Below, piece after piece: positions 1 through 64,000 of a stretch of DNA of 64,000 nt. The notes under the pieces are model-generated. The model did no database searches, had not been told where the DNA came from, and was given only the letters and a program-made list of their open reading frames with translations. How positions within the stretch are numbered: position 1 is the stretch's first letter; each line of letters starts with the position of its first letter. Position numbers and translations under genes: made by a program. The stretch is from Hemerocallis citrina (Eukaryota > Streptophyta > Magnoliopsida > Asparagales > Asphodelaceae): positions 85,074,730 to 85,138,729 of the forward strand of contig CM030363.1 of the NCBI GenBank assembly GCA_017893485.1, written 5' to 3'.

Positions 1-1301
1 ATGACTATCATCCTTGACATACTTCCTGAGTTGGGAGACATGAAAGACATAATGCAATTCAGAGCCAGTGGCAACATGAGTTTATAGGCCACCTTGCCTA
101 CTCGCTCCACCACATCAAACAGACCAATGAATCTAGGGCTTAGCATGCCCCCTCCTCCAAATCGGATAACCCCTTTCCATGGTGATACCTTGAGAAATAC
201 ATGGTCACCCACTTCGAATTCCAATGGTCTCCTGTGAATGTCTACCCATTTCCTCTGCCTGTCCTGAGCTGCCTGTAGATACTTTCTGATCTGGGCCACT
301 GAATCAACAATCCTCGTGATCAATTCTGGCCCCAAAAGCTTCCTCTCACCAATGTCAGCCCAGCACACTAGTGATCTACACTTCCGACCATACAAAGCTT
401 CGTACGGAGCTGCCTTAAGATTTGCTTGGTAGCTATTGTTGTATGAAAACTCCACCAAGTGTAGATGATCTTCCCAGGATCCTCCAAACTAAAGAACACA
501 GGACCTCAACCTATCCTCCAATGTTTGAATAGTCCTCTCCGATTGTCCATCTGTCTGCGAATGGAATGCAGTACTGAATCTTAACTTACTCCCAAGACTG
601 TTCTGAAGACTCTCCCAGAATTGAGATATGAATCTAGTATCTCTGTTTGATATAATGTTGACAGGGACCCCATGTAATCTGATAATTTCTTGCATGTACT
701 TCTCTGCCAGGCTCTCTGTAGACTGACCCCCTCTGAAGAAAATAAACTGAGCACTCTTCGTCAAGCGATCCACAATCACCCAGATGGCATTGTGATCCTT
801 GGGACTTCTAGGCAAAGCACTCAAAAAATCCATAGTAATATTCTCCCACTTCCACTCTGGAATAGGAAGCGGTTGAAGAAGTCCAGCAGTCCTCTGATGT
901 TCTGCTTTCACTTGCTGACAGATCAGACACTGCGAAACAAATCTTGCAACAGTTCTCTTCATACCATGTCACCAGAAATGCAACTTCAAATCCCGATACA
1001 TCTTCATACCACCGGGATGAATAGAATACGATGAACGGTGAGCTTCTTTAAGTAACTTCTGCCTGACTTTCCCCTTCGGAACACATAGACAGGTCCCGAA
1101 GCGGAGAGATCCATCCTCATGAATCACCATATCATTCCTTGAACCAGTTTCGACGTCAGCTCGAAACTTTTGCAACTGCACATCACCAGACTGTGCTTCC
1201 TTGATTTGATCCACCAAAGACAACTGTAACTGAAGCACCATACAACTCTGCTCGGAACTAGGCAAAACCACTTCCAATTCTAACCTCCTCATAGCTTCCA
1301 C
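1..1301 (-). pseudogene. TK1 integrase, degenerate
   Basis: DDE integrase, which would join element cDNA to host DNA. Visible in order are the zinc-binding N-terminus (a His pair near 1010-1030 and CLIC near 915), a core beginning TMDFLSALP, and the region ending in SERTIQTLED. An in-frame stop separates the zinc finger from the core at about 965. The second catalytic position reads SNRD where the family has SDRD, so the Asp is replaced by Asn. Another stop follows at about 489. A region resembling the integrase C-terminal barrel continues to base 1 with at least one further frameshift. The element cannot supply active integrase. The identification is secure; the end is off the window. Confidence 0.9.
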
Positions 1302-1430
1302 ACGCTATTTCTACTCAGTAAGAACCATAGCAACAGATCTTCTGCTCAAAGCATCAGGCACCGAATTAATCTTGCCAGGATGATACTACAAACTGATGTC
1401 ATAATCCGCCATCAATTCCAATCATCGCCT

Positions 1431-1910
1431 CTACCTCATATTCAGCTCCTTCTGAGTGAACACATACTTGAAACTTTTGTGGTCAGTGAAAATCTCCACT
1501 CGGTCTCCCAGTAAGTAATGCCTCCAAAGCTTTAAGGCAAAGATCACAGCTGCAAGTTCCAAATCATGTGTAGGATAATTCTTCTCATGCGATCTCAATT
1601 GCCTAGATGCATATGCAACAACCTTGCCTCGTTGCATCAAAACAGCACCCAAACCTCTTCCTGAAGCATCACAGTGAATTACGAAACCTCCTGATCCGTC
1701 CAGTATAGTCAACACAGGTGTTGTTGTCAACCAATTCTTCAATTCAGCGAAGGCTTCATCACAGAACTCATCCCACACAAACTTTTGATCCTTCCCAGTC
1801 AACTTGGTCAACGGTTCGACAATCTTCGAGAAATCTCGAACAAACTTCCTGTAGTACCCGCTAGACCAAGAAAACTCTGAACTTCCGATACTAATTTCGG
1901 CATTGGCCAA
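1431..1910 (-). pseudogene. TK1 RNase H domain
   Basis: Ribonuclease H domain that follows RT in the gypsy polyprotein and degrades RNA in the RNA-DNA hybrid. The segment contains the classical [12 protein letters not shown] motif with its first catalytic Asp, then [20 protein letters not shown] with the Glu position, and [10 protein letters not shown] with the Asp position. It overlaps the end of the RT reading frame in a different frame, which shows a frameshift near 1810-1860. Stops follow below 1431 before integrase resumes. The domain itself looks relatively well preserved compared with its flanks. Confidence 0.88.
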
Positions 1911-2713
1911 TGCTTAACTGCAGAGATCTTACACGGATCGAAAAAAATGCCATAACCAGAAATAATATGGCCCAAGAATGACACACGATCCAGCCAAAAC
2001 TCACACTTGCTAAGCTTCCCATACAGCTGATTCTCCCTCAATGTTTGCAAAACAACCTTCAAGTACTCAGCATGCTCATCACGGTTCCGAGAATAGACGA
2101 AAATATCATCAGGGAACACCACAACAAACTTGTCCAGAAAGGAAGAGAAAACTTGATTCATCAAGCTCATGAACACAGCTGGAGCATTAGTAACTCCGAA
2201 AGGCATCACGAAGAATTCATAGTGCCCATATCTTGTACAAAAAGTAGTATTCTATACATCCTCGGCTTTCACCTTAACCTGATGATAACCAGAATGAAGA
2301 TCCAGCTTCAAAAATACAGAAGCACCTCCCAACTGATCAAATAGGTCATCAATCCTTGTCAACGGATACCGGTTCTTAACTGTGACATTATTCAGCTTAC
2401 GGTAGTCAATACACAACCTCCGACTGCCATCCTTCTTATTGACGAACAGTACCGGAGCTCCCCAAGGTGAAACACTCGGCCTGATAAAACCTCTATCCAG
2501 CAACTCCTGAATCTGCTCCTTCAACTCAGCCAACTCAACTAGAGCCATTCTGTACGGACTCTTAGAGATCGGAGTTGTACCCGACTGTACGTCAAAATTG
2601 AACGCCACTTCACAATCTGGAGGTAATCCTGGCAATTCCTCAGGAAAAACATCCAGAAAGTCTCGCACAACCAACGATGCAACATCACCATCAGCACACA
2701 CTTCTTCCATCAC
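1808..2713 (-). pseudogene. TK1 reverse transcriptase, broken in two
   Basis: Gypsy-type reverse transcriptase. The N-terminal half (2713-2252) shows [10 protein letters not shown], then the [15 protein letters not shown] and [10 protein letters not shown] blocks and [12 protein letters not shown] stop near 2252 separates it from the C-terminal half (2209-1808), which has MPFGVTNAP, the catalytic region VFPDDI (normally F/Y-x-DD) and FLGHIIS. Both catalytic aspartates of the DD pair are visible, but the reading frame is interrupted and shifts again towards RNase H. The product would have been part of the gag-pol polyprotein. Confidence 0.92.
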
Positions 2714-3110
2714 TACTGCTTTCTGACTTGCAAACTTCTCTACAAAAGCAAGCGATGTTCCACCGGTACAAAATTCAAATTCCTAATGTCCTGGCATTTG
2801 GAACACCACCTTCTTCTTACGGAAGTCAATTACAGCATGAGTGGCACCAAGCCAATCCATCCACAAGATAACATCAAAACCAGAATTGTTGAAGACAATC
2901 AGATCGGCAACAAAATCAACGTCACCAATACCCAAGGGACTCTACTCACAGATCTGAGAACACACGACAACACCTTCACCTGTAGTAATATTCCATGCTG
3001 CTGGCATAGCGCTGCCTGCCAAGTGGTGCAAGTCGACAAAGCGGGAGGAAACAAATGAATGAGTAGCACCAGAGTCAAAAAGAACATGAGCGGGATAGGA
3101 GTGAACAAGG
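2714..3110 (-). pseudogene. TK1 retropepsin-like protease region
   Basis: Aspartic protease region between gag and RT. Translating the minus strand around 3056-3079 gives the active-site motif DSGATHSF, preceded by LF, which is typical of gypsy proteases (D-S/T-G-A). The downstream sequence leads in a frame with stops to the linker before RT. The motif itself is intact but the frame is interrupted by at least one stop around 2960, so no mature protease would be made. Confidence 0.8.
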
Positions 3111-3295
3111 ATAATCTAAGTTAAGATGAGAACACAATATGTAGAAGCAAAATGTAAGAAACAGACATGAATGGAAAGATAACATGATAAAGCAACATAA
3201 TAGAATAACAAGATAGCAAGAAAGAATGAAAATAAAACCCAAATAAACAAAACTAAAGATATACCTGCCATAAGGCCCAAAGTGGTTTCAGCATC

Positions 3296-4509
3296 CTGCG
3301 TAGTCAGGTTGTAGGCCTGACCACAACCTGCAGGAAGATTACTCCTAGAAGCGGCTCACCTCTGATCAAAGATCTTCCTCTGAGGTGGGAGTGGTGGTCT
3401 GCCATAACCACGAGTGAGTGTTCCCTGCGGAGCGGAACCTCCAACTGGTGCAAGAGTTCCGGACCTTGGGCAATCACGAACCATATGGTCATTACTTCCA
3501 TACATTAGGCACTGGTGGTTAGCCAAATGGCAGTCTTGGCGCATGTGCCCAGTCTTGTGACAGTGCATATAGACAAGGTTTGACCTCTGAATAGCAGGTG
3601 GGTATGGCAATACCCTGATAGGAAGGGGCGGAACTGGCCTCCTAATAGGCCCACCTAGAAGATCTAGCAGCAACGGGGTTCAGAACAGATCGCTGAATAG
3701 CAAGCTTCCACATACTAGTCCGCTCCTGAATTCTAGCAGCATCCAGGATATCAGCATAAGAACGAAGTCACAAGGCAGCGAGGCGATCCTGAATCTCAAT
3801 ATCCAAGTCCAATAAGCAACGACGACCTCTATCTTCCTCATTCGCCACCATAGAAGTAGCAAAATGACTTAGTCGGGTGAATTCCGCAGCGTACTCGTTC
3901 AATGTCCGACTCCCCTGATTCAAGACAGTGTTTAGTTTAACGTCGGTACTTTATGAAATAACAAAGAAAAAGTATGAATAAACACTATCTAACGAACCTG
4001 AGTTAATAAGACAAACTGTCGTTCCATTTCATTCTTGGTAGCATTAGGGAAGAACTTCATGAGGAATCTCTCATGAAGATGGCCTAGTGGATGGGTCGCC
4101 CCAATCGTTCCGCTTCAGCTTGCTACCAGATGTGGCCAAGATCAACAAGTTGGATGCTCACAAATCCACACGATCCACATCCGCTATCCGTGCTGTAGTC
4201 AACAACTGCTCAGTCCTGATGCTTGGCTTCAAGCGCACCCTCAGTGCCCGAGAACTTATCTGGATGGAGCCTTATGAAATTTGCCACATTCCCAAGTTTT
4301 GGTGGCAGCAATCTGGGTGCAGGTACAACGGGTTCCCTGTTAGCAGCTTCAAAAGCCGCCCTCATCAGTTCATTATGTTCCCGCTGCATCTGCATCATCA
4401 GTTCATTGTGCTCACGCTGCATCTGCATCATCTGTGCAACAGTGGGCTCATCAGACTGATCATCCCCAGCTCGGGAAGATGAAGCACATTTTCTAGCCAT
4501 GGTCTGCAA
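3296..4509 (-). pseudogene. TK1 gag with zinc knuckles, degenerate
   Basis: Nucleocapsid/capsid (gag) region. The start is the ATG of MARKCASSS at about 4500, 0.2 kb inside the primer site. A Gln/Met-rich segment holds a duplicated MQMQREHNELM unit, then PPKLGNVANFIRLHPDKFSG, the usual entry into the gypsy capsid domain. After a frameshift near 4210 most of the capsid is unreadable. Two zinc-knuckle-like motifs occur at 3590-3460 (HCHKTGHMRQDC and CLMYGSNDHMVRDC). Each has lost one metal ligand by a Cys to Tyr type change. The family assignment is firm from position and motifs. Confidence 0.82.
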
Positions 4510-4684
4510 TAAAAATCAAATGGTTAGCGTCCAAATCATGAATTGGTTATTAATTATCTATGTGATTCCTGTATTGCACATACCTGTTGAGTCGAACTGG
4601 TAAAACTCAAATTTGATTAATATATCAGTCAAAGCCAATCCTCCATATGTTAGTCATGTTTGAATGATACATTATCCAAACCGA

Positions 4685-4697
4685 GGCTCTTATACCA
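4685..4697 (-). promoter_or_regulatory. TK1 primer binding site, tRNA-iMet type
   Basis: On the minus strand the sequence is TGGTATAAGAGCC, one mismatch from the TGGTATCAGAGC complement of the plant initiator-Met tRNA 3' end. It lies 10 nt inside the LTR edge at 4708. This fixes the element's direction and the inner LTR boundary. Confidence 0.85.
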
Positions 4698-5529
4698 CTA
4701 AAAACCTTGTCACGCCCCGCTTCCCAAAAATACGAAACACAAGCACGTGACATTGGCGCAGCAAATGACTTGCGTCATCCATAAGCTGTTCACCCATTCA
4801 ACTCAACAATAATAACAATACAAAATAATTGCGCATGCAATAATAACAACGACATGAATAATAATACTTGGAATAAAACAATATGAAATATCCAAATACA
4901 ATAATCCAACGTCTGAAAACAAATAATAATATCCGGATCAGAAGCCCAATACAATAATAAATCCAATCACAATAATAATAAGTCTTAATACAATAAGTCC
5001 ATGAAATAATTATCAACTAAAAAGCAGAAAATCTTTAGAAAGCTTGTTCCCCAATTCCAGCAGGTAATTCTCCTTCAACACCTGTAAACACTTCATCTAA
5101 AAAGAGGAGAAAAATTGTCCTTAGAGCAAGTCATGGACAGCAAGCAGAGAAGGCAAGAAACAATGGAATAACGATATAACAATGAATTCAATGGATCAAT
5201 ATGAATCAACAACATGGGACAATAGCAATAATCAATATCATGGTAATCGATGCAATGGTTATAAACATGCTTCAATATTCGATAACAAAGTACAATGGTC
5301 GATGTCAATAACACTTAGACAATATTCGATATGAATAGAAAGAATGATGTACAATATGCAATGTCGATGTTGTGTCAATTCTTAAGTCTAATAATCATTT
5401 TAATCCTAACTAATGCACGCACTACTATGTCCCATATGTTCCATACCATAGGTTTGATGCATATAATCAATTTCATTTAGACTAAGGTGGTAGATTCTAT
5501 AGATCATGTACTCGGCACGATAAAAATAA

Positions 5530-5660
5530 TGATAACAATAGTAACACGAGCCATTATAGAAATTTCTTGCATAATGACGATAACACGGGCCATTATAACA
5601 ATTTCTTGCATAATGACGATAACATGGTCCCTTATAACAATTTCTTGCACAATGAAGATA
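5530..5660. repeat. Short tandem repeat in TK1 LTR, about 36 bp x 3-4
   Basis: Consecutive units share the core TTTCTTGCATAATGACGATA followed by a CCATTATA block, repeating every 36 bp or so with a few substitutions. The array produces the repetitive open frames seen here, which are not genes. Confidence 0.75.
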
Positions 5661-7455
5661 ACAATATTTTGGGAACAAGGCCCACACTTCCAAGTACAGT
5701 CACTATATCATCAAATACTCTAGTCAATCCCTTAACCCCATCTTGTTAATTATTTTATCGATGCAACAATGCAATAAGCAATATAGAGACATTAGATGAA
5801 CAATAGTAACAACAGAGGAACAATAGGATGATAAATTTGGATAGAGTGAGGACAATAACACATTAGGATCATGAAATGCAACATATATACTTCAATTCAT
5901 ACCATACAATGATATAGGAATAATTAATTTAAGAAAAATTGGAAAACGAAATTCTGGACAGCAAGAGGTATTTGTACTAAAATTGAATTTTCCGCTGCTA
6001 CAGAAATCGAAAACTGAATCCGTCAGAACTTCTGAAAACTAGACTTTCCAACGAATCCAACACATTTTTAAATTACAAAGTCCGAGAACAGTAGCTAGGT
6101 CAAACACACCATTCTTTACAGATTACATGTTCTGACTGAAATTTGACATCAAGTTGTTATATTTTTAGAATCAGCGAAAACTCGATAATAAATTCATCAG
6201 AAGTATTTATTAGTCTAGTAAACATGTTAACTAACATTCTGAAAATTATCAGAGAATTATTTTAATATTAAATCAGCCTTTTAATAGATTGAACATGAAA
6301 ATATACAAGAATCTAAAATTCTGAAAATAAAACACATTAGTATTAACATAATCATAGCTTTTGCAATACAACTCGAAATTCAGTGATTCAAGATGTTCTG
6401 AAAACTAGAGACATAGGGATACAACTCTTATTCAGAAAGTTATTCATTTTGAGATTAAATACTGGGTTGAAAACGTCATACAATTTCCATACTTAAAGCA
6501 ACATACAGATTTTTGATATATTGGATGAAATAAGGTGATTTAAACTTGATGGGTATCAATTCCATAGTCGATAAATCTTATAGTCAGTATGATGGGTGTG
6601 ATAGCATGATAAACACAATTTTGAATACTCACATACACTATTTTAACAACAACCAAATATCAATCGATCATTCAAACACACAACATAGTAATAATTTCCA
6701 CCATAGATTAGTTGTGTAGTGAATGTATTAATAACCCTATAATGAATACTACATGAATATATGAAAGATTCAATTTTTGGAGTCAACAATGGCACGAAGT
6801 CGAGGATATTTGGGTTAGCTCGTGTAAACCCTCAATATACTCAACGAAAGATGGATAATAATATACAATACGATGAATGACTGGATCTACTTGCAAGAAT
6901 TTCAATAAAAACTTGTATTTGATACAATATTAATTCAAGAGGAAAGTGACTTGCCTTATTGACGATTAATTTAAATACCAAAGAATAACGGGATGAGAAT
7001 CCTGAAGCAACGAACACGAACCCACAAATTAATACATGCACACTACGTGTAAGAGAACAAAGCAACAACAGCAAAGCAATTGACAGCATGAGCAGTGGGC
7101 ATGGGGCGACAGCAAGGGTTGGCAGCTCAATAGCGCGGCGTCACTGGCAGACGGTGAGATGGTGGCTGACGGCAGGGATCGACTGGCGTCGATCGTTGGG
7201 GTCGGGACGGGAAACAGAAGAGGTGACGCGGGTGGTGCTTGGAAGGAGGGTGTTCAGGGTCTTTGGTCTGGGCATCGACGAGAAGGGAGGTCGGTGACTG
7301 GGGGTCGCCGGAGAGGGCTGACGACGCTGATCGCCGGAAGGTGAAGTTGGGTTTGGGCGGGAAAAGTGAGTTCGGGGAGAGAGAAACTCGAGAAAAGAGA
7401 AGATTGCGGCTAGTAATTGTTTAGGGTTTTGTTTTTAGGTTTTGTATTGAGGTTG

Positions 7456-7463
7456 TATTTATA
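7456..7463 (-). promoter_or_regulatory. TATA box of TK1 LTR
   Basis: TATAAATA on the minus strand, followed downstream by a C/T-rich leader containing AACCCTAAA-like runs, typical of plant LTR and gene promoters. It points to transcription leftward into gag. Confidence 0.6.
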
Positions 7464-7772
7464 GAATACAATTAGATTGTTGGGTTAATGGGTTAGGATC
7501 TAATAATAATGGGTTTGGGTCTAGAAATAATTGTAATTTGGTTTTGGTTGGGTTCAATAAGAGATGGGTTTGAAGGCAATATGGACCAAATAAAATAATC
7601 ACGACCCAATAATATAAAATCCATAAAATAGATAGCCCAACAAGAAGAAAAGAACGACTCATCAACAAAATTTAATGAAAATAATCAAGGAAAAATAGAA
7701 TATCATATTCAAATTTGCAAATAAAATATTACAATGAAGGGACAAAGAAAAAGAACAAAAATGGTAGTTACA

Positions 7773-8840
7773 GCAGCAAACGGCATTCGAAAGCCTCAAA
7801 GAGCACCTCACCCATCCTCCCATCTTAAGCAAGCCTAACCCTCTACCTTTACCTGGCCGCCTCCGAGCAAACCCTATGTGTTGTATTAGTAAGAAAAAAA
7901 GATCAGGTACATAAGCCGATTTACTATATAAGCAAGGTACTCCATGACGCCGAACTCCGATATTCGAAGATGATGAAGATGGCCTATACCCTAGTAACTG
8001 CCGCCCAAAAACTCAGACCCTACTTTCAAGCACATTCCATCGGGTCCTCACCGACCAGCCTCTCAAACAGGTCCTTCACAAACCTGAGAGATCGGGGATA
8101 CTAATGAAGTGGTCGATCGAGCTAAGCCAGCATGACATTACATACCACCCCAGAACCGCAATTAAGGGCCAAGCCTCAGCCAAATTCATTGTCGAAAGTA
8201 CGGCCCTCGATCCTCCCCAGTAAGGAGAGAACCCCCTACTATGGCTAGTATACGTGGATGGGTCCTCTTGCCTTGAAGGGAGCGAAGCTGGGGTGATCTT
8301 AACCGGTCCCAACGAATTCATCCTACAATACTCACTTTGCCTCGGATTTCCAGCCTCCAACAATGAGGCCGAGTATGAAGCACTAATTGCTGGTCTCCTC
8401 CTGGCAAAAAGGGCGGGAGCACGAAGAGTCGGAGTATTCAGTGACTCTCAATTAGTGGTAAACCAGATCCATGGAGAATACAAGGCAAGGGATGACCGTA
8501 TGGCCAAGTACTTGGCATATGTAAAGGAGATCATGGCCGCCTTCAAGGAGATCATGGCCACCTTCGAAGAAAACGGGCTAGCAGACTCCCTTTCTAAACT
8601 TGCCTCCTCGTCGCTTGACGGGCTCGACCGTACTGTACTGATTGAAGTTCTACTCAAACCAAGTATCGAAGAAGACGCTTTGGAGCTCATGCCTATAACC
8701 CCTCAATTCCCTGAAGATTGCTGAATGAAGTCCCTTGTCGATTTCCTCGACAAAGGAATCCTCCCTGTGGATATCAAAAATTCAAGAAGAATCCGGGTGA
8801 GAGCCGAAAGATATGTACTTATAGAAGGGGTCCTTTATAA
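7773..8840 (+). pseudogene. C pol: RNase H and archaeal-type RNase H remnants
   Basis: The first 460 bp translate in shifting frames to the RT-linked RNase H region (FESLKEHLTHPPILSKP, then a block like KMAYTLVTAAQKLRPYF), with several stops. From about 8240 an open stretch gives the second RNase H: VYVDGSS, NNEAEYEALIAG, FSDSQLVVNQIHGEYKARDDRM and ADSLSKLASSSL. That shows the four acidic positions D, E, D, D of an active aRNase H fold. The block KEIMA is duplicated and the stretch before ADSLSKL is shortened relative to element A. A stop lies at 8722-8724. The additional archaeal-type RNase H is a known hallmark of the Tat clade. Confidence 0.88.
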
Positions 8841-10002
8841 GCGCTCCTACACCCAGACTGATGGTTGACCTTACCTTCGGTGCCTTTCTTCCGAAGAGGC
8901 CGACTACGCCCTGAAGGAATTACATGAAGGGATAGGTGGTAGCCACCTCGGAGCATGGTCCCTTGCGCAGAAGGTACTCAATCATGGTTACTATTGGCCC
9001 ACTCTTCTAAGTGATGTTCAAGCTTATGTCTGCCAATGTATTCCCTGTCAAAAGAACTCTACAATCAAGCGGACCCCTTAAGCCTACCTTAGTTCCCTGT
9101 CAAGTCCCATACCATTTGCAATATGGGGAATGGATCTCCTCGGACATTTTCCTCTTGCGATTGGATAGCGGACCTTCCTAGTGGTCGCTATTGACTACTT
9201 CACAAAGTGGATAGAAGCTGAACCACTAACGACAATTACCAAGCATAGAATCCAACAGTTCTTCTGGAGTAACGTGGTCTGTCGATTCGAGATCCCTCGC
9301 ATCCTGGTCACCAATAATGGAACACAATTTGCTGGTAAAGGGTTCTAAAAGTTTTGCACCGACCTGAGTATTGAGCAGTGATTCTCTTCAGTATCACATC
9401 CTCAAACCAATGGTCTAGCTGAGAATGCCAATCGACAAATCTTGGATGGTCTCAAGAGAATGATTAATGAAGCCCCAAAGGGACAATGGGTTGAAGTACC
9501 CCCTAGTGTGCTTTAGTCCTACAGGACCACAAAGAGAATCCCCACAGGAATATCCCCATTCAACCTGACGTTCGGCACAGAAGCACTTATTCCTCTTGAA
9601 GTGGGAATACCCTCTCCTCGCCTTCTCTCGTTTGATGAAGAACAAAACTCAAATGGAATCCGAGCCAATCTTGATCTCCTCGAAGAAATCCGGGAGATGT
9701 CCCTTGTTCGAAGAAACATATATCAACAGAGGGTGGAGAAATTCTACAATAAGAGAGTTCGCCCGACCAATATCCAGGAAGGAGACTTGGTACTCCAGAA
9801 GCTAGAGATTTCAAACCCTCGAAAGAAAGGGAAACTCGCCCCAAATTGGGAAGGACCCTACAAAGTCTCACAAGTAATCTGCCCAGGAGCTAGCAGACTT
9901 GAAGACTTGGGGGGGAAGATAATACCCAGGACCTGGAATGCTGAGAACATCATGAAGTACCAGGAGAGCGCTTACACACCATCGCTTAGTAGTTATAAGT
10001 GA
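8841..10002 (+). pseudogene. C integrase, degenerate
   Basis: Integrase read through several in-frame stops (for example near 8867, 9079, 9167, 9346 and 9514). Visible are the LYKRSYTQ lead-in, a Cys pair in YVCQCIPCQKNS, WGMDLLG with the first catalytic Asp, VVAIDYFTKWIEAEPL, and SHPQTNGLAENANRQIL with the Glu. The second catalytic Asp is replaced: VTNNGTQF is found where A has ITDNGTQF. The C-terminal region (9600-10002) is open and ends RTWNAENIMKYQES before its stop, matching the end of integrase in A (RTWNADHLLKYQE). Confidence 0.9.
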
Positions 10003-10082
10003 ATATGTAATAAAGACCGACACTTAATAACGGTCACACCATGTAATAAAGGCTCGCAGTAAAGGAGCCATCTAGTTTATTC

Positions 10083-10088
10083 AATAAA
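10083..10088 (+). terminator. Sense poly(A) signal of element C
   Basis: AATAAA about 80 bp after the integrase stop, followed by a T-rich stretch. A has the same signal at the same relative place. It suggests that some sense transcripts end before the tandem array and antisense gene. Confidence 0.5.
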
Positions 10089-10204
10089 ATCAGTCTTTTA
10101 TTTTTTTCTGCAAAGTTATGTGTAACTAACAGATTCAACACTATGTGTATAAGCCCACATGGGAAATCCCTCGTGCAACATCATCTACCCAACTACAACA
10201 CTTT

Positions 10205-11150
10205 AACGGACGATTGTGGAGTCCATCCAGGACTCAAAGATCGCAAGGGCATGCTTGCTTCTGAGCAAGTATGTAGGGTGTATCTCGCCGTACATGTACC
10301 ATAGCCTGAACCAGTTCAGAGTCCACTCGTGGTTCACAGGGTCGCTCTAGCCACATGCTCCCGAGCAAGTGTGCCAGGTTTTTGGCTTTCCACTCGAGTG
10401 CTCCCAAAATTCGTCATCACCCTATTCAGAGTCCACTCACGGTTCATAGGGCCAATTTACGTACTTGTTCACGAGCAAGTACGCGGGGGCTCGGCTCGCC
10501 ATTCGAGTTCTCCTGAAACAACCTTGGATAAGTGCAGAGTCCACTTGTGCTTCATAGGGCCGCTCTAACCACATGCTCCCGATCAAGTGTGCAGGGTTTT
10601 CGGCTCGCCACTCGAGTGCTCTCAAAACTCGTCGTCACCCTGTTCAGAGTCCATTCACGGATCATAGGGCCACTTTAGCTACTTGTTCCCGATCAAGTAC
10701 GCGGGGCTCAGCTCGCGGTTTGAGTGCTTCTGAAACAACCTTGGATAAGTGCGAGCCCACTGGTGGTTCATAGGTCAGCTCTAGCCACATGCCCCCGAGC
10801 GAGTATGAGGGGTTTTCGGCTCGCCACTTGAGTGCCCCCAAAACTCATCGTCACCATATTTGGAGTCCATTCATGGTTCATAGGGCCACTTTAGCTACTT
10901 GTTCTCGAGCAAGTATTCGGGGTTCGGCTAGCCATTCGAGTGCTCCTGAAACAACCTTGGATAAGTGCGGAGTCCACTCGTGGTTCATAGAGCCACTCTT
11001 CCGAGCAAGTGTGCGGGGGCTTCGACTCGCCACTCGAGTGTTCTCAAAACTCATCGTCGCTATTGTTCGGAGTCCGCTCATGGTTCATAGAACTACTCTC
11101 CCTAAAGCAAGTACGCACAGTCGGGCTTGTCGTTCGAGCACTTCTAAAAC
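10205..11150. repeat. Tandem array in C: alternating 109-bp subunits (about 218-bp dimer)
   Basis: Eight or so consecutive units begin with a variant of GAGTCCACTCGTGGTTCATAGG. Odd units continue with CTCTAGCCACATGC and end in CTCAAAACTCRTCGTCACC. Even units continue with CTTTAGCTACTTGTTC and end in AAACAACCTTGGATAAGTG. Neighbouring units differ more than units two apart, so the true period is a dimer of about 218 bp, repeated four times. The open frames here (10329-11365) are repeat shadows. Position: between the sense poly(A) signal and the 3' end of the antisense gene. Confidence 0.85.
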
Positions 11151-11239
11151 AACCACAAAATCAGAAAGACGCAATTAACAGAAACATTGCTCAAATACTC
11201 AGGAGATCTTATTTTTTAAGAAGAATTCAGATTACGAGT

Positions 11240-11245
11240 TTTATT
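11240..11245 (-). terminator. Antisense poly(A) signal, element C accessory gene
   Basis: AATAAA on the minus strand, about 210 bp past the accessory gene stop. The stretch before it contains a GGAGCGTCCC block that is also found after the stop in element A, so the 3' untranslated region is recognisably shared. Confidence 0.5.
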
Positions 11246-11454
11246 GAGATGCAAGCTCCTACAAAAATCACAAGGATCTCCCTAACTCTTTCTAGAAAGA
11301 GGGACGCTCCTGTTGAGAGATATGTGCGGCCGACGAGTGCTATGCCGTTCTCTCGACCCCCTTGAAGAAATTTCTAGACCCGCAAGCCAAGTCGTACCAT
11401 CAAGGCGCATTGTTCTAGTGGCCCCTCCAATCGATGCCCAGCTAGACGAACCAG

Positions 11455-12599
11455 CTACTCCGCTCTGAGCGTCCCCTGGGACTCGCGGGACTTCGGGCAA
11501 ATGGAGAGCAACTCATGAAATGATCTTCCTTGGGCATGCTCCTCTCGCGAGCATGACGTGCTCCTGACGTTACCACCATCAAGAAGCCTCTTCAATCTGT
11601 GAACTTCCATCTCTAGCTTAACTATTCTGTCTTGAGAATTGTCTTTCACCTTGAACTTCAAACGAGGCACACTTCCAGCGGAAAATTCGAGAATTGTCTT
11701 CCTAAGATGGGCGACCTCCATGCTCCTCTCAAGCAGTACATTCTTTAACCCATCTCTTTCAGTGGTAGCTGAAAGTAAGCAGTGGCGGAGGAGCTTAACC
11801 CGTGAATACTCTTTGGTAGTTGCCTCCCCCAAAGAACCATCTTCTACCCCAATAGGAGGTACCTCTCGCGATACCTCATCATTGCACCGCTATGCTATAT
11901 CTCGCCGAGATAACACTCTTCTCAATTGGCTGAGTTCCGCTTCAATTTTTGAAAGACTTTCCCAAGACTGAGTCAGTCCCAACTTAGTAATGCAGAGCTT
12001 GGAACAAAACTGGGACGTCCCGCTGTCCTGAGAAACATGAGTATGATGCATGGCGCAACCTGCCGACCAAAGAAAAGTAGGGTAAAACACTCTAAGAGTT
12101 ATCGTAAAAAAAATCATGGGGAGAGAGACTTCAACAAGTACATCAAATTTTTAAAGCGAAACGCAAAAATAGCCAAATTTTCATTGAGTTAAAAGATGAA
12201 GCTACAACGAGCGGTGGCTAGTTCGCGGTTTGGCAAATAAATAACAAAAAAAAGAGAGACAAACAACGCTAACTACGAAAGAAGTAAACAGAGAAGTCAA
12301 GGGTCCACCTCGCTCGGCGGTGTCGTAGTAGTGGAAGACTCGCCCCCGCTTCTCCTCCAATCCCAGCACCGCCAACAACCGCAGCGAGGGGACCCACTTC
12401 AGCCTCCTCTTCCTCCAATTACTCCCCTTCTCCCTCTTCGGTCGGGGGAACAACGAATACCCCGAGCAGCTGGCTGAATCCCTAAGAAATCCATCATATC
12501 TCCTAACTTGCCAATCAGGAACATAGATCCTCTTCAGCTCGTCTGTCAAGATCGTCTCCGCTGTCACCGTAAGAGGAGGAGCCTCAAGAGATAAAGCCG

Positions 12600-12642
<43 letters not shown>

Positions 12643-13813
12643 CTCCCATAGCAGGGACAACTGAAGTAGCGGGGGCGGACACCAAATCCACCACAGGAGG
12701 GGCACCACCTACACTCCTAGCAGCCTTCGATGGCGAAGGTCTGACGACTAAACTTTTCCTCTTCTTCTCTTCGGCCCGCTTGTTGCTCAGGACCGAATGC
12801 CTAGACACGATATCATCAAAGTCCATGCCTGCGTCCTCTGTAAACAGAAGACAAAACATGTTAAAGAAATTACAAGACATGCGCAAACTAAATAATGAAG
12901 ATTAACATGAAGAACCCCCCCCCAAAGAGAATCTCCTCTGGGATCTCTTTCCAATGCAGCGTCGGTCGGTCCAAAAGAGTGCCAACCATCCTCTCCTCCC
13001 AGGGCTCAAAATAGGGTCTGCCTTCGCCCTCTTCAGCACATCCTCCCTCCATACAGTAGGGATACCCCACGGCTCCCGACTCCGAATCAAAAGTACTTGT
13101 CCCTCCAATACTTTACCGAGTCAGGATTGTCAACCAGCTTCACACCCTTGTAGGCAGTGAGATAGAATCGATACTCCGTTCAGGTCTTCTGATGAATCTT
13201 ATACAACATGCAAAGAACGTTGAGTCAGGCTCAATCCCCGCAGCTTGGCAATGAAGCACGAACCCCATAACGTGCCGCCATATGTTCGGCATGAGTTGGA
13301 TAGGACTGAGACCATACCACCTTAAGACCTCCCTGACAAAAGGGTGAAGAGCGAGACGAAGCCGTGCCTGAAAAGCATCGAAGGGAAACACACATAGGTC
13401 GGGGGAAAACGAAGAGCAAGATCTAACTCTGGGGCCAGGCTAAAAGAGATCAAACTCCGAGGGGATCATATAACCCCTCCAAATAGTGGCCAAGTCTGCC
13501 TCTGTGTGTATTGTGATGATGTCGTTCGTCTTGGAGCACTCTCGGGCCTCGTTTTCCTCATAAAACCTCTCCATGCCTTGTTCTACATGCCTCAACTCCT
13601 CGACGTCATACTGTCTAACGTCCCCAAATGCAACATGGCGATCGAATGCCTCCCGAACTCCCCCTTCCTCCAATCTCTCTCGACAATTGTCTCTACTACG
13701 AGCAAAGGCAGATGCTACACCCGTCCCTTTGTCCACTCTAGAAGAAGGAGTGGGAGAATGCACTTCGACGCGACCCGAGGGGAGGCATCATCACCAGAAG
13801 ATTTCCTAGACAT
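11455..13813 (-). pseudogene. C antisense accessory gene (plant gypsy-type transposon protein family), decayed
   Basis: A spliced gene opposite to pol, homologous to 52569-55575 in A. The start ATG at 13813 reads MSRKSSGDDAS, comparable to the MSR start in A, and follows a shared leader. Exon 1 contains LALHPFVREVLRWYGLSP and PNIWRHVMGF (13360-13240), the signature of the putative plant gypsy-type transposon protein family, then KLVDNPDSVKYWRDKY with frameshifts. Intron 1 ends at a TTTACAG acceptor, so exon 2 begins at 12837 (DAGMDFDDIVSR). Exon 2 holds a basic stretch and a GA microsatellite, then YVPDWQVRRYDGFLRDS. The coiled-coil exon of A is largely missing. The final exon (from 12027) reads QSWESLSKIEAELSQLRR and ends near NVRSTSCSREE. 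A stop near 11890 and several frameshifts make it a pseudogene. Confidence 0.8.
12602..12640. repeat. (GA)n microsatellite inside the C accessory gene
   Basis: About 19 GA dinucleotides in exon 2 of the antisense gene. Read in the gene's direction it encodes alternating Ser-Leu and probably broke the frame by slippage. Element A has no such run at the homologous place. Confidence 0.95.
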
Positions 13814-13995
13814 CTCTTATAATAAAAAATAAATTACCTCTGAGTTGACAGTCACGGTCGGAATTCCTCGCCGGAGAACGGAAAACAGAAAACTCATCGG
13901 AATCTCTTGGAAACGGAAGTAAGAAGAAGTGAGTGAAAAACTTAGAGAGGGTGTAGTAAGAAGAAGTGAGGAGAATTGAGGAGGGGGGGGGGGAG

Positions 13996-14003
13996 ATTTA
14001 TAA
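13996..14003 (-). promoter_or_regulatory. TATA box of the antisense accessory gene in C
   Basis: TTATAAAT on the minus strand, 183 bp before the start ATG, followed by a long C/T-rich leader. Element A has GTTATAAG and a C/T leader at the corresponding place. Nearer the ATG, the blocks TCCGGCGAG and ATTCCGACCGTGA occur in both. This shared layout is why I read it as a real promoter. Confidence 0.6.
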
Positions 14004-14039
14004 GAAAGCGGTGACGGGCTTGGGCCAGAGTAGTAGTGG

Positions 14040-14880
14040 GCCCCCAAGGAAGCTCAAGAGTCGCGGAATTTCAAACGGCCAGGAATGGTAAACGACAAAC
14101 TAGTCAAACAGTCAAAGAGCCACGTGTCACAACGAAGGAGCACCAGGTGTCGCCAAAGTTTGCAACATTTGCCAAAGAATGTCGAACAGATGGTGATCCG
14201 AACAAAAAATGCGAGAAATAGTGTTGACCAATCAACAGTCAGTGCTGACTAGTCAACGATCATGTCTCGCCTCACTGTTGTTCGCTAAAACGTTTGCCAA
14301 ATGTTCGCTAGTGTTTGTCGAATGGTGGCCAAAACGTTTGCCAAACGTTCACCAAAGTTCACCGAACGCTCGCTATCATTCGCCAACGCTCACCGAACAT
14401 TTTCCAAACGTTCACCAGAGTTTTCCAAATGATCACCAACATTCGCCGAAGCCACAAAATCATTCACCGAATCAGCCAAGTCGTTCGCCGAATGCACCGT
14501 CATCGTTCGCCATGGGCTAGAGGAATCCCACATATTGTTCGCCAAACTCGTTCGACGTTCACCGTCGCTCGCCGAAAAAATGAAGAACCGAACGTAATGA
14601 GGCCAAAATCATTCGCCAATGCTCGCTAAGACGTTCGCCGAAATGCGCTGAGCAGACGAAGAACCGATCGAAAAATGGCAAAAAAATTCTCTTCCTGATC
14701 CGTGCCCAATCTTGATCGACAGTTGAGATTCGAAAAAAATGGGCAAAAAAGTGAACAGTCAACGTTGACCGCCACGTGTCGACGTGCCAGCGTTCACCGG
14801 CTTGAGCCGAACAGAAGTAAATCCGAACGAAAAGGAGAGAAAAAATATGCCTCCCGACCTGTGCTCGATCGTGATCAACG
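14040..14880. repeat. Short-motif minisatellite region of C
   Basis: Degenerate repeats of a 13-16 bp motif around GTTCGCC(A/G)AACGTTCACC, dense at 14280-14660 and thinner around it. There is no coding sense; open frames such as 14036-14629 come from the repeat. It lies upstream of the antisense promoter, between it and the 3' LTR. Confidence 0.7.
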
Positions 14881-14884
14881 GTCG

Positions 14885-15215
14885 TGATTAAATCAAGGTA
14901 ATTTCTTTTATTTAATTCATTTATTTAATTATTAAATTGAATTAATTATTTAAAATTTCAGAAAAATAATATAAAATTTGAAAAGATTAATTTAAAAATT
15001 CTAAAAATAATTGTTGATTCGGAAAAACATTTTTAAATTCTGAAAAATAATTATTGATTTAGAATAATTAATTAAAAATTTTGAAAATTAATTATTAAAA
15101 TTCGTAAATTGAATAAAAAAATTCAGAAAATAATTTAAATTTGGAAAGAATTCAAAAAAATTTGGAAATTAAAAAAAAAGTCTAGAAAATTTTAAAAAAT
15201 AATTCTGAGTATTTT
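14885..15215. repeat. AT-rich block before the polypurine tract of C
   Basis: About 330 bp of almost pure A/T built from AATTATT, AAAATTC and TTTAAAAATT variants. Blocks of the same composition occupy the same position in A (50280-50410) and B (31230-31410). No genes seen. Confidence 0.6.
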
Positions 15216-15332
15216 ACAATCTCAGGAGAGCATCGTTACACTCCAAGCAAGCTCTAAACGTCCCTGAGAACGCCGATAAACTATAAGCCATTGAAAATGG
15301 GCAAACTTCTCCTCAAAAGCCGTGCAGTCTTC

Positions 15333-15348
15333 AGGAGTGGGCGGCTTG
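15333..15348 (+). promoter_or_regulatory. Polypurine tract of C
   Basis: AGGAGTGGGCGGCTTG directly before the LTR start. It is the counterpart of the AGGAGTGGGGGGCTC tract in A and GGAGTGGGGGGCTTA in B, which would prime plus-strand DNA. The G-run is interrupted by a C. Confidence 0.7.
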
Positions 15349-15947
15349 TGATATGGCTAAAAATGGAACTAAATCAGGATTGTTCAAATCGGGCACAAAT
15401 CTTGAAGCTCTGAGGGGTAATACGGTAATTTCCACCACAAACGGGTCTGAAAAGGAAATTGGGTCTTTTCCAAAACTAATAACCTAAAAACGGGTCTGAC
15501 CTACTGGGTTAAGATGGCATCTCATTACAAACAAACCCAGAACATTTAAAGAGTAATTTGAATTCATTATTATCTCTAAGAGACGATTTAAACCAAATCT
15601 CTTATCATGAAACGATCTAAGCTCTATTTTTTTATCCAAAACACCGGGAAGTAGAGATAAATGATTATATTGAAACTGTTTCCGAAGGTGACTATGAATA
15701 CCCCTCTACCCCCACTATAAAAAAGGTAATCAGTATTTTCTCCATAAAGCTCTTTCATAATCTTCTTGGTTACTGACACGAACGTTGGAGGGCCTATCGC
15801 CGGGATCAATCCCAGTGTTTTAGGCATTTTGCAGGTCAAGTGGAGGCGGTCACTGCAATCAAAATCATCAAAAGTCAAAAAGTCAAATTCTTAAATGTTC
15901 CTAATCCACATCACCTGGTTACTCCAACACCGAAAAAAGCAATAACA
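15349..15947 (+). repeat. 3' LTR of element C (599 bp)
   Basis: Starts TGATATGGCTAAAAATGG, the same start as the LTRs of A read on their coding strand, and ends GCAATAACA, against GCAGCAACA in A. Shared internal blocks include CAAATCGGGCACAAATC, GGTAATACGGTAATTTCCACC and ACGGGTCTGA. A TATA box (TATAAAAA, 15716-15723) lies in the expected position. Overall it is clearly homologous to A but strongly diverged, so C belongs to a sister subfamily. No 5' LTR or TSD can be checked. Confidence 0.85.
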
Positions 15948-15996
15948 AGGCAATTCAGGCATTTCACATATGTTTTTAGGGTTTTCGTATGGGTTT

Positions 15997-16401
15997 TGTA
16001 ATGCCCCGAATTCCAAACACAGGATTTCGTAGCACAACAGGATCTTTTACTTCAACTTCGTACAAATTTACAAGGAATTTAGAACTTTTTTATTTACAAC
16101 ATCATTCTTTATATTAGCACAGCGGAAATAAATAAGTACAATACATATATGATAATAAAAGCTCTTCAATCTTGTGATATCTCTCACAGTGTCCTCAAAT
16201 TCATGCCAACCCATTCCTGCTACTAGGAAATTGTGAGCACATCAGTTGCATACAACTGACGCAATGCTATAATACAGCGATTTCACCATCTTAACAATCA
16301 CAAATTTGAATGCAGAAATAGAAAAGTGACTATCATAAATATGTCAGTGTATGATATGAACCTAATGCCTAATGCAGACATTCACACTACGATGGCACAA
16401 A
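15997..16401 (-). repeat. Fragment of a Tekay-type LTR, truncated by CO1
   Basis: Begins TGTAATGCCCCGAATTCC, closely resembling the TGTAGTGCCCCGAATTTC opening of the solo LTR at 18527. It runs without coding content until CO1 starts at 16402. The remaining part, including the TATA region and outer end, is not recognisable beyond CO1 at 28.4-30.4 kb, so it is lost or rearranged. Strand follows the sister LTRs. Confidence 0.65.
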
Positions 16402-17769
16402 TGTTGATGCTTGGTTTTGATGACTACAACACAATACAAAGTTGTTCTACCAAATATCTCTTGCAGAGTGTATCAAAGTCAATACCATGGTGAAATACAC
16501 AAAGGAAACACAATTTGATGAAGCTTTCAAGAGTAATTGATCAAGCTTCAAGACATCAAGACAAAGGCTCAAGCTCAAGACAAAGAGTCAAGTTCAAGAC
16601 AAGATTCAAAGTGCTTGAAATGTTTAAACAAAGTATCTTGTAATATTGTATTTTTTTTCTTTGAGTCTTAGAAACTTGTAATAGCCTTGTCACACACACA
16701 CTCACACATACTTTAAATAATCTGAGTGTTTTACAAAATCAAAATGTTAAAACAAGCTTGAATAAGCTCAGCTGTATGAGTACCAGTCGACCGCTCCATG
16801 GAACCAGACAACTGTTATAGTATGAAACTACCCGAACTCATACAAGCTCTGGCCAGTCGACTCATTATGGCAACCCAGTCGTCTGTTTAAGCCGTTTCGA
16901 CAGTTTTCTAAATTTAAAACTTGTTTTTAAAATTCAAAACTTTTATATCCGTTTTATTACGGTTTATGGAACTATTTTACAACGTTCCTTGATTCTTACT
17001 GTATAAATAGAGTATAGGAATCATTTGGAATAGGTTCCAAGCATTCTTTAACTTTCAAGTCTTATGTTTTTAATAAGAACAAGTGTTTCAAAAGCATACA
17101 AATTCTCTGAGACTTGGTTCTCTGAAATTCAGTCTAATATAACATTGATTTCGTTTTAGACTGAATTCAGAAGTTGACCTAATAGCCACTATACAAAAGT
17201 ACTATCACATACATGGCTATAGGTTGTTGTAAACCCAATTTTTTTATTTTCACTCTCGGGTTGTGAGAGTGGTCCTCTCGGTTAGAGAGTAGGACTCTTG
17301 GTTTTAGAGTCGGTTTCACTCTAGGGTGTATAGTGGGTTTGATCTCTCTAGTGGTGAGAGAGGTCTACGGATTTGACATTGTTGTTGTCAAAAGTCGTAG
17401 AGTATTCTTGTACTTTTTCAAGAATAGTGAAAAATCTCAAGTGGATTGCTTGGGGACTGGATGTAAGTCGGGAGGACCGAACCAGGATACATCGTTGTGT
17501 TTGGCTGTAATTGACTCTCTGTGGTTGTATTCTCTCAAATTGCAATTTCAATTTCTCTGAGTTTTATTTCAAAAAATTGTCCAGTAAGTCGACTGATCAG
17601 ACTTGTAACTCTTCAGTAAAATACTTTTCTTATCTGATGCAACAGTCGACTGTATATCTATTTTCAGTCGATTTAACAGTACGAAAAGTTCAAGTTTTTA
17701 ATTAATTTTTATACAACACTATTCACCCCCCCCCTCTAGTGTTATCTGCCTTGCCTACAGGATCCAACA
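16402..17769 (+). repeat. CO1 5' LTR (1368 bp)
   Basis: Begins TGTTGATGC and ends GGATCCAACA, giving an inverted TGTTG/CAACA terminus two bases before the primer site. A TATA box (TATAAATA, 17002-17009) lies 600 bp in, with R-U5 following. The first 650 bp are repeated with about 95 percent identity by eye at 27716-28350. It contains at least four GTCGAC palindromes and variants. The open frame at 17333-17560 is not supported as a gene. Confidence 0.92.
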
Positions 17770-17771
17770 CT

Positions 17772-17783
17772 TGGTATCAGAGC
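17772..17783 (+). promoter_or_regulatory. CO1 primer binding site, tRNA-iMet
   Basis: TGGTATCAGAGC, an exact match to the usual plant initiator-Met primer complement, two bases after the LTR end. Confidence 0.95.
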
Positions 17784-17796
17784 CTGGTTGAGTGCA

Positions 17797-18526
17797 ATGT
17801 CATCTACTTCAAATGCAAGCCAATACCATGAAGGTCAATCCACACAAAGTTCATCCCTATTCGATGGAACAAACTATAACTATTGGAAGTTTAGAATGAA
17901 GATCTACCTTCAGTCTATCAACTATGAGATTTGGAACATGACTGAGACAGAATTCTCCATTCCTACAATTCCCTATGCACAATGGAACAATGACATGAAG
18001 AGCAACACAATGAACAATGCAAAGGCGATGAATGCTTTATTCTGTACACTTACCAAAGAGGAGTTCAATTGTGTGTCAAATGCAACAATGACTCATCAAA
18101 TTTGGCACACACTCGAGGTAACTTATGAAGGTACTAATAAGGTTAAAGAATCTAAGATATTTGTACTTGTTCACAGGTTCGAGATGTTCCGTATGAAGGA
18201 GAACAAGAATGTGTCGGATATGATAACACGGCTCACAGACATTACAAACTCTCTTGTGGCCCTTGGAAAGACGTACTCGCAAGTGGAAATGGTAAGGAAA
18301 GTTCTTCGTGCCCTAACCTCCGAATGGGAGAAGAAGACCACTGCCATAGAAGAAGCCAACGATTTAACACAACTCTCTCTTGAGAATCTTGTGAGAAATC
18401 TTATGGCATACGAAGTACAACTTAAAGAACGCAAGAAGGATCTAGAACCTCAACAAGCAAAGAAGAAGTCACTCGCTTTCAAGGTCATGTCGGATTCTGA
18501 AGATGAAGAAGAAGATGAAGAAGAAA
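17797..18526 (+). pseudogene. CO1 gag, N-terminal part
   Basis: Capsid part of the copia gag. I take the first true ATG at 17797 (MSSTSNASQYHEGQS), 13 nt after the primer site; the frame is open slightly further upstream but without ATG. The capsid fold entry FDGTNYNYWKFRMKIYLQS is followed by the conserved KVRKVLRALT-like segment (MVRKVLRALTSEW) and KKSLAFKV. An acidic run DSEDEEEDEEE closes this part, where the solo LTR has inserted after TSD AGAAA. The reading frame up to the insertion is intact and rejoins in phase at 22277, so the gene was probably open when hit. Confidence 0.92.
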
Positions 18527-19249
18527 TGTAGTGCCCCGAATTTCTAATATAATATCTTAGAAAATACGTGGCACAATTCCCCGCATCAACTTCAATGTAA
18601 TATTAAACACAGTCCAAAAACACAGATAATTTTTATTTCAACTTTTATTACAACAATCTTTACAAACACAGCGGAATACAAAACACCTTGAATTACAAAC
18701 TTTCTTTCTTACAATAATTTCTTTTACAAAATTTACACAAAAGCTCTACCACATCAATTTACCTCAAGCATCCAAATCCCAATCTTTAAGCAACAACAAC
18801 CGGTAAAACATAAGGCTAGAGATAACCCTAACCCCCAAAACTAAAGGGGTCAGCCATAACGGTGTGAGTGACATAAAAACAAAACAACATAATTATATCA
18901 TAAAACATAGAGTCATCCATAACATATATCATCGGCAAGAATAAAAGAATGAGAAATAACAAATAAGTAAAGCATGAAAACATCAAGGAATATAAGATAG
19001 TAAATAGTAAAACATGAAAACATCAAGTGAATTTAGACTAAATGTCAAGTGTAGGAAAAAAAGGAAAACACAAGCATAAACCAAGTCAAGAAAACACAAG
19101 CTCTATATGCTGACTCTCTAATGTGTACTTGTCGGATTCTATGCATTCCATAGTACATAGGTCCGGTGCAAGCCCTTAACGATCTCCACTTATAGGGATA
19201 ACCCCTCGTTATGCAACTAATCCTACTACGGTGAAGGGAAACAAGATCC

Positions 19250-19500
19250 AGAATACTCCGTGAATAGGCACCACAGCCCTCGACACGCAAGCATCATGTA
19301 AGATAGCTCAAAAACAACCGGAGAATCATCTCCCAAACCCGTGTACCCCACAAATAGGCTTGCAAGGCCCTCGATGTGCAGATACACCAGGTACATTCCG
19401 TGAATAGGCCTGCCGACCCTCGACATGCGAATACACCCTGCATGCTCCGTGAATAGGCCTGCAGACCCTCGACACGCGAACACACAAATGTCCTCTCGGG
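19250..19500. repeat. Tandem repeat, about 58 bp x 4, in solo LTR
   Basis: Units share CCGTGAATAGGCCTGCAG, then ACCCTCGACACGCGAA and a short variable spacer. Four to five copies occur, the first degenerate. The open frames at 19226-19640 are shadows of this array. Confidence 0.75.
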
Positions 19501-19971
19501 ACATAACAACAAACAGTCCTGGAACGCATCCGTTGGACTAACAAAACCATGAGCTTATACTTACATTTCCCAAATTCCATCACATCCCCACTAGTGCCTG
19601 TCCTTAAGTTGATTATTATTAAAACACCAAAAATCTCCATCTCTAGAGTTAGTGTATCCTGCCGGACTTAAATACTCAACAACACCTAAACCAAGACCCC
19701 CCAGATCTAACTTAACAAATTTCAACTACCGGTTCACAGGACTCCCACTCAACTCCTAGAGATCTCAACAAGACCAAAACTCACTAATCCATCGTCAAAA
19801 CGATCAAAGGTAGAAACCTCTCCAATCAACAAAATCCAAATCCAATAATAAAATATCTGGAAAACATATGTTCTGTAGAAAGAATAATATTTAGAATAGT
19901 AAGTTATAAATTCAAGAACTTTTAAAGAATCAGTCATTTAAAGAACACCTGGAAAACTCAAAAAAGCATCA

Positions 19972-20345
19972 GTATCAGTCGACTGTAAAAGGTCATCAGT
20001 CGACTTTCCAGAGCGAAAATCCAATATCTTTAAGAAAATAAAATCTGAGTATTGATGGTCGACTGTAAAAGACACCAGTCGACTGTCCAGAGTGAAAATC
20101 CAACCTTTTAAGAAAATAAATTTTAAGTAGTAGCAGTCAACTGCTAATAGTTACCAGTCGACTGTCCAGAGCAAAAATCCAACACTTCAAGAAAATATCA
20201 AAATAGAGCAGAGACAGTCGATTGGAAAAATGGTTCAGTCGACTGTTCTGCACAAGATTTCAAGAAAACGAGAAAACACACCGCCGCCAGGTAGCGACGG
20301 TCGACTGTCGAAACATACCAGTCGACTGCCTCACCTGTAGACTGC
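19972..20345. repeat. Tandem array carrying paired CAGTCGACTG palindromes
   Basis: About five units of 75-85 bp. Each has two copies of CAGTCGACTG or a close variant, separated by roughly a dozen bases, then CCAGAG, AAAATCCAA and AAGAAAATA blocks. Eight exact GTCGAC sites fall in 370 bp. The same palindrome is scattered through the unrelated copia element around it. Confidence 0.85.
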
Positions 20346-22276
20346 AGTTTGGGTTGTGCATAATTCAACTGATACGAAGATTTACCTTACAAAAATGAAA
20401 TCTATAATAAGTATATTTCTGATATGATCAAATACAACTTATGGGATATACAAAGATCCATAAAAACCAATCAAAAACCACTTGAATTAATAAAAATAAC
20501 TTTTTGATGAACATCTTCAAAATAAAACATGAACGTGTGCATATATTAAAATTAGAGTTTTTAAGAATAAATCTTACATCAAAATAACTTTGTTTTATAT
20601 TCAAAACCTTATCAGTACCAAAATAATTTGAGATATAGTCAAATCATTCGAAAACACATAAAACTCTATTTCTTCTAAAACAACAAAAATATTATATTCA
20701 TGAAAACGTTCGTGCATGTTCGTGCACCAAAGAAAACTTCACTAATCCATAAACTAAAATAACACAATATTCAAATATCAAACTTAGCATTTGAGTAAAT
20801 CCAAATTCTAGTAAAATCTTTCACAAAATCACAAATTCCCAAATTTAATCAAAAAATGTATCAATCCCCAATTTTAGTCATTACAACTCAAATCCTCAAG
20901 ACATGGTCTTTTAATCCATTACTCATTCTCAAAATTCCTCAAACTCAAACACAACTATTCTCAATAGTTTATCCATAAGCAAATTTATCATTTACATGGC
21001 CAAGTTGCATTCATCCAACCCACCAATAGTCCAAAAATTTCATCTTTAATTAATTAATGCATAAAATTCATCATACTCAATCAAGTCAGCAATAATCCAA
21101 CATTCTTAGCCTACTCACAATTTATATTAGGTTTTCCAACAATCTAAAATAATCCACATGCAATTCTACTCACAATAACTACGATTCTTCTCAAAGATCC
21201 AATTTTATCATCCATCCAACATACATATTCATACCAAACCCTAGCATGCTTTCTAATAGATGAAACACCACATACCACATACATAAAACAAAACAAAAAA
21301 CACTTTACATCACTCACCTTGATGGAGAGATCAAACGAATGTAACAAAGCAAGATGAAGAATCCCTCCTTTGCAAAGAATCCAAGATCCCCTCTTTGAAT
21401 CTCCAAGAAAATAAAAATAATAAAACCTTTGTGTTGTGCAGTGAAAGACGACTGCACTCCATCATTTAAATAGGCCGGAAATTGAAGCATTAGGGTTTTG
21501 AACATATTTGCAAAATAATCCTTTAACAAATTATTACTTTACATATATAAACCTTTTCTTTATAAAGTAGTTAAAATAAGTTAAATAAATTAAAACCAAA
21601 TCAAATACTTTTACTACTGAGTTGTCCAGCAATCCAGCACAGCCCAAAAATGAAGAAAATTCAGATTTGTACTCAGGGTGGCCATTTTGCACAAAAGTCC
21701 TTCTTTTTGTAATATTTGCAAATACATCATAAAATATTAGTAAAAATCCAGAAAATTCAGAAATAATATTTAATAATACATATTATATTTTCCAATTAAA
21801 ATATCTGACTTTTACTTTCCAGGAAAATATTTGCACAAGATCCAACATAAATTCCATATTTGCAAAAACACCATATTTGTTTAAATCTTTACCAAATCGA
21901 CTCTAAATAAAATTTAAATATATTTTGATTTCAATGATGACCATGGAAAGTCCAAAAATCAGTAAAAACGAATTTTCATTATTTATTTGAGATCCAAACG
22001 GCTTTTTACATAAAAGCCCCTCTCTTTCGAGATATTTAAAAAAATAGTTTCTTTACTCAGAAAAATCCCAAAATTTAGAATATACTCTATTATAATTAGA
22101 GGAATTTATTAAAAAAAATATAAAATTGGATATTTTTACCAAAAATATTTGCACGTGTTTTGCACGTGCGAAAAGATAAATCTTTAGAAAAATATTTATT
22201 AAATCTCCGGAAAATCATTTTAATTTATTTAAAAATCTTTAAAATTATATTTAAAAATACAGGGTACTACAAGAAA

Positions 22277-23121
22277 TAGCCATGTTCACTGGAAAGTTCA
22301 AGAAATTTTTACGAAAAGGTAAATTTAATTCCAAGTTTAAAGATACTAATGAACTTCCTACTTATTTCAAGTGTAACAAGACAGGTCATATGAAGAAGGA
22401 TTGCACATTAGAAAATACGAAATCAAAAGGGAAGGCTCCCAACTTCAAGAAGGACAAGTACACAAACAACAAGTATATGAAGAACAAGAAGACATATCAA
22501 GCAACTTGGGATAATAGCGACTCTTCATCGGAAAAAGAGAATGAGGAGTCAAACGAAGTAGCGAACGTATGTTTTATGGCTACACAAAACGATGTAAGTG
22601 AAAACTTTGATTCAAATGACTTATTTGATGCTTTCAAAGAAGTTTTTCAAGAACTTAAGAAGGAGAAAATTAGAGTTAAAAATTTAGAGAAAGTCAATCA
22701 AACACTTTCTCAAGAAAATCTTGACTTAAATATTGAAGTCAAATCTTTAAATTCTCGATTTTCAAATTTGGAAGTAGATCTTGTATCTCTTAAGAAAAAT
22801 TATGAAGTGATATCCAAGAATGTATCTAAATTTAACAAAGGAAAGGAGAATTTAAATGAAGTTCTCCAAAATCAAGTTCAATCTAATAAAAAATTTGGAC
22901 TTGGTTTTCAAAAGCCTCTTGAAAAACATCATTTTTCTAAGAATACTAGTAGTAATAAGACTGATTCTATTTCCAGTGTGAAGAGCAAATTATATGGGTT
23001 TTTTGAGAATCCAAAAACTATTGTTTTCCATGAAAATAGTAATTCTGTAGTTCAGACCAGTCGTCTGAACTCTAATGTCAGTCATCTGTCTAAAGGTTTG
23101 GAGTCTTATTCAAAGAAATGA
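22277..23121 (+). pseudogene. CO1 gag, C-terminal part with zinc knuckle
   Basis: Continuation of gag after the solo LTR, in the frame of the first part. It shows basic KFKKFLRKGKF, then a zinc-knuckle-like YFKCNKTGHMKKDC. The first Cys of the CX2CX4HX4C motif is Tyr, so one zinc ligand is lost. A long Asn/Lys-rich region with heptad-like leucines (VKNLEKVNQTLSQENLDLN) suggests a coiled coil. The frame stops at 23121 before the protease. Confidence 0.88.
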
Positions 23122-23697
23122 AAATGAAAACCTCTAGATAAGTCGACCTATTTTACCTCCCAGCCGAATGACTTTTTATAACAGTCAACTGAAAGGTACA
23201 ATAAAGTCAGCTGGACAGATTAAAAATATTTGGGTTCCAGTCAACCTGAGTCTAAACGATAGAATTACTTTTATAAATTCTTATGTTCTTAATGTATGTA
23301 ATTCTGTAAATTATATTCTTGCTTTTGGTGGTAAATCAAACTCACTTTGGGTTTGGTTTCCCCAATTCGAACCCAATGAAAAGGGAACCATATTCACAAT
23401 GCTTATTTTATAGGTACCTAAAAGAGAACGTTGGATACTTGACAGCAGATGCTCCAAACATATGACTGGTCATGCTAATCTTCTTTCTTCCATACAAGAG
23501 ATAGATGGAAGAACAGTCACATTCTGTGACAACAATAAAGGGAAGGTTATTAGAATAGGCATGGTCGGTAAGAATACTACCCCTACTATAGAAGAACTAT
23601 TTCTAGTTAGTGGATTAAAGCATAATCTGTTAAATATTAGCCAACTTTGTGATAAGGGATATAAAATTATTTTTGAAAGATACATGTTTAATATATG
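23122..23697 (+). pseudogene. CO1 protease region
   Basis: The interval 23122-23420 is frameshifted. From 23424 the sequence reads RWILDSRCSKHMTGH, the copia protease active site. The family has DSG; here it is DSR, so the essential Gly is replaced by Arg. The conserved GKVIRIG, LFLVSGLKHNLLNISQLCDKGY block leads towards integrase and then a stop at 23697. A protease from this copy would be inactive. Confidence 0.88.
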
Positions 23698-23699
23698 AT

Positions 23700-24759
23700 T
23701 CATCTATGCAAAGTGTTATTTTTCAAGGCTTTAGGAAAAACAGCATTTATGAGTTATGCTTAAAAACAAATGAATTTTCTAATGATTTTTGCTTAGTAGC
23801 TTCTAACAATGATTCTTGGCTTTGGCATAAGAGATTTGGCCATGTAAATATGAAAAATATTATTAAATTGTCTAAATACAACCTAGTTAAAGGACTGCCA
23901 AGACTATCTTTTAAGAAAGATAAGTTATGTGATGCATGTCAAGTAGAAAACAAGTTAAATCTACTTTTAAGACAAAATAAATGATTTCTACTAGTAGACA
24001 TCTCGAATTAATCCATATGGATTTATTTGGTCCTACTAGAGTCACTTCTTTAAATAAAAGTAGATATGTATTTGTTTTAGTAGATGATTTTTCAAGACTT
24101 ACATGGGTTTTCTTTTTAAACATAAATATGATGCCTTTGAAGAATTTGCAAATTTCTGCAAACGAATTCAAAATCAAAAATATCTAACCATAGTCACTAT
24201 TAGAAGTGATCATGGTGGAGAATTTGAGAATGAAATGTTTTCAGAATATTGCAACAAGAATGGTATAACACATTCATTTGCATTTCCTAGAGCTTCACCA
24301 CAAAATGGAGTGGTCGAAAGAAAGAATAGGACATTGCAAGAGTATGCACGTACTATGCTTATTGAAAGCAATTTGTCTAAGTACTTCTGGGCTGAAGCTG
24401 TTTCTACAGCACATTATGTTTTAAATAGAATATTGATTAGACCTAAGCTTAAGAAAACCTGTTATGAACTATTCTATGAAAGAATTCCTAAAGTATCACA
24501 TTTTAAAGTATTTGGATGTAAGTGTTTCATATTAAACACTAAAGATAATTTAGATAAATTTGATGCTAGATCTAATGAAGGTATCTTCATTGGATACTCA
24601 AAAAGGAGTAAGGTATATAGAATTTTCAATAAGTCAACTTTGACTATTGAAGAATCTATGCATGTTTCATTTGATGAATCCTTGCCTTCATCTACTGTTA
24701 TTAAAGATGATGAAATTGAATCATCACCTTTAAATAACGTTATTAAATCACTAGAGTAA
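23700..24759 (+). pseudogene. CO1 integrase in three frames
   Basis: Zinc finger WLWHKRFGHVNMKNI and CDAC (H-x4-H, C-x2-C) at 23818-23945, then a frameshift near 23980. The core has HMDLFGPTR (first Asp), VLVDDFSRLTWV, a second frameshift near 24110-24180, IRSDHGGEFEN (second Asp) and SPQNGVVERKNRTLQE (Glu). All three catalytic residues are present although the frame is broken twice. The C-terminal GKE/chromodomain-like region is replaced by a Ser/Asp-rich tail ending at 24759. Confidence 0.92.
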
Positions 24760-25967
24760 ACTACCCTAGATAAGTCGACTGATAAGGATCTCAAGTTGAC
24801 TGATGTGAATCAGTCGGCTGATGGACTTGTTAAGTCGACTGATCCTGTTGTGATGACTCAAACTTTACCAAAAGCATTTGTTAAAGTTAGAGATCATCAT
24901 CATGACTTAATAATTGGTGACATTTCACGTGGTATTCAAACAAGATCTCATGTCAACATGATTTCTCATACGACTTTCTTATCGGATTTTGAATCGAAGA
25001 ATATACAAGAAGCTTGTGAGAATGAATTTTGGATGAAGGCCATGCAAGATGAACTTAACCAATTTATAAGAAATGATGTATGGGATCTAGTTTCACGACC
25101 TCCTGATCATACTATAATTGGTACCAAATGGGTATTTAAGAATAAGTTAGATGAATCAGGACAAGTAATTAGGGACAAGGCTAGATTAGTTGTTGAAAGA
25201 TATAATCAAGAAGAAGGAATTGATTTTGATGCAACATATGCTCCTATTGCTAGACTAGAATCAATTAGAATCTTATTATCTTTTGTGTGTTTTATGAATT
25301 TTACACTTTTCCCAATGGATGTTAAAAGTACTTTCTTGAATGGATTTATTAAGAAAGATGTTTATGTAAGCAACAATCCAGTTTCGAACATGAACAATTT
25401 CCAAACCACGTTTTTAAATTGAAAAAGACTTTATATGGTCTTAAACAAGCACCTCATGTTTGGTATGATCGGTTAAAAACTTTTCTCTTAGAAACTGGTT
25501 TTGAGATAGGTAAAGTAGATATTACCTTGTTTATTAGAAAAATAGAGACATATATTCTAATCATACAAATATATGTAGATGACATAATTTTTGGATCTAC
25601 TTATAGTAATCTCTGTCAAAAGTTTTCTAATACCATGAAAAATGAGTTTGAGATGAGTCACATGGGTGAACTCAATTATTTCCTTGGACTATAAATGAAG
25701 CAGTCACAAAATGGCATATTTATTAATCAAGGAAAATATGCTAAAGAATTACTCAAACGGTTTGGCATGAATAGCACTAGTAGTAAGATCACACCTATGG
25801 CTACTACTACTACACTTGACAAAGATGATTTAGGTAAGAGTGTCGATCAAAAACTCTATCGAGATATGATTGGCTCACTCTCATATATAACTGCTATAAG
25901 ACCAGATATTATGTTTAGTGTATGTTTGTGTGCTAGATATCAGTCGAATCCCAAAGATTTCACTTAA
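24760..25967 (+). pseudogene. CO1 reverse transcriptase
   Basis: The linker 24760-24860 encodes several Ser-Thr-Asp steps from GTCGAC-type repeats. RT begins with WMKAMQDELNQFIRNDVWDLV, IIGTKWVFKNKLDE and FPMDVKSTFLNG. A frameshift near 25415 is followed by LYGLKQAPHVWYDRL and the intact catalytic motif YVDDIIFGST at 25576. A Gln to stop change at 25692 ends LNYFLGL, and the frame continues SLSYITAIRPDIMFSV to 25967. Two lesions disable the enzyme. Confidence 0.93.
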
Positions 25968-26461
25968 AAGCTGTGAAACGTATTTTAAGATACATTAAAG
26001 GCACGTCTGAATATGGTTTGTTTTATCCACGCACCGATAATTTTTAACTTTTGTCGTATAGTGATGCTGATTTTGCTGGTAGTAAAACTGATCGTAAAAG
26101 TACTAATGGAACTTGTCACTTTTTGGGACATTCACTAGTATCTTGGTACAGTAAAAAGCAAAATTCAGTATCCCTATCTACTACAGAAGCTGAATATATT
26201 GCTGCAAGTTTGGCTTGTGCCCAAATTTTGTGGATGAAATAAACTTTATTAGATTATGGTATTTCATTTTCAAAACTTGCTATAATGTGTGATAATACCA
26301 GTGCTATTAATCTATCTAAAAATCTGGTTCAATACTCACGTACAAAACATATTGATATTCGACATCATTTTCTACGTGATCATGTTTTAAAGGGAGATAT
26401 AACTTTGAATTTTATTTCTAATGATAAACAAGTAGCAGGTATAATTTCCCAAACCACTTAA
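25968..26461 (+). pseudogene. CO1 RNase H
   Basis: Copia RNase H: YSDADFAGSKTDRKSTNG (first Asp), SWYSKKQNSVSLSTTEAEYIAA (Glu), a stop at 26240, then IMCDNTSAINLSKN (Asp), RTKHIDIRHHFLRDHV, and the end of pol at about 26461. A stop in the spacer near 26045 and the one at 26240 break the frame. The block order and residues are otherwise as expected. Confidence 0.92.
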
Positions 26462-27100
26462 GGAAGACACTTTTATCAACTTTAGAAGAGAACTAGGAAT
26501 TTGCTGTTTTTATGACATTTCTTGAAAATTTATTTTGTTTAAGTCGACTTAAACGTCTTTTTCAGTCGACTTATAAAATATTTTCGTTGTCCATATTTTG
26601 GCTGAATTTTGTGTTCTGGACAGTCGACTGTTTCAGTAACCAGTCGACTGATAGAAGTTTTACTTGATATTTCGTTTGGTTTAATTTTCTCTTGACTAAG
26701 TCGACTGATATCAAAACCTGTCGACTATCGCGATATTAGTTTGGTTTTTCTGATTCCGAATCGTCACTTAACTGATTCATCTCTCTTTCTTACTTTTACC
26801 CATTGATGGATCTTAACCGTCCATTCCCAACTAGTCTTCATCTCAGCCGTCTACCTAATGTAAAAACCCTAAATCTCTTACCCCTCTTTCACTTTCACTT
26901 TTTCTCTCAAGAAGATTCAAGTCGGCTGCCCATTTCCAGTTCTTGGCGATTTCGACTTGCTGCTATTGGCTTGAAGATTTGCATCGAGATCTGAGTTCTT
27001 TTAGTGTCTCTTGAAGCTATTTGGGTTCTTTATCTTGTTGTTGGGTAATTCTCTCTCTCTTGATCTCTCAATCTTTTTCAAGTTTCCTGGTTTTTCAACA
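26462..27100 (+). other. CO1 post-pol spacer with leader-like sequence
   Basis: No gag-pol homology. It has seven GTCGAC-type palindromes in 26530-26730. From about 26770 it resembles a plant promoter and 5' leader: ATCTTAACCGTCC, AAAACCCTAAATC, then C/T-rich CCCTCTTTCACTTTCAC running to the ATG at 27101. It may be the leader of the accessory reading frame that follows. Short open frames inside (26803-26994) are unsupported. Confidence 0.5.
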
Positions 27101-27328
27101 ATGCCTAAACCTAAGAGAGCTAGAGGTACTAATGTAGAAGAAGGTCAATCTTCTCAGAACTATCTTCAATACTTAAGGAATCCCAATCTTGTTGAGAAAT
27201 TTTTTCTCATCTGTCTAGGTAGACAGGATAATCTTGAGGCTAGCCTTGCTAACCATACTCACATGTTCACTCAACACTTTCCACAACCTCCTGCCTCCAA
27301 AGGTGATGACGACGAAGAAGAAGAATAA
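27101..27328 (+). CDS. CO1 accessory ORF, 75 aa, function unknown
   Basis: An ATG-initiated frame downstream of pol in the position where SIRE-type copia elements carry an extra (sometimes env-like) gene. The protein starts with a basic MPKPKRARG stretch and ends in an acidic DDDEEEE tail, with no membrane segment or signal peptide. A likely reading, inferred only, is that it is the two ends of a longer accessory protein fused by internal deletion. A leader-like C/T-rich region precedes it. I cannot name a family. It could also be chance, but the ATG context and charge pattern argue for a real relic. Confidence 0.45.
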   Translation: MPKPKRARGTNVEEGQSSQNYLQYLRNPNLVEKFFLICLGRQDNLEASLANHTHMFTQHFPQPPASKGDDDEEEE

Positions 27329-27715
27329 ACTTGATGTATTTTTTTTTATTTTCCACTATGTTTTATGTTTGTTATTTTTCTATCTTCTATTTGTAATCTG
27401 CAACAATGTACTTGATTTCTTATTTATAAATGTGTTATGGATATGCAATGTTGATTTTGTGTTTTATGATGTATCTTTCCTCATGTTTTTTGTTGATGAC
27501 AAAGGGGGAGAAAAATATGGTTTTGTGTTTTTTGTGTGTTTTTTGTGTGCATGTTTTATATATATTGTTATTATTTCACAATTGTGTGCATATTGTACAT
27601 TATTTAGGAGGAGCTTATCTCATATTTGTATATCTTTAAATTATGTGTGACATCTTGCTATGTATATTGTTATTATTATAAGTTATTGTGTTGTCATCAT
27701 CAAAAAGGAGGAGAA
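27329..27715 (+). promoter_or_regulatory. CO1 3' non-coding region and polypurine tract
   Basis: T-rich non-coding sequence. It contains a purine run GACAAAGGGGGAGAAAAA near 27500 and the true polypurine tract AAAAAGGAGGAGAA immediately before the LTR at 27716. The first run may be a second, internal tract. The open frames 27234-27650 are low-complexity. Confidence 0.65.
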
Positions 27716-28380
27716 TGTTGATTCTTGGTTTTGATGACTACAACACAATACAAAGTTGTTCTACCAAATATCTCTTGCAGAGTGTATCAAAGTCAATACC
27801 ATGGTGAAATATACAAAGGCAACACAATCTGATAAAGCTTTCAAAAGTAATTGATCAAGCTTCAAGACATCAAGACAAAGGCTCAAGCTCAAGACAAAGA
27901 CTCAATTTCAAGACAAGATTCAAAGTGCTTCAAATGTTTAAACAAAGTGTCTTGTAATATTGTATTTTTTCTTTGAGTCTTAGAAACTTATAATAGCCTT
28001 GTCACACACACACACTCACACATACTTTAAATAATCTGAGTGTTTTACAAAATCAAAATGTCAAAACAAGCTTGAATAAGCTCAGCTGTATGAGTACCAG
28101 TCGACCGCTCCTTGGAACTAGTCGACTGTTATAGTACGAAACTGCCTGGACTCATACAAGCTCTGGCCAGTCGACTTATTAAGGCAACCCAGTCGACTGT
28201 TCAAGTCGTTTCGACAGTTTTCTGAATTTAAAACTTGTTTTTCAAATTCAAAACTTTTATATCCATTTTATTACTGTTTATGGATTTACAACGTTCCTTG
28301 ATTCTTACTCTATAAATAAAGTATATGAATCATTTGGAAAATGTTCTAAGCATGAAACTATAATTAACTTTCAAGTCTTG
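27716..28380 (+). repeat. CO1 3' LTR, truncated and rearranged
   Basis: Matches the 5' LTR from its TGTTGAT start for about 650 bp, including the TATA box and GTCGAC sites. Near 28354, where the 5' LTR reads AAGCATTCTTTAACTTTC, the 3' copy has AAGCATGAAACTATAATTAACTTTC. The added piece is part of the fold-back unit that follows. The remaining 700 bp of LTR are absent as a block, but pieces reappear at 28632-28690 and 29046-29120. Confidence 0.85.
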
Positions 28381-28389
28381 GAATCATAA

Positions 28390-29375
28390 TGAAATTGTAT
28401 GAAGAGTTCATGCATGTTCCTTGATTTTATGATGTGTGTATGTTTATTTTTATTTGTGCATGAAACTATAATTATAATAAATTTAAACTATTTTTTATTA
28501 AATGCATATTAAATTTTAGTAACATATGCATTTCTATTTCCTAATTATTTTTTGTGCATTCAACGTGCATGAACTCTCATATAAAATTTTAGGTAAACTA
28601 GTACACATTACAATGTGTAACATACACATTGTAATAAGAACAAGTGTGTACATGATTCAAGTTTTTTGTTTTTAATAAGAACATTTAGTGGCCGGCCAAC
28701 GAGGAAAGGGGAAAGCACGTGCATGTGCACCCCATGTGCACACTTCTTCATACAATTTCATTATTAGTTTTTTAGTTAAATTAGGTGTAAATTAGGTGTG
28801 TATGTTACACATTGTAATGTGTACTAGTTTATCTAAAATTTTAAATGAGAGTTCATGCACAGTGAATGCACAAAAAATAATTAGGAAATAGAAATGCATA
28901 TGTTACCAAAATTTAATATGGATTTAATAAAAACTAGTTTAAATTTATTATAATTGTAGTTTTATGAACAAATAAAAATAAACATACACACAACATAAAA
29001 TCAAGGAACGTGCATGAACTCTTCATACAATTTCATTATGATTCCGATACTTTATAAATAGAGTATAGGAATCATGTGCACCCTTGATTCTTACTCTATA
29101 AATAGAGTCTTGGAATCATGTGCACACTTCTTCATACAATTTCATGATTAGTTTTTTAGTTAAATTAGGTGTGTATGTTACACATTGTAATGTGTACTAG
29201 TTTATCTAAAACTTTAAATGAGAGTTCATACACGTTGAATGCACAAAAAATAATTAGGAAATAGAAATGCATATGTTACTAAAATTTAATATGGATTTAA
29301 TAAAAACTAGTTTAAATTTATTATAATTATAGTTTCATGCACAAATAAAAATAAACATACACACATCATAAAATT
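28390..29375. repeat. Fold-back cluster: one inverted and two direct copies of a 210-235 bp unit
   Basis: The unit at 28390-28625 is the reverse complement of 28797-29031, with roughly 93 percent identity by eye; a third copy in the second orientation lies at 29165-29375. Each contains a near-palindrome ACACATTACAATGTGT and the blocks TAATTAGGAAATAGAAATGC and TAAAAATAAACATACACAC. Between the units are shreds of the CO1 LTR, including two copies of its TATA segment at 29046-29120. No coding sequence. Confidence 0.85.
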
Positions 29376-29900
29376 TTATCTTGAAATATAATGCAACCAA
29401 TACGTGCACTGCAAACACGTGCGTTGCACGTATCAATAAGTATTTAAATACAAAAGGGATTTGAGCAACGGAGAAATGTTTATAAAAAATAGAAATACAA
29501 AATATTTATATTAACAATGTTACGGATATTTCACGTAACGGTAGAATATACGTAATCGACACGTGTGTTGAAAACACGTGCAATACACGTAAAAAACACA
29601 AAGATTAAAATAAATGTTTAAGTTGGCTCAGAATAGGATAAAAAATAAATTTTGAGAAGACGAAAAATGTATAAATAATTGAAATGCAGAAATACATAGA
29701 ATATTGATATTAAAATACGTTATAGATATTACTCATAACAGTACAAAATATATGTGCGTAACACCCGTGAAAAAAATTGTCATGACTCAATTTTACAGGC
29801 TGTTACAGGTTTTGACTGTAATTCGTAGTTGGGGGGTTATCGCTTTGACCAATAGTTTTGGAGGTTAAAGTCTTTTGCCTCATAGATCAAGAGTGTTTTT

Positions 29901-29936
<36 letters not shown>

Positions 29937-30433
29937 TAATGTTGTGAGGTAGGAGATTGTCCTACCTTTTTCCAGTAAAAAAAAAGTAAGTTTAATCTTT
30001 CAAACCTTATGATTAACTTTTGGTTTTTTTCTCAATTTCAATTGATCTTTCAAACCAATTAGATTGCATAAGATTTTGATTCATTTTATTCTATTTGAAC
30101 ATTTGGATCATAAGATTATGAGTGAAGTTTTGGTTTTGTAAGTGCTAGTGTTGCAAGATCATTGCAGCCGCAAACTGATCACGACAATGGTATATTTGGA
30201 GATGACTAATTCCAAAATGATTTTGATGACTGAAACATATTCGATCAATATAAAGATTATGCAGATTTTATTCAATCATTTCATTGTTATTCATCTTAAT
30301 TATATTTTTCGTCAAATTTATATCAGGTTCTCTTTTGGATACTAAAGTTTAATGATATTGTACGATCTATCTCCCTTCATTTGTTTTTGAAAGGCAAAAC
30401 CTCCGAATGTACAATATTCATGTGCTTATTATG
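29376..30433. other. AT-rich unassigned DNA with a diverged direct repeat
   Basis: No gene seen. Two diverged copies of a unit of about 250 bp (29400-29585 and 29610-29770) share CACGTG-containing GCAAACACGTGCGTTGCACG-like blocks and an ATATTTATATTAA segment. An (AT)n microsatellite of about 30 bp lies at 29906-29935. The rest is probably the sequence into which element B inserted. The frame 30142-30345 is not supported. Confidence 0.5.
29906..29935. repeat. (AT)n microsatellite
   Basis: Fifteen or so uninterrupted AT dinucleotides. Confidence 0.95.
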
Positions 30434-31084
30434 TGTTGCTGCTTATTTCGGTGTGGGAGCAAATAGATAGTGAGTTAATAATTGATGGAAACTACTAAAA
30501 GTCTGACCTTTGACCTTGGCCGTTAAAAGAGGTTAGAGCTCCTGAGATTGAATCTTGATTGTTGATTGACCACGGTGATCTGAATTTGACGTTGCTGATG
30601 TGGCCGATGGACCTGCAAAAAGACTGAAAGACTGGGGGGGGGGGGTGGCCCCGGTGACAGACCCTCCGATGCTCAAGTCAGAACCAGAAAGAGAGAGAGA
30701 GAGAATGAGAGTGAAAACTGGTAAATTATTGATTACCTTCTGACTGTGGAGGGGGAGGGGTATTTATAGGCTTGAGAGACATTTCAAGAGATTGATTTGT
30801 GTCCGTTAGATCGATTTAACTTCCTTCTCTCTTTCATGTCTCTCACCCGCAAGAGATAAGATATCCTTGTTAGGGTATAAGACATTTGACTCTTAGCCTG
30901 CATGGACTGAGGGTTTCTCCTAGTGGGCCTAATCTGTCACTTTTTATGGGTTGAAAGAAGCCCATGTCTTGGAGTGGGCCCAGACCTGTAAAAGAGGGCT
31001 GTGATGGCTAATCTATATGTGGATGCTTTGAGATCTGTGCAGGAATCGTACGACTTTGATCTGCTGCGATTTTTACCATCATCA
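30434..31084 (-). repeat. B 3' LTR (651 bp)
   Basis: Plus-strand start TGTTGCTGCTTATTTCGG, end CCATCATCA. It pairs with 47516-48160 over its whole length, with many substitutions (visibly more diverged than the A pair), so B is the older insertion. TATA box on the minus strand at 30761-30768. A poly-G run of 12-13 occurs at about 30635-30648. Confidence 0.92.
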
Positions 31085-31102
31085 TAAGCCCCCCACTCCT
31101 GG
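31085..31102 (-). promoter_or_regulatory. B polypurine tract
   Basis: On the minus strand the LTR start is preceded by CCAGGAGTGGGGGGCTTA, almost the same as the tract in element A. Confidence 0.85.
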
Positions 31103-31400
31103 AAGGCAATTTTCTTGGCTTTCAGGAAGTAGTACGTCTTACTTTTGGAATCTGGCGTTTAATCTTAGCAGTCAGAGTATTCGGAGATACCTAAAATTGA
31201 TTTGTGGCTTCTGAAGGCAGTGAATATTTTTCTGAATTTTTCCATAGTTCTTCAGATTTTTCTTAATTTTCTAGAATTTTCCCTCAATTTTAAATTCACT
31301 TTTTCGAATTTTATAATTAATAATTCAATTATAATTATTTTTAAATTTTTTAAATTAATTTTCCAAATTTAAATAATTATTTTTAAATTTTTTAATTACT
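31103..31400. repeat. AT-rich block next to the B polypurine tract
   Basis: Mixed sequence to 31230, then A/T-rich runs with TTTTCTAGAATTTT, the same motif as in A at 50310. No gene seen. Confidence 0.55.
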
Positions 31401-31735
31401 TCGTCGCCGAGCTTCATCTACTCATCCCCATCGAGCCACCACAACGTCGAAATGTCGCTTCATCTACTCATCCCCTTCACCCGAGCTATAAAATTCCGTT
31501 TTCCGCTGAGGTATGGAAATAGCTCAGTTTGGCAGAGCTACAAGCTGCCGAGCTATGGAAAATTGAAGCTTCGCCGAGCTACGAGCTATGGTTCTTCGAA
31601 GCTTCACCGAGCTTTGTTTTCGCCGAGCTATACCTCGTCACTGAGCTATGGAGGTTGTGGCTTTGGCCAAGCTAAGGAGGCGATGCCTCGCCGAGCTATG
31701 GGAGCTACTTTCGCCGAGCTAAGAACTTAGGATTT
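31401..31735. repeat. GCCGAGCTA short-motif repeat in B
   Basis: GCCGAGCTATGG and variants recur about ten times at irregular spacing of 20-40 bp. The frame 31452-31730 is made of this motif. 31736-32160 is unique-looking non-coding sequence. Confidence 0.65.
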
Positions 31736-32160
31736 TTATGGGTTTCTTGAGCTCAGTGGGTTTTGCCGAGGGGGACCATAGCATGGAGATGGAGCTCGAT
31801 CGTAGGAGCTTGACGGCGGAGTGAAGGCGCATTGTTTTGGTCGAGGCGGTGGCTCGAGACGTAGTGAAGGCGAGCATTGGTTTCGGCGGGGAAGCGAACT
31901 CAATTTGAACTTCCCTCGAGCTCTGTTTTGGCCCTTGTTTTGAAGAAGAAGGAAAGGTGGGTTGCGGGTTTTGGATAACGAGTTTGGATCCACAATCCAT
32001 TTTGCCTACACTTTGGATTTTGTTAGAATCTTGTGAGTGGTTTTAGGTTTGAAAATGAACCCGAACCCGACCTGAAGCTTCATCTCTTTCTTTAGAATAT
32101 GCAAGTGTATGTCGGGGTTTTTTTTTGAAGTTTTTTGGACTTGGATTTGCATATAATTTG

Positions 32161-32315
<155 letters not shown>

Positions 32316-32369
32316 CCAAGATTTTCACTTCGTAAACCCTCGATTGGTGGTTTTCACACATATATAGCT

Positions 32370-35300
32370 GTCTTGGGAGAGCCGTTGCAGACTTGCTATT
32401 TGATCCCAGCCAGTTTGTGGAGAACGCTTTACGACGGAGTTTGTGTCGAACTTGCCGTTTGTGCCCAGCAAAACTGTAGAGACAATTCTGAGACGGAATT
32501 GGATGTAGAAACTGCTGTTTGATCCCGGCAAGTTTAGAGAGACAACTCTTTGACTGCGTTGACGTAGAACTCGCTGTTTGACCCAGCGAGTTTGTGGAGA
32601 CAACTCCGTGAAGGAGTTGGCGTAAAGCTTGTTGTTTGATCCCAATAAGTGTGGAGAGAACTCTGTGACAGAGTTTTCATAGAGCTCACTGTTTGATCCC
32701 AGCAGTTCTGGAAGGAACTCTGTGGTAGAATTGGGTGTTGAACTTGTTGTTTGACCCCAGCAAGTTGTTGAGTCAGCTCCAGCATGGAGTTGAACATTAG
32801 ATCCCGCCCTTTGCGCGCGGTGAGTTTTGGAGCAACTCTGAGATAGAATTGATGTAGAAACTGCCGTTTGATTCGGGAAAGTTTTTAGGGAGAGCTATGA
32901 GATAGACTTGAGCTTGAAATTGATGTTTGGCCCCAACAAGTTTATAGAGGTTACTCCTTGATCGAGTTGGTTTAGAAACTGCCATTTGATCCCGGTGAGT
33001 TTAGAGACAACCCTGAGATGGAGTTGATGTAGAGACCGCCATTTTTTCCCAGTGAGTTTGGAGACAACTTTGACATAGAGTTGATGTAGAAACTAACGTT
33101 TGATCCCGACGAGTTTGTAGAGGCAACTTGTGGTGGAGCTAAGTAAGAGCTTGCTGTTTGATCCCCGCAAGTTTGTAGCGACGATCATGAGACAAAGTTG
33201 GTTGTAGTGCTCCCCATTTTGATCGTTGAACTCGCTGTTTGCGCCCAACGAGTTTGTAGAGACAATTGTAGGCTGACATTAGATGCTAAGCCTATTGCCC
33301 AAAGCTGAGGGGTCGTTGGAAGGACCTGAGCAAGGAGTAGGGCGATGTACTCGTTGTTCGGAGTCTACGAGTTGTTGATGGGGCTTGTTCGAAAAGCAGG
33401 ACGTTGAACTCATTGCTTAGAGCCAACAAGTAGTTGATGGAGCTCAAGTGGTAATCAGAGCGTATAACTCGTTGTTTGGAGTCAACGAGCTATTTTGTGG
33501 AGCTTAAGCAAAGACCAAGATGGTTGACTCGTTGTTTGAAGCCAACAAGTTGTTGACAAAGCTCATGCGGAGAGCAGAGCGTTGATATCGTTGTTCGGAG
33601 CTAACAGGTTATTTGGTGAAGCTCGTGCGGAGAGCCAGGCGTTAAACTCACTGTTTGGAGTCAACGAGTTGTTTGGGAGAACTTAAGCGAAGACCAAAGC
33701 ATCAAATTCGTTGTGTACAGCCAACGAGTAGTTGACGGAGCTCAAGTGGCAATCTGAGCATAGAACTCGGCGTTTGGAGCCAACGAGCTGTAGACGGAGC
33801 TCGAGCGATGACAATGGTGTTGAACTTAGTGTTTGAAGCCAATGAGTTATTGGCAAAGCTCGTGCGGAGAGCATGGAATTGAACTCGTTGTTCGGAGCTA
33901 ACAAGTTGTAGACGGAGCTCATGCAGGGAGTAGAGCATTGAGCTTGTTGCTTAGAGGAAACAAGTAGTTGACAGAGCTCAAGTGTTAAGCAGAGCGTTGA
34001 ACACGTTGTTCGGAGCCTACAAGTTATTGGCAAAGCTCGTGCGAAGAGCATGGCGTTGAACTCGTTGTTTGGAGCTAACGAGTTGTAGACGGAGCTAATG
34101 CAGGGAGTAGAGCATTGAACTCGTTGTTTGGAACCAACGAGTTGTTGACGAAGTCTAAGCAAAGTGCAGGGCGTCGAACTCGTTGTTCGGGATTGACGAG
34201 TTGTTGGATGGAGCTCATGCGGAGAGCAGAGCGTTGAACCCGTTGCTCGATGTTGACGAGTAGTTGGCTGGGGGAACTCAAGTGGCGTGCATAGCGCCGA
34301 ACTAATTTTTATAGCGAATGAGTTGTGGGTATTCTGAATCTTCTCAATATTGAAGTGAAGTCACTTGTGCTTGATTAGCATTAAGGTGATTTCATTTTTC
34401 TCTTTGCTGACAAGTAACTGCGTACATCGAACGAGGTCCTTAGAACATAGAGCTTGCTCTCCTTCGTGATACATTGTGCTTGACAGAATTAGGACTCTCC
34501 CGTTCGCACGGTGCTTTAAGCGAGACGGAGTTGGAGCTTGCTCAAATGAAGGTGGTCGGAAAGACCTGGAGCTCGCCTGCCTAAGGAAGACTTGTCTTGT
34601 ATTTCATCATCAAGAGTTGAGGCGGCACTATAGAGCTGTTAGCTGGTAGGAGGCCGGTGAAGAGGTTTGTTTACCTTAGGTAGAGCATTTCTCCAGTGTG
34701 TGGCTAGAAGAACAACTCACATGACAGTTTGTTGTACAGTATTTGTAGGACTTTCGGTAGCGATTCCTAGACGTGAAACGTTGACTCATTGTAACTTTGC
34801 TGTGGTAATGAGACTTGTAGTTTGTGAAATAAGAAGTCTTCTATGTGCCGATTTCTTGTTTTGTGATTCATCGTCTTGGGGGTTGGTTAGTCGTATGAGC
34901 TGCTCTTGGGGAGAGTTAGACTCTGGACTTGCCATTTTGTATTTGTAGATGTTTGTAGCTGTACTGGATTTGAACATATGGGTTTGCGATAGTTCTGTGA
35001 TTTGAAGAATTCTTTTCATATGCTTAATCCTTGCTGTCATGGCTGATGTGCCATCGACTGGGCTCTTTTTAGTTAAATAAAATGGCCTCATATCTGTTGC
35101 GTAAAGCTAACGAACTACCGACGGTGTATGACGCAGTTTGGCATTGCTCCGTCTTGAACTCAGCTAGTTGTAGGGACAAATCTAAATGAGAGTTGTTTTC
35201 CAAACTTGCTGTATGGGGCCTCTGACAGATTGTGCGAGTCACATTGAATGGAGAGTTGAACTCCAAGTGTTGCTTTGGAGAGTTGAACTCCAAGTGTTGC

Positions 35301-35867
35301 TTTTTACAAGTGTTGCTAGAGTAACTACGATATATAATTTTGGACCTCTTAATCTGTCGTTGAGGGAATTAACTAGTTGCAGGAACAGATCGAATAGCGA
35401 GTTGAACTCTGAACGTGTGTAATCACAGGTTGCGAGAGTAACTCTGAACCATGGGTATGGATTCTGAACTTGTTAGTTTAAGTATTAACTGCTTGTAAGA
35501 GCAGATCGAATGGCAAAGTGCACTTTGAACTTCCTTCTTTGCAAATTGACAGAGTCTCTTTTGAGCCATGAGTATGACTCCGCACCGGTTGTGGAGGTGC
35601 TAACGGATTGCAGGAGCAGATCGAATGGTGAAGTGCACTGTGAACTTGCTTTATTGCAAACTGTTAGTCTCTTCGAGCCATGGGTATGGACTCCGAACCC
35701 ATCTTATGGTAAGACTTATAACGAGTTTTTGGTGCCGCTTATGTGTATAAGTTTGGCACTCAACTCATTGTGTAAGTCTTCGAGGAATTTCGACTAGTTT
35801 CTGGAACAGCTCGATCAGCGAGTTTTGCTCTAAATGTGCAGGAATGCATGTTGGAGAGTAACCCTCG
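32370..35867. repeat. Tandem arrays of element B, left part
   Basis: 32370-33250: units of about 60-70 bp around GTTTGATCCCAGCAAGTTTG and GTAGAAACTGC. 33350-34330: units of about 60-70 bp around GAACTCGTTGTTTGGAGCCAACGAG with GACGGAGCTCATGCGGAGAG. 34340-35070 is poorly repetitive. 35380-35867: units of 115 bp with GCAGATCGAATGG and ATGGACTCCGAACC. The types grade into each other. Minus-strand frames such as 33683-34162 are repeat-encoded, not genes. The array is cut at 35868 by a solo LTR and resumes at 44380. Confidence 0.8.
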
Positions 35868-36056
35868 TGTAACGCCCCGATTTCCTTAGCCGGAAAACCG
35901 TGACATAGGTCAGAATCTTTTCCTTCAATTAGCCACAATACACAGAAAAACAGGAAAATTTAAAACTTTTTATTCAACACAAATGTATTACTATTCAACA
36001 CAAATGTATTACAAGTCCGAATGTTATAAAACTGCAATACATTACATCAGTGTTAC

Positions 36057-39000
36057 TGTCACGCCCCACTTCCCAAAAGAGAATACGGAATTCGAATACG
36101 TGACTAAGCCCAGTGAATGATTTTCATCATCCATAAGCTGTCAGGATCTTTACAACAAGCACAAGAATAATCAGAGTAGGAAACAAGAGAAGTCAACCAA
36201 GCATGCATATATGAATCAAAATACCAACATGATTTACTTGAAACAAAATATATTAATCTCAAATAAACCAATTCTGAACAAGTCACTAATCCCTGGTCAC
36301 TTTGCCCAAATACAAATAATCCAAGTAATCAAGTACAATTGTTCAAGATAAGCAACAAGAAATAATAATAATAATAGCAAAAGCTCCAGCCACTTGAATC
36401 TCATGTCACCAACTCCATCTGGCAACTGGTCTCCAAAATCTGCAATTTAATAAATTGCAGGAAGAGGAAAAAGAAAACAAACTTCCGTCAATGCAAGTTA
36501 CGGGCCGCTTGTAGTGCAGGCACAAGTACAGGAAAAAGGGTAAACAACATAGCATGGAATAGACATGATGACAAAATAGAACAACTAGCATAGCATGATG
36601 AACAAGTGTAAGTGGCATGTATCAAGTATCAAGTGAACAAGTATCATGTAAATAAATAACGAGTATCAAGTGTCGAGTATCAAGTACAAGTATCAGGTGA
36701 ACAAGTCTTATGTACAAGTAGCAAGTAACAAGTAGCGAGTATCAAGTATCAAGTACCAAGTACCAAATGATCATGTTCAAGTCTTGCATTTATTACTATC
36801 TAGGTAGAACTTCATGCATCCCGGTTTTTATTACATGGTTGCTACATTCAAACAATTTCGTTTAGATTTCAAGGTGGATCATAGAGGGCAGTGTACTTAG
36901 GGACAAGTATCAAGTAATCGAGCTCCAAGCTCCATGTATCATGTATCACGTGTCAAGTTGTGCAAGTATCAAGTATTCACGTGTCAAGTTGTTCAAGTGT
37001 CAAGTAATCACGTGTCAAGTATCAAGTATCAAGTCATCACGTACGATCTGTGGATCCTCTTCCGAATACACATTTCTGTATTTTCCACTATTAGATCTTT
37101 CTCTTTAAACCCCGGCTTAATTATTTATTATTATTATCAAACAGGCATGTGCGAGTACAAAACATGTCAAGAATAAAATGGTGTAATCAAGTAACAAGTT
37201 CAGGTTAAAAGATAACATGCACGGGTGAAAGGCAACACACAAAAGAGTAGGAACAACGAAAATTCTAGTTAAGGACAGCAAGACAGTACTACACTAAATC
37301 TGGAATTCCTGTTGCTACAAACTTGCAAACCTAGATCCTTTGAAAAATATGGAAAATAGACTCCCGGCCGAATCCAACGAATATATATAAGTCATATGGT
37401 ATTTCACAAAAACAAGTCTCAAAACAGAATTGAATCCAGAAAACATGTTCAGCCAGAAATCAGAAGTTTGTATTCAAGAACAGAAAAACAGCATAAAAAC
37501 TTGCTGATTAAATCTACGAAAAATCTGGGGCATCCCCTATTATGTTTAGTATCAGAAAATAAAGTTTCGTAATTTTCCAACATAGATTGAATAGTCAAGT
37601 AAAATAAGAAAGCAACAAGATACGGCAGTTTTGTAAATTTGTAATCGCAAACATTGCAGTACTAAAACAGCAATATCTCACAAAATACAAATCGAAATCC
37701 AGATCCATCAAAAGGGTGATAAACTAGATACAGTAGGCTATAATTCATATTCACAAAGTTTTTATAGAAAGCAAGTAGAATTAGGTCGAAATTACGTATC
37801 TTTACTGAACAGCAAGAAAATTCTACAAGTATAGTAGATGTTTGCAAGCATAGAATAGTGTATAAAAGTTATCAATTAAATCCACAAAAAATTGGGGTAA
37901 ACCCCAATCAAGTCTAGTTATAACCAGAAAAATATTGGATCAAAATATTAGATTTAGCATCAGTAGAAAAATAATTTACCATACAGAATACGTATAAAAC
38001 TGGATCTAGAATTTTTAAGCACATCTGTAGTAAAATAGTCATAACTCGAAACTCATAAATTGAAACTAAGATATGTCAGAAAATCTGGAAAGTAGAGATA
38101 ATTTTCTATAATTCTTATTCACAAAATATTTTCATATACTGACCTTAATATGGTCTAAAATACTGGTCAAAAACGGGAAATCGACAAAACAGAAAATATA
38201 CTTCATGCACAAAATCAACTAGATCATATGAAACTCATCCAAAATGTAACCAAACATGAAATAGGGTATACTAGATGTCCAAGAAACATGGTATAGGGTA
38301 TTTCACAAGTCTAAAACAAGTTATACTATGAATAACACATCAAGCATGCGAGATCATACAACAAGTCATGAACAACATGCATGTATACAACAAGAAGTGG
38401 TCATCCCTAAGTTATTTCATGTCGAGGGTGTCATGTGGCAACTATGGGCGGGTTAACACAATAGAGACAAGATCAACAAGGGGTTTCACACAAGAATTGT
38501 ATCTTAAACTCAACTACACTACAGGCGGTATTTAGTACTTGTATTACACAAACAAAAGAATACAAGTTACTTGGCACGAACTCAAACATGAATGACCACG
38601 AATGAACCACACCAACCACCTGAAAAGAACTACGAGTCCGACACACGAACCCAACGGAAAACACACACGTACACCAAGAGAGCAAGAGGGACGGACGACA
38701 TAACCAGCGAGAACCCACACACGTACATAAGAGGAGCAACAGAGAGTGCACTGCGGGGGAGTCGTATGGTGCATGGGGTGGCGGCATGGCAGTGGCTTGC
38801 TGCTGCTGTTGCTGTGCTACCTCCGACGAAGAGAAAGACAGTACCCAACAGAAGGGCGGTATGGCGGGTGGACGTCGCGAGGGGCTGCGGCATCACCCGG
38901 CTGTTGCTGTCGAGGAGACGGGGAGTCGGGGTGCAAACAGGCTAAGGGGAGAAACAAGAGTGGGGAAAGGCGAGGAGCGGGAGATGGTGCACACAAAAGG

Positions 39001-39572
39001 TGGCTCGGGAGATGGTTATAAGAGTTGGGAGGAGAAAGAGATGCAGGGGCGGCTGAAGCTTAGGATGAATAGGGTTTCGGGTGAGTATATGATATATATA
39101 CAGGGATAAGGTGAAGTTAGGGTTAGGGGTGTAGTTGTGACTGCTGAAGTTTAGGATGATAATGGGTAGGTTAACAGGTGTACAGGGTTTCGGGTGTGTG
39201 GGCATGGGTTTAATGGGTAATGGATTTGGGGTTGAGGTAAGAATGTGAATGAGTTGTAAGGTATATAATGAGTATAGGATCATAATGGAGATGGGTGTGA
39301 ACAGATCAAAAATTGAGATAGAGCAAAAAGAACAAATAGTAACAATAGGATATGAATAGTTAACAATGAGGAACAAAATAGAAGCTCAATCAAACAGAGA
39401 CGGACGACAGACTGACAATAAAATCAAGAACTCAAATGAGATGATAAATCAACCAAATGAATATATTGAAGAAAAAGATCCAATATACGGTCCAAAAAGA
39501 GATACAATAAGAATCAAATACACACAAAAAAATTACACCCAAAAATACATAAAATGGAAAACAGGGGTTACA
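36057..39572 (-). repeat. Tekay-type solo LTR nested in a solo LTR (3516 bp)
   Basis: Opens TGTCACGCCCCACTTCCC, nearly identical to the TK1 LTR opening, and ends GGGGTTACA. The flanking duplication GTTAC is exact (36052-36056 and 39573-39577). A TATA-like element on the minus strand near 39090 is followed by a GC-rich block (38740-39060), as in TK1. There is no coding region. The open frames 38473-39376 lie in this GC-rich leader and are not supported as genes. It is the youngest layer in this stack. Confidence 0.92.
36600..37045. repeat. CAAGTATCAAGT minisatellite in nested solo LTR
   Basis: A motif of 10-12 bp, CAAGTATCAAGT with variants (CACGTGTCAAGT, AACAAGTAGC), recurs some thirty times, interrupted at 36790-36900 by unique sequence. 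Confidence 0.75.
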
Positions 39573-39577
39573 GTTAC

Positions 39578-41280
39578 AATAATGCCTTACAAGCCCAAAT
39601 GTTACAAACTTCTAATAAATTTACATCAAAGAACAACAAATAATTAATAACACTTGGTACTTCACTTGGATGCTTCTCAACAATAAACATATAACAATAG
39701 GAACAATAATCAACACAGTGCTTCACTTGAAGCTCCACTTGACTGGAGTCCACCTGAACCCTGAACCTGTAGTCCTGTAATCCAATACTTATTTGAGTGG
39801 GGATGTCAGTAAATATATTAACGCTTAAGAGCTGATGACTAGTAGCGAAGCTCAACTTTAAACAAACATAATTTAAGCATGGTAAAATGTGCAGGTGTAG
39901 TTTAAGTGTTCGTGGGTGTTATGACTTAGAATCTAATGCAATGTCAACTAAAGTTAGGATGCACTTATTCTAATGCAAGCAAGACTCTGGACAGTATGCA
40001 TCCCATAAATGCATACACCCATATCAAGTCGTTTCTTCATATATAGGGATTTGAACCCGCGTTATGAATTCTACTCTTGTACTCAACCTGTTCCTGAAGA
40101 TACAACGTGACTGATGAGGTTTCTATGAAACGGTCTAATCCCGCCATTCGTAGTAATATAATGTTGTCTCTGTTTGCCACTATTGCCCGTCGTACTGGAC
40201 CTTACTAAAAAATCAGACAAACACCCAGAGTTTACTACAACACAGGTTAGCTCGAAGCATCCCCTGTGGCCCCTTAGCTCATAGACCGTAGTCTATGGCC
40301 TGTTCGCTTTTCCTGACATAGAACATGAAGGAATTCCGAGGGTCCATCCCCTAGTTCAGACAGGAAAACTTCCCGTTCTTATCATGACACTTCAAAAATT
40401 AACAGGCGAGATACGGATCATGTGCTCTCAACTCGTGAGAAGGCACATACCGTATCCATTTGACAGGAAGGGTACAACCAATAAAACCACCTACTGCTGG
40501 CCTATATGACAGGTCAGATCATAAGGTATCACCCCTAATACCAACTCTTTCACTTCGATGAGTAATCGATAAAAAAGGTTATGTAACAATAGTTACCAGT
40601 TACTAGTCTAACGATGTCACTAACCCTAAATAATTCGAGGGATGAACACAGTACTAACACAACATGCTAGGTCTTAAGTTAGACTTCACAAGATAACCTT
40701 GCTAGGTGCTCAACCTAGACATACCAGGATCACCAAGGATCCTATCACAGCTTATCGATCCAGGACTTCGGCAATACGAATTTATTCGCATGCTACTACC
40801 CTGAACATGGATTCCATCTACGCCCCCGTTCCGTGATCAACCTACACCAGTTAAGATCTGAAAGTGCACGAGGGGTGACTTATCTACAGTCCCCGAGAAG
40901 TAAAATAAATACACGCCTTGATGGTCGATGGCCCCTAGGGTAATGATATCACTCTAGACGAGCACAATAAGTTGCGTACTAGCTAATAAGCTATGTACGA
41001 GCTAAGAAATCCCATACGAGCCAAATAAGCTACGCATGAAGAAACAACTATATACGAGCCACGTGAGCTACGTATGAGACGGACCAATACTTATAATTGG
41101 TACGAACTATTTCTCAATCATAAAACATGCTATTGCATGACTTATGAGCAGAAGAAATACTTGTTGCTCATAATCAAGTGCCTGATTCAAACTACTAACA
41201 ATTCACGAAAACTCTAGTTAATATGATTTATAAGCACGTGGAAATACATAGAATTCCTAAATACATGCTTGAATAGGGGA
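39578..41280. other. Non-coding continuation of the outer solo LTR
   Basis: R-U5 side of the LTR after its passenger. No gene, tRNA or obvious repeat was found in 39578-41280, apart from short CTACGTATGAG-like runs near 40960-41090. Confidence 0.5.
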
Positions 41281-41284
41281 AAAC

Positions 41285-42410
41285 AACCATATATTCCAAA
41301 CGGCGAATTTGCCAAAGGTCAAAAACTGTTGAAGCTTGAGAAATTCACAATAAATTTTACGCTTGTCGGAATCAGACCAAATTGGACTTTTTGGAAAGCT
41401 AAGAACATCTACTACAACTCTCTAGTTGACAACTTTTTCAAGTTAAGTTAAGAAAAGGTCGAAAACATTTAATCTCTCCAAACAGATTCTCCGCAAATGA
41501 AAGTTGCTGCTGTAATTTTGTAAAACTCATAATAGATGCTACACTTATCGGAATCTAACAGAATTTGGTTTTTTAGAAATCTAAAAACATCTACTACAAC
41601 TCTCTAGTTGAAAACTTCTTCAAGTTAAGTCAACAAAAGTTCGAAAACATCTAATCTCTCCAAACAGAAACTCAGCAAAAGAAAGTTGCTGCTGTAATTT
41701 TGTAAAATCATAATAGATGCTACACTTATCGGAATCTAACAGAATTGGACCTTTTAGAAAGCTAAGAACATCTACTACAACTCTCTAGTTGACAACTTAT
41801 TCAAGTTAAGTCAACAAGAGGTCGAAAACTCCTAATCTTTCCAAACCGATCCTCAGCAAGTGAAAGCTGCTGCTGGAGTTTTATAAAGATCATAACTGGT
41901 GCTATACTTATCGAAATCTAACAAAATTTGGGCTTTTTGGAAAGCTATGAAAATCTACTACAACTCTCTAGTTGACAAACTTTTTCAACTTAAGTCAAAA
42001 AGAGGTCGAAAACTCGTAATCTTTCCAAACAGTAACTCAGCAAGTGAAAGTTGCTGCTGGAATTTTGTAAAGATTATAACTGGTGCTATACATATCGAAA
42101 TCTAATAAAATTGAGCTTTTTGGAAAGCTATGAACATCTAATACAACTCTCTAGTAGACAACCATTTTCAAGTTAAGTCAACAAGATGTCGAAAGCTCCT
42201 AATCTTTCTAAAAAGAAACTCAGCAAGTGAAAGTTGCTACTGAAATGTTGTAAGGATCATAACTGGTGCTCTAATTATCGGAATCGAACAAAATTGGGAT
42301 TTTTGGAAAGCTATGAACATCGACTACAACTCTCAAGTTGATAACTTTTTCATGTTAAGTCAACAAGAGGTCAAAAATTCCTAATCTTTCCAAACAGAAA
42401 CTCAAGTTTA
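41285..42410. repeat. 182-bp tandem repeat x 6 in the outer solo LTR
   Basis: The landmark ACTACAACTCTCTAGTTGAC recurs near 41412, 41593, 41774, 41957, 42140 and 42323, a spacing of 181-183 bp. Each unit also holds TCGAAAACTCCTAATC, CCAAACAG, AGTTGCTGCTG and TCGGAATCTAACAAAATTGG. Units differ by perhaps 10-15 percent. Frames at 41269 and 41899 are repeat shadows. Confidence 0.88.
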
Positions 42411-42429
42411 CTAATTTTTACACCTAGCA

Positions 42430-43260
42430 ACATGGAAGTCTTCTAACAACCTAGAAGCATGCTACTACACTTGTTCTTTCATGAACTAGAATTACCAAAA
42501 GAACTTGATTTTTAACAAGTATAAAAGTAAACATACAACAACTACTAAAGACTTTATCTTTCATACATTAGAAGTTCTATCAACATACTAACCCCAGAAT
42601 GAGTTCTTTTAACATATTAGAATTGAAAATGAGTTCTTTTAACATACTAACCCAAAAAAGTGGGTTCTTTAACATGCTAACTCAAAAATGATCTCTTTTG
42701 ACATACTAACCCAAAATGGGTTCTTTAACATACTAGCAACAAAATGAATTCTTTTAACAAATTAGAAAACAACTCACAACCTATTACTAAAAGACATCCT
42801 TTATTAAATTTGTTGAGTTCTACAACCTCAAACTTGGAATGTAAACATTCTTAATTCACTAATTTTTATATGCACATGAAGTAGTCCAAGTTGTTAGTTT
42901 TATTAGCAAAATAACAACAATAACAACAAACAATAACAACAATTAAAAATAACAAGTATTAAAGATTCAATCCTTATGTGTTTTGTTTGAGTTCTACCGT
43001 TCAATCCTTTTATGTGATCATTTTATTTATCCACAACCATTCATATGCACAAGATCTTAGTCCAAGTTGTTAGTTTAAAAATAATGATAACAATAATAAC
43101 TACAACGAGCTATTAAAGATTCAATCTTTATGTGGTGGTTTTGAGTTCTACCCTTCCAACTCTTCATGTGATCATTTGATCCACACTACCATTCATATGC
43201 ACATGATTTAATCCAAGTTGTTATTAACATACAACAATAAAAAAAGAAAAATAAAAATCA
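42430..43260. repeat. Two further short repeats in the outer solo LTR
   Basis: 42560-42760: units of 40-50 bp with GTTCTTTTAACATACTAACCC. 42780-43230: about three units of 140-170 bp with TTGAGTTCTACC, ATGTGATCATTT, CATATGCACA and AGTCCAAGTTGTTAG. No coding sequence. Confidence 0.65.
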
Positions 43261-44379
43261 ATACAAACAAAGAGTAGAGAAACCCCCACCTTAGTTTACT
43301 AATAGGAAGAACTAGCCTTAGCTTTCCTTCTCCTTCCTCCTAGCTCCTACTACAACTTACAAATGAAGAACTCTCTTATTAGGACTTCTCTCTTTCTTTT
43401 GCTTTATCTTTCTTTTGTTTCTTTAGCAATGAGACAAGGAGTGAAGGGGAGGGGTATTTATAGGAGAAAATGAGAGAGAGTGTATGAGAGGGTGAGTGGA
43501 GTGAACTAGGGTTGGGCTTTGTTTGCCTTGGGGAGGGAGGGGGAGGGGGGGGGGTGTATGAGTTAACTTAGGTGAGAAGGAACACACCTATTAATACAAT
43601 TTGGATTTCTAATAATCATATAACCTATATTTATCCCTCCCAATTAAATCCTAGCCCTTCATCTTTGATCAGTCATGACAAAAATAAAGATATTTTTGTC
43701 CAAAACACATACTCAATGATTTGTACAAATGTACGAAATCGATACAATACATATACGTACATGTCTATATATAAAGATTAAGTTTATTAATTAAACTGAA
43801 CAATCCGCACAAGTAATAATTTAATTCTGAGAATAAGAATAAAATAATATTAAAATAATATTTATATTAGTTCGGGAGATTATAGCACGAAATTGATACA
43901 ATATGTATACATATGTGCTAGTATATAATTTCATTAGTTAAACTAAGTAATCTCTATCAAAAATATTTGAATTTTTAAAATAAAAACAAAATAGTAATAA
44001 AAACAATTTTATTATTAGCTCAGAAGATTTTAGTACCAATTTGATACAGTACAGATATATACAGACTAGTATATATATATAGATAATTTTTATTGATTAA
44101 ACTGAGTAATATCCCCCAAAATATTTCAATTCTAAAAATTAAAAATAAAATAATAATAAAATAATAATTTTTAATATCAGTCCGGGATATTACAGATATT
44201 TTCTCAAAAACGCATATTCCATAATTTTGTACAAGTACACAAAATCGATACAATATATATATACTTACTAGTATATATATACAGATAATGATTATTTATT
44301 AAAACTAAGTAATTTCCATAAGAAATATTTTAATTTTAAAAATAATAATACAAATATAGTACCTGACCGGGATATTACA

Positions 44380-44720
44380 CCCCGAGTCATGGATCTGGAT
44401 TCCAAACTTGTCTTGTAGAAAGCTTATAACGAGCGTTTAGCGTCGCTATAAGTATAAGTTGGGTGTTTAGCTCGTTGCTTGCTTTGATGAATTAACAGGT
44501 TGCAGGAGCAGATCGAATGGCGAAGCGTACTCTGAACTTGCTTCATTGCAAATTGCTGGAGTAACTTCGAACCATGGGTATAAACTCCGAACCCGTCTTG
44601 TAGGAAGCTTTTAACGAGTTTTTGGTGTCCTTTTTGTGTACAAGTTTGGCACTCAACTCATTGTATGCATCCGTAGAGTTGAACAAGAATTTTGCAAAAA
44701 TTCATACTATATTTTATTGG
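44380..44720. repeat. Tandem array of element B, right part
   Basis: Resumption of the 115-bp units after the solo LTR: GCAGGAGCAGATCGAATGGCGAA, ACCATGGGTATAAACTCCGAACC and CTTTTAACGAG. An AATAAA on the minus strand near 44715 lies between this array and the integrase tail, in the same place as the sense poly(A) signals of A and C. Confidence 0.75.
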
Positions 44721-44754
44721 AAAATAAAACTAAGCGACTGCTCTAGTGGCTGGC

Positions 44755-44965
44755 CGTTATTACAAATTGAGAAAATTTGCTATTACTATTAAGAGAGTAC
44801 GTTTGATACGCCCTCGTTCACCTTCACAAGGTGTTCTACTTTCCAAGTTTTGCTGAAATCTCCTTGGCCCTCGGGTCTTCAAGTTGATAGCCGTTAGGCG
44901 AACAACTTGATAGACCTTGCATGGACTTACCTGTTTCGGAGGGAGCCCCCTATTATTTTGCATAG
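44755..44965 (-). pseudogene. B integrase C-terminal remnant
   Basis: In shifting frames the minus strand gives a segment like GYQLEDPRAKEIS, aligning with GTYRLEDLEGREILRTWN at the end of A integrase. Stops and a frameshift are present. It lies just before the tandem array, as in A and C. Directly to its right the sequence jumps to the region after the protease, so RT to integrase core were deleted. Confidence 0.65.
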
Positions 44966-44999
44966 AGAACTAGAAATCTTCTGATGCACCAATGTGTTT

Positions 45000-47470
45000 A
45001 GGCTAGATTAGTTGTTTCCGTTGAATGAGCGGAGTGGCTTTGGGTGAGGGATTCAGGTTTATTAATGTTTTATAATGAGAACTAGTTTGGACTTGGTGAG
45101 AGATGATTTGGCTGGTTTGGAAGTTCTTGGTAGAGTTATCTATGGAAGTGGCTTCAAGCTCATTTATAATTTTTAAATTATCGTGACTGCTTTCTGGCGC
45201 TAGCTCTATGGCGTCGAGGGGAAGAACTGAGCCCCCATTATAGCGGTATAGCATGCTCGTGCTGCCTGTTAGATTCCTACAACTTGGCCTACGCCAGCTG
45301 TTGTTGGAAACTTCATTTTCATGTGAAATGCGGAGGCAACTGCATGGAAGGCCGCTAGACCGGGATGGCCAAATATAGCATTGTATGCGGCTTTGACATC
45401 GACTATCATAAAGTTTAGTGCTTCCATTCGAATAGAGGGTGCTTTCCTTGCTGTCACGTCCAGTGTGACTACTCCTTCTACTTGAACGGGGACACCGGAG
45501 AATCCGTGGAGTGTGTAACCGGCTAGCTTAAGTCAGTCTCGAGAGAGCTTAAGAGCCTCAAATGTAGCCATAAAGAGGATATTTACTGAGCTGTCATTGT
45601 CCACCAGGATGCGGCATACCTCATGATTCACCATGCAAAGGTTTATGACCAATACGTCGCAATGAGGTGTTCGGACGCCTTCTAAGTCCTTCTTGGAGAA
45701 AGATATCAGAACCCCGGTGTTTTTGGCAGGCAGAATGTTATCTATGGAGCTGAATTCCCTGACGAAAGTTTTGCGAGTTTGAATCTCCTCCCATCAGGCG
45801 TCCATGAATGGAGTGGAGGACGGCCATGTATTGAGATTATTGCGGCTCATATGTCCTCTTTTGACGCTTATTAGCCCCCCAGGGCGAAGGGTTTTCGGCA
45901 TTGTTGTCTTTCTGAACGAAGTTGAAGAGATAGCCCCTGCGAATCAGGGCTTCTAGTTCTTCTTTAAGGGCTTAACAGTTGTCAGTAGTGCGTCCATGAT
46001 CTCTGTGAAATGTGCACCACTTATTTTTGTCTCTTCTCCTGCTAGACGTTAACATCTTGGGGGGAGGGCGGATTATTCTGTCATTCTCAACTTCCATGAG
46101 GATGGCTGATACGCTTGCATTGAGAGGAGTGAACTTGTCGAAGCGTGGTGCTAGAGTTGGACGTTCTGAAACTTCTTGAGTTCTTTCTCGCTTGTATTCT
46201 TCCGTTTGTTCCCGAAAGATGAATCATTCTTGCCTTGAGGATAGAGAGCTTCCTCGACCCTGATATACTTGTCGCTCATTTTCAGGAGCTCAGTGAAACT
46301 TTTGGGTGGCTTTTTTGCGTGGGAGGCTTTCAGGTCTTTGTTAATTTGTGGCAGAAAGCTACAGCCACTACTGAAGTATTCAAGGAGGAAATCGACCATG
46401 CTTCAGATGTAAAGCATCTGACGAAGTCTTTCGACGGTTCCCTATCTCTTTGTTACAGCTCCAATAGGGAAACACTTGTTTTTTAGCCTTGCGGCGAGTA
46501 ACGAAGTGCAAAAAGAATAGCTCCTTGAGCTGATCGAAGGAGAATATTGATTCTAGAGTCAGAAGCGAGTACCATTCCCTTGCTGATCCATTCAGTGTTA
46601 TGGAAAATGTTCGACACATGAGCACCTCAGTGGCGTTATAGACCATCATGAGTGTTTTGAAGCTTTAGATTTGGTCTGTCCAATCTGATTCTCCATTGTA
46701 GGATTCGAATTGAGGAGCTTTGAAGTCCCTTAGAACGGGTGCATCGAGAATGGTTTTGCTGAAGAGAGGTTGACTAGGGCGGTAGGCCCTACTGGAGCAT
46801 TTTCTCTCATTCCTCATCCGTTCTAGACGGTTCTCTACTTCTTGGATATGGCGAAGGACTTGGTAGTACTTTCCCTAAGATCGAGTTGAGTCGGCGAATT
46901 CTTCGTTAAGGGGCTGGCCCAGATCTTGACTTTCTTGGATAGCATGGAGGATGTCCAGCTTGAACTTATCCAATTCGGCCCTTGTTTCTGGGGCATTTTT
47001 CCCTTTGTTCCTCATAAGAAGCTTTCGACTGTCATGAGTCCGGGCTCCTTATTGTGGTGCACCCCCTGTGATAGGATGATTGTCTTGATCGCTGTCTAGG
47101 AAAATGTGTTCTCTGGTTCGCTTGATGTCCCAAGCGGGAGGCCTCAGATCGGGCGTGCCTTTCGTCCAATTGGATTCGTAGATCGGTTCCTTGTTGCTTG
47201 GTACTGATGATTTGGCTGAGATCAATAGACCCCCGAGGGCCTCGCGAGGTTATTAAATCATTTGAAGCATTATGGACTGAGATGCGGCCGTACTGAGGAT
47301 GTTGTTCATGGAGGGAGCCCCCTGATGCCTCGCCGTTGGAGGGAGCGTGATTAGGCTATTGGGGTGAATGTTGAAGAGGAATTTGATCTTGCATAGGAGG
47401 AGTTGGTTGATGAAGAGAGTTGGTGTGACGGTTGGAGGCCTGCCCCTTTATTTCTTAGTCTTGGTGGCAT
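45000..47470 (-). pseudogene. B gag-protease, degenerate
   Basis: The start ATG at 47470 (MPPRLRNKG) aligns with MPPRKIRSRG in A. The capsid segment 46649-46400 reads LNGSAREWYSLLTLESIFSFDQLKELFFLHFVTRR, parallel to A. A stretch near 46020-45980 is the remnant of the Cys-His knuckle. The protease near 45600 has LVDNDSSVNILF, where the active-site Gly is Asp. LDVTARKAP and NAIFGHPGLAAFHAV follow, ending near 45000 (ELAPESSHDN). There are many stops and frameshifts. Confidence 0.88.
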
Positions 47471-47494
47471 GGCGATAAGTCTTTCTTGTGTAGT

Positions 47495-47512
47495 TTCTCA
47501 CAGACGACGCCA
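47495..47512 (-). promoter_or_regulatory. B primer binding site
   Basis: Minus strand TGGCGTCGTCTGTGAGAA, three bases inside the LTR. It matches the site of element A (TGGCGCCGTCTGTGGGAA) with two changes. Confidence 0.8.
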
Positions 47513-47515
47513 ATC

Positions 47516-48160
47516 TGTTGTTGCTTATTTCAGTGTGGGAGCAAACAGATATTGAGTTAATAATTGATGGAAACTACTAAAAGTCTGACCTTTGACCTTG
47601 GCCGTTAAAAGAGGTTAGAGCTCCTAAGATTGAATCTGGATCGTTGATTGATCACCGTGATTGAATTCGACGGTTGCTGATGCGGCCGATGGACCTGCAA
47701 AAAGCCTGAAACTCCGGGGGGTGGCCCTGGCGATAGACCCTCCGAAGCTCAAGTCAGAACCAGAAAGAGAGGGAGAGAATGAGAGTGAAAACTGGCAGAT
47801 TGTTGATTACCTTCTGACTGTAGAGTGGGAAGGGTTTTGACTGTATAGGCCTGAGAGATATTTCAAGAGGTTGATTTGTGTCCGTTGGATCGATTTAACT
47901 TCCTTATCTCTTTCATGTCTCTCCCCCTCAAGAAGATATCATTTTTAGGGGATAGGAGATTTGACTCCTAAGTCTGCATGGGCTGGGTGTTCTCCCAGTG
48001 GGCATAGTTTATCATTTTTTATGAGCTTGAAAGAAGCCCATGTCTTGGAGTGGGCCCAGACCTATAAAAGAGGCCTGTGATGGCCAATCTGCCTGTGTAT
48101 ACTTTAAAATTTGTGCAAGAATTGTACGGCTCTGATCTGCTGCGATTTTTACCATTATCA
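47516..48160 (-). repeat. B 5' LTR (645 bp)
   Basis: Starts TGTTGTTGCTTATTTCAG and ends CCATTATCA on the plus strand. It pairs with 30434-31084. The TATA region is altered (GGGTTTTGACTGTATAGG where the 3' copy has TATTTATAGG), so this promoter is probably damaged. Confidence 0.92.
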
Positions 48161-48639
48161 TTATGCAATGCTTCCCAATGCAATCTATGTGAGGCTACTC
48201 ATTAAGACTTATCCTTTTTTTTAAATGGTTTTAATCTATAGGATTTCACCATATTGATGATTGGTGATGGTCAATTCATGTTAGTTAAATTATGTTTTAC
48301 TTCTTCACCAAATTTTTAAAACTTTCTGTTTTGATTTTGTTTTCTATATTTAAGTATGCTTTCCAAAACTGAGAACAAAAGGTTCGAATTAAAACCTTGA
48401 CCAAGAAATTATTTTCTCCTAAATCCTTTTAGTCTTAAAATACATGGTATTCCATAAAAAGTAATCTTAAATAGCATATTTCTATTGGGTTGCTTCTAAA
48501 TCCATTTGCTCAAGTATATGCGCCAAACTTTTTATATAATATAGTAACTAGTATGCCCCTGTGCAATTTGTATAGATTTTACCAAAAGATATATTAAAAC
48601 GTCAATAACATTAAATAAAAAAATTGGCAGAACCTCCCT
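48161..48639. other. Unassigned AT-rich DNA between B and the MITE
   Basis: Begins with the TTATG target duplication of B. AT-rich, with no reading frame or repeat that I can support. Confidence 0.5.
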
Positions 48640-48647
48640 ATATGTAG

Positions 48648-48865
48648 CAGGGGCGGAGCTATGTTGGGGCCCGGTGTGGCCCGGGCCCCCCCCAAAATTT
48701 TAAAAAACCCCTTAAAAATTTTGAATTTAAAAAAAAACCACCGTTAAATCTATTAAATTTTATTGTTTGGCCCCCCTAAAAATTATGAAAAAATACCAAT
48801 ATATTTATATAGTTATAGAATTTTTTTTTGGCCCCCCTGAAAAAACTGTTCTGGCTTCGCCCCTG
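48648..48865. mobile_element. hAT-like MITE, 218 bp
   Basis: Terminal inverted repeats CAGGGGCGGAGCTA and TGGCTTCGCCCCTG (12 of 14 pairs match when folded) and an exact 8-bp duplication ATATGTAG at 48640-48647 and 48866-48873. The CAGGG terminus and 8-bp TSD are hAT hallmarks. It has no coding capacity; the interior holds G-rich and C-rich tracts (GGCCCGGGCCCCCCCC) and poly-A/T. It must have been mobilised by an hAT transposase encoded elsewhere. Confidence 0.9.
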
Positions 48866-48873
48866 ATATGTAG

Positions 48874-49390
48874 TAATTTTTCCCTGTATAATTATAATCC
48901 AGCATATCAAACATTTAACAAAGATGTAGTAAAGATGTTACAGAAAACACAATCTTCAGACGCAAGTATTTGATAGCAATAAGGTCTACCTCATTACTAC
49001 ATATTTTAATATAAAGTTCACAATTGAATTGAAAGTAATATGTAGAAGGCAAATGATTAAAACTAATATATTAGACATTCTATTAAATTATGTGATCAAT
49101 TGCCTTTTTTTTTTAAATTTAAAAATAGTTTAAGCTCCCATTTTGGATTGCATTGTATTTTTTTTAATTTCTCATCATCATAACCATTTTAAAAAAATAT
49201 TTTTGTAATTAAACCCATCTTTCTGAATGTTTTTGTAATTAAAGAATAGAACATAAGAGAAGTGTATCTTAACAAAATAATTTGCAGATAGTTCAGTAGC
49301 GCAGTGGCTAATTTATCATAAGATTTCATAAATTGTACTACGTTTTATTGTGAAATACCTAGATTTGCAATTATTTATCTGTATACTTCC
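48874..49390. other. Unassigned AT-rich DNA left of element A
   Basis: Poly-T rich sequence without supported genes. It ends in the CTTCC target duplication of A (49386-49390). Confidence 0.5.
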
Positions 49391-49980
49391 TGTTGCCGCT
49401 AAATTTGGTGTGGGGGCAAACAGATAGTATTTGTGGATTCTTAGGAAAACTGAATAGTAAACCTGTATACCTGTTCCGTCGGAGTATGATCGTCGCTCCC
49501 GCCGCACACCTGCAAAAAGTGCGAGACACCGGGGTTGTTCCCGGCGACGCACCCTCCGACGCTCAAGTCAGTAATCTAGGAAGACTATGAAAGAGCACAA
49601 AAACTGGAGAAAGATTGATTACCTCTTAATGGAGATGGATGGGGGGTATTTATAGGCGTCTAAAGGGATCAAATTAGGCATGTAATTCCTGTGTATAGAT
49701 AAGGAATGTAATCCCTAATTCCCAGTGAAAGGATAGATATGAATCAGGGTCGTTGATTAATATTAATCAGAAACCCTAATTCTATCCTGCTGGACCGGGT
49801 TTGTTGCGGGTTGAAACCCGCACCCTGTTGAGGTGGATCTGTTCGCGGGTTAATGTGGGGAGGAGAACCCGTACCCGCTTCAGACCCGTTAGTAGGTGAA
49901 ATTACCGTTTTCCCCCTGGGCTTCAGGATTCGTGCCCAATTTGGACGGTCTCGATTAAACCCCCATTTTTAGCCATATTA
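49391..49980 (-). repeat. A 3' LTR (590 bp)
   Basis: Plus-strand start TGTTGCCGCTAAATTTGG, end AGCCATATTA. The element-side terminus, read on the coding strand, is TA instead of the TG seen in the 5' LTR, a one-base decay. TATA box on the minus strand at 49647-49654 (TATAAATA). It pairs with 62842-63437. Confidence 0.95.
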
Positions 49981-49998
49981 CGAGCCCCCCACTCCTAA
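49981..49998 (-). promoter_or_regulatory. A polypurine tract
   Basis: TTTAGGAGTGGGGGGCTC on the minus strand, directly before the 3' LTR. Confidence 0.88.
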
Positions 49999-50420
49999 AG
50001 GTTGGGGGTGATCAGTCTTTGAGGAGTAGTTTGACTGTTTTCAGTTTCAGTGGCTAGTGGAGTTGTATCGGAGTCCGAATGGGGGATTTTGAATCTTGAA
50101 GTGGGTAGTAGGGTAACTTCTACTTTTTTGTAGCCATATGATGTTCTGAAGCCGTATCGAGTATTTGACAGCTTTTATCTATTTTTTTGGGCTATTTATT
50201 TAATATTGCGATGTGTCAACTAGTCGTTCGGGGGCCTCAATGATACATTCTAGACAATAATTGCTCGTCCAGTGGTTCCAAAAAAAAACCCCTGAATTTT
50301 TAATTATTTTCTAGAATTTTTAGCTAATTTTCCCGAATTTTTAGCAATTTTTTGCAATTTTTAAATAAATAAAACGATTTAAATAAATAAAAATCGATTT
50401 TTAAATACCGATTTATGACG
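49999..50420. repeat. A/T-rich block and flank next to the A polypurine tract
   Basis: Mixed sequence, then A/T-rich runs with TTTTCTAGAATTTTTAGC and ATAAAACGATTT (50280-50410). No gene seen. Same position and composition as in B and C. Confidence 0.55.
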
Positions 50421-50429
50421 TGGCGTAAT

Positions 50430-52235
50430 CTGGGCCTTTGATCAGTACGGAGCGAGAATTTCTGAGTGATCAGACGATCCCTGTTCCTAGGCAGACTTTT
50501 TCGCCATATACGAGGGTCGGCTCCTCGGCTCGGAGGATTGGCTCTTCGGTTCGGAAGGTTGGCTCCTCGGCTCGGAACCCTCCAAGGTACGTGGCATCAT
50601 CTGGGCTGCTCATCTCAGTGCAGATCTCCAAAAAATGCTATCTTGTCATTTAGTGGACGTGGCAAGATCTGGGCCGTTCATCATGACGAGCGCGCTTTTT
50701 TACAAGATCCAACGGCTGATATGGGTCGGCGTATTTTTTTCTCATCCCCTCGGCTCGGCCTTGTATCTTGTAAGATACGAGGGTCGGTTCTTCGGCTCCT
50801 CGGCTCGGAGGATTGGCTCCTCGGCTCGGAAGGTTGGCTCCTCGGCTCAGAACCCTCCGAGGTACGTGGCATCATCTGGGCCGCTCATCTTAGAGCGGAT
50901 CCCCAAAAAACGCTATCTTGTCGTTTAGTGGACGTGGCAAGATCTGGGCCGTCCATCATGATGAGCGCACTTTTTTACAAGATCTAATGGTTGAGGTAGG
51001 TCGGCGAGTTTTTTCGTCATATACGAGGGTCGGTTCCTCGTCCCCTCGGCTCGGAGTTGGCCGAGGCGCTGAGTTGGATATTTTGAAGGATGCGTCTCTT
51101 ATTGGTTCCACCTTTCCGAGCCCAGTAGCTCGGCTGCTCGGCCAAGCTGTTCGGTAGCTCAGTCAAGCAGGCCGATGGCAGGCAGTTTGGAAGGTGCACG
51201 TGGGCGGACCTGGTCCGTCCATCATGGTGCGAATCACGAGGATGGGGTTCACATCACGAGAAAACGTTATCTTGTCGTTTTGTGGGCGTGGCGCAATCTG
51301 AACCGTCCATCGAATTCTGATGCAAATTTTGGAGAGATCCGACGGCAAATTCGCCTCGGAAGGATTTTTCTCCATATACGAGGGTCGGTTCCTCGTCATC
51401 TCGGCTCGGGGGCTCAGTGACGTCGGCCGAGGTGTGGAGTCTTTAAAGAATGTCTTCTACTGATTCCACTCTTCCGAACCCAGTAGCTCGGCTGCTTGGC
51501 CAAGCTGTTCGGTAGCTCGGTTAAGCAGGCCGATGGCAGGCAGTTCGGAAGGTGCACGTGACCGAATCTGGTCCGTCCACCATGGTGCAAATCACGAGGA
51601 TGGGGTTCAGATCACGAGAAAATGCTATCTTGTCGTTTTGTGGGCGTGGCGCAATCTGAACCGTCCATCGAATTCTGACGCGAATTTTGGAGAGATCCGA
51701 CGGCAAATTCGCCTCGGAAGGATTTTTCTCCATATACGAGGGTCGGTTCCTTGTCATCTCGGCTCGGGGGCTCAGTGACGTCGGCCGAGGTGTGGAGTCT
51801 TTAAAGAATGTCTTCTACTGATTCCACTCTTCCGAACCCAGTAGCTCGGCTGCTCGGCCAAGCTGTTCGGTAGCTCGGTTAAGCAGGCCGATGGCAGGCA
51901 GTTCGGAAGGTGCACGTGGCCGGATCTGGTCCGTCCACCATGGTGCAAATCACGAGGATAGGGTTCAGATCACGAGAAAACGCTAACTTGTCGTTTTGTG
52001 GGCATGGCGCAATCTGAACCGTCCAACGAATTCTGACGCGAATTTTGGAGAGATCCGACAGCAAATTCGCCTCGGAAGGATTTTTCTCCATATACGAGGG
52101 TCGGTTCCTCATCATCTCGGCTCGGAAGCTCGGTGTCGTCAGCCGAGGTGTGGGGTTAGACGTTTCGAAGGGACTCAGTAGCTCGGTTGCTTAGCCAGGC
52201 TGTTCAATAGCTCGGCTTGGCAGACCGGTGGCCTG
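50430..52235 (+). repeat. Tandem array upstream of the antisense gene, 358-bp units
   Basis: Three near-identical units of exactly 358 bp start at about 51160, 51518 and 51876. Each contains GAAGGTGCACGTGG, AATCACGAGGAT, CTATCTTGTCGTTTTGTGGG and ends near CATATACGAGGGTCGG plus GCTCGG-rich text. Shorter degenerate versions of about 310 bp fill 50500-51080, with GGCTCCTCGGCTCGGA repeats. The repeated frames at spacing 358 are shadows. One more copy stands at 55930-56200 on the other side of the gene. Confidence 0.88.
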
Positions 52236-52355
52236 AGTCGCGGACTTAAGTGATTTGAGGAGTTTTTTGCTTTTCGAAACGTCGCAACTCTCCGCTTGAC
52301 GCTTTGGCTTCTTAGTGGGCTTTTTATGTTCCCAAAGAGGCTCAACACTTTTGGG

Positions 52356-52363
52356 GTTATAAG
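52356..52363 (+). promoter_or_regulatory. TATA box of the antisense accessory gene in A
   Basis: GTTATAAG followed by a C/T-rich leader (TTTTCACTCTCCCACCC), 206 bp before the ATG. The leader blocks TTTCCGGCGAG and AATTCCGACCGTGA near 52495-52520 recur before the start codon in element C. Confidence 0.6.
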
Positions 52364-52568
52364 TTTTCACTCTCCCACCCCCAAGCTCATTTCTCACTTT
52401 TCACTCCAAAATTTCACTTTTACTCTGCGCTCTCTGCTAGCGGCGACTTTTGCTCCAAGGTGGTGACGCTAGCTGTCGCGTGGGCCAGGCAATTTCCGGC
52501 GAGCAAATTCCGACCGTGAACGTCACTTCAAAGGTCAGTCTACTAGCCTTAGCTTTTTTTCCCTTGAG

Positions 52569-55500
52569 ATGTCAAGAGTGAACTCGGGGAGTGGGGCCTC
52601 ATCTTCGGGCGATGATGGCGCCGAGGAGAGGAGAAGGGCAGAGATTCGAAGGAAGGGAAAACAAGTCGCCGAGCCGTCTGTGACCGAGGTGAGGAAGGAG
52701 AAGAAGAAGAGGAGGAGGGTAGCGGCCCAATCTGTCGTGGTCGAGGAGATCGTGGAAAACCTGAAGCAAGCACCCGAGATGGGACGGTATCCTTCTGTGT
52801 TGTCCGGGCATTCGGGGGTCAGGCAGTACGAAGGCGACCTCTTGGAGAAAGCAATCTTCGGAAAGTCGAAAGTCCTCGAAGAACCCAACCCGGCTCTTCC
52901 TACCGAAGCCGACGAGATTGCTTTGGTGCTATCCGAGAGGGATCTCCTTCAGATCAGAAAGGGATTTGCCATCCCTCCGGAGTACAAGCTGATGATCCCC
53001 GGCGCCGGGATGCGAGCGAATTCCAAGCTGTCATCGTCGGACATGTGCATGTTCGACTTCGACTCCTTGAATGCCGGACTGCATTTTCCGTTGCATCCTT
53101 TCGTTCTCCAGATCCTCGGGTGGTTCTGCCTCGCGCCGACCCAATTTATGCCGAACACGTGGCGTCATGTGAATGCTTTCCTGCTTCAAGTGCCGAAAAG
53201 CTGAAGTCGAGCCGGACCTAACGGTCTTCCGAGGCATGTATCGAATAAACCGGATGCACAAGACAGAGCATCGGTACTACTTGGGGCCGAGGAAGGGAGT
53301 TAGGATCATAGAAAACCCGGACTCAATTAAGGGTTGGAAAGAGAAGTTTTTTATATTAAGGGGGGAACCAATACTGCAAATTTCGACCCGGTGGAAACCG
53401 GAGGTGCCCAAGTTTGCGAGAGCTGACCCCGTACTGTCTGCGGCCGAGGAGGAGGTGGTGAGGAAGATCATGGCCTTCCCCTTGTTGAGTTGGAGGGAGT
53501 TGACGGAGGAGGTGCTGTTCGGCTCCGGCCTTAGCCCCATCGACCCGAGTATGCTCCTGACATCTCATTTATTTTCGTTTTTCTTTCAAGTCTTTAGCTC
53601 GTCTTGCTGACTCAGTTTTTGTCGTCTGATGCAGAAGCGATGAAGATCGATTTCAACGCCATGATGGCCGATAGGTCCAAATTGGCCAGGGGCAGGAAGA
53701 GGAAGAGGGCGAGCGTGGCTGCCTCGTCGGCTTCGCAGCCTAAGGCCGCTTCGGCTTCCTCTCCGCCTCCTCCGTCTACCGAGGCGCCTTTGGAGGTGGT
53801 TGTTGCCGAGGAGCCCTCGGTGCCTGAGGCCTCGGCCCCTGTTGACGGGACCTTTGATGTTAACGCGGCGCTGTCGCTCGAGGCTCCGAGGTTGACTGAG
53901 GCGGTCGAGGAATTCCTGACCGAGCAGCACAAGCAGCTGTACGTGCCGAACTGGCGGGTGAAGAATCACGACGGATTCCTCGGAAACTCGCAGATGTCGG
54001 TGCAGGTCGTCAAGCACCTGGCGACCCCGAAGGACAGAGCCGCACTGAAGGCGGGGACGGTCGGCGATGACACTTACGATGTGGCTCGGTCGCTCGTATC
54101 GGTAAGTTTCTCATTGCGAATTTCTTCAAGTTTACTGCTCGGCTTGTATATTGCGCTTACCGTTGTCTTCACAGGCTACTTGCCACTTCGGCCATCTTCT
54201 CGAGACGTTCGCCGAGCAGGAGAAGGAGCTGAAGGCCGCCAGCGACAAAGACAGGGCGGAGAAGGTCAAGGCGGTTTGGCAACTCGAGGCCGAGCAGAGG
54301 CGAGTCGAGGCCTTGGAGGTCCGGGTCACTGATCTTGAGGCCGACCTGGAAAGGACCAAGGGGCGACTTGATGCAGAGTCTGCCAAGGCTACGAAGGCCG
54401 CCGAGGAACTGGCCGCGTCGGCGAAGTCCCTGGCCGACCTGAAGGTGGAGAAGGAGGCGCTGGCCATGAAGATCAGGGCCGAAGTCGAGGTCGAGGCCGA
54501 GGCTGAGGCGAAGAAACACATGGCCAAGAACATGGAGATGTCCTATCAGAGGGCACTCGACCATGTTCAGGAACGTGTCCCCGGCTTCGAGCGGGTCGGC
54601 TACAGACTGTGGCCAGGGCCGCCTTCAGGTGGTGAGGAGGAGGGAGCCGAAGGCGACGAGGGGGAAGGCGATGACGAGGAGGAGGAGGCCGATCCTCCTG
54701 TGGCAGATCCCCAGGTCGAGGGGAGGAACGAGGGGCCACCTGGCGACGCGCCCGTGGTCGAAGTGGCGACGCAGGTGGACCCCTGATCCCCTCGTAAATT
54801 TTTGTAGTTTTTTGTTTTGTTTTTTTTAAAACAGTGTAATGCCTTTTGTGGACTGGCCACCGCTTTGATGAATGAAAAAAGTGTTTTGATTTCGGACTCG
54901 TCTGTCTAAGTGTTTGGTTCGGTCATGTAGTTCTTCAATGTTGTCTCTCTTTCATTTCAGATCGCCGAGCAGACTCGTATCACCGCGGCAGCTCGGCGCC
55001 GCGCGGAGTTATTTCAGCAGTCCTGGGAGGATCGTCTCGAGGGCGAGGTCCATCTGACGAGGAGAATACTTCATAATGTAGAGAGGAGGTACAGTAAGCT
55101 GTTGGTCGAGCTGCACCATCTGCGGATAGTCGAGGCCGAACTATCTGCGAAGGAGGAAGAGTTGGTCCGGGTTTCGGCCGAACGAGATGACTTCGCAAGG
55201 AGGGTAGAACAGTTGCAAAGGGTGACGGTCGACAAGAGCATCGAGGTGACCCACTTGTGCCGCGTTATATCTGGCAGTGCCGAGTATCCCGGTTCGGCGA
55301 AACTTCCTCGATTCAAAGTAATTGTGAAGGATGACACATTGAAGGACAGGATCGTCGAACTGGAGGAAGAGGTTGCTCGGCTCAAACCTCAGCCGGTGAG
55401 GGCCAATGTCCGGAGTACTTCGTGCACTCGCGAAGAGATTGAGCGAGGGATCACGTTCTATCAACTCGCGAGCCGAACCTCCACCGTCGGTCGGACAGCA

Positions 55501-55575
55501 GCCGACGCCCAAAGTGGAGTAGCGGTGTCCTCGAGTGGTGCTTCAGGTTGGAGCGACCGTCAGGGCCAGCGGTGA
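52569..55575 (+). CDS. Antisense accessory gene of A, four-exon model, plant gypsy-type transposon protein family
   Basis: Model: 52569-53548, 53635-54101, 54175-54774, 54961-55575. The introns have GT/AG ends, and the phases fit. Exon 1 has a basic KEKKKRRRV cluster and GLHFPLHPFVLQILGWFCLAP with PNTWRHV, the signature I associate with the putative plant gypsy-type transposon family (Pfam Transposase_28, from memory). A one-base shift near 53190 breaks exon 1. Exon 2 starts AMKIDFNAMMADRSK, has GRKRKRASV, and ends YVPNWRVKNHDGFLG and VARSLVS. Exon 3 is a long Glu/Ala/Lys coiled coil with an acidic tail; without the last splice it ends at 54786. Exon 4 has no Met and reads QSWEDRLEGEV to NVRSTSCTREE. 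A nuclear, self-associating protein is my inference; function is unknown. About 685 or 886 residues apart from the shift. Confidence 0.75.
53549..53634 (+). other. Intron 1 of the A accessory gene (86 bp)
   Basis: Donor GA/GTATGC, acceptor TGATGCAG/AAG, T-rich tract before the acceptor. Phase 1. Element C has an acceptor TTTACAG at the exactly corresponding codon, seven codons before the aligned Phe of K-I-D-F and G-M-D-F. Confidence 0.8.
54102..54174 (+). other. Intron 2 of the A accessory gene (73 bp)
   Basis: Consensus donor TCG/GTAAGT, acceptor TCTTCACAG/GCT, phase 0, frame kept across the junction. In C this intron and the coiled-coil exon lie in a deleted stretch. Confidence 0.85.
54775..54960 (+). 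other. Candidate intron 3 of the A accessory gene (186 bp)
   Basis: Donor GCAG/GTGGAC, acceptor TTTCATTTCAG/ATC, phase 0. If retained, translation stops 12 bp into it (54784-54786). In C the pair GAG/GTGGAC (12309/12308) and GTTTCTCAG/GAC (12028/12027) is at the same codons: 19 residues separate the junction from QSWE in both. The donor is weak, so retention may be frequent. Confidence 0.6.
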
Positions 55576-55766
55576 GGGGGCGTCTCGATTCGTTGGCCTA
55601 GAGACGAGCTCGGAGGTCAAGAAGCGCCGACCCAAGGTATCGCTGAACCGGAGCGTCCCCCTTCCGTGGAGGCAGTAAACGAGTCATGTTGTGTCTTTGG
55701 GCTTCCGAACTGTCTTCCGAACTGTCTTTTGTTGTAATCTTTTTGTAAATTTATCCATGTTGTATT

Positions 55767-55772
55767 AATAAA
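55767..55772 (+). terminator. Antisense poly(A) signal in A
   Basis: AATAAA about 190 bp after the stop, preceded by TTTTTGTAAATTTATCC. The 3' stretch shares a GGAGCGTCCC block with element C. Confidence 0.55.
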
Positions 55773-55924
55773 ATTGGAGTTGTCTGGCTTCTTGTTGTGC
55801 TGTAATCGCTTTAGCTAGTTTGTTTGAGATGAACCGCAAGAAGTGTGCTCCGCCGAGCGCCTTGGCCACGCCATTTTCGCCTAGGCCGTGGTCCCGACTC
55901 TTGCTCGGTCTATACCGGTCCTCT

Positions 55925-56205
55925 TGGTTCCTCGGCAGGGGTGTAAATGTCTCGAGGCTGGGGACACGTGGCTTGATCTGGATGGTGGATCGTGATCAGG
56001 GCGCGGATCACGAGAAGGGAGGCGCAAGTCCCAAGAAAACGTTATCTTGTCATTTTGTGGACACGTGGCGTGGTTAGGTCCGTTCATCATACCCTAGCAC
56101 ACATTTTGAGACGATTTGACGGTGGTTTTGTCTCGGAAGGTTTTTTCGCCATATACGAGGGTCGGTCCCTCGTCCGCTCGGCTCGATGGTCGTGGGGGCA
56201 GTTCG
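55925..56205 (+). repeat. Downstream copy of the 358-bp repeat family
   Basis: GACACGTGGC, GGATCACGAGAAGG, AAAACGTTATCTTGTCATTTTG, GTCTCGGAAGG and CCATATACGAGGGTCGG occur in the same order and orientation as in the array at 50430-52235. The gene is therefore bracketed by direct copies of one repeat. Confidence 0.8.
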
Positions 56206-56880
56206 GAACGGCCATCCACTTCCGGCTCGCCCTTAGGCGAGCCGGGGAACTAAAGTCGAGCCAGAGGACTCCGATCCATCGTTAGGTTAGTTCAACGGTT
56301 GTGGGAGCAATTCCGAATGGCGAACTACTTCTAGCTCGCTTAGAAGCGAACTTGCGAAGTAGAATCGAGCCAAGTGTTGGACTCCGAACCATCGTTACTC
56401 CGAACCATCGTTAGATTAGTTCAACGGCTGTGGGAGCAATTCCGAATGGCGAACTACTTCTAGCTCGCTTAGAAGCGAACTTGAGAAGTAGAATCGAGCC
56501 AAGTGTTGGACTCCGAACCATCGTTAGATTAGTTCAACGGCTGTGGGAGCAAATTCGAATGGCGAACTACTTCTAGCTCGCTTAGAAGCAAACTTGCGAA
56601 GTAGAATCGAGCCAAGTGTTGGACTCCGAACCATCGTTAGATTAGTTCAACGGCTGTGGGAGCAATTTCGAATGGCGAGCTACTTCTAGCTCGCTTAGAA
56701 GCGAACTTGCGAAGTAGAATCGAGCCAAGTGTTGGACTCCAAACCATCGTTAGATTAGTTCAACGGCTGCGGTAGCAATTTCGAATGGCGAGCAACTTCT
56801 AGCTCGCTTAGAAGCGAACTTGCAAAGAAGAATCGAGCCAAGTATTGGACTCCGAACCATCGTTAGGTTGAAGAGTTAAG
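56206..56880. repeat. 113-bp tandem repeat x 5 after A pol
   Basis: Units start at GTTAG(A/G)TTAGTTCAACGG (56282, 56410, 56523, 56636 and 56749) and run through GGGAGCAATTCCGAATGGCGAA, CTTCTAGCTCGCTTAGAAGC and TTGGACTCCGAACCATC. Spacing is 113 bp except the first, which has an extra 15-bp duplication. Similar to the 115-bp unit of B and the 109-bp unit of C. Confidence 0.9.
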
Positions 56881-56917
56881 AGCAGAGAGATGTAAACAGT
56901 AGCAAAAATATAAAAAC

Positions 56918-56923
56918 TTTATT
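56918..56923 (-). terminator. Sense poly(A) signal of element A
   Basis: AATAAA on the minus strand about 115 bp after the integrase stop, before the tandem array. Confidence 0.5.
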
Positions 56924-57036
56924 CATTAATAACCAATGATCAGCTGCTTCTAAAGTTGCTAGCCGTTATTATAAGGAAAAATGAAAGAAAATCACTACAA
57001 GTAACAGGAAAGGAACAGTTCGTCATCTCGAATTAC

Positions 57037-58130
57037 TTAGAGAGGCGTTGTTGTTCTCTCTTGGTATTTTAGGAGATGGTCGGCATTCCAAGTCCTGAGA
57101 ATCTCCCTACCTTCGAGATCTTCTAGTCTGTATGTGCCGGGACGGATTTCTTTAGAAATCTTGTAAGGTCCCTCCCAGTTCGGGGCCAATTTGCTTTTCT
57201 GACTTGGGAACGAGATGGCCAATTTTCGGAGGAGCAGGTCCCCTTCTTTGGGTCCGTTGGGCGGACTCTTTTGTTGTATGCTAGCTCGATCCTTCTTCGG
57301 TAAGTTTGCTGACGTATGGCAGCTCTCTCTCGGATTTCGTCTATCAAATCTAGACTTGCTCTGAGCTCTCTAGCGTTTTGCTCTTCTTCATAAGCTATCA
57401 AACGAGGAGAGGGTAACCCGACTTCTAGGGGGATGATGGCCTCGGACTCATAGGTGAGATTGAATGGGCTCTCACCCGTTGGGGTCCGCTTTGTAGTGCG
57501 GTAGTTCCACAACACGTTAGGAAGCTGATCGACCCACAAGCCTTTGGAACACTTGTCTAATCTCTTCTTAATACCAGAGAGGATCTGTCGGTTGGCATTT
57601 TCGGCATGGCCATTCGACTGAGGATGAGAGACGGAGGAGAACCGGTGTTGTATGGCGAGGTCTTCACATAAAGCTCGGAAGGTAGCGCCAGTGAATTGCG
57701 TTCCGTTGTCCGTAATTAAGGCCCTGGGGATGCCAAATCGGCAGATCACGCTCTTCCAGAAGAATTGAACGACCTTGTTTTCGGTGATCGTGGCCAGGGG
57801 CTCGGCCTCTATCCATTTCGAGAAATAGTCGATTGCCACGACTAGAAACTTAAGCTGTCCGGGGGCTGGCGGAAACGGCCCTAGTAAATCCATCCCCCAC
57901 ATTGTGAAGGGGATCGGACTTGATAGGGAAGTGAGTGGTGCTTATGGAAGGCGTCGGATGTCGGAGTACTTCTGACAGGAGCTGCATTGCCAAACGTGTC
58001 ATTCAGCGTCCCGTAGGAGAGTGGGCCAGAAATACCCGTAGTTCAACACTTTGCACGCTAGGGCTCTGGAACCGGAATGTGCCCCGCCGATGCCCTCATG
58101 AAGTTCTTGCAGGGCATAGTCGGCTTGCCC
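57037..58130 (-). pseudogene. A integrase
   Basis: Integrase in three frames. The zinc-finger part (58130-57910) follows a one-base shift in a C-run at about 58131-58135 and has two stops, TGA at 57999-58001 and TAA at 57942-57944; CSSCQK marks the Cys pair. The core from 57902 is open: WGMDLLGPF (Asp), VVAIDYFSKWIEAEPL, ITDNGTQFTG (Asp) and SHPQSNGHAENANRQIL (Glu), so all catalytic residues are present. A further one-base loss near 57250 shifts the C-terminus, which reads KLAPNWEGPYKI and RTWNADHLLKYQE, stop at 57037. The copy is inactive although the core is nearly perfect. Confidence 0.93.
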
Positions 58131-59297
58131 TGGGGGAGAGGCACCTCAGGTAGGGCCGACCGTCCACCTGGGTGAAGGAGCGTTTATATAGGATACCTCC
58201 GATTAGTGTGTAACGCTCGGCTCGGGTTCTAACCCTTCGCGCTTCCTTGGGATCCTCGGGGAGGAGTCCGTCCCTTAAAAATTCGATGAGGGGTTTCATC
58301 CAATTGTCTTCGAGGAGGACAGGCAATGTTTCTATAGAGTCGAGGGCTTCATCCTCTATGCTTGGCTTCAGAAGGACTTCTATCAAAACGGTCTGCTCAA
58401 GGCCTTGAAGGGAAGAGGAGGCTAATTTGGATAGGGCGTCGGCCTGAGCATTTTCTTCTCGGGGGATCCTTTGGATGAGGGCCTCTTCAAACAGTGCCAT
58501 TAGGCTTTTGACTTTGGCTAAGTATTTAACCATCCTGTCGTCGCGGGCTTTATACTCGCCGAGGACCTGATTGACGACTAGCTGAGAGTCGCTAAAGATC
58601 CGGAGGCACTGCGCCCCAGCATTTCGGGCCATTCCAAGACCGGCTATGAGCGCCTCGTATTCAGCTTCGTTGTTCGAGGCTTTGAAGTTTATACGGAGGG
58701 AGTATTGGAGGATGAAGTCATCTGGGCCTGTCAGAATGACTCCGGCCCCGCTTCCCTCATTGCAGGAGGATCCGTCAACATAAACTGACCAGACGGGTGG
58801 TCCCTTCACTGTTTGGCTGGATTCGGGGATAGTGCTCTCAACTATGAATTCGGCTAGCGCCTGAGCTTTGATCGCGGTCCAAGGCTGATAAGTTATATCG
58901 TGTTGGCTCAGCTCGATTGACCACTTCATAAGGCGACCCGAGGTCTCGGGCTTATGGAGGACCTGCTTCAGCGACTGGTCGGTAAGAACGACCACCGAAT
59001 GGGACTGAAAGTACGGGCGAAGCTTTCTCGCGGCCATGACCAGGGCATAGGCCATCTTTTCTATCTTCGGGTATCTAAGCTCGGCATCTCGAAGCACCTT
59101 ACTGACGTAGTAGATGGGCTTCTGAGTCCGGTCTTCCTCCCTTACTAAAACTGCACTGAGGGTCTGCTCGGAGGCTGCCAAGTAGAGGTAGAGGGGTTCA
59201 CCAGGGACCGGTTTGCTGAGGAGAGGGGAATTGACGAGGTAAGCCTTGAGCTGGTCGAAGGACTCCTGTTGCTGCTGCCCCCATTCGAAACCTTTAG
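58131..59297 (-). pseudogene. A RNase H plus archaeal-type RNase H
   Basis: Two tandem RNase H domains. The first (about 59230-58830) follows RT directly: YLAASEQTLSAVLVREED, KPIYYVSKVLRDAELRYPK and RKLRPYFQSHSVVVLTDQ. Its first catalytic Asp position is Ala (AAS, against DAS in TK1), suggesting an inactive domain. The second (about 58790-58430) has VYVDGSS, NNEAEYEALIAG, FSDSQLVVNQVLGEYKARDDRM and NAQADALSKLA, giving the full D-E-D-D set. Acquisition of an archaeal-type RNase H is known for the Tat clade. The frame is separated from RT by a single base in a seven-C run (59298-59304). Confidence 0.92.
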
Positions 59298-62200
59298 CCC
59301 CCCCTGAGGGCCTTGAAGAAAGGGAGGCATTTCTCCCCGGACTTCGAGAGAAAGCGCCCTATGGCGGCTAGGCGGCCTGTTAATCTCTGAACTTCTTTAA
59401 CATTTCTGGGAGGGGCCATGTCTAATATGGCCTTCATTTTCTCCGGGTTTGCTTCAATTCCTCGTCGGCTAACCATGAAGCCGAGGAACTTCCCCGAGGA
59501 GACTCCGAACGTGCACTTGTTTGGGTTGAGTCTCATATTGTGCTTTCTTAGAACGTCAAACGCCTCTTGGAGGTCGGTCGCATGATCAACGCCTCGAATG
59601 CTCTTCACAAGCATGTCGTCTACATACACCTCCATGTTCCGGCCAATCTGAGCCTGGAAAACCTTGTTGATGAGGCGTTGGTATGTAGCGCCTGCATTCT
59701 TCAGACCGAACGACATTACTCTGTAGCAATAGAGGCCCTGGTCGGTCACAAACGAGGTCTTCGGGATATCCGGAGGGTACATCCAGATCTGATTGTAGCC
59801 TGAAAAGGCATCCATGAAACTGAGGAGCTCATGTCCCGAGGTTGCGTCGATCAGAGTGTCAATACTCAGAAGAGGGAAGGGGTCTTTCGGGCAAGCCTTG
59901 TTGAGGTCGGTAAAGTCAATGCAAATCCTCCAAGTCCCATTGGACTTCTTCACCATTACTACATTTGACAACCACTCAGGATAGTTGACCTCCTGTATGA
60001 ACCGGGCCTTCAGGAGCTTGTCCACCTCCTCTTTGATAGCGAGCTGGCGCTCGGGGGCGAATTTGCGCCTCTTCTGCTGAACCGGTTTGGACCCCGGAAC
60101 AACGCTCAGGTGGTGGACCAGGAGCTCTTCGGGGATCCCAGGCATATCTGCAGCTGACCAAGCGAAGAGGTCTTCGTTCCTTCGGATGCATTGTACAATG
60201 TCTGAGCATAGGGCGGATGGGAAGGTCTTACTAACAAAGAATTTGCGGGTTGGGTCCTGCTCAGAGAAGAGCACTTCCTCCAATTCGTCCACCGGCTCGG
60301 AGGTCGGTCGAGCAGTATCTTGGGGGATTTCAAGAGTTTCCAAGGAGAGGACAGGCCCGAGGGTAGAGGTCATGTAGCACTTTTGGGCCGTCTCCTGATT
60401 GCCTCTTACTTCCCCTACTCCGGCCCGAGTGGGAAACTTCATTTTGAGATGGTAGGCAGAAGGGACGACTTCAAGGGCGGCTAGGCCGGGCCGGCCCAGA
60501 ATGACATTGTAGGCTGTTGGGACATCTACGACCATGAAATCCATCGACTCCGTTCGGGTAGTAGGAGTTTTTTTAGCGGTTACGTCGAGGGTAATCACCC
60601 CTTCAATAGTCACTGGCACTCCCGTGAACCCATGGAGCGTGTAACCGGCAGGCTTGAGTCTATCTCGAGAGAGCTTTAGGCCTTTGATAGCGGCGAGGAA
60701 GAGGATGTTTACGGAGCTGCAATTATCCACTAGGATCCTCTCCACTTTGAAATTCGCCATGTGAAGGCTAATGACGAGTGCGTCACAATGTGGGGTGCGA
60801 ACTCCTTCAAGATCTTCGTCGGAGAACGTGACAGGCACGCCGAGGCCTTTGGGAGGAGGGGTGGTTCGGACCGAGTTGACTTCTCTTATAAATGCCTTCC
60901 GAGAGGAGTTTGAGGAGCCCCCCATTGGGCCCCCATGAATGAGGTGGAGGACTTTCTCTTCCTCGAAGTCAGGCGTCTCTTCTCGTTCCGGACGCTTGTT
61001 AGCCCCCCGAGGTGGGGGAGGAAGTTCGGCTCGGTCCTTTCTTACAAACCTGGTCAGCTGCCCCCTCTGGATAAGGGCTTCTATCTCGTTCTTTAAAGCG
61101 CGACAATCGTTGGTGTCATGCCCATGGTCCCGGTGATAACGGCACCATTTTTCTTTATCTCTTTTCTTGGCGGGGGTGTTCATCCTCGGAGCAGGAGGTA
61201 AGATCTCTTCCTTTTCGACTTCCATCAGAATGGTTGAGACGTTAGTGGTGAGGGGAGTGAACTTCTCGAATCTGGGGGGAGGTCGGCGCTGGACGGCATT
61301 ATCCTTCTGGAGCTTCTTGGCTCCTTCCTCTTCTGTTCCCTTTCTCTTAAACCCGGAGGAAGACCCCTCCCAGTTGGGTCGATGCTCGGCCTCTTCGGCC
61401 CGGATGTACTTTTCACTGCGAAGGAGGAGGTCGGAAAAGTTCTGTGGAGGCTTCTTGGCGAGGGAGGAGCGGAGGTTGGAATTGAGGACATTAGATTGAA
61501 ATGCTGCCGCGGCAACCAACTGGTCGAGGGATGCTATGGACCTGGCTTCAGCTGTGAACCTCTTCACATAGTCTCTCAACTTCTCGCCCTTCTTCTGGTG
61601 GAGGTGCAGCAGCGAGATGCTGGTCTTCTCAGCTCTACGGCTGCTTACGAAATGGGTGAAGAAAAGGGTTTCGAACTGCTCGAAGGAGAATATTGAGGCG
61701 GGGGCAAGGCGGGAGTACCATTCTCGAGCTGGGCCCTTAAGAGTCGTGGGGAAGGTTTTGCAGAGGAGGGCATCGGAAGCTTGATGGAGGAGCATCAGGG
61801 TCTTAAAGCTTTCGATGTGATCAACGGGGTCAGTCTTCCCGGAGTAAGTCTCAAATTGAGGAGGCTTGAAGCCGATCGGTACAGGTGCATCCATTATGGT
61901 TCGTGAGAAAGGGGGTCTGCTAGGACGTAGGGTCCTCTCCCTAAGCTCTTCTTCTCGATCTATCTGGCCCAGGCGCCTCTCCACCTCATGAAGACGGCGG
62001 TACATAGTGTCGTCCCTCCGACGGTAATCAGCCGAGCCTCTAGACTCGTCTTCGTACGAGGGAGAGCGAGGGCTACGGCGACGATAACTTCGGGAGCGAC
62101 GAGGACTTGGAGTATGCCGGGAGTTGCTAGGAGCAGGAGGAGGAGATGGGGATCGTTGGTGAGGGCTTCGGACCGGAGGAGGAGAAGGGTTCTTGGGTGC

Positions 62201-62770
62201 ATTGTTGTTGGGACGGAGATTGAGGGCTTGAAGGACGGTCGCTTGGAACTGCTGGAACTCGGCACGAGTGATGGGTGCTTCATCGTTCCTAGGTTGTTGC
62301 TGACCTGCAGGGGAGTGTAGCCTTCTTCGGTAATGCTCGGGGGATTCTTTCCGCCCTCTTCGGATGGGGGACCTTCTGTACTCTCGGCGGCGAGGAGACC
62401 GCTCATCCGGACGGCACTGGCGGGAGGTTCCCTCTCGGGCCCGCTTTTCATCCAGATGACGGCGAAGGTCATCGTTCTTCTGTCGGTTGAGGGCGGTATT
62501 GTGGAGAGCAGAGGCTCGAGGATGATGGGAGGCCATTGAGTCCGAAGAGGCGTTGTGGATGGAGACGCGGTCCTGGTGAAGAGGTTGTTTCTGAAGGTTA
62601 GGACCTTTGGGATGTGGCTGATTTGGAGGAGGAAGGTCCTGTTGGAGCGGGTCTTCTGCCGGTGGAGGGAGTTGTCCTTGCTGTTGGGTAGGTTGGTTGG
62701 GAACTTCTTGCTGCTGATCGGGGTTTGGCCCTCTGTTGGACCCCCTCGATCTGATTTTCCTAGGAGGCAT
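59294..62770 (-). pseudogene. A gag-protease-RT reading frame (1158 codons)
   Basis: I start at the ATG of MPPRKIRSRG (62770), which aligns with the start in B; the open frame reaches 62791 only with TTG. Residue numbers here count from that upstream limit. Positions 1-290 are Pro/Arg/Ser-rich. Capsid (Retrotrans_gag type) spans about 300-475, with AREWYSRLAPASIFSFEQF. The zinc motif C550-x2-H-x4-H-x4-C563 is a CHHC variant. Protease is near 685-780 with LVDNCSSVNILF, active-site Gly replaced by Cys. RT runs about 905-1125 with RICIDFTDLNKA, FMDAFSGYNQI and catalytic YVDD at 1056. The frame ends at a one-base shift before RNase H, so gag to RT could still be translated but pol is cut. Confidence 0.93.
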
Positions 62771-62820
62771 GGCTGGAGAAGATCTGTTCAACGCGAAGAG
62801 GAAAGGTTTCTATTCGTTAG

Positions 62821-62838
62821 TTCCCACAGACGGCGCCA
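62821..62838 (-). promoter_or_regulatory. A primer binding site
   Basis: TGGCGCCGTCTGTGGGAA on the minus strand, three bases inside the 5' LTR. The first eight bases fit the acceptor end of plant tRNA-Asp; I cannot assign the whole site to one tRNA with certainty. Confidence 0.75.
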
Positions 62839-62841
62839 ATC

Positions 62842-63437
62842 TGTTGCTGCTAAATTTGGTGTGTGGGCAAACAGATAGTATTTGTGGATTCTTAGGGAAA
62901 CTGAATAGTAAACCCTGTATACCTGTTCCGTCGGGGTATGATCGTCGCTCCCGCCGTACACCTGCAAAAAGTGCGAGACACCGGGGTTGTTCCCGGCGAC
63001 GCACCCTCCGATGCTCAAGTTAGTAATCTAGGAAGACTATGAAAGAGTGCAAAAACTGGAGAAAGATTGATTACCTCTTATTGGAGATGGATGGGGGGTA
63101 TTTATAGGCGTCTAAGGGATCAAATTAGGCATGTAATTCCTGTGTATAGATAAGGAATGTAATCCCTAATTCCCAGTGAAAGGATAGAGATGAATCAGGG
63201 CCGTTGATTAATATTAATTAGAAACCCTAATTCTATCCTGCTGGACCGGGTTTGTTGCGGGTTGAAACCCGCACCCAGTTGAGGTGGATCCATTCGCGGG
63301 TTAATGGTTCTTTGGGGAGGAGAACCAGTACCCGCTTCAGACCCGTTAGTAGGTGAAATTACCGTTTTACCCCTGCGCTTCAGGATTTGTGCCCAATTTG
63401 GACGGTCTCGATTAAACCCCCATTTTTAGCCATATCA
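62842..63437 (-). repeat. A 5' LTR (596 bp)
   Basis: Coding-strand start TGATATGGCTAAAAATGG, end GCAGCAACA. TATA box TATAAATA on the minus strand at 63099-63106. It carries a 6-bp insertion (GTTCTT-like) relative to the 3' LTR near 63306. Confidence 0.95.
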
Positions 63438-63442
63438 CTTCC

Positions 63443-64000
63443 TAAAATGATTTTCAACGTAGCAAAAATCTAAGATACCCACCATTTCATATCAATGTCT
63501 TTTTATCTCAAAAATTCTAAACTCTGAATTTGAGAGATTTTGGAATACTTGCAAATAAAAGAATATCATGATGTTTTACATTAAAAAGTAGTAAGCTGTT
63601 TAGTATTTTCTCATAAATTTGCATAGTGCAATCAATTATTACATTTTCCTCACAGAAGATAAAAAAAAAGTAAAAAGTTCAATTGGATGTGTTTCCAATT
63701 TTAACTTTATTTAATTATATATAAAATGATTTTTTATTTAATTATTTTGGGGGTTTAAATGTATACATAAAGGGCCAATAAAAAAATTGGGTCAATTGGA
63801 GGGGCCTATAATGTATCTCCCTGAAAACACCACCAAATTTGCCTACGATCGTGCATAGTGCAAGAATCAAGTAACAAAATAGCATAATCAAATTTAGCCA
63901 AAAAATGAAAAACAATAATGACAAACTCAAACTCATGGTAACACCCAAGCTGATAGGTAGGTACCATAAAGCTATAACTCGCATCACCACAAAGAGAAAA
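63443..64000. other. AT-rich flank right of element A
   Basis: Non-coding, A/T-rich. The minus-strand frame 63742-63990 has hydrophobic low-complexity content and no recognisable family, so I do not call it a gene. It is continuous with the DNA left of 49391 once A is removed. Confidence 0.5.

Follow-up and report, generated by a model that had tools for sequence, protein, structure and literature searches.

A putative spliced antisense TRP28 gene in a Retand-like retrotransposon of Hemerocallis citrina

A Ty3/gypsy element of Hemerocallis citrina carries an antisense gene of the TRP28 accessory class, whose product is, in the probable reading that we favor, a putative nuclear trans regulator made from a spliced transcript. 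We show that, on the strand opposite gag-pol and between pol and the 3′ LTR, this element (A) has a predicted TATA-like box, a leader, three coding exons and two GT-AG introns; a fourth 3′ exon follows in phase with exon 2, which suggests alternative products. From these features we infer a promoter, a transcript and its splicing. Comparison of genomic copies further shows that purifying selection acted on the predicted protein as copies of the element accumulated. The gene class was expected to be known, and antisense TRP28 ORFs are indeed already published (PMC11963269); what looks new is the conservation of the introns, together with the selection test.

Element A and its predicted antisense gene

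Element A is a bounded insertion in the window (the 64-kb stretch of H. citrina DNA analyzed here), with two LTRs and a 5-bp target-site duplication (CTTCC, 49386..49390 on the left and 63438..63442 on the right). The 3′ LTR (49391..49980) and 5′ LTR (62842..63437), both on the minus strand, are separated by a K2P distance of 0.0366 over 589 aligned sites. The sense strand of the element, also minus, holds the gag-RT reading frame (59294..62791; Pfam Retrotrans_gag and RVT_1), a region with two RNase H-type domains (58096..59181; PF17917 at residues 3–93 and PF13456 at 141–253) and the integrase core (57123..57902; Pfam rve), and the TRP28 gene is on plus. Separate PF17917 and PF13456 domains amount to a second, additional RNase H after RT-RNase H, a feature of the Tat clade. 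The internal region (12,861 bp) and the LTRs (590 and 596 bp) both fall inside the ranges observed in Retand elements (7,380–12,869 bp and 315–1,194 bp, respectively, PMC11963269). A also has an antisense ORF with the TRP28 domain (Transposase_28, PF04195, over cut-off) between pol and the 3′ LTR, as do 97% of Retand clusters (PMC11963269). At 7,143 bp, the POL-3′LTR region is slightly over the 2,933–6,566 bp observed in Retand (PMC11963269), and we still call A Retand-like because that range comes from a survey and is not a definition. We assign A as a Tat-clade, Retand-like Ty3/gypsy element on domains, layout and lengths. Two tandem arrays sit in A, one of 358 bp × 2.9 upstream of the antisense gene (51106..52153) and one of 113 bp × 4.2 between that gene and pol (56397..56866).

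The candidate gene spans 52356..55772 on the plus strand and comprises exons 1–3, closed by a stop of their own, and one more exon that begins at 54961. The first-pass annotation had described it as opposite to pol, which is right for the strand but not as overlap, since the gene lies downstream of pol; the signals and protein features it had listed were all located. These begin with the TATA-box-like TTATAAG (52357–52363), which aligns with TTATAAAT of C, a second element in the window. A conserved leader block (52495..52535; z = 9.9, A vs. C), found in A, C and loci L001–L008, ends in the 5′ splice-site-like AAG/GTCAGT (52534). In a simple frequency-based ranking, this donor has a higher mean score than any other in the region. 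As donor of a short intron closing just before the ATG it was rejected, an intron of ~33 nt being likely too short. Exon 1 (52569..53548, ATG at 52569) encodes a basic N-terminus and the TRP28 domain, within which the frame of A is broken (~53185). After intron 1 (53549..53634; 86 nt, GTATGC..TGCAG, phase 1) comes exon 2 (53635..54101), whose second full codon is Met and which, like exon 1, holds a basic cluster (here RKRKR). Intron 2 (54102..54174; 73 nt, GTAAGT..CACAG, phase 0) precedes exon 3 (54175..54786, stop at 54786), which encodes a heptad-like stretch (the coiled-coil-like segment) and then an acidic tail. Exon 4 (54961..55678; acceptor TTTCATTTCAG, phase 0) encodes a second coiled-coil-like segment and a conserved C-terminus (..SLNRSVPL..), with its frame broken near 55545 in A, and a poly(A)-signal-like AATAAA follows at 55767–55772. 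The exon 2 donor has the same phase as the acceptors of exons 3 and 4.

The antisense protein of A matches PF04195 at 29.5 bits over a partial domain (residues 165–205; gathering cut-off 26.2 bits), and two other genomic copies reach 50.3 and 65.2 bits. A first structure model was poor and a second was confident over residues 117–321. Neither Foldseek nor VIA-align found a relative of the modeled fold in the PDB; because it matches nothing there, we claim no function from the fold, and DNA binding is structurally unbacked.

Conservation and selection across copies and families

We assembled an A-family set of 30 sequences, made up of A and 29 copies from the 3.78-Gb genome. The ATG and the TTATAA of the TATA-like box are kept in 30/30, the leader donor GT in 29/30, and the intron lengths of 86 and 73 nt are exact in 30/30, with GT..AG ends in 29/30 for each intron. 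Once both introns are removed, a frame of ~685 codons runs uninterrupted to the final stop in 10/30 sequences; if only intron 1, only intron 2 or both are kept, it does so in 0/30.

Variants shared by at least four copies were compared with singletons. N/S is 38/80 (0.47) for shared variants and 293/131 (2.24) for singletons (P = 1e-12), against a neutral expectation of 2.25–2.7. Shared variants number 35, 22 and 102 at codon positions 1, 2 and 3, and two shifted frames used as a control show the opposite direction. Transversions alone, few in number, go the same way (74/12 single, 12/5 shared). For exon 4 the same test gives P = 0.002 in 30 sequences and P = 0.22 in 13. In a second family (one of 20 stretches, L057, left out because its wrong end had been cut), exon 1 is open in 19/21 and intron 1 keeps GT..AG in 21/21; N/S is 9/23 shared vs. 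55/44 single (P = 0.008), and the wrong frames are not significant. The first-pass annotation had named a dN/dS near 1 across copies as the finding that would count against selection for the product, and the ratios in both families point to constraint instead. For comparison, 20 stretches were fetched at an estimated offset for pol; 17 matched the pol of A and 14 were suitably placed. In these 14, from the same copies, together with A, pol pieces give 26/50 shared vs. 62/47 single, so that pol is similarly constrained to the antisense gene within the A family.

Other families, in which exon 1 identity is 28–47%, have introns at the same positions and in the same phases and retain the splice sites and leader, which bears out the earlier claim that parts of the gene are kept (TATA-like box, leader and splice sites within the A family). 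In A and C, as in most of the other families examined, a Met lies near the start of exon 2, and the antisense layout with an exon 4 homologue is present in 5/5 other loci examined. Between families, identity over exons 1–2 of the antisense protein is 36–47% (L005, L007, L008), and that of pol is 84–87% (L007, L008). Only six distant plant homologues were found in the protein database, with the exon 2–exon 3 junction above shuffles in 0/6 of them (40-residue test), and IMG/VR scans for relatives yielded nothing confirmed.

Element C had been thought to carry the same gene, and it does: a decayed antisense gene (11282..13813, minus strand; ATG at 13813) shares the intron 1 acceptor (12839–12838) and phase 1 with A and is opposite in strand to the RNase H and integrase region of its own pol (7853..9783, plus). 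Its exon 1 has an in-frame stop plus frame breaks, no intron 1 donor is recognizable in C and exon 3 has no match; a ..VDP stop lies at 12299–12297 and an exon 4 homologue at ~11970–11282. The sole acceptor-like site seen before this homologue would be in phase 1 and is followed by an in-frame Met, so that in C exon 4 may form a unit of its own. Differences between A and C at the three codon positions are 0.47/0.32/0.67 (296 codons; 0/5000 permutations). The same gene is thus recognizable in both window elements but intact in neither, and because A and C are both broken the window by itself could not prove function.

Possible roles of the product

In the reading we favor, an RNA polymerase II transcript would start within the element, head toward pol and be spliced. 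Its product would be a nuclear protein that combines basic clusters with a folded domain (~205 residues), a coiled coil and an acidic tail, and that ends alternatively in exon 3 or exon 4. Like the antisense and accessory proteins of retroviruses, it may act in trans, regulating the expression or the nuclear steps of its own element. The introns would persist because their ends do not read as splice sites in the sense genomic RNA, so that reverse transcription copies them faithfully. These data agree with the earlier proposal of protection of the introns by antisense orientation, in that 30/30 sequences keep both and the corresponding sites in the sense RNA are not GT..AG. In a wider version, which we consider less likely than not, alternative splicing would give this regulatory unit three or more products, all from a single promoter (TRP28 with exon 3, TRP28 with exon 4, and a TRP28-less form joining the leader donor at 52534 to exon 2); the introns would have been long kept by strand hiding, and the ~205-residue domain may be a fold new to the PDB.

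There is next to no probability that the open frames and splice sites arose by chance in GC-rich sequence. ORF length alone is within chance, as 16/200 dinucleotide shuffles gave an ORF of at least 211 codons, and we dropped it as evidence for a gene for that reason; what exceeds chance is the predicted splice sites and the coding pattern of differences, and a chance origin is already refuted by the conservation of the introns and by selection specific to the frame, with the Pfam matches also against it. A captured host gene or functionless passenger fragment, decaying since capture, could account for the damage in A and C. It is nonetheless very improbable, being contradicted by constraint during copying in two families, by the same position and layout in 5/5 other loci and by the report of such genes in 97% of Retand clusters (PMC11963269).

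Alternatively, the antisense transcript rather than the protein might matter, pairing with genomic RNA and tuning silencing or retrotransposition. Retroelement antisense RNAs act so elsewhere, as in Ty1 (PMC12786077), such a role is raised in PMC7264820, and the leader, besides being conserved between families, has few shared variants (0.049 per site). However, selection falls on amino acids, with shared variants mostly at codon position 3, a bias not expected from a role of the RNA alone; we regard an RNA role in place of a protein as distinctly unlikely, although the two could coexist. Somewhat less unlikely is a protein serving nuclear import or integration of element DNA instead of transcriptional regulation. 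The basic clusters are suggestive of nuclear localization, Grande GENE23 is nuclear (PMC7264820) and within-family constraint is of pol-like strength. Yet the antisense protein diverges much faster than pol between families, unlike a core enzyme partner, and nothing here separates import or integration from regulation.

Among flowering plants, most young Retand elements have an antisense TRP28 gene. A protein selected during copying and readable only after splicing, with its exons assigned, provides a gene model for cloning, localization and binding tests, and bears on the annotation of such ORFs because simple ORF finding truncates the gene at exon 1. The family would also be a clear-cut example of a retroelement that keeps spliceosomal introns, for which orientation is the simplest explanation. 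If the multi-isoform reading is true, elements would long maintain an intron-bearing regulatory gene of several isoforms, hidden on the strand whose spliced RNA is not the template of reverse transcription.

Comparison with known elements

The TRP28 ORFs of Retand elements resemble that of A in position, antisense direction, PF04195, further antisense ORFs and tandem arrays (PMC11963269). The survey gives ORFs, and our analysis of the A family adds two introns conserved in position and phase, an in-phase fourth exon and selection on the predicted protein; in the main text of PMC11963269 the word "intron" is absent, and the two matches to "splic" are one reference-list title. In maize, Grande gene23 is an antisense accessory gene with its own promoter and a nuclear protein (PMC7264820, PMC11963269). 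Likened by description, it shares with the gene of A a long 3′ internal region, antisense direction, a promoter of its own and a (here predicted) nuclear product.

HBZ, the antisense gene of HTLV-1, encodes a bZIP protein that represses sense transcription, and the gene of A is like it in layout only, as a putatively spliced antisense gene, carried by a reverse-transcribing element, for a predicted basic, coiled-coil nuclear protein. Antisense transcripts of HTLV-1 begin in the 3′ LTR (PMC1459196). The TATA-like site of A, in contrast, lies inside the internal region. Introns of the A family are on the antisense strand, whereas those of Ogre elements lie in the sense transcript. Ogre elements are likewise plant LTR elements that carry introns (Steinbauerova 2008, cited in PMC12786077).

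An antisense gene model on the strand opposite to pol

Element A, a Ty3/gypsy retrotransposon, lies on the minus strand, with LTRs at 49391-49980 and 62842-63437 and a 5 bp target-site duplication (CTTCC) flanking both ends. The K2P distance between its two LTRs is 0.0366, which corresponds to about 1.4–2.8 Myr if rates of 1.3e-8 and 6.5e-9 are assumed. Pfam domains for gag, RT, integrase and RNase H (two domains of this type) are found on the minus strand, in three frames in all, and the antisense gene lies on the plus strand between pol and the 3′ LTR. Tandem arrays occur on either side of this gene (51106-52153, 358 bp x 2.9; 56397-56866, 113 bp x 4.2), and a ~217 bp array lies at 10313-11090, just past the end of the antisense gene of C, a second element in the window.

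The multi-exon antisense gene proposed in the first-pass annotation stands. On the plus strand, a TATA-like box at 52357 precedes an ATG at 52569, exon 1 (52569 to 53548, with a Pfam match to PF04195), an 86 nt intron between 53548 and 53635, exon 2 (53635-54101), a 73 nt intron after 54101, and exon 3, which ends at a stop at 54786. Both introns are GT..AG, and neither length is divisible by three. A further exon 4 on this strand starts at 54961 and is preceded by a good acceptor. In A itself exon 1 is broken at ~53185, within TRP28 (PF04195), and exon 4 near 55545.

In the 3.78 Gb assembly, which includes the window, PF04195 gave 41,509 first-look candidates, and all 150 that were scored exceeded the cut-off; searching with the gene's own nucleotide sequence yielded 40 scored of 9,310 candidates, at 91-95% identity apart from A itself. 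Among A and its 29 best-matching copies, the ATG, TTATAA and both intron lengths are unchanged in 30/30, and GT..AG is retained in 29/30 for each intron. With the introns removed, the frame from ATG to final stop is open in 10/30, although in one of these the intron 2 acceptor is mutated; if intron 1 alone, intron 2 alone or both are retained, it is open in 0/30. The 238-codon frame of exon 4 is open in 12/30, and 9 of these 12 lack a Met, so that its translation probably needs an upstream start. The exon 4 acceptor and the exon 2 donor are both in phase 0, and joining exons 1, 2 and 4 gives an open frame in 5/30, making exon 4 a possible alternative 3′ exon.

Selection on the antisense protein

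We binned biallelic sites across 683 codons of the 30 A-family sequences by the number of carriers of the rarer base; a site needed at least 25 readable rows, and any with a third base was dropped. Singletons are mostly post-insertion changes, and variants in at least four copies are inherited through copying. N/S was 293/131 = 2.24 for singletons (neutral expectation 2.25-2.7), 100/103 for variants in 2-3 copies and 38/80 = 0.47 for variants in at least four copies (Fisher p = 1e-12), among copies that are related to one another. The same sites read in two wrong frames gave 4.3 and 5.2; transversions alone, which are few, gave 74/12 for singletons and 12/5 for variants in at least four copies. 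Per-site rates of variants in at least four copies were 0.051, 0.032 and 0.149 at codon positions 1, 2 and 3, 0.163 in intron 1 and 0.082 in intron 2; the leader had a rate of 0.049, and the stretch separating exon 3 from exon 4 one of 0.085. Both introns thus vary more freely than the first two codon positions, and intron 2 is less free than position 3. Exon 4 gave N/S of 17/24 vs 123/56 (p = 0.002) in the 30 sequences, and p = 0.22 in 13 sequences.

For pol we compared 14 of the same copies plus A (RT 13 rows, RH 11 rows), obtaining N/S of 26/50 for variants common to at least two copies and 62/47 for single ones. The antisense ORF in the RT set's 13 sequences gave 64/114 and 199/140, respectively; constraint on the antisense protein within the A family is therefore similar to that on pol.

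A second family, that of loci L007 and L005, was studied in 21 sequences, with one mis-cut stretch left out. Exon 1 is open in 19/21, and a 76 nt intron 1 has GT..AG in 21/21. N/S was 9/23 for variants in at least two copies vs 55/44 for single ones (p = 0.008), and wrong frames gave no significant effect (p 0.36 and 0.24). Selection for the product, suggested in the first-pass annotation, is therefore supported in both families; expression and function of the antisense gene are putative. The 40 scored matches of the second family in the assembly are 96-100% identical, and it is apparently younger than A's family.

Conservation across elements and families

C carries the same gene in damaged form. 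On the minus strand (13813-11282), the intron 1 acceptor and phase agree with those of A, but no donor is recognisable and no exon 3 match was found in C, whose gene has an in-frame stop and frame breaks. An alignment of 296 codons between A and C shows differences at 47/32/67% of positions 1/2/3, a third-position excess reached in 0/5000 permutations (pS 0.81, pN 0.38, with dS saturated). ORF length by itself carries no evidential weight (16/200 shuffles). A (TC)n run at ~12640-12600 in C's exon 2 homologue is perhaps a sign of decay. Elsewhere, a third gag-region fragment (47475-45230, minus) is 34-61% identical to A's protein, with no TRP28 match for it in the window; an RT region (2638-1829, minus), only 31% identical to A's RT, is probably from another retrotransposon lineage; and direct repeats at 16400-17044 and 27714-28353, 93% identical and 11.3 kb apart, are likely LTRs of another element.

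Eight further loci (L001-L008), with exon 1 proteins 28-47% identical to that of A, were compared. In L002, L003, L005, L007 and L008, the GT and AG of intron 1 are where A predicts them and in the same phase; L006 retains the donor (GTATGC) with an ambiguous acceptor (GCAAGAG), L004 has lost the donor GT and has an ambiguous acceptor, and the intron was not found in L001. Intron 2 keeps its position, with a GTAAGT donor in L001, L005, L006, L007 and L008 and GTATGT in L004; no intron 2 was evident in L002 or L003, in which exon 3 has no match. At all five loci with flanks examined (L001, L004, L006, L007, L008), an exon 4 homologue lies on the antisense gene's strand, and the pol domains RT, RNase H and integrase (and gag where reached) lie on the opposite strand. 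The exon 4 acceptor is in phase 0 in L080, the sole other family with a readable exon 4 start; in C, the acceptor-like site that precedes exon 4 would be in phase 1 and is followed by an in-frame Met, which counts against this pattern. L007 and L008 are 84-87% identical to A in pol and only 36-47% in antisense exons 1-2.

A leader block ending AGGT[CA]A is present in A (52495-52540), C (~13875-13836) and 8/8 of these loci, and is the strongest A–C match among the non-coding stretches compared. Its AG|GT[CA]A ranks as the antisense gene's best 5′ splice site, with the GT only ~33 nt 5′ of the ATG, and this donor may be used in an isoform lacking exon 1. In L007 exon 1, the TRP28 Pfam model spans only about one third of a confidently predicted folded domain (residues 117-321), for which no significant PDB structure match was found.

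Relation to known antisense genes

No paper on introns in this antisense gene was found by title and abstract start. The search covered few subscription journals, so novelty is provisional. The kind of gene is already known; the model, in which a conserved pair of introns is combined with a conserved leader donor and a possible alternative 3′ exon, was not found in print. The accessible portions of PMC3091746 and PMC5599236 hold nothing bearing on the antisense gene. Those of PMC11963269 report that only two of 63 clusters lack antisense TRP28 ORFs, and predict DNA binding, and those of PMC7264820 describe Grande gene23 as nuclear, with antisense transcription from its own promoter, and call for examining antisense and spliced transcripts; the word "intron" occurs 0 times in either. 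The first-pass annotation held that antisense orientation maintains the introns, since the sense genomic RNA would not show their splice sites, and our data are consistent with this account. Introns are generally absent from plant LTR elements, with Ogre and EVADE as notable exceptions (PMC12786077, accessible portion).
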